Part shown: positions 1-26,864 of the stretch, in pieces | Layout of the letters: each line of letters starts with the position of its first letter | Position numbering within the stretch: position 1 is the first letter of the stretch | IMG/VR virus record: IMGVR_UViG_3300004151_000037 | Span: 1-26,864 of that record | Direction: 5' to 3' (one strand) | Length of the DNA stretch: 26,864 nt | From: a virus | The notes under the pieces: generated by a model | What the model saw: the letters and a program-made list of their open reading frames with translations, nothing else | What the model was told of the DNA's origin: nothing | The model's database searches: none | Position numbers and translations under genes: made by a program

Positions 1-1131
1 TTCGCCACCATAAACAACTCCAGCGCTCCAAGTATTGTAGTGCCGGACATCCACCATATTATACCACATGGACCCAAAAGGCCCCGCGCCTGTTCCAGTC
101 CGCACGCCTCCTTGTCCTCCGTAACTAGACCGGCTGGTAAATGGATCAGGGGATTCAAACGAGTTTCCAAAATTGGCATTATTGTAAAAGGCCTGCAATC
201 CTCCCGTCTTCGCAAACGCTAGCGCCCCATCGGCAATCGATGTCGCGATAGCTGTCGTCCCGGATCCCGTCACAACGCCGGTGAGCGAGATCGTCTGGTT
301 CCCGGTAAGGTACGCCCCAGCCGGTTGGATGCCCGCCTCTGCGAGGGTGCTGTTCACCCAGGCAGTGCCGCTCCATCTCACAATCTCACCCGCCGCGACC
401 GACGTGATTGTCACGTCGGTCAGACCGTCAAGCGTGTGGCTGTGCGCCGACGTTGCCGCGCCGATCTGGGCCGCAGTCGGCAGCGTGTGAACGTGGTCGG
501 CCCGCGCCCAAGTGGTCCCGGTTCCGACTGCTGCCGTGCCGAGTGCCGCAGGCGTCGTCGAGCTGGCCGCTGGGATAGCGCTCGCGAGGGCGTAGGTCGC
601 CGTGTCGATCGTGTAGGCTGACCCGGACCACCGCAGATTGCCTGCGGTAGCGCCAGGCGCGGAGATGCCGGTGCCACCACGAGCGTATCCCAGCGTTCCG
701 GAGGTCAGTTTACTGGTGTCCAACGAGGGGATGTCGGCGGCGACCAGCAACCGAAACGTCGCCGTTCCCGCGGCTCCTGACGGTGCTGCGTACACCGTGT
801 TGACGGCGCGGCTGGTGGCGTCCCCTGTGACGGAAGACAAGTACGCCCCCGCTGGCTGGATTCCTGCCTCGGCGAGGGTGCTGTTCACCCATGCAGTGCC
901 GCTCCATCTCACAATCTCACCCGCCGCGACTGACGCGATCGTCACATCGCTCAGACCATCAAGCGTATGAGTATGTGATGCCGCTGCGGCGTCGATGGTG
1001 GTACGGAACGTCGACGCCGACTGATACGACACGGATCCATCCGTCGTGATCACGGCGGGAGCAATGGCCACTGGAGCGAGGCCAGAAATCGTCATCGCGA
1101 TACAGGTGACCGCATCCCCGAAGTTCAGCAT
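1..1131 (-). CDS. Tail fibre protein, partial (runs off left edge)
   Basis: Reading the minus strand from ATG at 1131, the frame stays open for 377 codons to the window edge, so the C-terminus is missing. The start (MLNFGDAVTC) follows the upstream gene's stop by 19 bases and has GAGG four bases before the ATG. The protein is rich in Ala, Thr, Gly and Ser, with His-rich turns (SHTHTLDGL, RADHVHTLP) and a phrase of the kind GTLGYARGGTG, all typical of phage fibre shafts. Near the edge, WYNMVDVRHYN and WSAGVVYGGE suggest entry into a receptor-binding tip domain. A block of about 46 residues occurs twice, 177 codons apart, with 43 identical. It lies after the 543-aa fibre gene in the same late transcript, so it probably acts in host adsorption at the baseplate. 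The fibre assignment rests on composition and context, not on a named family. Confidence 0.75.
   Translation of the reverse strand, partial: MLNFGDAVTCIAMTISGLAPVAIAPAVITTDGSVSYQSASTFRTTIDAAAASHTHTLDGLSDVTIASVAAGEIVRWSGTAWVNSTLAEAGIQPAGAYLSSVTGDATSRAVNTVYAAPSGAAGTATFRLLVAADIPSLDTSKLTSGTLGYARGGTGISAPGATAGNLRWSGSAYTIDTATYALASAIPAASSTTPAALGTAAVGTGTTWARADHVHTLPTAAQIGAATSAHSHTLDGLTDVTITSVAAGEIVRWSGTAWVNSTLAEAGIQPAGAYLTGNQTISLTGVVTGSGTTAIATSIADGALAFAKTGGLQAFYNNANFGNSFESPDPFTSRSSYGGQGGVRTGTGAGPFGSMWYNMVDVRHYNTWSAGVVYGGE
310..446 (-). repeat. Fibre internal repeat, copy A
   Basis: This segment of about 137 bases encodes H-x-HTLDGL-x-DVTI through QPAGAY. It is a diverged direct copy of 841-977. Almost all differences are third-position and synonymous, so this is an old in-frame duplication kept by selection on the protein. 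Confidence 0.85.
841..977 (-). repeat. Fibre internal repeat, copy B
   Basis: This is the upstream (N-terminal) copy of the repeat at 310-446 in the same fibre gene. The core GEIVRWSGTAWVNSTLAEAG is identical in both copies. The repeated unit is probably one structural module of the fibre shaft. Confidence 0.85.
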
Positions 1132-1150
1132 GACCTCGCTCCCTCAGCCT

Positions 1151-1717
1151 TCAGGCGCCCTGATCCATGTCCTTGGTGTCTTCTCCCAGCGCTTCCGCCG
1201 GGAGGTCTTCATCCAGCACCTCGTCGTCGGGGAAAACGCCCGGATCAAACTCCTTGTCGAGGGATTCATCGGGCACCTCGAGCTTGGCGCTCAGACCCCA
1301 CTTATCCCATACGCCCAGAGCCACTAGATCCTGGTGGATGAGCATGAGGTTCCCAAACGGCTGGCCGTTCCCAAGCTCGTTCGAGGGAGCCTTGTTCGCG
1401 GCCATGCACGCAGCGACGTAGACCTGTAGGTCCTTGATCGCGACGCGAATGGTGACGCGGATATCGGCCAAGCGCTTGGCTTCCACCTTGAATGCCGCGT
1501 CGGAGCGCTGATCGATGGGGATGAGATCGCACGCAGTCTTGTATTCGGCATCCTGGATCTTCGACAGCTTGTCGTTCTCGACGCGGATGATCGAGCAAAA
1601 GCGTCGAAAGTTCTCGCCGTGGGCGGACTTGGCAGGAAGAACATGCCTCATGTCCTTGGCGATCTGGAAAATCTCGCCGCGGGCGATGCTGATGTTGGTG
1701 TGGGTGATCTGTTTCAT
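1151..1717 (-). CDS. Hypothetical protein between two fibre genes (188 aa)
   Basis: I do not recognise a family. The start at 1717 (MKQITHTNIS) is chosen because AAGGAG lies 7 bases upstream; a longer open frame to 1843 overlaps the fibre gene and lacks such a site. The first 150 residues look mostly helical, with many Lys, Arg, Ala and Ile. The last 45 are strongly acidic (FPDDEVLDEDLPAEALGEDT), a likely flexible tail. There is no signal peptide or membrane segment. It sits between the 543-aa fibre and the edge-cut fibre in one transcript, so a role in fibre assembly, or a minor baseplate part, is possible by position only. Mu-type fibre assembly chaperones normally follow the fibre gene, but I see no shared motif. 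Confidence 0.7.
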   Translation of the reverse strand: MKQITHTNISIARGEIFQIAKDMRHVLPAKSAHGENFRRFCSIIRVENDKLSKIQDAEYKTACDLIPIDQRSDAAFKVEAKRLADIRVTIRVAIKDLQVYVAACMAANKAPSNELGNGQPFGNLMLIHQDLVALGVWDKWGLSAKLEVPDESLDKEFDPGVFPDDEVLDEDLPAEALGEDTKDMDQGA

Positions 1718-1724
1718 GGCGTTT

Positions 1725-1730
1725 CTCCTT
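1725..1730 (-). promoter_or_regulatory. Ribosome binding site fixing the start at 1717
   Basis: AAGGAG on the minus strand with 7-base spacing to ATG. It decides the start of the 188-aa protein over the longer in-frame alternative. Confidence 0.75.
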
Positions 1731-1746
1731 GGTGGATTGGGTGGGA

Positions 1747-3378
1747 TCAGGGCGCGACGAAGAGGATCGTCGCGACATGGGCACTGGCCACCGGCGCTGC
1801 GCCGAACGTCAGCTGCACCGTATTCGTGGTCGGAGCGGTCCACCCGACCTCGAAGCGCGAGTTGTCGCTCACGCGGCGCAAGTACACGCCGACGATGTTC
1901 TGCGTCGCGAGGTTGTGCGTGATCGTGATGGTCGTCGATGTTCCGTCGCCGATGGTGTACTGGACGGCGCCCAACTTGATCCCGTTGGTGATGTCCGATG
2001 CGAGTAGTGCGCGGAGGTTCGCAGGAGTCAGTTCCTCCGCGGTACCAGCTCCAGAGGAAATACGTCCCAGCACGCGGAACTGCGCGGACACATTCTGGAT
2101 CTTAGCGTAGGTCACGGCATCATCGGTGATGCCCGCGGTACGGACCTGCCCCCACTCCAGCGCAGTGTTTGCTGCGTTCGACTGGAACACGCGGTCGCCG
2201 GCGCCGGGCACGAGGTCCGTGGGGGCGGCGGTGGCGTTGGTCGCGTTGACTTTGACGCTCCGGGCGGCCATCGTCGACAGCATCGCATTCGATACCTGGA
2301 CGAACTGAAGAGTGTCGCCGGTGCGGGCGAGAACGCGATCGTTCGTGCCTGCGGAGATCGACGCTCCGACGCCAGCGGAGTTGGCCGCACGGCCCAGCAC
2401 CGAGCACGCCGACAGATTCTGGATCTTGGCGTAGGTGACCCCGGCATCCTTGACCTGCATGTTTCCGGAGCTGTTGAGTTCGATCGTGGAGTTATCGACC
2501 GCGGCCTTGACGTCCAGCTGGAAGGCAATCGCCGTCGTATCGATCGTGACGGCATCGCTGGTGCAGACCCAGGATGTGCCCTTGTACTCCGTACCCTCGG
2601 AGCAGACGAAGAATGCTCCCTCCAGGACATCCGCAATGGTGGCATTGGGTCCGCCGAAGTCGGCGGTTCGCTCTACGATCCACGGCGTGCTGGCGGTACC
2701 GGGATCGATGACGACATACAGGCCGTTCTGCGTGGTCGTTGTCTGCCCGTTCAGGGCGATGCGATCGCCGATCACCCAACTCGTGACGCCATCGTTGGCG
2801 GCCAGGATGCCGTTGGCCGATGCTGTGATACGCTTCGTACCGGCGACATAGGTTCCAGCAAGGTTCGTCGCGAAGACCGTTCGAACCGGAACCTTCCAGG
2901 AGAGCCCCTGCTTCGCCAAGGCAACCTGCTGCTGGACCCACGAGTACGTGGCAACATCCTGCGCCGCCGAGGGGTTGGCTGCTTGGAATCGTCCATTCGC
3001 ATCGCGGGTGACAAGCGTATTGGCTGTCGCCAACGACGTCGCCGCATCCAGCTCGGCCTTGTCAGCAGCGGCCATGAAGCCAGACGCACCACTTGTTGCG
3101 ACGCCAGGCATCGGGTGAGCGTGATCCTGCCGCGACGCGTAGCCCGACGAACCTGCAGTACCGGAACCGCTGACGGTGAGCGCTACGGGTATCGCCGCTC
3201 CCGCAAACGGGATCAATTCGGATGCGGAGGGGGTCTTGAACTTCAGCGCGGATCCGGTGGTGTTCCACCAGATCTGCCCCGTGAATGGGGTGGAAGGATC
3301 CGCAGCGAGCTTCTGCACGCTGACGTTCTGGATTTCGCAGCCGGTCAGATCGATCGAATCACCGAAGAGTACAGCCAT
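1747..3378 (-). CDS. Tail fibre protein (543 aa)
   Basis: A long Ala/Thr/Ser/Gly-rich protein with fibre signatures. Residues near 10-50 contain QKLAADPSTPFTGQIWWNTT, a common N-terminal fibre phrase. Then come GYASRQDHAHPMPG and GFMAAADKAELD, a middle beta-rich region (GLSWKVPVRT...), and two copies of VTYAKIQN(L/V)SA...VLGR. The last 75 residues form a terminal fold also present in the 133-aa protein at 3393-3794 (ITHNL...VYLRR...VQLTF). AAGGAGGAG lies 7 bases before the ATG, one of the strongest ribosome sites in the window, suggesting high expression. It follows the spike and 133-aa genes directly. Expected role: side or tip fibre for host recognition. In Mu the fibre is larger and follows gp46-gp48, which are missing here. 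Confidence 0.85.
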   Translation of the reverse strand: MAVLFGDSIDLTGCEIQNVSVQKLAADPSTPFTGQIWWNTTGSALKFKTPSASELIPFAGAAIPVALTVSGSGTAGSSGYASRQDHAHPMPGVATSGASGFMAAADKAELDAATSLATANTLVTRDANGRFQAANPSAAQDVATYSWVQQQVALAKQGLSWKVPVRTVFATNLAGTYVAGTKRITASANGILAANDGVTSWVIGDRIALNGQTTTTQNGLYVVIDPGTASTPWIVERTADFGGPNATIADVLEGAFFVCSEGTEYKGTSWVCTSDAVTIDTTAIAFQLDVKAAVDNSTIELNSSGNMQVKDAGVTYAKIQNLSACSVLGRAANSAGVGASISAGTNDRVLARTGDTLQFVQVSNAMLSTMAARSVKVNATNATAAPTDLVPGAGDRVFQSNAANTALEWGQVRTAGITDDAVTYAKIQNVSAQFRVLGRISSGAGTAEELTPANLRALLASDITNGIKLGAVQYTIGDGTSTTITITHNLATQNIVGVYLRRVSDNSRFEVGWTAPTTNTVQLTFGAAPVASAHVATILFVAP

Positions 3379-3385
3379 TTTCTGT

Positions 3386-3394
3386 CTCCTCCTT
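3386..3394 (-). promoter_or_regulatory. Strong ribosome binding site of the 543-aa fibre gene
   Basis: AAGGAGGAG on the minus strand, 7 bases before ATG at 3378. It overlaps the TAA stop of the upstream 133-aa gene. Confidence 0.8.
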
Positions 3395-3794
3395 ACGAGA
3401 GCCGCGCCGAACCGGATGTCGGTATGGCGAACTGGATGATGGTGTTGCCGACGACTGGTTCCTTGATCGTCGCGAAGTACTGGTTTCCGGCCGAGTCGTA
3501 GACCTCGACGGTAGCGCGCCGACCGAGCGTGTGCGGGATCCCCGCACCCTGTGGCCCCCAGATGAGCGCCGGAGCCGACTGCGTGTAGGTGAATCCGGTC
3601 GTAGTCCCTGATCCCGATCCGCTGTAATGCTCCTCGACCTCGGTGACCACGCCTGCGGCAAGCGCTTCGGCGAGCACGCGGGGGGCGGACGCTTCCCCGC
3701 CGCGGAACGACTTCGGCGACGCAGAGTCCGACATGCCGTCGGCCTCCATGGCCGCCAGGATGGCATTGGCGAGACGGGTCTTGTCCATGCTCAT
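3393..3794 (-). CDS. Small tail/baseplate protein with fibre-tip-like C-terminus (133 aa)
   Basis: The start at 3794 (MSMDKTRLAN) overlaps the spike gene's stop as ATGA, so translation is probably coupled; Met at 3788 is an alternative. Residues 1-50 form a predicted helix, then a Gly/Ser linker (YSGSGSGTTTG). Residues 75-131 follow the pattern W-x9-HTLG-(basic)-VEVYDSAG-...-IIQFA-...-GSARL, a small beta fold found at the ends of many phage fibres and also at the C-terminus of the next gene's product. Its position directly after the spike, where Mu has gp46, suggests a baseplate or fibre attachment role. This is inference; I know no named family for the full length. Confidence 0.7.
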   Translation of the reverse strand: MSMDKTRLANAILAAMEADGMSDSASPKSFRGGEASAPRVLAEALAAGVVTEVEEHYSGSGSGTTTGFTYTQSAPALIWGPQGAGIPHTLGRRATVEVYDSAGNQYFATIKEPVVGNTIIQFAIPTSGSARLS

Positions 3795-4282
3795 GGCGCG
3801 GGCACCATGGGGACAGCGACGCCTGCGGCGCCGACTGGGTGTGGGACGCCGAAGATGCACGCGCAGCCGGTTGTCACGGGACGCTCCAGCGGAGTCGCGA
3901 GGAGGGCGTCCTTGCCGAGACCGATCTGCGGTGCCAGGACGTTGGCGACCTCGTCGGCCTCGATCGTGACTTTCGTACCCTTCACCAGGATGGTTCCATC
4001 CGGCTTCAGCGAGACCTTCGTGTCGGCGTTGGAGTAGAGGATCGTCTCGCCCGCCTCGGCAGTGGGCTTGTCCTTCATCCCCGTCGCGATCGCGACGACC
4101 AGGTCGTTGGCCTGGAGGAACAGGGCGCGCTCGCCATTGAGAGGCACCGATGTGAAGCCCCGCTGCTGCATGAGGTCGACGTCGGCGAGATCGCGCACGC
4201 CACGCCCGATCGCTCGGGTGATACGCACGCCGTTGATGGTGTCCTGCGCCGACTGGACGACACCACGGAACCAGTTCACCAT
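3791..4282 (-). CDS. Mu gp45-like baseplate spike (163 aa)
   Basis: Homologue of Mu gp45, the trimeric membrane-puncturing spike at the centre of the contractile-tail baseplate. The N-terminal helix (WFRGVVQSAQDTING) is followed by an OB-fold part with DVDLMQQRGFTSVPLNGERALFLQ and DLVVAIATGMKD, matching the family's pattern of mutated-looking turns before a beta-helix (ILYSNADTKVSLKPDGTILV and VTIEADEV). The C-terminal CACIFGVPHPVGA is close to the end of the family. It overlaps the hub gene upstream by 7 bases and the 133-aa gene downstream by ATGA. Order hub then spike is as in Mu gp44-gp45. Confidence 0.9.
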   Translation of the reverse strand: MVNWFRGVVQSAQDTINGVRITRAIGRGVRDLADVDLMQQRGFTSVPLNGERALFLQANDLVVAIATGMKDKPTAEAGETILYSNADTKVSLKPDGTILVKGTKVTIEADEVANVLAPQIGLGKDALLATPLERPVTTGCACIFGVPHPVGAAGVAVPMVPAP

Positions 4283-5283
4283 GCGGCATCCTCCTTCTTG
4301 CGGCGCTTTGCATAGGCCTTGAAAACGTCTTCAGCGAGGATGGGGCACAAGACCAACGAGGTCTTCGATCCGGTCGTCTTGTCGTAGCGGAAGGTCCGGG
4401 TGCGCAGCAGGAACGTGTCGGTCATATCGAACGCGTCGTCGTCGACGGACACGAGCGTGTTGATGGCCCAATTCTTCCCGTTCAGGTTGAAGCCCGCGAC
4501 ATCGTACTCCAGCTGGAAGCACTGCATCTTCTCCTGCCGGAGGTAGGCCTCTGCTTGTTTCTCCATGCCCGCGCTGTCGCTGCCGTTGTAGGCTGCGACG
4601 AACGGGATCTTCAGGTCGACCGAGGAGTTCTTCGCCGTGAACTTGCGATGTCCATCGTCGGAATCGGAGACGATGATGACCTCGGAGTGCAGACCGCTGG
4701 TATCCTCGACGCGCCGACGCTTGGTGATGTTGCGAGCGGTGATATGGTAGCTCGCCTCGCCTTCGCCCACAGCCTTCCCGAACACGATCGATCCGTTGGC
4801 CTTCGCCCAGAACAGCAGGCCGCGGTTCTGCGCGAGCTCGTTCAGCAGCTTGAACGCCGTGTCGCCCACATCTAGGCGCGCGTGGCGCTTCGCTGGATCC
4901 TTGCCCTCGATGGTCCACGGAAGCTCCTGCACCATCGGGATGACGCTCAAGTACTTCCAGGCCGCCTGCGCAAGCGTCTGCGGAGGATTGGACCAGTCGG
5001 TCACGTAGTAGCGCTCGACCAGGCTGATCAGCGACTTCCCCGACACGGTCCAGGTATGCGATCCCCACTCCATCGTCTCCTCGACGGGGCCGATGATTCC
5101 GGTCAGCTCCAGGATGCCGTTGATGTAGACGAGGCACCGGGCTCCGGAGTAGGCGTTGACGCGCTGCCCGAGCACGAAGCGGAACGATCCCGACGGATCG
5201 TACAGGTCGGAGACGATCTCCATCGATTCGAGTTCGGTGAACTCGTAGCCGCCGATGATCAGTCGGATCTTGTCAGGCTGCAT
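4276..5283 (-). CDS. Mu gpP (gp44)-like baseplate hub protein (335 aa)
   Basis: Baseplate hub protein related to Mu gpP/gp44 and more distantly to the gpD/gp27 hub fold. It would form the ring that joins tube end to spike. The N-terminus (RLIIGGYEFTELESMEIVSD) carries the family's first beta strands; then FVLGQRVNAYSGARCLVYING and TVSGKSLISLVE, a typical hub phrase. The central TAFKLLNELAQNRGLLFWAK is the hub domain that reads 'aGvllwp/dg' in relatives. The C-terminus is basic and helical. The length is usual for the family. It overlaps the gpN-like gene by 11 bases and the spike by 7, consistent with coupled synthesis of one baseplate module. Confidence 0.88.
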   Translation of the reverse strand: MQPDKIRLIIGGYEFTELESMEIVSDLYDPSGSFRFVLGQRVNAYSGARCLVYINGILELTGIIGPVEETMEWGSHTWTVSGKSLISLVERYYVTDWSNPPQTLAQAAWKYLSVIPMVQELPWTIEGKDPAKRHARLDVGDTAFKLLNELAQNRGLLFWAKANGSIVFGKAVGEGEASYHITARNITKRRRVEDTSGLHSEVIIVSDSDDGHRKFTAKNSSVDLKIPFVAAYNGSDSAGMEKQAEAYLRQEKMQCFQLEYDVAGFNLNGKNWAINTLVSVDDDAFDMTDTFLLRTRTFRYDKTTGSKTSLVLCPILAEDVFKAYAKRRKKEDAAW

Positions 5284-6529
5284 AGATCAGGATCCTCCCC
5301 TGTGTGAAGGTGGGGTTCTTGATCTGCGGGTTGAGCAGCGCGACGCGCTCGGCGGTGTTGTAGGGAAGACCATTGCGGTGGCACACCAGGTGCAGCGGTG
5401 TCGGCTCGGCGACGACGATCTCGCGCAGCTGTTCGAACTCGACCAGGCGATCGCTGTACTGGTCCTGGAGTGCCACGGCGAGGCGGTCGATGGAGTACGG
5501 GTCATCCATCCAGGGGCGTGCCGCCTGGATCAGCTGGCGGGCCTGCCCCACGACGAGGGCCATCTGGGTCGCTGTCGTGGGCAGTTGGGTGGGAGCGGCG
5601 GCCTTGGCGATCCAGCGCCCGCGGTCATCGAACGGCGTGGCGGTCTCGTAGGCGCGCATGGCGCGCAGGCGATCCTCGTCGGTGGCCATCAGCCCTGCGA
5701 CGGTGCGCGCCCCTTGCGCTGCGACCATGATTCGCGCGGTGCCCTCTGTGGATCCACCGCGGAAGGTGTCGGCCAGGTCGCTTGCATCGCGCAGGAAGCG
5801 GGAGATGGAGGCGGCGGGATCGGCGGACCCATCGACCTTCCCCTGCATCAGGTCGAGCACGCGCGCCAGGCGCAGCGCGAACTGGCTCGGGAGGTCGGCA
5901 GCGAAGGAGAGCGCGTTGAGCGCGGAGCTGACGGGGTACGAGAACGCCGCGATCTTTCCGTCGAGCAGTCCCAGTCCCACGTGGAGCGCGCCCACCAGGG
6001 CATTAGCCTTGGCGCCAAGGTCGCCAAGCTTCTCCAGCCAGTTGGAGTCCGAGAGGTCTGGGGCGGGGATGGCGCCTGGCAGGAACTGGTCGGCGGTGCT
6101 CGCCACCGCTGCGTCCACCAGATTCTGGGAGACGGAGGCGGCGACATCGCTTGCGGAGGGGCGCACCTGCGTGGCGGGCAGGTCGACGCCGTCCTCGACC
6201 ACGCTGAACTCGACCTCCACGGTGTCGATGCGGCGGTCGCGCTTGATGCTGACGCTCTCGATCTTGACCTGGATCTCGCCCAGGTCGAAGTGATCGAGAA
6301 CGGCGTTTGCACCGTTCTTCAACAGGGCTTGCACGCCCTCCCAATCGGACAGGTTCGCACGCGTGAAGGTGGCCCTGAGCTTGTGCTCCGTGGGTGCCCA
6401 TCCAAGCGCTTCCAGGTCCGCACCGTTGTGCCCGGGGTACTGGTGCCGCGCGATCGCCTGCTTGCGGTCCTCGTCGAGGTCCGAACAGGGGATGTCGTAC
6501 CCGCCGATCTTGATGGTCCGCGATCCCAT
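5273..6529 (-). CDS. Mu gpN-like DNA circulation / baseplate protein (418 aa)
   Basis: Resembles Mu gpN (gp43), called DNA circulation protein and needed for tail/baseplate assembly. The N-terminal domain shows KIGGYDIPCSDLDEDRKQAI, YPGHNGADLEALGWAP and LRATFTRAN, the family's pattern of a short beta domain that describes the peptide bond to the peers. The middle is helical. The C-terminus LVCHRNGLPYNTAERVALLN followed by NPTFTQGRIL matches the family end, where a LysM-like turn sits. It lies between tape measure (3-base gap) and hub, exactly the Mu order. The N-terminal half is the better conserved part; the C-terminal half is called by position and general pattern. Confidence 0.82.
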   Translation of the reverse strand: MGSRTIKIGGYDIPCSDLDEDRKQAIARHQYPGHNGADLEALGWAPTEHKLRATFTRANLSDWEGVQALLKNGANAVLDHFDLGEIQVKIESVSIKRDRRIDTVEVEFSVVEDGVDLPATQVRPSASDVAASVSQNLVDAAVASTADQFLPGAIPAPDLSDSNWLEKLGDLGAKANALVGALHVGLGLLDGKIAAFSYPVSSALNALSFAADLPSQFALRLARVLDLMQGKVDGSADPAASISRFLRDASDLADTFRGGSTEGTARIMVAAQGARTVAGLMATDEDRLRAMRAYETATPFDDRGRWIAKAAAPTQLPTTATQMALVVGQARQLIQAARPWMDDPYSIDRLAVALQDQYSDRLVEFEQLREIVVAEPTPLHLVCHRNGLPYNTAERVALLNPQIKNPTFTQGRILIYAA

Positions 6530-6532
6530 GGA

Positions 6533-8851
6533 TCAGAATCCGGGGAAGCCTGGGCGCCACTGCGATCCCAGGGGCTGCGACTGGATGCGGGCATAGGATG
6601 CACCCGGCCCGTCGACGACCGTGGTCGGGCGTCCCAGCGCGTCGAAGTTCACGCCGATGTTGAGGGTCGGGGCGTACTCCCTCCCGGCGTTCGATGCCGC
6701 GGCGCTCGCCTTGTTCTGGGATTCGAGCAATCCTGCGATGAAGTCGTAGACGGCAAGCGTTCCCTCGCGCCCAGCCCAACCGCCACCGGCAGATCCAGCC
6801 ATGGCCAGCGGAACAGATGCGGCTCCCCAGGTCGTAGCGGCTCCCAGGCCTGCGCCTCCGAGCCATCCCAGAGTGCCTCCGATGGCGCCACCAAGACCGG
6901 CGGCAGTCGAGCGCATCGAGACACCGTTGCTCAGGTACTCCAGAGGGATGCCAATGGCCGATGCGAGGATGCTTCCGCGCAGCACTGGATTTCCAATTCG
7001 CAAGAGCGTAGCGAGGGTTCCGGATCCCCATGTCATATTCCGCCAGAGTCCTGTGCTGCGTTCGAGTAGATTCGATCCCGTGTTCATCGCCCAACGGCCT
7101 GCGGCGGTGCGCCCCAGCATACGCTCGACGGCGTAGCCCTTTCCCTGCCCCCACACGCCGAACTGTTGCGCTTTCGATGCAGCCGTCGCGCCGAGCCCCT
7201 TTGCCCACCCTGCGGCGGAAGCACCCCAGCGGCTGAAGGTCGGGAAGAGCCTCTGCATCAATCCGCTGCGCGTGGCCGACTGCGCAGCGGCAGATTCTGC
7301 AGCTGCGGTCCCGGACGACAGGCCGCCCCCCAGCGTTCCACCCATACCTCCCCAGTTGGTCACGAAGACGCGCACGCCATCCGGTCCACCTGCCACGCCT
7401 TCGAGGGCTCCAGCAGCACCGCTGCCCTTCTTGCCGAACAGGCCCCGAATTTCGCGAATCGCCTCAGCGAACTTCCCGGCCAACACGATGCCGCCTGCGG
7501 CAGCGGCGATGCCTCCGCCTGCCACCAGGGCACCCTTGGCGGCCGTCGGCGAGTCTGCTGACCAGTGCGAAACGTCCTTGATGACGTTGTTGATGGGGCG
7601 CGCGAACTCGTCTCCGGCCTTGCGAAGCGAGTTCTTGAGGCGACCCACCTGGTCGTTGGCGTTGTCGACAGCATCGGGAAGCTGCTTGTTCAAGGTGCCG
7701 GAGGCCTGCGAGATCTTGGAGGAGAACTCCGAGATCTTCTCCAGCATGTCTCCTCCGAGGAGTGTCGCCGCACCCTTCTGGGTATCGAGATCCGTCTGGC
7801 CAAACGCCTTCTGGATCCAGGCGGCTCGCGCCTTGTCCGTCTGGAGCTTCCGGAACTGGGTGCGCATGTCGCCCAGGATCGCTCGCGCATCACGCCGATT
7901 TCCGTCGACGTCGAAGAACTTGATGCCCGTGGCCTTGGTCGCCGTCTTCAAGTAGCTGAGGTTGGTGAACAGGCGTAGCGTCGAGTCTGCCAGTGTTGCC
8001 AGGCGCTCGGGATTCTTCTCCACCTGCGAGAGGGCTTCGATGAACGCAAGCGACTGGTCCATGCTCATGCCTGCCCGGGAGGCGTTCACGCCAACGCGTG
8101 CGAAGATCCCGGAGAGCATCTCCATCTCGGCTGATCCGAGCTTGCCCGCCACGCGCATCTTGTCGAGGATTTCCAGCGCGAGACCAGGCTTTTCCATGTC
8201 GAGATCGAACGCGGTTGCCGCGACACCCAGCGCATTGGTCAGATCCTGGGCGTTGGCTCCACCGACGGCCATCGCGATGCCGGTCGCCTCGATCTGCTCA
8301 CGCGCCGCCGTCCAGGAGGATCCCGACTGGATAAGGTTGTCGAAACCTGCCGCGAGGTCGTCGACCGACTGGCCAGTCTTGTTCCCCAGGCGGAACAGAT
8401 CTTCGCGCAGTCCGTTGGCCTGTTCACGCGTCGCATCCGCCGTGAGACGGATGCGGTTGAGGGTCTTGTCGAGGCCTGCGGACGAAACCTGGTTTGCCGC
8501 CGCGGCGACGCCTGCACCGAGTACAGTCCACTGGTTGACGATCGCCTGGGATCCGCGCAGCGCGATGCGCTGCGTGGTCTGGAGCGTCGCCATGCGCGAG
8601 GAGAGGGCGGAGGTCCCGCGCGCGATGCTCGCATCCATGCGATCGAAGCTACGGCTGGAGCGATCAGCCTCCGACGTCACGCCATGGATCGTATCCTTTG
8701 CCTTCTCTCCTTCGACGGAGAGGCGATCGAGATCTCGGCCCGCGTCGCGCGCTTCCTTACCAAAGGCGTCGACGGCCTTGGAGGCCTGCTTGACGCCAGC
8801 AGGGAGATTGCCGGCGTCGTACTGCACCCCTACCTTGATCAGATCGCTCAT
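6533..8851 (-). CDS. Tail tape measure protein (772 aa)
   Basis: Sets tail length and leaves the tail ahead of DNA during injection. Residues 1-75 are a charged helical region; about 130-350 form the conserved minor-tail core with QANGLREDLFRLGNKTGQSV, IAMAVGGANAQDLTNALG and MLSGIFARVGVNASRAGMSM. Residues 440-459 form a strongly hydrophobic Gly/Ala segment, and a second Gly-rich stretch lies near 675-715. The length is at the short end for Mu-type phages. It starts inside the tail of the -1 frameshift product of the upstream chaperone gene, the order seen in lambda G-GT-H and in Mu-like phages. The start ATG at 8851 has GGAGGAG 6 bases upstream. Confidence 0.93.
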   Translation of the reverse strand: MSDLIKVGVQYDAGNLPAGVKQASKAVDAFGKEARDAGRDLDRLSVEGEKAKDTIHGVTSEADRSSRSFDRMDASIARGTSALSSRMATLQTTQRIALRGSQAIVNQWTVLGAGVAAAANQVSSAGLDKTLNRIRLTADATREQANGLREDLFRLGNKTGQSVDDLAAGFDNLIQSGSSWTAAREQIEATGIAMAVGGANAQDLTNALGVAATAFDLDMEKPGLALEILDKMRVAGKLGSAEMEMLSGIFARVGVNASRAGMSMDQSLAFIEALSQVEKNPERLATLADSTLRLFTNLSYLKTATKATGIKFFDVDGNRRDARAILGDMRTQFRKLQTDKARAAWIQKAFGQTDLDTQKGAATLLGGDMLEKISEFSSKISQASGTLNKQLPDAVDNANDQVGRLKNSLRKAGDEFARPINNVIKDVSHWSADSPTAAKGALVAGGGIAAAAGGIVLAGKFAEAIREIRGLFGKKGSGAAGALEGVAGGPDGVRVFVTNWGGMGGTLGGGLSSGTAAAESAAAQSATRSGLMQRLFPTFSRWGASAAGWAKGLGATAASKAQQFGVWGQGKGYAVERMLGRTAAGRWAMNTGSNLLERSTGLWRNMTWGSGTLATLLRIGNPVLRGSILASAIGIPLEYLSNGVSMRSTAAGLGGAIGGTLGWLGGAGLGAATTWGAASVPLAMAGSAGGGWAGREGTLAVYDFIAGLLESQNKASAAASNAGREYAPTLNIGVNFDALGRPTTVVDGPGASYARIQSQPLGSQWRPGFPGF

Positions 8852-9448
8852 CGGGCTCCTCCAGGACGTACTTCCTGTTGGGGTGTTCGGCGGCCTCCAG
8901 CTCCAGGCCTTCCAGGGTGGTCAGCAGCGCCAGTTGTGCTTCGGTCAGCTCTCCGACGGGGCGGCCATAGAACGCAAGAGCTTTCTCGCAAAAGCGATAC
9001 TGCGCACGGACGAGAGCATCTCCTCGGGCTTTTTTTTTAGGGCTTCGAGGAACACGTTGTACTCCGCCTCGCTCATGTGGTCCGAGTTGGGAGAGACCTC
9101 TTCTTCCAGGATCGAATAGGCCTTGATGAGTTCGTCCATCTCGTCCTTGGTGATCGCTGCCCGGAACAGGTCGATGTTCTCGGCCACGGGCTTTCCGGCC
9201 CCCTCCCCGCTCACCTCTTCGAGGGCACGATACAGGAGCTGGACGAGCTTCTCCTCCTCGTAGGCCACCACGGTGTGGTCTGCCACCGGAACGTCCTGGG
9301 AGAAGAAGTGCCGGTGCGCCTCGAAGTTGGCTTCCTGGTATTCGGCGCGCGACAGAATCCGCATCTTGACCTTGATGGTCGTGCCGGGCCAGGCCACGAT
9401 CTGGAAGTTCTTCGCACCTTCGCGGATGCGGTCGATGAGGAAGCTCAT
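8757..9448 (-). CDS. Tail assembly chaperone, -1 frameshift extended form (230 aa)
   Basis: A second product made from the gene at 8945-9448. At 9029-9035 the minus strand reads A AAA AAG within a run of nine A. Slipping back one base continues through a 90-codon frame ending at TAA 8757-8759. That frame reads like real protein: ARGDALVRAQYRFCEKALAF, GRPVGELTEAQLALLTTLEG and EAAEHPNRKYVLEEPDERSD. The extension overlaps the first 95 bases of the tape measure gene, as lambda GT does. Frameshifted chaperone pairs of this kind are well known in long-tailed phages; the long form is thought to bind the tape measure and recruit tube subunits. The efficiency cannot be judged from sequence, and I saw no clear stimulatory stem-loop. 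Confidence 0.82.
8945..9448 (-). CDS. Mu gp41-like tail assembly chaperone, unshifted form (167 aa)
   Basis: The 0-frame product, the counterpart of lambda gpG. It starts at ATG 9448 (MSFLIDRIREG), overlapping the tail tube stop as ATGA; a longer frame to 9475 lacks this coupling. The N-terminal part contains WPGTTIKVKMRILSRAEYQE, the beta hairpin typical of tail chaperones that read substrate-like, and the rest is helical and acidic. The slippery run lies at codons 137-140 (LKKKPEE); 27 residues follow it before TGA. It is expected to keep tape measure and tube proteins soluble and is not part of the virion. Confidence 0.85.
   Translation of the reverse strand: MSFLIDRIREGAKNFQIVAWPGTTIKVKMRILSRAEYQEANFEAHRHFFSQDVPVADHTVVAYEEEKLVQLLYRALEEVSGEGAGKPVAENIDLFRAAITKDEMDELIKAYSILEEEVSPNSDHMSEAEYNVFLEALKKKPEEMLSSVRSIAFARKLLRSMAAPSES
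9029..9038 (-). promoter_or_regulatory. Programmed -1 frameshift (slippery) site
   Basis: The minus strand has CTA AAA AAA AAG in the chaperone frame. The heptamer A AAA AAG at 9035-9029 is the classic bacterial -1 slip site (as in dnaX), inside a run of nine A that stands out in a GC-rich genome. A slip joins the 0 frame to the open -1 frame that ends at 8757. Confidence 0.82.
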
Positions 9449-9810
9449 GCGTCCTTCCGACCCTCGATCATGCATTCCCAGGTCTCAGTCTTGGCGGTCT
9501 TGCCATCAGCCTTGGATGCGCTCTCCTTCAGCACCTGGATGCCGCGGTAGGTGCGCTTGCCTCCGCCGACGTAGTAGGCGATCGCCGTGGCCGGGGTGGT
9601 CTTGGTCTCCAGGAACGGAATACGCTTGCCCTTGAGGGGCGGGGCATACTCGATGTTGATGCCGTAGGATCCGTTGACCTCGGCGTAGCCGTCGCCATCC
9701 AGCGTGGGCACGCGGACGCCGTGATCGACTTCCGTGTCCTCGATCGACACGATGCCGGGCCACTTGATCCCGTTCATGATGAAATCCACTCGTGCGATGT
9801 GCTGCGACAT
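9445..9810 (-). CDS. Tail tube protein, Mu gpM-like (121 aa)
   Basis: Subunit of the inner tail tube stacked beneath the sheath. The length and order (sheath, tube, chaperone, tape measure) match Mu L-M-41-42. The sequence is beta-rich: DFIMNGIKWPGIVSIEDTEV, then TLDGDGYAEVNGSYGINIEY and TYRGIQVLKESASKADGKTA, with the closing TWECMIEGR. Met12 (MNGIKWPG) is an alternative start, but the Met at 9810 has GGAG 9 bases upstream and sits 12 bases after the sheath stop. Family assignment is by order and general fold. Confidence 0.82.
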   Translation of the reverse strand: MSQHIARVDFIMNGIKWPGIVSIEDTEVDHGVRVPTLDGDGYAEVNGSYGINIEYAPPLKGKRIPFLETKTTPATAIAYYVGGGKRTYRGIQVLKESASKADGKTAKTETWECMIEGRKDA

Positions 9811-9822
9811 GTCGGTCTCCTA

Positions 9823-11247
9823 TCAGCCGTAGATGAGGTCGATGATGTTGAACTCCTGATGGAGTCCCTGGACGATCGGGGTCGGGATGCGGAATCGTGC
9901 GCGGCCCGGAACGGTTGCGTCAATCTCGCCCTCGAACTGGTCCAGGTAGTCGTCCACGTTCTGGAGGATCTCCTTGTTCTCCAGCTTCTTGCAAACGTCG
10001 TAGTGCTCCAGATTGATAGCGTCGATCGTGATCTGGTTGAGCTTGGGACGCGGGAACTTCAGCGCGACGGCGCTCTTGCACGACTCGCGGGTGTAGTCTG
10101 CGATTGCGATGGGGGTCGTATCCAGCATGCGCAGCGTGGGCGTGTTGTTGAAGCTGGTGCGCGTGGTGACCAGGCGCGTGATGGTGGTGTTGCCGCTGCC
10201 GTCGACTTCCAGCGGCGTGACACCACCGGCGAGCATGGCTTCCTGCTCCGTGCCGGATAGCCTGTCAGCGACCGAGGGTGCATGGATGCCGGTGAGTACG
10301 CAACCGTTGAAGATCAATGCCGGATCGCTCTCCTGCGCCACGGTCATGCCGATTGCTGCGGCGATCTCGTAGGTCGGCGACCAGGAGCCGCGATACCAGG
10401 CCAGCGACATGCGCTCATGATTGAGCGCGGCGGCGATGGTGGTGTTGTCGGTGAGCGTCGATGCTGCGGGAGCCACGGCGTAGGCTCTGCCTGGGTGCTG
10501 CTCGACAGCCGAGGACACGTTCTGCAGATGGTCCCGCACCTTGACCAGGTCGGCCTGCACGGCCGTCCAGGGGGCGATCACATGGAACCGTGCCGGGAAC
10601 ACTGCGTCGAGAGCGTCCTGGATGTCTGGATCGGTGGCACCTGCAGCCAGCGTGACGGCTGCGGACGAGAGCGTGATGCCCGGAGCGGAGCAGGTCACGT
10701 GGATCTGGAAGCCGTTGCCGACGGTGCCCTTGTTTTTGAAGGTGGCGATGATGGCTCCAGCGGTGCCTGTGATCGCGACGGGCAGTTCTGTCTTTGCGCT
10801 CAGGGCGGCCCGCGCCCTGGTAGCCAGGTCGCCGAACGCGTCTCCCGTGAGCACGCCCACGTCGACGCGGTCGTACCCGACGTAGAAGGTCAGGGTGCCG
10901 TTGCCGGTCGCTGTGCCAGAAAGTGTCTCGGTGCCGGTCGCGGCGGCAGCTGCGGCCGCATCGGACTGGGACACGATCCAGATCTCGTGGTCGCGATTCA
11001 GGCGCCGCGCTGCGAGGTACATGCGGTAGGCCACTGAGCCGATGCCGAACTGGTAGGCGGCGTCGTAGGACGTAACGATCTGGAGAGCGACGTTGTCCAC
11101 TGCCACGCCCGCAGCAAGCTTCTGGGCGATGAGCAGCAGACGCTGGTTGTTCAGGGGGAGGCCGACCGCCCCGGCGAACAAGTTGAAGTCGGTGTAGCTG
11201 CCCGGCTTGAGCTTGCTCTCCGGAATGTTGGGTGTGAGGATGGTCAT
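9823..11247 (-). CDS. Tail sheath protein, Mu gpL-like (474 aa)
   Basis: Contractile sheath subunit that drives tube penetration. The N-terminus (NIPESKLKPGSYTDFNLFAG, then GLPLNNQRLLLIAQKLA) is typical of gpL. Residues 90-200 hold an inserted beta domain (TGNGTLTFYVGYDRVDVGV) as in Mu-type sheaths. The conserved C-terminal domain shows GCVLTGIHAPSVADRLSGTE, EVDGSGNTTITRLVTTRTSF and RFRIPTPIVQGLHQEFNIID. The length is close to that of Mu gpL. The start overlaps the gp38-like stop as ATGA, and the stop lies 12 bases before the tube gene. This is one of the firmest calls in the window. Confidence 0.95.
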   Translation of the reverse strand: MTILTPNIPESKLKPGSYTDFNLFAGAVGLPLNNQRLLLIAQKLAAGVAVDNVALQIVTSYDAAYQFGIGSVAYRMYLAARRLNRDHEIWIVSQSDAAAAAAATGTETLSGTATGNGTLTFYVGYDRVDVGVLTGDAFGDLATRARAALSAKTELPVAITGTAGAIIATFKNKGTVGNGFQIHVTCSAPGITLSSAAVTLAAGATDPDIQDALDAVFPARFHVIAPWTAVQADLVKVRDHLQNVSSAVEQHPGRAYAVAPAASTLTDNTTIAAALNHERMSLAWYRGSWSPTYEIAAAIGMTVAQESDPALIFNGCVLTGIHAPSVADRLSGTEQEAMLAGGVTPLEVDGSGNTTITRLVTTRTSFNNTPTLRMLDTTPIAIADYTRESCKSAVALKFPRPKLNQITIDAINLEHYDVCKKLENKEILQNVDDYLDQFEGEIDATVPGRARFRIPTPIVQGLHQEFNIIDLIYG

Positions 11248-11555
11248 GGCGTTGCTCTCCGACGGCTGGTGGTGGTGGTCTGCTCGGGATCTGCGACGAC
11301 GGGCGCGCCGCCATCGGCGAGGTCAAGAGCGGATCGGGACGCGTCGTCGCTGGCGCTCAAGACCACCGATGGTGCGGTGGCGATCGCGGGCGTGGCATCT
11401 GGATCCGCCACCACATGCAGGTCACCCTCGGCGATGCGGCGACGGTAGTAGTGCGAGTTGATGATCGCGGTGGGGGTGCTGCCGATCGTTCCGGCCGCGC
11501 CTTCCATCGGGACAGATCGTCCCTCGGTGGCGACGACGTGCATGCGCTGGCTCAT
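11244..11555 (-). CDS. Mu gp38-like protein, DUF2635 type (103 aa)
   Basis: Small protein between the gp37-like gene and the sheath, the place of Mu gp38. The N-terminal half fits the DUF2635 pattern: a short beta strand (MHVVATEGRSVPMEG), then a bulky position and a basic helix ending YYRRRIAEGDLHVV. Relatives stop soon after 'GDL'; here 50 more residues follow, rich in Ala, Asp and Pro and probably disordered (DPDATPAIATAPSVVLSASD). Its function in the virion is not established. Both ends overlap neighbours by ATGA, so it is clearly translated in this operon. Confidence 0.8.
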   Translation of the reverse strand: MSQRMHVVATEGRSVPMEGAAGTIGSTPTAIINSHYYRRRIAEGDLHVVADPDATPAIATAPSVVLSASDDASRSALDLADGGAPVVADPEQTTTTSRRRATP

Positions 11556-12106
11556 GGGATGCCTTCCTCGGTCGTGAAGACCTGGGTGGACGTGATGGGA
11601 TCGCCTGCCTGCATCTGCTTGGGCTTCTGCAGCAGGGCGTACTCGGCGAAGATCTCCCGCATGTCGACTTCCTCCTCGTCGGAGATCGGGCCGTCAGGGA
11701 TACTTGAAGCCGTCGAGAAGCGGGCTTCAAAGACCACTTCTCCCAGCTCGTGCTGGTCCACGTTGGTCTTCTCGTCCCAGCCCTCGGGATCGATGGGATC
11801 GATGTCGAGGTCGAACGTCGTTCCCACCAGCTTGCGTACCGCGTACTCGACCATCTTGTGAACGATCTTGCGGCACTCGGACTCCGAGCCGATGTTGCAC
11901 GCCGAGATCAGCAGGATGATGTCGACCCGCTGGCTGTACGATCCCATGTCCTGGCGCGTGAATCGTCCACGCATCACCGCGACGTTCAGGCCAGGGACGA
12001 GGCTTTCCGGGAACTGTCCCACCTCGACCTTCTGGAAGGTCTCGTCGTCGACTGTGAAGAGGTTGTAGATGGCCTCCTCGATCAAGGCGTTTCCGACCAC
12101 GCTCAT
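11552..12106 (-). CDS. Mu gp37-like tail terminator/adaptor protein, DUF1834 type (184 aa)
   Basis: Corresponds to Mu gp37, in the head-tail joining group. It opens with NALIEEAIYNLFTVDDETFQ and has FTRQDMGSYSQRVDIILLIS, a typical terminator-like pattern of alternating strands and helices. The mid-helix ECRKIVHKMVEYAVRKLVGT and the beta segment GEVVFEARFSTASSIPDG follow. The last 45 residues are acidic and variable. It overlaps gp36 upstream and gp38 downstream by ATGA. The length is near that of the family. Confidence 0.85.
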   Translation of the reverse strand: MSVVGNALIEEAIYNLFTVDDETFQKVEVGQFPESLVPGLNVAVMRGRFTRQDMGSYSQRVDIILLISACNIGSESECRKIVHKMVEYAVRKLVGTTFDLDIDPIDPEGWDEKTNVDQHELGEVVFEARFSTASSIPDGPISDEEEVDMREIFAEYALLQKPKQMQAGDPITSTQVFTTEEGIP

Positions 12107-12558
12107 CGGTACCCTCCCAGGGACGCCATCGAATCCATGGTGAACTCGGGACGTCCGGTGCGAATCATCGCGCCGGACGTGGTGGGCGCGATCGGAGTGG
12201 CATCCACGGACGAGATGCCCAGGGACAGCTTCTTGTTCTGGATATCCCGCAACAGGTCCATGGCACCGTCGCGACGCCGATCGATGGGTGAATCCTTGAT
12301 CGCCTTGCCAACCCTCTCGTACACGTTGTACAGCGAGAGGTCGACGGCGATCTTACGGATGATCACGGGCACCGTGGCGAGCGGAAGAGTGACGCGCCCG
12401 CCGATGTAGCCGTCGATGACTCCGCACGCCAGCTCGATCATCTCCTCGACGATCGCGACATTGATTTCGCCCGCCTTGTTTGGATGGGCGTCATCGGTCG
12501 CTTCGATGAGGCGGATCGTCTGGATCCCCGTGCGCAGATCATCGACGGAGCAATACAT
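12103..12558 (-). CDS. Mu gp36-like head-tail connector protein, DUF1320 type (151 aa)
   Basis: Clear member of the Mu gp36 family: MYCSVDDLRTGI, then EEMIELACGVIDGYIGGRVT and LPLATVPVIIRKIAVDLSLY with NVYERV, the helical core common to phage head completion (HK97 gp6-like) proteins. The C-terminus (APTTSGAMIRTGRPEFTMDS) is short and flexible. It follows the major capsid gene by 3 bases. Expected role: a ring between portal and tail terminator. Confidence 0.92.
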   Translation of the reverse strand: MYCSVDDLRTGIQTIRLIEATDDAHPNKAGEINVAIVEEMIELACGVIDGYIGGRVTLPLATVPVIIRKIAVDLSLYNVYERVGKAIKDSPIDRRRDGAMDLLRDIQNKKLSLGISSVDATPIAPTTSGAMIRTGRPEFTMDSMASLGGYR

Positions 12559-12561
12559 CGA

Positions 12562-13545
12562 TCAGGCCGCCAGGAGCTTCACGCAGGCATCGGGAATGGT
12601 GCACAGCGAGAACGGGTTGGACTGGGCTTCCAGGTCGACGCCCTTGTTCCAGTCGATTTCCTTGGCCTTGGCGTAGAACTCCAGGCCGAGAGTGTTGACC
12701 GTCTCCATGTAATCGGCGGGCGAGAGGGTCTCGATGAACAGGCCTGGCGCGTTGGGGAACAGGTACGCCTCGCCGTCGGCGATGAAGTCCTTCCCACCCA
12801 CGCTCGCGTCGTACTCGATGAACTCGGTGCTGCCGAAAACGAAGCCGCCGCGCACGTCGATGGCATTCGTCTCGGCACGAGCCTGCCAGTTGGCGAAGGC
12901 GGCCTTGACATTCGCGTGGTTCGTGAACTGGTCCATGAAGCCGGGCGAGCACAGGGCGCGCGAGCCGTTGGCCAGCAGTCCGCCCAGCGACTTCTCGGAG
13001 GCGCGCTTGGCCTCCATGAGCTTGGTGCGCACCTCGGTCGCCGCGGTGGAGAGGGCCATGTTGACCGTCGTCTGGGCGACCTCGAACTCGGCGTACATGT
13101 CGGCGAGCACAGTCGTGCCATCGGCATCGAGGATCTGGCCCTTGATGGCACCCATGTGCTGCCACTCGCGGGTGACCACGATGTTGTTCTGCATCTCCTG
13201 CAGCTTCGAATTGACCACGTCTGCCACAGCTTCGGCCTCGTTCTCGCTGCCGAACTTGCGCACGCCCTGGGAGTCCTCAGCCAGCACCTTGCGGTACTGG
13301 GGAAGATGCGTCGCGGTGAACTTGCGCTGCGAGCGCTTTCCGCTCTTCACACTGGCTCCGGAAGCGCCGCGGGGCGCATCGGACACCAGGACGAGGCGTC
13401 CATCCAGCTGGTCGATCTTGATGGTTGTATCCCGGATCGGCTTGGCAATGAAGATGCCCAGCGACCGGATCTTGGTCGGGATCCGGGGCAGCTTGTTGAT
13501 GGAGGTGGTCAGACTCTGGATGGAGAACGATTCAGGAAGGGCCAT
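12562..13545 (-). CDS. Major capsid protein, lambda gpE-like (327 aa)
   Basis: Main shell protein of the lambda E family, as used by B3-like and many Mu-like phages. The start at 13545 (MALPESFSIQSLTTSINKLP) is chosen because GAGGA lies 5 bases upstream; a longer frame to 13692 gives an arginine/proline-rich leader that overlaps the decoration gene and looks non-coding. Features in order: SLTTSINKLPRIPTKIRSLG (N-arm), RKFTATHLPQYRKVLAEDSQ (E-loop side), MQNNIVVTREWQHMGAIKGQ, GRALCSPGFMDQFTNHANVK, then GKDFIADGEAYLFPNAPGLF and LEFYAKAKEIDWNKGVDLEA, the closing phrase of the family. The length is close to lambda gpE. It lies 67 bases after the D-type decoration gene, the same pairing as lambda D-E. 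Confidence 0.95.
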   Translation of the reverse strand: MALPESFSIQSLTTSINKLPRIPTKIRSLGIFIAKPIRDTTIKIDQLDGRLVLVSDAPRGASGASVKSGKRSQRKFTATHLPQYRKVLAEDSQGVRKFGSENEAEAVADVVNSKLQEMQNNIVVTREWQHMGAIKGQILDADGTTVLADMYAEFEVAQTTVNMALSTAATEVRTKLMEAKRASEKSLGGLLANGSRALCSPGFMDQFTNHANVKAAFANWQARAETNAIDVRGGFVFGSTEFIEYDASVGGKDFIADGEAYLFPNAPGLFIETLSPADYMETVNTLGLEFYAKAKEIDWNKGVDLEAQSNPFSLCTIPDACVKLLAA

Positions 13546-13612
13546 GGAATCCTCGCGATGTGGGTGGGGGCGCGTCCGGTCAGCGTCGACAGGACAGCAG
13601 GGTGGAGAGGGA

Positions 13613-14275
13613 TCAGATGGACTTGCGAGCGACGATGCTGCGTTCGCGGAGCTGGCGGAGGGCCGCGGCCTTCTGCGGGGCGGTGATTCCATCTGGCCAG
13701 GTCAGCTCGTCGGGATCGATCACGACTCCCCGCGGCACGGAAAGGACCTGCTGGTCGGACGTCGAGACGCTCATCTCCTGGATGGCGACGGCGGCAGCGT
13801 ACTGGGACCCGTCCACGGCCGAGAGGTTCAGAGGGGCGACCTTCGGGCGGCTTTCGCCGTCGAGAGCGGCTTCCGACACCGTGATGTCGAAGCCGTCGCC
13901 CGCCACGAAGGCGGTTCCACCCGCGGTAGTCACGAACTTGAGATCGTCGGCGAAGGCGGTGCCGTTGGAGCCATTGCCCAGGACGAACCCGTCCGGGTCC
14001 TCGACCGTGAACGCGGTCGCGGAGGTGAAGCGCACGGCGTAGACGCCAGGCTTCGCACCGGCCAGCACCGGCGTGGTCGCATCGAGGACCAGGGTGCCGT
14101 TGCCGGTGTTACCCGCCTTGGCAGCGGCCACGGCGGCAGCGATGAAGACCATGCCCAGGACGGTGCCGATCGTGGTCGCGCCACCCGCCTTGAGGGTGAG
14201 AGCCTCGCGACTCCAGGTGGGCGAGACCTCGTGGGTGACGACATCGGTGATGACGCGGGGAAAGGTGTTGCTCAT
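13613..14275 (-). CDS. Head decoration protein, lambda gpD-like (220 aa)
   Basis: Trimeric cement protein placed on the capsid. The N-terminus (VTHEVSPTWSREALTLKAGG, then GTVLGMVF) and C-terminus (DGSQYAAAVAIQEMSVSTSD, then VVIDPDELTWPDG) are the two halves of the gpD/HDPD domain. Between them, at about residues 55-135, is an insertion of the type GNTGNGTLVLDATTPVLAGA ... FTVEDPDGFVLGNGS ... GTAFVAGDGFDITV, a beta module often found in larger gpD relatives and making this about twice lambda gpD. The start overlaps the protease stop as TGATG. The final basic tail (RQLRERSIVARKSI) ends the protein. Confidence 0.9.
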   Translation of the reverse strand: MSNTFPRVITDVVTHEVSPTWSREALTLKAGGATTIGTVLGMVFIAAAVAAAKAGNTGNGTLVLDATTPVLAGAKPGVYAVRFTSATAFTVEDPDGFVLGNGSNGTAFADDLKFVTTAGGTAFVAGDGFDITVSEAALDGESRPKVAPLNLSAVDGSQYAAAVAIQEMSVSTSDQQVLSVPRGVVIDPDELTWPDGITAPQKAAALRQLRERSIVARKSI

Positions 14276-15456
14276 CAGTTGTACTCCTGTGCGGCTGCGG
14301 CGCGAGCCTCAGCATTGGCGATGATGGGATTGGTGGTGGGCTGAGGCTTGCGGCCATCGGGAAGCTCACCGAACTCGACGAGCTTCGGAAGGCTTCCGAG
14401 GATCTCCTCCAGTTCGGTGCGCACCGGATCGCCTTCGGCGAACGCGAGCTGACCGCTGGAGGACAGGGAGGTGAACAGCTTTCTGAACTTCGTGGCCAAG
14501 GCTGGCGAGAGACGTCCCTCGGCGATCGTCTGGTCCACCTTCTCGCCGAAGGCCTTCTCGTCGGCGGCGGCCCTCTGCTCGGCGAGCTTGCGGTTGGCTG
14601 CGTCCAGCTCGGACTGCACGCGGGCCAACTCGGCTGCCTGGGCATCCGGTGCGGCGGCTGGAGCGGGATCCGGAGCAGGAGGCGTCAGCGCTGCGGGAGC
14701 GGGATTGGCGGCGGCGGGAGCCGGGGTGGGTTCGGCGAAGGCGGGCGCGGCGCTGCCGTCGCTGGAGGTGTTGGCGGCGGGGTCGATGTTGCGAGGGATG
14801 TTGAGATCCTGCTCGATCTGCTTGATCTCCCAGTCCGGCAGGACTTTGTCGGCCGCTTCGACGCCATCCTTCTCGATCATCGCTTCGCGCTGGCGACGCA
14901 GGATCGATCCAAACGACTGGAGACGCCAAGCCAAGCGATTCAGCCATCCGCCCGTGACGGATCCCCAGTCGGTCGCCGCGCCGAAGGCGAGCGTGCCGTC
15001 GTCGGCCTCGGCGGAATCAGGGGCTTCGCCGAAGGCGAAACCGGGCTGCTCCTTCAGGGAAGGATTCCACGCGCCCAGAGCGCCAAGGTGGCGGAGCGAG
15101 CCGTCGCGGTTGAGCTTGGGAGAACTGTAGGTGTATTCTCCACGCTGGCAGGCCTCGCAGAAGGCGGGACTCAGGGTGTCGAGCTTGTACCAGGCGGCAC
15201 CATCCTCGCGCAACTCCACGTCCACGACGCTGCCGACGCGCGGGTCGTCGTGCTTGGGGTGGCCTGTCACCAGGGGCGGGACAGCCATCCCCGGGGCGAC
15301 CTGAGCCCTGACCTTGTCGACGTGTCTGGAAATGTCCTCGGACGTGAACGTGATCTTGTCGCCGCTCATCGAGGTGTGCGTTCCGGGATAGAGGCCCCTC
15401 ACCCATGGGTTGGCGGGGGTGATCGATTTCGGCGCTCGCTTGGTTGCGTTGGGCAT
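14275..15456 (-). CDS. Mu gpI-like prohead protease with C-terminal scaffold region (393 aa)
   Basis: Capsid maturation protease and scaffold of the Mu gpI type, first gene of the leftward late block. The protease half shows KITFTSEDISRHVDKV, VPPLVTGHPKHDDPRVGSVV, GEYTYSSPKLNRDGSLRHLG and LGALGAWNPSLKEQPGFAF, matching the family's 'GHP...' and 'lgaaltnnPal' phrases. Residues 225-275 are Pro/Ala-rich, then a heptad-like helix (AAELARVQSELDAANRKLAE), fitting a scaffold. In Mu the scaffold gpZ is made from an internal start; Met193 at 14880 is the only in-frame Met after residue 57 and would give 201 residues, though its ribosome site is weak. No good ribosome site precedes 15456. Confidence 0.9.
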   Translation of the reverse strand: MPNATKRAPKSITPANPWVRGLYPGTHTSMSGDKITFTSEDISRHVDKVRAQVAPGMAVPPLVTGHPKHDDPRVGSVVDVELREDGAAWYKLDTLSPAFCEACQRGEYTYSSPKLNRDGSLRHLGALGAWNPSLKEQPGFAFGEAPDSAEADDGTLAFGAATDWGSVTGGWLNRLAWRLQSFGSILRRQREAMIEKDGVEAADKVLPDWEIKQIEQDLNIPRNIDPAANTSSDGSAAPAFAEPTPAPAAANPAPAALTPPAPDPAPAAAPDAQAAELARVQSELDAANRKLAEQRAAADEKAFGEKVDQTIAEGRLSPALATKFRKLFTSLSSSGQLAFAEGDPVRTELEEILGSLPKLVEFGELPDGRKPQPTTNPIIANAEARAAAAQEYN

Positions 15457-15563
15457 GAACCAAATCTGGCGGATTGCAAGCGACCGGTATCACGACGGAA
15501 TCCATGACTCTGTCGTGGAGCGATACGTGATTCACGCCGGGGAGTCGAGGCCAGATTCTGACC
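15457..15563. promoter_or_regulatory. Divergent late control region
   Basis: The only intergenic space between the leftward protease/tail block and the rightward packaging block, so both late promoters should lie here or just inside the genes. AATCTGGC at 15463-15470 and its complement GCCAGATT at 15550-15557 stand exactly 6 bases from each start codon, giving the two genes matching leaders. A second, inner dyad is CACGAC 15491-15496 with GTCGTG 15512-15517. I see no convincing -35/-10 pair on either strand, as expected for promoters that need a Mor/C-type activator. Neither start has a well-placed ribosome site. Confidence 0.6.
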
Positions 15564-15863
15564 ATGTCCGACGCTACTCAAGCTAACGCCTCGCCCCGGT
15601 CCGTCAAAGAAATTTTCTTCCGGCAGATCGAAAAACTGGGAGTCTTCAGTGTGCTCGCGGTTTTGCTGATCATGTTCAGCCAGAGCACGGAAAAGCGCCA
15701 GGCCGAACAGCAGCGCATCGACCAGACGCGGTGGGAGCAACTGTTCGCGCAGTACAGGGAGGACGCCCAGGAATACCGCAAGACGATCGAGGCCTGCTGC
15801 CACGATCGTCTGATTCGCCTGGAAGAAGCCGAGTTGGAGCGCTCGCGCAGGGGTGACCGATGA
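15564..15863 (+). CDS. Small membrane protein with coiled coil, upstream of terminase (99 aa)
   Basis: The first gene of the rightward late block. Residues 24-41 (KLGVFSVLAVLLIMFSQS) form one membrane segment; the N-terminus is short and soluble, and residues 43-95 form a long charged helix. Mu-like phages often have a small protein with this design (DUF2730 type, Mu gp25/gp26 area) just before the terminase genes, and small holins of the BhlA kind also look like this. I cannot choose between them. The ATG follows CTGACC without a good ribosome site; its stop overlaps the next start as ATGA. Confidence 0.72.
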   Translation: MSDATQANASPRSVKEIFFRQIEKLGVFSVLAVLLIMFSQSTEKRQAEQQRIDQTRWEQLFAQYREDAQEYRKTIEACCHDRLIRLEEAELERSRRGDR

Positions 15864-16282
15864 CCAAGCGCGAAGCACTCTACGAAGAAGCGCGCCGCCT
15901 GTACGTGGTCTTCGAGATGACTCTGCGTGCGATCGCGGCGCGCCTGGGCGTCTCCGAGCGCACGCTGCAGCTGTGGGCGAACGACAACAGGGACGGCAAG
16001 GGAACCTGGAACGAGCAGAAGGCTGGCTTGGTCGACGGCAACGAAGCGTTCCACGCCGAGCTGATCTCGATCGCCACCGTGCTCACGCGCCAAGCGAAGG
16101 AGGAGCTCCTCGCCGGGCAGCTCGACTGCAAGCTGATCTCGAGCCTGGATCGCATCGTGAAGGCGGCGTTGAAGGTGCTCGAATACGAGAAGAAGAGCCC
16201 GCCCAAGCAGGCTCCGAAGACGCCGGAAGAGAAGCGGCAGGCGATCAGCGGGAAGATCCGCGAGACGCTGGGACTGCGATGA
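15860..16282 (+). CDS. Terminase small subunit, DUF1804-like (140 aa)
   Basis: Expected DNA-recognition subunit of the packaging motor. The N-terminal helix-turn-helix reads EEARRLYVVFEMTLRAIAAR followed by LGVSERTLQLWAND, the pattern of DUF1804 small terminases of B3-like transposable phages. The middle helix region (AELISIATVLTRQAKEELLA) is an oligomerisation candidate. The C-terminal tail is basic (KSPPKQAPKTPEEKRQAISG). It overlaps the membrane gene and the large terminase gene by ATGA, which supports both starts and the function. Confidence 0.82.
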   Translation: MTKREALYEEARRLYVVFEMTLRAIAARLGVSERTLQLWANDNRDGKGTWNEQKAGLVDGNEAFHAELISIATVLTRQAKEELLAGQLDCKLISSLDRIVKAALKVLEYEKKSPPKQAPKTPEEKRQAISGKIRETLGLR

Positions 16283-17928
16283 GCCGGGATGCGCGCAAAT
16301 CGTCGAGCGTATCGACGAAGGGTGCGGGGGGCAAGCCGCGCCAGAAGCAGCCGCCACCACTGAGGCGGCAGGCACTCAAGGCGTCGACACGTCTCAAGGC
16401 TCCGCGTGCGCCGGACGATGCCACCGTGATCGCACCAGGCGATGTCCTTGCGCCGTTTGCGGATCTCCTGCTTCCATACCAGGCGAAGTACCTGCGCGAC
16501 CGATCGCAGCTGAAAAAGTTCGTGAAGTCGCGCCGTATCGGCGGAACCTGGACCCAGTCGCTGGAAGACGTCCTCGATTGCGTGGACAAGCCTGGGCTGA
16601 AGGTCTGGTTCTCGTCATCCGACCTGGGCGCGGGCAAGGAATACCTCGACTACGTGTGCATGTGGGTGGGAGTCGCCAACCTCCTGGTGCAGACCATCGT
16701 CGTTCCCGAAAACAAGATCGGCACCGGCGATGTCACCCCGGATGCGATCGAGGTTGCCGATCCATCAGAAGCGACCGCCACAGTGGTGGAGTTCCACAAC
16801 GGCTCGAAGATCACGATCCTGTCCAGCAGCCCTGGATCATTCCGCTCCAAAGGCGGGAAGGTGGTGCTCGACGAGTTCGCGCACCATGGCCGGGACAGGG
16901 AGTTGTGGAAGGCTGCTCAACCTGTCGCTGGCGCGTGGGGGTATGACATCCGCATCCTGTCCACCCTCAATGGCATGGGAAACGCATTCTACAGGCTGGG
17001 CAATCCGGAGTTCGAGCGACGAGCGCCCGAGGAACTGGACGACGACGAAGTGAACGAGAACGCATCCGAGGGGTGGTCCGTCCATACAGTCACGATCGAC
17101 CAGGCTGTTGCCGAGGGGATGTACGACCGGGTGATGGGGCGTCCCACGACGGAACAGGAGCGGGCGCGCTACATCCGCAAGCTGCGCCGCCAGTGTCTCA
17201 CGCAGGAACAGTTCAACGAGGAGTTCCGCTGCATCCCCAATGATGAGGCGCACGCGTTCCTTGCCTATCCGCTCATCGAATCGGCTGAGCGCGAGGAAAT
17301 CCTTGGGCTCGACCAGGTCGTTGGGCCGCTGTACGTCGGCATGGACGTTGGACGCCAGCGCGACTTGTCGGTGATCTATGCCGCGGAGCTGGTAGGCCAG
17401 ACGCTGGTGACTCGCCGCCTGGTCGAGATGCACAAGGAGCGATTCGCCGATCAGAAGATGAAGCTGTGGGAGATCCTGTCGCATCGATGCTTCGTGCGAG
17501 CATCGATCGATGCCAATGGTATCGGGGCGGGATTGGCTGAAGACGCACAGGAATTCTTCGGCGTCCATCGGGTCGATGCTGTTGTCCCGACTGCAGCCAT
17601 CAACGACGCGCTGGCGACGAGGATCCTGCAAGAGTTCGAGGACGGCACCATCCAGATCCCCAGGCATGAGCGGCAGAAAGAAGGACTGCACGCAGTTCGA
17701 AAGACCGTCTCCATCACGAACAAGGCGCGCTACGACGCCAAGCACGATGATGAGAATGGCCATGCCGACCATTTCTGGGCGCTGGCTCACTGTATCGCCG
17801 CGGCACGCACGGGCGGGCAAGCTCCGGCGGATGCGATCTCCAGGAACCACGCCGATGTTCCATCGTCGATGTTCGGCGGGTCGATGATCTCGCAGGTTCA
17901 CCTCGATTCGTGGGCGAGCATGCGATGA
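16279..17928 (+). CDS. Terminase large subunit, Mu gp28-like (549 aa)
   Basis: DNA packaging ATPase and nuclease. The start at 16279 (MSRDARKSSS) overlaps the small subunit's stop as ATGA; the frame is open further upstream but antisense-like there. The ATPase half has the deviant Walker A KSRRIGGTW (residues 83-91), common in Mu-type terminases where an Arg replaces the usual Lys position, Walker B KVVLDEFAHH (194-203) and the coupling motif LSTLNG (228-233). The nuclease half has GMDVGRQRDLSVIY (Asp355), RASIDANGIG (Asp411) and GHADHFWALAH (Asp497), three acidic metal ligands of the RNase H fold. The first 45 residues are basic and probably disordered. All key residues appear present, so the enzyme is likely active. 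Confidence 0.95.
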   Translation: MSRDARKSSSVSTKGAGGKPRQKQPPPLRRQALKASTRLKAPRAPDDATVIAPGDVLAPFADLLLPYQAKYLRDRSQLKKFVKSRRIGGTWTQSLEDVLDCVDKPGLKVWFSSSDLGAGKEYLDYVCMWVGVANLLVQTIVVPENKIGTGDVTPDAIEVADPSEATATVVEFHNGSKITILSSSPGSFRSKGGKVVLDEFAHHGRDRELWKAAQPVAGAWGYDIRILSTLNGMGNAFYRLGNPEFERRAPEELDDDEVNENASEGWSVHTVTIDQAVAEGMYDRVMGRPTTEQERARYIRKLRRQCLTQEQFNEEFRCIPNDEAHAFLAYPLIESAEREEILGLDQVVGPLYVGMDVGRQRDLSVIYAAELVGQTLVTRRLVEMHKERFADQKMKLWEILSHRCFVRASIDANGIGAGLAEDAQEFFGVHRVDAVVPTAAINDALATRILQEFEDGTIQIPRHERQKEGLHAVRKTVSITNKARYDAKHDDENGHADHFWALAHCIAAARTGGQAPADAISRNHADVPSSMFGGSMISQVHLDSWASMR

Positions 17929-18410
17929 CAAATTCCGACCAATTCGATTCCGACGAACCGGAGGACCGAGAATCCATGTCCATGAACAGCTACAGCGATG
18001 CGCCCTATATCATTCCGGGCCTGCGTGTACGCAGGGTGAGTCCGACGGAACGCGTCCGCCGCAGAAGCGATGATGACAACGTGCTCCGACGCGCTGCCGA
18101 ACCGCCGGATCTTCGAGACCTTTCAAAGACTTTGAAATCCGTGACGATTGAGGGCGGACCGAGCGGGGTTGTGAGACGGAAATTGCGGGGTTTTGAGACA
18201 AAACACCCCCCATCCACCCCCGCGGCGGATGCAGCCCCGATCACCCCGGAAATCGCAATGCCGATTCCTGGCGTTCTGAGGGGGGTAGAAGCGGGCGAAG
18301 AATTCGGAGTCCCGGATACTCGAGCGGACCCCCTGTGGCGATTTTTAAAAGGAGATCTAAAGGGTTTCCGGCGGTCCGGCGATGCCGACTCGGGCGCGGG
18401 GGGTGTCTGA
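17925..18410 (+). CDS. Hypothetical protein between terminase and portal (161 aa)
   Basis: Not recognised. The start at 17925 (MTNSDQFDSDEPEDRESM) overlaps the terminase stop as ATGA and its stop overlaps the portal start as TGATG, which argues it is translated. The sequence is low in hydrophobic residues, with acidic N-terminus, an Arg-rich part (RVRRVSPTERVRRRSDDDN) and Pro/Ala-rich middle, so mostly disordered. In Mu, gp28 and gp29 are adjacent with no such gene. The DNA here has several C and A/T homopolymer runs unlike its neighbours. It may be a lineage-specific addition or a poorly constrained spacer gene. Confidence 0.6.
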   Translation: MTNSDQFDSDEPEDRESMSMNSYSDAPYIIPGLRVRRVSPTERVRRRSDDDNVLRRAAEPPDLRDLSKTLKSVTIEGGPSGVVRRKLRGFETKHPPSTPAADAAPITPEIAMPIPGVLRGVEAGEEFGVPDTRADPLWRFLKGDLKGFRRSGDADSGAGGV

Positions 18411-19960
18411 TGCCCCGAAAAACCCCCAAAAAGCCAGGAAAGACGACCGATAACGGCGTTTTGCCCCTCAATTGGCCCCAGGATGGCCCGGCATTCGCCG
18501 AATCACTGTCCTCGGAGAACGAATACCTCGGCCGAGAGATGACCGTGCAGGGGTTGCGCCTGGTCATGTCTGATCTGTACGGCCTACCCAACCCGGACCC
18601 AATCCTGCGTGCCGAAGGGAAGTCGCTCTCCACCTACCGGACGATGGTCGACGACCATCTGTCGTCGGTGATGAGCAAGCGTCTGGCAGCCGTGCAGGCT
18701 CGTCCCTGGACCATCGAGCGTGGACAGGCGTCGGAAAGTGACGCCGACCACTTGCGACAGATCGTGTCGCGTCTCCCCGTGCGCGACATCGTCGAGAACA
18801 TTCTCTCCGCCGTCGGCATGGGGTACTCGGTCCAGGAGGTGATCTGGGGTATCGATGACGGCTGGATCGTACCACTGCGGATCAAGGACCGCCCGCCCGA
18901 GCACTTCCGAATGGGAATGCGCGGCGAGGCGCGATTCCTGGACGAGGCAGGGCGCAACGACATAGTCCCTCCTCGCAAGCTCCTCATTACGCGCTACCGC
19001 GCCGACAGCGACAATCCATACGGAAGACCGGTCTTGTCGGAATGTTTCTGGCCGCTGGCGTTCAAGCGCGGTGGCCTGAAGTTCTGGATGCTGTTCTGCG
19101 ACAAGTTCGGGCTACCCAAGACGGTGGGCAAAGTGCCCGCCTCGATGGGCGATGCAGAGAAGCTCGACCTGCTGCTGAAGTTGGAAGCGATGGTGCGTTC
19201 CGCCGCCGCGGTGATCCCGGAGGGTACCAGCGTCACGCTGCTGGAGACGAAGGCTTCCGGCGAACTGCCATTTCCTGCTTTGGTGAAGCAGAGCGAATCG
19301 GCGATGAGCAAGGCATGGCTGGGGGAGGTGCTGTCCACCGACACGCAGAGTACGGGGGGCACGTACGGCGCCCAGGTTGCCGCCAATGAGGTTCGGGCTG
19401 ATATCGCCCTCAACGACGCCAACCTGGTCGAGTCCAGATTCGACGAGCTGTTCAAGTGGATCTGGGAGGTCAACGGTCTCACCGGTCCGATACCCCCGTT
19501 CCACATCCACATGCCGGAGGATCTCAAAGCCGGTCGCCTGGAGCGCGACAAGGGGCTCCATGATATCGGAGTACGATTCACCCCCAGCTATTTCCAGGAA
19601 GCCTACGGCCTGGCTCCGGAGCATATCGAGCGCATCGACAATGGGGTGGACGCGGGGTCCTCCGCGTCCTCGGGTGCGGGCGCTGCCGGTCCGGCCTTCG
19701 CCGAGCCGATCGAGGCAGACAATGGAGAGGGCGAGCTGGCGCACCTCCTCGAATCGATGGCACCCCAGGAGCTTCAAGGACAGATGGAACAGGCGATGAA
19801 GCCTCTTCTGGCGGCGATCGACCAGGCGGGATCGTTTGGTGAGATCGAAGACGTCCTGGACAAGCTGATCCCGGACCTTTCGTTCGAGCAGTTCCAGGCG
19901 GCCATGACCAAGTGCCTGCTCCTATCCGAAACCAAGGGGCGCATGGATGCCCATGGATGA
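18410..19960 (+). CDS. Portal protein, Mu gp29-like, DUF935 (516 aa)
   Basis: Dodecameric portal through which DNA enters and leaves the head. Family phrases in order: TVQGLRLVMSDLYGLPNPDP, STYRTMVDDHLSSVMSKRLA, VQARPWTIERG, AVGMGYSVQEVIWGIDDGWI, NPYGRPVLSECFWPLAFKRG, FWMLFCDKFGLPKTVGKVP and STDTQSTGGTYGAQVAANEV. The C-terminal 100 residues form the clip/crown extension (LAHLLESMAPQELQGQMEQA). Start at 18410 (MPRKTPKK) by TGATG overlap; an upstream in-frame GTG at 18335 lacks a ribosome site but cannot be excluded. The size agrees with DUF935 portals. Confidence 0.95.
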   Translation: MPRKTPKKPGKTTDNGVLPLNWPQDGPAFAESLSSENEYLGREMTVQGLRLVMSDLYGLPNPDPILRAEGKSLSTYRTMVDDHLSSVMSKRLAAVQARPWTIERGQASESDADHLRQIVSRLPVRDIVENILSAVGMGYSVQEVIWGIDDGWIVPLRIKDRPPEHFRMGMRGEARFLDEAGRNDIVPPRKLLITRYRADSDNPYGRPVLSECFWPLAFKRGGLKFWMLFCDKFGLPKTVGKVPASMGDAEKLDLLLKLEAMVRSAAAVIPEGTSVTLLETKASGELPFPALVKQSESAMSKAWLGEVLSTDTQSTGGTYGAQVAANEVRADIALNDANLVESRFDELFKWIWEVNGLTGPIPPFHIHMPEDLKAGRLERDKGLHDIGVRFTPSYFQEAYGLAPEHIERIDNGVDAGSSASSGAGAAGPAFAEPIEADNGEGELAHLLESMAPQELQGQMEQAMKPLLAAIDQAGSFGEIEDVLDKLIPDLSFEQFQAAMTKCLLLSETKGRMDAHG

Positions 19961-21308
19961 AGAGGCATTCCGTGCCCAGTTCAGGAAGTCGCCCCAGGAT
20001 GTCGTCGCCTTCTTCCAGCAGAAGGGGTTGCGGGGGCCTGACAAGCACTGGGACTGGAGCGATACGCTGCGCCATGCGCACGATCGCGCCTTCGTGGTGG
20101 CCAAAGCGACCAGCCTGGATCTGCTCACCGACATCAAGGGCTCGCTGAAGACGGCCCTCGAACAGGGCCAGAGCCTTGGAAGCTGGAAGAAGGGGCTCAT
20201 CCCCAAGCTGCAGGAGCAGGGATGGTGGGGCAAGCAGGAGGTGGTCAACCCGAAGACCGGCGAGAAGCAAGAGGCCCAGCTGGGCAGCCCGCGTCGGCTC
20301 AAAACTATCTACGAGACCAACATGCGGACCGCCTACGATGCGGGCAAATACGCCCGCATGATGGAGGTGGTCGACTCCATGCCCTACTGGACATACATCC
20401 TGGGGCATGTGAAGTATGCGCACCGCCCCGAGCACCAGGTGCTGGAGGGACTCACATTCCGCTACGACGACCCGTTCTGGCGGACGCACTATCCTAGGCA
20501 GGGATACGGCTGTCACTGCGGTGTACGCAACGAGGACGCCGCCGACGTGGAGCGGCGCACCGGCAAGCCGCTCGACCAGGCGCTCCTCAAGAGTTCGCCC
20601 GAGGATTACCAGACCAAGGTCGTCGAGGTGCAGGGAAAGCAGATCGAGGTCGTCGGATACCGTCCGCCTGGATCCAGCCTGTGGGTCTACCCGCAGCCGG
20701 GGTGGGACTACGCGCCGGGCGATTTCTCGTGGCGCACCAAGCAATTGCTGGCCGATCGCCTAGTGGATCTGCCGCAGGGTACGGTGCGTACGGCGTTCCT
20801 GGGATACCTCAACCAGGCGGTGCGAGACGATTTCCGCCAGTACGTGGATGTGATCCAGAATACCGGCATCACCCGCAACGAGGTACTGGCGGTTCGGATG
20901 CTCGACGGCGAGAGCGTCCAGGCGCTTGCCGCGCAGTCCTTCCAGATCTCCAAGACGGCAAAGCCCCAGCAGTTGACGCTCTCGACCCCGCTGCTGCTGG
21001 TCACAGACCGCCAGCTGCTTCACGCCATCCGCGACGCCAAGAAGGCGGCGGGGATCGCCATGCCGCGCGAGTTGCTACAGCAGCTGCCTGAGTTGCTGCA
21101 GGGCTACGAGCTGCGGTGGGATCTCAAGGGAGCGCTCCTGGCATTCTCGGAACCCTTCAGGGCGCCCGGCAAGATCCAGAAGCAACGTTGGAAGGTCGTC
21201 TTCACCCCGTGGAACGCGGGACAGGGGCGGTTGCAACTGCGGTTCACGACGGCGTCAATGGTCGGCCACGATGCCATCTCGAACGGGACGGCGAGGCTGC
21301 TGCCATGA
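19947..21308 (+). CDS. Mu gp30 (gpF)-like minor head / morphogenesis protein (453 aa)
   Basis: Minor head protein with the SPP1 gp7 fold, thought to attach to the portal inside the head. The start at 19947 (MPMDEEAF) has AAGGGG 7 bases upstream and overlaps the portal end; Met at 19953 is the alternative. Residues 115-190 hold the conserved core: RRLKTIYETNMRTAYDAGKY, YWTYILGHVKYAHRPEHQVL, FWRTHYPRQGYGCHCGVR, with the family's H...L-x-G and PP-x-GY-x-C-x-C pattern. A C-terminal extension (residues 250-450) includes YRPPGSSLWVYPQPGWDYAP, typical of the Mu/B3 version. It ends by ATGA with a small frame leading to gpG. Confidence 0.93.
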   Translation: MPMDEEAFRAQFRKSPQDVVAFFQQKGLRGPDKHWDWSDTLRHAHDRAFVVAKATSLDLLTDIKGSLKTALEQGQSLGSWKKGLIPKLQEQGWWGKQEVVNPKTGEKQEAQLGSPRRLKTIYETNMRTAYDAGKYARMMEVVDSMPYWTYILGHVKYAHRPEHQVLEGLTFRYDDPFWRTHYPRQGYGCHCGVRNEDAADVERRTGKPLDQALLKSSPEDYQTKVVEVQGKQIEVVGYRPPGSSLWVYPQPGWDYAPGDFSWRTKQLLADRLVDLPQGTVRTAFLGYLNQAVRDDFRQYVDVIQNTGITRNEVLAVRMLDGESVQALAAQSFQISKTAKPQQLTLSTPLLLVTDRQLLHAIRDAKKAAGIAMPRELLQQLPELLQGYELRWDLKGALLAFSEPFRAPGKIQKQRWKVVFTPWNAGQGRLQLRFTTASMVGHDAISNGTARLLP

Positions 21309-21466
21309 TCAAGGAAGTGGAGAAGTGCGCACCGGGCGGCTGGCAAATCCCGCCATACAGATCGCCGCATCGCTGCGAAGCAATCTCAAGTGGCCCACCC
21401 CTTCCACTAACACAAGTGCGCCACATCTCCACCTGCCACCAATCTACCTCCGGAGGCATGCCTTGA
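21305..21466 (+). CDS. Possible coupling peptide between gp30 and gpG (53 aa)
   Basis: A small frame starting at ATG 21305, which overlaps the gp30-like stop as ATGA, and ending at TGA 21464-21466, which overlaps the TTG start of gpG as TTGA. It fills the otherwise empty 154 bases between the genes. The sequence (MIKEVEKCAPGGWQIPPYRS onward) is not recognised and not obviously protein-like. It may exist mainly to carry ribosomes to gpG, or be chance. Confidence 0.35.
   Translation: MIKEVEKCAPGGWQIPPYRSPHRCEAISSGPPLPLTQVRHISTCHQSTSGGMP
21451..21456 (+). promoter_or_regulatory. Ribosome binding site fixing a TTG start
   Basis: CGGAGG with 6-base spacing to TTG at 21463. The nearer ATG (21458) is immediately closed by a stop, so the TTG is the useful start of gpG. 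Confidence 0.65.
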
Positions 21467-21948
21467 GCAACAGCGAACCCAAGATCGTCGTATCTGACAA
21501 GGATCTCCGGGTACGGCTGGAGCACATGCGCCAAGCAGCCGCAGACTGGACGCCGGTGACGAAGCCACTGTCCCACAAGCTGCGCAACTCAGTCGACGAG
21601 AACTTCGCCGCTGGTGGCCGCTACGACCGCGCAGGATCCATCACCGGCGGGACGAAGAAGTGGGAAGCCCGCCAGGATGGATCGCCCAGCTTCCTGCAGG
21701 AGAGCGGGGTGCTGCGCGGGTCCATCATGCCTGAACACACCACGGATGACGCGACCGTGTCGACCAACATGGAATACGCCGCTGAAAACAACTTCGGACG
21801 GGTCTTGGGAGAGCGCTCCAGCCTGATGACCAAGCGGCGCAAGCAGGCGGGAGGCAAGCCGGCCAGGCCATTCATGGTCGTCCAGGCCCAGGAGGTCGAG
21901 GAGGCCAAGCGCTTGGGGCGCAGGCACATCCTCGGGCGTGGAGCCTAG
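21463..21948 (+). CDS. Virion morphogenesis protein, Mu gpG (gp31)-like (161 aa)
   Basis: Head-tail morphogenesis protein of the Mu gpG family, last gene of the packaging block. The start is probably TTG at 21463 (SNSEPKIVVSDKDLR), since CGGAGG lies 6 bases upstream and homology-like sequence begins here; the ATG at 21458 is out of frame and stops after two codons. Family phrases: LEHMRQAAADWTPVTKPLSH, LRNSVDENFAAGGRYDRA, SFLQESGVLRGSIMPEH, AAENNFGR and KPARPFMVVQAQEVEEAKRL. A longer in-frame read from 21271 overlaps gp30 and looks non-coding. The stop TAG shares the palindrome CTAG with the stop of the opposing activator gene. Confidence 0.88.
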   Translation: MSNSEPKIVVSDKDLRVRLEHMRQAAADWTPVTKPLSHKLRNSVDENFAAGGRYDRAGSITGGTKKWEARQDGSPSFLQESGVLRGSIMPEHTTDDATVSTNMEYAAENNFGRVLGERSSLMTKRRKQAGGKPARPFMVVQAQEVEEAKRLGRRHILGRGA

Positions 21949-22277
21949 TCTACGATGAGGCTCAACTGCTCTAGGGCGGGGGTGCGAACCACAGACGATG
22001 TCCTCGAGGGCGTCGCGTTGATGAGACGCTCGATCGTGCGGACGGAGCAATCCAGTGCACGGGCGATCTCGTTGGAGTTCTTGCCGTCCCAGTACAGGCG
22101 GATGTATCGCAACATGTATGTGCGCGGGAACCGTGTCGGGAGCTCGAAACGGGTGCCCTTCAGCTGGCGCCAGACATCGGCTGCGACGCGTACACCATGG
22201 CGCTTGGCGATGGTGCGGAGACTTCCCGCAGGGAGGTCTTCCAGCGTCAATGTGTCCCAAGCGTTCGGCAGGCCCAT
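21945..22277 (-). CDS. Mor/C-family transcriptional activator (110 aa)
   Basis: Matches the Mor/C activators that switch on middle and late promoters in Mu. The dimerisation part reads GSLRTIAKRHGVRVAADVWR, then TRFELPTRFPRTYMLRYIRL and YWDGKNSNEIARALDCSVRT with IERLI, the family's helix-turn-helix (about 68-87) after the 'eFnG-x-N' turn, here YWDGKN. The last 22 residues are a variable tail. It is alone on the minus strand, convergent with gpG, and opposite in direction to the packaging genes. A TATATT box ends 6 bases before the ATG, so the mRNA would be nearly leaderless if it is the promoter; no ribosome site is visible. It is the likely activator of the divergent late region at 15457-15563. 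Confidence 0.85.
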   Translation of the reverse strand: MGLPNAWDTLTLEDLPAGSLRTIAKRHGVRVAADVWRQLKGTRFELPTRFPRTYMLRYIRLYWDGKNSNEIARALDCSVRTIERLINATPSRTSSVVRTPALEQLSLIVD

Positions 22278-22301
22278 GTCGGCAATATACGCTCGATCCG
22301 C

Positions 22302-22331
22302 TTTTCAAGGGGGTTCAAGCCCCCTTGAAAA
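22302..22331. repeat. Perfect 30-nt dyad between activator and methylase genes
   Basis: TTTTCAAGGGGG (22302-22313), loop TTCAAG, then the exact complement CCCCCTTGAAAA (22320-22331). The twelve-base arms match fully. It lies 25 bases upstream of the activator start and 10 bases before the methylase start. There is no T-run after the GC stem on either strand, so it reads better as a regulator binding site or RNA control element than as a terminator. Confidence 0.8.
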
Positions 22332-22341
22332 CCTCTTCCAC

Positions 22342-23010
22342 ATGCATCGAAATCCCCCCATAGCAGACCCCACCACATCCAATTCCCCGCAGAGCATCAA
22401 CGACATCAACGGCGACCTGGTCAACCTATACCGCGTCGTGCAGCACCATCTGGACGAATTTGTCCGCCAGTTCCGGTGGTCGTTTATCAGCCGCGATATC
22501 TTCAAGTGGCTCAAAGCCACGCCGGAAGAGACGCTGACCGACATCCAGCGCGCGACGAGGATCTTCTACCTCCAGAAGCTCTGCTTCGGGGGCAAGGTCG
22601 ATTCGAGGACGTTCGGTACGGCGACCACGGGAGGCCCCCGGATCAACCTCCTGCGGCTGGAGGAAGATCTCTCGATGGCGCATCTTCGTCTGGCTAAGGC
22701 CACCATCGAACATCTGCCATGGGACGACTGCGTGCGCCGCTACGACCGCCCCCATACGCTCTTCTACTGCGATCCTCCCTACTGGGAGACAGAGGGATAC
22801 GGGGTGCCATTCGCACGTGAGGAGTACGACCGCCTCGCAGAGATGGCCCGCACCATCAAGGGGCGGATGGTCATCTCGGTCAACGACCATCCGGAGATGC
22901 GACATGCATTCAAGGGGCTGCGCATCGAGCGGACCGACTTGCGCTACACCGTGGGCGGTGGTGCCAATGCCACCGAGCCACGGGGGGAACTCATCATCCG
23001 GTCCTGGTGA
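22342..23010 (+). CDS. DNA adenine methylase (D12/Dam class), N-terminally truncated (222 aa)
   Basis: Related to phage N6-adenine methylases of the D12 class. What remains: SINDINGDLVNLYRVVQHHL (about 18-37), the ATRIFYLQKLCFGGKVDSRT segment typical of phage enzymes, catalytic DPPY (144-147, in LFYCDPPYWETEGYG), MVISVNDHPEM and the closing GELIIRSW. What is missing: motif X (the early GGK) and motif I (PFxGxG), the SAM-binding part that normally occupies about 40-60 residues before the NDI segment. An in-frame ATG at 22276 would add 22 residues read across the dyad (including FQGGSS) but does not restore motif X. So the protein is probably inactive, or is a decaying gene; it ends with a good terminator. 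Function in Mu-type phages would be protection of DNA from host restriction. Confidence 0.75.
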   Translation: MHRNPPIADPTTSNSPQSINDINGDLVNLYRVVQHHLDEFVRQFRWSFISRDIFKWLKATPEETLTDIQRATRIFYLQKLCFGGKVDSRTFGTATTGGPRINLLRLEEDLSMAHLRLAKATIEHLPWDDCVRRYDRPHTLFYCDPPYWETEGYGVPFAREEYDRLAEMARTIKGRMVISVNDHPEMRHAFKGLRIERTDLRYTVGGGANATEPRGELIIRSW

Positions 23011-23019
23011 CTGGGCACC

Positions 23020-23049
23020 GGCGGGGCGGCATGCGGCCGCTCCGCCTTT
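23020..23049 (+). terminator. Intrinsic terminator after the methylase gene
   Basis: An 11-base stem (23020-23030 with 23036-23046, one G-T pair) closing a five-base loop ATGCG, followed by TTT. It begins 9 bases after the methylase stop and lies between convergent genes. It should end rightward late transcription before the cargo block. Confidence 0.75.
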
Positions 23050-23068
23050 CCAGACAGCAGAGGAGAAG

Positions 23069-23305
23069 TTACCACCTGTCGTTCCGGTCCTCGGGAGGCT
23101 GCCAGAGCCCGTAGGAACCCATATCGCGGCGGAACATCTTGCCTCGCTCGACCAGGTGTTCCGCATAGGCAGACTCTTTGGTTCCAGGATCGAACTCCCA
23201 GATCGTGCCGTAGATGTCAAGGCCGGCCTCCTTCCGGAGGATGACGAAGAAAGCAAGAAGGAATCCTCCAACGCTCGCAATGTTGCTCCAGTCAGAAAGC
23301 GTCAT
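23069..23305 (-). CDS. Small membrane protein (78 aa)
   Basis: Not recognised. Residues 8-23 (NIASVGGFLLAFFVIL) form one membrane segment, followed by a soluble charged part (RKEAGLDIYGTIWEFDPGTK and EHLVERGKMFRRDMGSYGLW). It overlaps the upstream 91-aa gene by ATGA and is the last gene of the leftward lipoprotein operon. Co-transcription with lipoproteins suggests an envelope role, but nothing more can be claimed. Confidence 0.68.
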   Translation of the reverse strand: MTLSDWSNIASVGGFLLAFFVILRKEAGLDIYGTIWEFDPGTKESAYAEHLVERGKMFRRDMGSYGLWQPPEDRNDRW

Positions 23306-23577
23306 GGTGGATCCGTGCTGATGGTCTTCGTCATCGCGTCGATCTCATCGAGCGTGGCGACATGGTGATCCAGATGCTCTGCCTCTGCGCGGGCTACGGT
23401 CGCGGCTGCAATCGCGTAGCCGGAGTGGCCGCGGTGCCAGGATCCCAATACGGCGTCGTCTGCGTAGATCGCGACCAAGACGGCTCCCGCGCCGTCGCGC
23501 TGGAGCCAGACGGCGAAGCGGGCCAGCTTGGCGGCGAGGCGGAATAGGAGCCAGGAGAGGAGTCGGCGGGCGGTCAT
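23302..23577 (-). CDS. Hypothetical protein (91 aa)
   Basis: Not recognised. The N-terminus is basic and amphipathic or weakly membrane-seeking (ARRLLSWLLFRLAAKLARFA), then AGAVLVAIYADDAVLGSWHR and a helix rich in Ala, Glu and His (TVARAEAEHLDHHVATLDEI). It overlaps genes on both sides by ATGA, which supports translation. It may be membrane-associated through the N-terminal helix. Confidence 0.65.
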   Translation of the reverse strand: MTARRLLSWLLFRLAAKLARFAVWLQRDGAGAVLVAIYADDAVLGSWHRGHSGYAIAAATVARAEAEHLDHHVATLDEIDAMTKTISTDPP

Positions 23578-24023
23578 TGAAGAGGAAGACTCAAAAACGA
23601 TTTCTCTGCTCGCGACTCCGTACAGACAGCAACGCAGGCGCTTTTCCCAATGAGTACAGAGTCTCCATCTGGGTTGATCGAGAAGTAGCAGTTGTGTCTA
23701 TCTGCGCGAAAATCTACAGGAATGCTCCCGGGCCTATCTGTGATGCGTAATACGACGTCGACGTCGATGTGAGCCGGGCCCGCTCCTATTTCGCGATAGG
23801 TTGAGCTAATCCCTGCAAGCGATAGGTCATCACTATAGGTGATGATCCCTGGGCAGGCTCGGAGAAGCTTTGGCCACGCCTGAAGCACGTGCAGTTTCAT
23901 TGAATCGGTTGCGTTAATTCTCGATAGGTCGAGATTGTTTGGATCAAACCTCTGGCTACCGGAACAACTGATCAATGCTGTGGCCGTTGCAATGCATAGA
24001 GCATGAGAGACAATTCTTGACAT
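23574..24023 (-). CDS. Lipoprotein, paralogue 1 of a duplicated pair (149 aa)
   Basis: Signal peptide MSRIVSHALCIATATALISC with lipobox LISC, so Cys20 should be lipidated after export. The mature part shares with the 24300-24752 product the pattern DLS...DS-x-K...W-x-K...ACPG...Y-x-DL-x-L...DVVLR...IP-x-x-F-x-A...NCY-x-x-I...C-x-AVC. Four cysteines of the mature domain (in ACPG, NCY and C-x-AVC) are conserved, fitting two disulfides in the periplasm. The ATG has GGAG 5 bases upstream; its stop overlaps the 91-aa gene by ATGA. The family is unknown to me. Position on the repressor side of the prophage suggests expression in the lysogen, so a role in changing the host envelope or in blocking other phages is a reasonable guess only. 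Confidence 0.78.
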   Translation of the reverse strand: MSRIVSHALCIATATALISCSGSQRFDPNNLDLSRINATDSMKLHVLQAWPKLLRACPGIITYSDDLSLAGISSTYREIGAGPAHIDVDVVLRITDRPGSIPVDFRADRHNCYFSINPDGDSVLIGKSACVAVCTESRAEKSFLSLPLQ

Positions 24024-24299
24024 TCAGACTCCAGTATCTGCGGCGGTTATGGTGGGCGGTTCGGACGGGGAGCGGGGGCGACATGGATGCGGTTGCCTTG
24101 GCTGGCAACGACGATCAGTATTCGTTACCGAGGATCCCGACCGTGTTGACTGCCCCACCGTCGGAATGGATCCTGCTGGCAGCTTGAGTCAGCAGGGAAC
24201 CGGTGGCAGGACGCAGTGCGGCGGATCATTGGATTTGATGTGGATGCTGAACCAGAAGCCTGGCGGCGAGGTTGCGGGAGTAGAGCATAGCAGATCGTT
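24024..24299. other. Intergenic stretch between the two lipoprotein genes
   Basis: 276 bases without a convincing intact gene. It contains repeat copy 1 (24047-24134), which looks like a decayed small-gene end on the minus strand, and a GTTGCC/GGCAAC dyad inside it. The rest (24135-24299) shows no similarity to the second copy and no recognisable signal. Confidence 0.6.
24047..24134 (-). repeat. Repeat upstream of lipoprotein 1 (copy 1, decayed small gene end)
   Basis: About 83% identical by eye to 24813-24903. Read on the minus strand it encodes ILIVVASQGNRIHVAPAPRP with NRPP and a TAA stop, matching the end of the small frame in copy 2. Here a stop codon and a two-base gap break the frame before it. 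It contains GTTGCC-TTGGCT-GGCAAC, an inverted repeat. Confidence 0.7.
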
Positions 24300-24752
24300 T
24301 CATCGAGCGCTTGGCAGAGACTCTGTGTAGTAGGTCGTATCGATCCATTTGTCCTTGCAGACGGCGATGCATGGTCGCTTGGAAATGGATAGGATTGATC
24401 CGTTCGCCGAAATGCCGTAGTAGCAGTTCTGTCCCCAGGCCTTGAATGCGTTCGGGATCGCTGTTGGCTGCTCCGACACGCGCAGCACAACGTCGACCAA
24501 TCCAGGATCACCATCCGGCACGTTTCGGCGCACATCATTCAGTTCTACAAGTTGTAAGTCGCTCTTATACGCCGTGAATCCAGGACATGCCGCCTGGACC
24601 TTCTTCCAATTCTCGCGAACCAATTTCTTGGCTGATTCGTCTCCTGATACCGCACTTAAATCCAGTTCCAGCGGCTTATTGGCGCATCCGATGACGTAGA
24701 GCGCAGCAATGACGACGAGGACAGCGCCGCTATTACGAGATGCCTGTTTCAT
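24300..24752 (-). CDS. Lipoprotein, paralogue 2 of a duplicated pair (150 aa)
   Basis: The start at 24752 (MKQASRNS) has AAGGA 8 bases upstream and gives a normal signal peptide with lipobox VIGC (20-23); a longer frame to 24803 would add a non-signal leader. The mature domain (LELDLSAVSGDESAKKLVRE, QAACPGFTAYKSDLQLVELN, GLVDVVLRVSEQPTAIP, NCYYGISANGSILSISKRPC, AVCKDK) is a clear paralogue of the 149-aa protein, with the same four cysteines. It is transcribed from the repressor side toward paralogue 1. The two share only moderate identity, so the duplication is old or the genes were acquired separately. Function unknown. Confidence 0.78.
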   Translation of the reverse strand: MKQASRNSGAVLVVIAALYVIGCANKPLELDLSAVSGDESAKKLVRENWKKVQAACPGFTAYKSDLQLVELNDVRRNVPDGDPGLVDVVLRVSEQPTAIPNAFKAWGQNCYYGISANGSILSISKRPCIAVCKDKWIDTTYYTESLPSAR

Positions 24753-24812
24753 GAATGGATCCTTGGACGATGGAGGACGTTGCGGTATACGAGACATGTG
24801 CACGGTACGGTG

Positions 24813-24903
24813 TTAGGCGGGGCGGTTTGGACGGGGAGCGGGCGCAACTTGGATGTGGTTGCCTTGGCGGGCAATCACGATCAGCGTTCGTTGCCTTGAC
24901 GAA
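24813..24903 (-). repeat. Repeat upstream of lipoprotein 2 (copy 2)
   Basis: Direct counterpart of 24047-24134, lying at the same place relative to the lipoprotein gene. Differences between copies fall mostly in third codon positions of the frame ending NRPA/NRPP, with five synonymous changes, so the repeat probably descends from coding sequence. Confidence 0.7.
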
Positions 24904-24941
24904 GCGGCTCCCTGCCCGCGAGGTCGGGTTGAGAATGGCAT
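24813..24941 (-). CDS. Possible small protein upstream of lipoprotein 2 (42 aa)
   Basis: ATG at 24941 with GGAGG 9 bases upstream, ending at TAA 24813-24815. It overlaps the end of the repressor gene in another frame. The second half (TLIVIARQGNHIQVAPAPRP) is the part repeated before lipoprotein 1, where it differs mainly by silent changes. The first half is Arg/Ser-rich. Not recognised; it might be a real small protein of the lipoprotein module or the remnant of a longer one. Confidence 0.38.
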   Translation of the reverse strand: MPFSTRPRGQGAASSRQRTLIVIARQGNHIQVAPAPRPNRPA

Positions 24942-25330
24942 GAGATGGAGCCTCCGAGACGCGCGACTGATACCGAGATGACAAGGTTCAGTAGCGCAAC
25001 AAGGTGATCTGAGGCGATCGGATTGCCTGCTTTGAGGTCTTCAATTGTCACGTCGCTGATTCCAAGTGAGCGTGTTGCCTGATCCAATGGACGCCCAAGA
25101 ATCGATTCGATACCAAGGATGTCGACCCCCGCCGATAAGCCCCTATAAGCCCTCGCTGAAAATCCAAGTTCATGGAGTCGTATCGCCAGATCTTCCCCGA
25201 CGGACTTCGTGCCCATGAAGTAGGGATTCATGCTCTGCGGCTTGACCCCAAGTGCGTGAGCGAGGCCAGCTAGAGAGCCGTACTTGCGCTTGGCAAACGC
25301 GCGAAGCTCTAAAGATTCGCTTGACTTCAT
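24881..25330 (-). CDS. XRE-like HTH repressor candidate (149 aa)
   Basis: The likely lysogeny repressor or a related regulator, divergent from the early genes. Residues 10-55 form the helix-turn-helix: LRAFAKRKYGSLAGLAHALG, then VKPQSMNPYFMGTKSVGEDL and AIRLHELGFS, the XRE/Cro pattern. Residues 65-125 (VDILGIESILGRPLDQATRS ... LLNLVISVSVARLGG) probably form the dimer or effector part. Its ATG lies inside the 18-nt operator and its ribosome site GGAGG is in the same palindrome, so it should control itself. It is not the Mu c-repressor type (which resembles the transposase end-binding domain), so the switch design differs from Mu. Confidence 0.8.
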   Translation of the reverse strand: MKSSESLELRAFAKRKYGSLAGLAHALGVKPQSMNPYFMGTKSVGEDLAIRLHELGFSARAYRGLSAGVDILGIESILGRPLDQATRSLGISDVTIEDLKAGNPIASDHLVALLNLVISVSVARLGGSISCHSQPDLAGREPLRQGNER

Positions 25331-25349
25331 AAGCCTCCAGGCTTATACT
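25321..25349 (+). promoter_or_regulatory. Early promoter (rightward)
   Basis: TTGACT (25321-25326), 17-base spacer, TATACT (25344-25349): a near-consensus sigma-70 promoter directed at the early genes from 25405. The 18-nt operator fills the spacer and runs into the -10 box, so a bound repressor would block polymerase. A five-base stem GTCGC-AACAA-GCGAC (25360-25374) lies in the leader just after the expected start. Confidence 0.8.
25329..25346. promoter_or_regulatory. Operator palindrome in the early control region
   Basis: ATAAGCCT-CC-AGGCTTAT, perfect 8-base half-sites. It covers the repressor's start codon and ribosome site on the minus strand and the -10 region of the early promoter on the plus strand. 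The most likely ligand is the XRE-type protein at 24881-25330 or the 65-aa protein at 25405. Confidence 0.78.
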
Positions 25350-25404
25350 GGTTTATGTAGTCGCAACAAGCGACGCCAAGACAAAGCCTAGAAAAGGAGC
25401 ATCC

Positions 25405-25602
25405 GTGAAAAAGTCCCTGCTATCCCAGCCCAAGCTCTCGTGGGCACGAGTAGCTGAGGAGGTGAGCGATAGAATCGGTCGCAAGTACTCCGGAGCCTAC
25501 TGCCGCGAGGTTGCGACCGGGTTCCGGAATAGCTTAGTAGTCGAGCCTGAGCTCGTCGATCTCGGGGTGATGAAGCCCCGCAAGCAGCGGGCCGCCGCAT
25601 GA
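25405..25602 (+). CDS. Small early protein, possible Ner/Cro analogue (65 aa)
   Basis: The first early gene. The start is GTG at 25405, with AAGGAG 5 bases upstream. The body reads SWARVAEEVSDRIGRKYSGA followed by YCREVATGFRNSLVVEPEL, which looks like a short helix-turn-helix with basic ends. A Ner/Cro-type regulator in this place would turn down the early promoter, but no family was recognised with certainty. It overlaps the next gene by ATGA. Confidence 0.7.
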   Translation: MKKSLLSQPKLSWARVAEEVSDRIGRKYSGAYCREVATGFRNSLVVEPELVDLGVMKPRKQRAAA

Positions 25603-25949
25603 AGGCCTACTGCTTTCGCTCCGGCCACGTCCTGCTTGGGCGCACCGTCCCGCCCGGCGCCATCGAGCTCGCCGACCATCCAGACGAAGCCGAACTGCTT
25701 CGCGTCGTCCGCTGGCATGCCTCCGCGATTGATGACGAGGAAGGGAATCCTGTGTTGGTTCTGCAAGAACTCGTAAGCGACGGTGTGAGCACCGAGGCCA
25801 AGGTCACCCTCGCGTCCGTCTGGGGAAGAGTGGTCCGCGCGGACCTGCGCTCTCTCGTCGCCGGAATACGAACAGCGGACATGTTCGCCGCCAAGCCCAT
25901 CGAGGCGTGGCCAGAATCCGTCATCAAACTTTCGGGACGCATCGCATGA
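25599..25949 (+). CDS. Conserved-looking early phage protein (116 aa)
   Basis: Function unknown. The opening MKAYCFRSGHVLLGRTVPPG with IELADHP resembles small conserved proteins in the early regions of other Mu-like prophages (MKAY...G-x-I-x-x-G-x-x-VP-x-G-A). Two parts: an N-terminal beta-rich half and a helical C-terminal half (WGRVVRADLRSLVAGIRTAD). No transmembrane segment. It overlaps neighbours by ATGA on both sides. Confidence 0.72.
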   Translation: MKAYCFRSGHVLLGRTVPPGAIELADHPDEAELLRVVRWHASAIDDEEGNPVLVLQELVSDGVSTEAKVTLASVWGRVVRADLRSLVAGIRTADMFAAKPIEAWPESVIKLSGRIA

Positions 25950-26188
25950 CCGTCGGCGTCATCCACAAGCGCAGCACGGTTCTCCCCGTCGCCTACACTG
26001 GCACTCGCCGCGTGGATGGGGGGGTATTCCAGGTCGGGACCAATCCTTCGACGAAGCTCCCCATCATCAGAAGCAAGGCGACGGGCCGCGTCTGGACTGC
26101 AAGCTGGGACGCCCTGGTGCGCCTGGCGATCGCCGAGGGTGTTCTCTCCGACGACGACCAGGAAGATCTTTGCGGAGCCGAGGCATGA
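25946..26188 (+). CDS. Hypothetical early protein (80 aa)
   Basis: Not recognised. The start at 25946 (MTVGVIHKRS) is set by ATGA overlap with the previous gene; an upstream in-frame ATG at 25907 lies inside that gene. It appears to be a small beta-rich protein (VLPVAYTGTRRVDGGVFQVG) with an acidic helical tail (LAIAEGVLSDDDQEDLCGAE). Confidence 0.68.
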   Translation: MTVGVIHKRSTVLPVAYTGTRRVDGGVFQVGTNPSTKLPIIRSKATGRVWTASWDALVRLAIAEGVLSDDDQEDLCGAEA

Positions 26189-26388
26189 GCGCATCGTCTC
26201 CAGCCCTCGATGCACTGCACCGCGTCGCCCTGGAGATGGGTGTGGTGACGGGCAATCTGACGCCTGCACATGTCGGCACCGCGATCTGTCGCGAGTACCA
26301 CCGCATGCGCACCGAGAACATCGCTCTGGGCAACGCCCTGGAGCAGTCCTACCACCGCATTGGCATCCTGGAAGGAACCGTTCTATGA
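26185..26388 (+). CDS. Hypothetical early protein (67 aa)
   Basis: Not recognised. The start at 26185 (MSASSPALDALHRVAL) is set by ATGA overlap. It is mostly helical (AICREYHRMRTENIALGNAL), with no clear domain, and overlaps the next gene by ATGA, so it belongs to the early operon. Confidence 0.66.
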   Translation: MSASSPALDALHRVALEMGVVTGNLTPAHVGTAICREYHRMRTENIALGNALEQSYHRIGILEGTVL

Positions 26389-26864
26389 ACGACCACAGTA
26401 TCCGTATGGAGACGCCTCGCGCTGACCTGAAAGAGACCACGCAAGCGCTGTGCTCATCGGTCCGGACCGCGAATCGCGCCTTACGCGAGGTCGAGCGCCT
26501 CAAGCGTCAGCGACGGATTCTGGCGCGGCATGTCGCGATCTTCCGCGACCGTCTCGATCTGGCGCAACGCATCATCGCGGCACTCGAGAAAGGTGGCGAA
26601 GTCGCGCTCGTATGGGACCTGCGGGGCGTCATTCAGAGCCGCGATGAGGAAATCGCTCATCTGCGCACCGAAGTGGCCGACATCTCGCAGCGGCTGCTCG
26701 CGTACCGCGCATCGGTGGACAAGGACACCGATAGCGTCCTGCAGGAATCATGGGAGATGGCCAAGCGCCTGCGGGCATCGGACATCGATCGAGAGCGCCT
26801 CCTACGCCAGCGCCGAATCCTGTCTGGACACCTGCGCTCGGAGTTGCGGGCATCGAGTAGCTGG
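26385..26864 (+). CDS. Coiled-coil early protein, partial (runs off right edge)
   Basis: From ATG 26385 (MNDHSIRMETPRADLKETTQ) the frame is open for 160 codons to the edge. It is rich in Arg, Leu, Glu and Ala and should form long coiled coils. RQRRIL occurs at residues 41-46 and again at 141-146, exactly 100 residues apart with similar surroundings (H and R following), suggesting a repeated unit. Start fixed by ATGA overlap. In Mu-like phages this region holds genes such as the host nuclease inhibitor (gam) and transposase A/B, but I see no match to them in the part present. Confidence 0.7.
   Translation, partial: MNDHSIRMETPRADLKETTQALCSSVRTANRALREVERLKRQRRILARHVAIFRDRLDLAQRIIAALEKGGEVALVWDLRGVIQSRDEEIAHLRTEVADISQRLLAYRASVDKDTDSVLQESWEMAKRLRASDIDRERLLRQRRILSGHLRSELRASSSW

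Follow-up and report, generated by a model that had tools for sequence, protein, structure and literature searches.

Organisation of the locus

The window analysed here is a virus record of 26,864 bases, the early genes of which run off its right end. Divergent from the first of these early genes is an HTH gene that occupies the same place as an HTH gene in a second record with the same gene order (L050) and that, from its position and family, can be named a putative repressor (Table 1). Behind it on the minus strand lie the genes for two lipoproteins, designated A and B here, and for two small proteins, with a convergent Dam-type methylase gene as the boundary on the far side. A preliminary description of this DNA had reported two paralogous lipoproteins with lipoboxes and four matching cysteines, followed by two small proteins of which one has a membrane segment, all joined by ATGA overlaps. 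The gene content is as reported, and the membrane segment can be placed at the N-terminus of the 78 amino acid protein. The overlaps, however, are found only at the junctions of B with the 91 amino acid gene and of that gene with the 78 amino acid gene: 128 nt separate the repressor from A and 276 nt separate A from B, and with gaps of this size the four genes do not form one tight operon.

Table 1. Features of the lipoprotein locus (coordinates are those of the window)
Feature	Coordinates	Strand	Remarks
First early gene, 65 aa	25405..25602	+	divergent from repressor; 56% identical to a 63-aa gene in the same place in L050
Repressor-like HTH gene, 149 aa	24881..25330	-	operon head; weak match to PHROG 638 transcriptional regulator (E 3e-4) and YdaS-type HTH
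Leader repeat copy before lipoprotein A	24812..24895	-	84 nt, 83% identical to 24046-24129
Lipoprotein A, 150 aa	24300..24752	-	signal peptide, lipobox VIGC (...LYVIG/C), 128-residue mature domain, four Cys
Leader repeat copy before lipoprotein B	24046..24129	-	84 nt
Lipoprotein B, 149 aa	23574..24023	-	paralogue of A, lipobox LISC (...ALIS/C), same four Cys
Small protein, 91 aa	23302..23577	-	ATGA overlap with B; amphipathic N-terminus, no clear membrane segment
Small protein, 78 aa	23069..23305	-	one hydrophobic N-terminal membrane segment; ATGA overlap with 91-aa gene
Dam-type methylase, N-terminal part missing	22375..23010	+	convergent; bounds operon on other side

The two small proteins differ in what can be said of their relatives. 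For the 91 amino acid protein, a search of the family databases and of the related loci found no homologue. The 78 amino acid protein has a 106 amino acid homologue in L050 (35%, E 3e-16), where the gene also stands at the end of the operon and is also joined to its predecessor by an ATGA overlap. The Dam-type methylase of the window aligns to an Escherichia coli phage Dam protein from residue 47 onwards only. In L050 and in Klebsiella phage KP12 the protein is full-length, so that the window form lacks around 46 N-terminal residues, including the PWIGGKRR and EPFCGG parts; the truncation means either that the gene is broken or that the assembly is in error.

A transposable phage with an inverted head module

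The plus strand of the window encodes terminase, portal, gpF-like and tail-completion proteins, and the minus strand the head protease, major head protein, sheath, tape measure and baseplate proteins. A Mor-like gene is also present. The same gene order is seen in L050 (35,125 bases), the closest relative, including the inverted module that runs from terminase to tail completion, and as L050 encodes a Mu-type transposase and MuB-type proteins, the window can be taken as part of a transposable phage. It is best read as a phage of the BcepMu/KS10-like kind.

The terminase-portal-gpF-tail completion module (15853-23010) is opposite in direction to the capsid-tail module (1-15456), an arrangement found also in L050 and L058. 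That this is an artefact of assembly was ruled out, since L050 is an independent record and is ordered alike, and the inversion is thus a feature of the lineage. Burkholderia phage KS10 likewise keeps its protease and capsid genes separate from the terminase module. For two ORFs on the plus strand of the window (15564-15863 and 17910-18410), within its terminase-portal stretch, no convincing family match was found.

Two old copies with a well-conserved leader

Lipoproteins A and B are about 34-35% identical, with 53% positives over 148 amino acids (E 6e-28). Their coding DNA is 44% identical and third codon positions only 28%, which is about chance level; because these positions are saturated, the two copies are old. 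The 84 nt leader repeat that precedes each lipoprotein gene, and that is C-rich on the transcribed strand, is conserved to a far higher degree than these genes. Its similarity reflects either strong constraint or recent copying from one place to the other. Inspection by eye ruled out a coding sequence, the differences between the two copies not being of the synonymous kind, and folding gave no support for a stable RNA structure (z -0.27 and -0.56). The repeat has no match in Rfam and is absent from all of the relatives' loci, in which it was sought. The possession of separate leader copies suggests that A and B are controlled separately but alike.

Duplication of a secreted prophage protein had been seen in the preliminary description as fitting a race with other phages or a surface change of the host. 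The data do not support a race. Two copies are found in the window only, every other locus read being single-copy, and these two copies are old. For the lipoprotein gene, dN/dS is about 0.12-0.16 in both enterobacterial and Burkholderia-type relatives, with few usable pairs in the Burkholderia group. These values are similar to those of the repressor and DUF3102 genes; the lysis lipoprotein evolves faster than the lipoprotein of this family, and the transposase more slowly. This is ordinary purifying selection, not a race.

A scattered family of phage lipoproteins

Scans of viral and genome collections with the single proteins found no relatives, and the first of these were reached by tblastn against plasmids and phages. 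With A as query, this identified a protein encoded on a plasmid of Eleftheria terrae (E 1e-9) and, weakly, gene 283 of Klebsiella phage KP12, which lies between Dam and the repressor as in the window. Matches to Vibrio phages were dropped, as they comprise a piece of 27-32 residues inside a 2.8-kb structural-type gene. Profiles built from two and from four sequences recover the relatives of A and B, and profile searches of IMG/VR yielded 16, then 21, then 5 loci (several of these being the same record), with one further locus in Pantoea stewartii and one more in a genome (L046). The members are carried by BcepMu/KS10-like transposable phages, by prophages of E. coli, Klebsiella and Pantoea, and by one plasmid. 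Prophages with one subtype alone occur in 20 of the 5,426 complete genomes of E. coli, strain CFSAN051542 being one example of a strain in which the gene stands between those for the repressor and Dam, and everywhere the domain was met it is annotated as a hypothetical protein. Since homologues exist in many other phages, the A and B genes are more than chance reading frames; on these matches the family is a real one, scattered across phages.

When a profile was built for the mature domain, it recovered A, B and the relatives, with E values of 1e-39 for A and 5e-37 for B (both of which were included in that profile), and had no match in KS10. Pfam, NCBIfam, PADLOC and the PDB sequences yielded no match to the lipoprotein domain family. 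No family had been recognised in the preliminary description, but 17 of the 18 aligned members match PHROG 10002, a family without known function, with a best E value of 1.7e-17 and mostly at profile positions 215-324, that is, in its C-terminal part. Taken alone, A and B of the window match this profile weakly (E 0.025 and 0.045, respectively). The mature domain of A and B can on this basis be assigned to the PHROG 10002 C-terminal domain family, membership being claimed for the domain only. The N-terminal part of the profile, corresponding to a protein of 196 amino acids that is considered below, is found neither in A and B, which begin with the signal peptide and lipobox, nor elsewhere in the window.

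Structure, cysteines and anchoring

Remote homology searches and structure prediction, which the preliminary description had proposed for the mature domains, gave the PHROG 10002 match on the one hand and, on the other, confident models that resemble no solved fold. The AlphaFold models of A (pLDDT 88.8, pTM 0.82) and B (pLDDT 90.8, pTM 0.85) show the same order of elements: helix, short helix, two long strands, two further strands, helix, strand. Searches of solved structures with the two models returned weak matches only, with a best Foldseek E value of 0.27-0.3 and Z scores up to 3.9 and 4.4. Among these rows were cystatin-like proteins, a colicin M immunity protein, a T6SS immunity protein and AcrIIA11; none stands out and no inference was drawn from them.

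Besides the cysteine of the lipobox, A and B have four cysteines at matching positions that are conserved through the family and are complete in 19 of the 24 members compared. The first and fourth (C1 and C4) have been lost together in four enterobacterial members, and the second and third (C2 and C3) together in L046; no member has lost a single cysteine. Loss in pairs only suggests the presence of two disulfides, C1-C4 and C2-C3, as the likely arrangement, one that fits an exported protein.

From the signal peptides and lipoboxes we infer that A and B are exported lipoproteins. Most members have a lipid anchor, whilst those in L041, L044 and L046 have an N-terminal membrane helix and the E. 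terrae protein an ordinary signal peptide. The residue that follows the lipid-carrying cysteine varies (A, S, G, E, D, T or K), so a fixed place at the outer membrane is not likely to be essential.

Genomic position of the lipoprotein gene

The preliminary description had placed the genes where prophages keep those used in the lysogen. This holds for the window and for much of the family. The lipoprotein gene lies directly behind the repressor and on the same strand in the window, L050, L049, L042 and the enterobacterial type (L018-L022, L024, KP12 and E. coli), and one gene further behind it, again on the same strand, in the Burkholderia type. Behind the repressor is the commonest position of the gene. 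It does not hold for L043, L044 and L051, where the gene stands before lysis genes (in L043 and L044 after Mor), nor for L046, where it is antisense in the tail operon, between the tape measure gene and a gpN-type gene. On the E. terrae plasmid no phage genes are adjacent in the stretch read. With its positions scattered in this way, the gene behaves like a moron.

The slot behind the repressor can also be filled by other genes, unrelated lipoproteins being found there in KS10 (gp11) and L057. Coordinates for unrelated lipoproteins behind the repressor and a 196-aa-type gene are 749-1336 in L057 and 7650-8258 in L054. In L042 a secreted staphylococcal-type nuclease (7658-8170; Pfam 2e-25) is encoded directly behind the lipoprotein in the lysogeny operon. 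L044 encodes a secreted protein of 126 amino acids before Mor (5847-6227) that looks nuclease-like by eye (VDC...HAIEFDF..KW), for which Pfam gives no support.

A short motif, GxVGQxAxGDI / VAGRD, is common to the C-terminus of the repressor and the N-terminus of the product of the next gene (~196 amino acids) in L007-L017 (for example L011, 4904-6721), L054 (8251-9309), L056 (1408-2470) and L057 (1360-2367). In L007-L017 it recurs at the N-terminus of small two-helix membrane proteins encoded behind the lipoprotein. Such a motif, within a single operon, resembles one for docking or co-assembly.

A possible role in superinfection exclusion

What might these proteins do? We tentatively read A and B as periplasmic proteins of the lysogen that may serve in superinfection exclusion, a reading to which we would give somewhat less than an even chance. 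It is suggested by the combination of a lipid anchor, a lysogeny-side position and exchangeability for unrelated lipoproteins in related phages (KS10 gp11, L057), the occupation of one slot by unrelated lipoproteins being expected for an exchangeable envelope function. On this reading, the locus would be a lysogeny-side accessory (moron) operon of a BcepMu/KS10-like transposable phage, transcribed from the repressor side in the lysogen and giving rise to two lipid-anchored alpha+beta domains, each predicted to have two disulfides and to face the periplasm, together with the 91 amino acid protein and the one-helix membrane protein. The domains would lie in the periplasm near the inner or the outer membrane, where incoming phages would be stopped at or just after ejection of their DNA, and with two copies more kinds of phage would be excluded.

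Several known systems offer comparison. In Streptococcus phage TP-J34 the lysogeny module encodes the lipoprotein Ltp, which is transcribed in the prophage and stops DNA injection (PMC3952083). Likened by description, it shares with A and B the lysogeny-module location, the lipid anchor and a small extracytoplasmic domain (PMC3952083), but its host is Gram-positive, and expression and exclusion have been demonstrated for Ltp whereas for A and B they are proposed. Among other exclusion proteins, some carry an N-terminal membrane helix, and a soluble periplasmic one is also described (PMC3952083). In coliphages, the exclusion lipoproteins Lpp021 and Lpp010 have been proven by expression (PMC11893012). 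These proteins, from the mEpimmI coliphages, resemble A and B in being lipoproteins from phages of Gram-negative hosts and in occurring as several unrelated types among related phages; again likened by description, they differ in that their genes lie in the structural cluster (PMC11893012). Closer in genomic setting is KS10 gp11 (NC_011216), a lipoprotein in the same slot, with the repressor, gp12 and gp11 genes on one strand, although it does not match the family profile and lysis genes directly follow it. No link of sequence or fold to a proven exclusion protein was found through Pfam, NCBIfam, PADLOC, the PDB sequences or fold searches. With exclusion lipoproteins of the Ltp/Cor/Lpp type, A and B share a signal peptide with lipobox and a gene position on the lysogeny side.

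Counting for exclusion are the repressor-strand position in the window and L050, with the putative lysis genes of L050 on the opposite strand, the moron behaviour, the occurrence of three modes of anchoring as in published exclusion proteins, the paired loss of cysteines and the nuclease neighbour in L042. Counting against it are the lack of diversifying selection and the location of the gene just before lysis genes in L043, L044, L051 and the Burkholderia type. Exclusion is a known kind of phage accessory function and not, for these proteins, an established one. Were it true, A and B would represent a new family of exclusion proteins with a fold unseen among solved structures, in transposable phages of both Burkholderia-like and enterobacterial hosts, and the existence of an E. 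coli homologue makes the domain testable at once in laboratory E. coli.

Alternative roles

The lipoproteins could instead act on behalf of the host, changing the envelope of the lysogen in a manner that has nothing to do with phages (lysogenic conversion). Lambda Bor is a phage-encoded envelope lipoprotein of the lysogen that alters the envelope in this way. Bor, A and B are all phage envelope lipoproteins, but no Pfam match connects them: neither Bor nor any other Pfam lipoprotein family was matched by A, B or 16 relatives at E values up to 1. The moron-like scatter and repressor-side position would suit conversion as they suit exclusion, as would the plasmid member with no phage genes adjacent in the stretch read, and purifying selection is what a steady function would produce. 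Near-confinement of the family to transposable phages speaks against a service to the host, and we regard conversion as unlikely, if worth keeping in view.

Alternatively, the periplasmic domain might sense the envelope and inform the repressor side whether lysogeny should be kept, in which case the cytoplasmic partner in the Burkholderia type would be the product of the preceding gene, the 196 amino acid protein with a C-terminal membrane tail. The PHROG 10002 profile (328 positions) covers this protein at positions 6-167 and the lipoprotein domain at 218-324. A profile that covers both proteins implies that a fused protein should exist, yet no fused ORF was found in 185, 398 and 391 genomes and 12 records. 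What was found, in L007 (5380-6384), is the two genes side by side in a shared frame, interrupted by a single stop. The topology fits such a scheme (cytoplasmic part, membrane tail, periplasmic domain), and the motif common to the repressor tail and the 196 amino acid protein is consistent with it. Against this, such a partner is missing from the window, from L050 and from the enterobacterial type, and in KS10 and L057 it is unrelated lipoproteins that lie behind the partner. A sensor of this kind is distinctly unlikely. The fuller version, in which a signalling system would lead from envelope to repressor with the domain as its periplasmic half, fused to or paired with the 196 amino acid protein, such that the prophage reads envelope events (the arrival of another phage, for example) and acts on lysogeny or on a membrane effector, is quite improbable. 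If true, signalling to the repressor would add a new means by which prophages sense the envelope.

A role in periplasmic DNA handling, as partner of secreted nucleases or guard alongside them, with its target either the DNA of incoming phages or transforming DNA by which the prophage might be cured, is decidedly improbable. It draws on the neighbourhood of the gene in three relatives: the secreted nuclease directly behind it in L042, a small secreted cysteine-containing protein behind it in L050 that has a weak Ada-Zn-like match, and, on the E. terrae plasmid, a thermonuclease gene at a distance of 6 kb. The last of these is not adjacent, however, and neither the window operon nor most relatives have a nuclease.

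Least probable is a lysis-associated lipoprotein, spanin-like or a regulator of the holin: the gene does stand directly before holin or endolysin genes in L043, L044 and L051, and two to three genes before lysis genes in the Burkholderia type, but the L046 copy is antisense in a tail operon, and in the enterobacterial phages the convergent Dam gene intervenes and the lysis cassette has a lipoprotein of its own. The preliminary description had allowed that the domain might prove to be that of a known lysis lipoprotein. In the window lineage this is improbable: the operon contains no lysis gene, and in L050, which shares the architecture of the window, the holin-like, DUF5675 and spanin-like genes lie on the early strand, around 6 kb from the lipoprotein gene and opposite to it, a distance and orientation that argue against a lysis role in this lineage.
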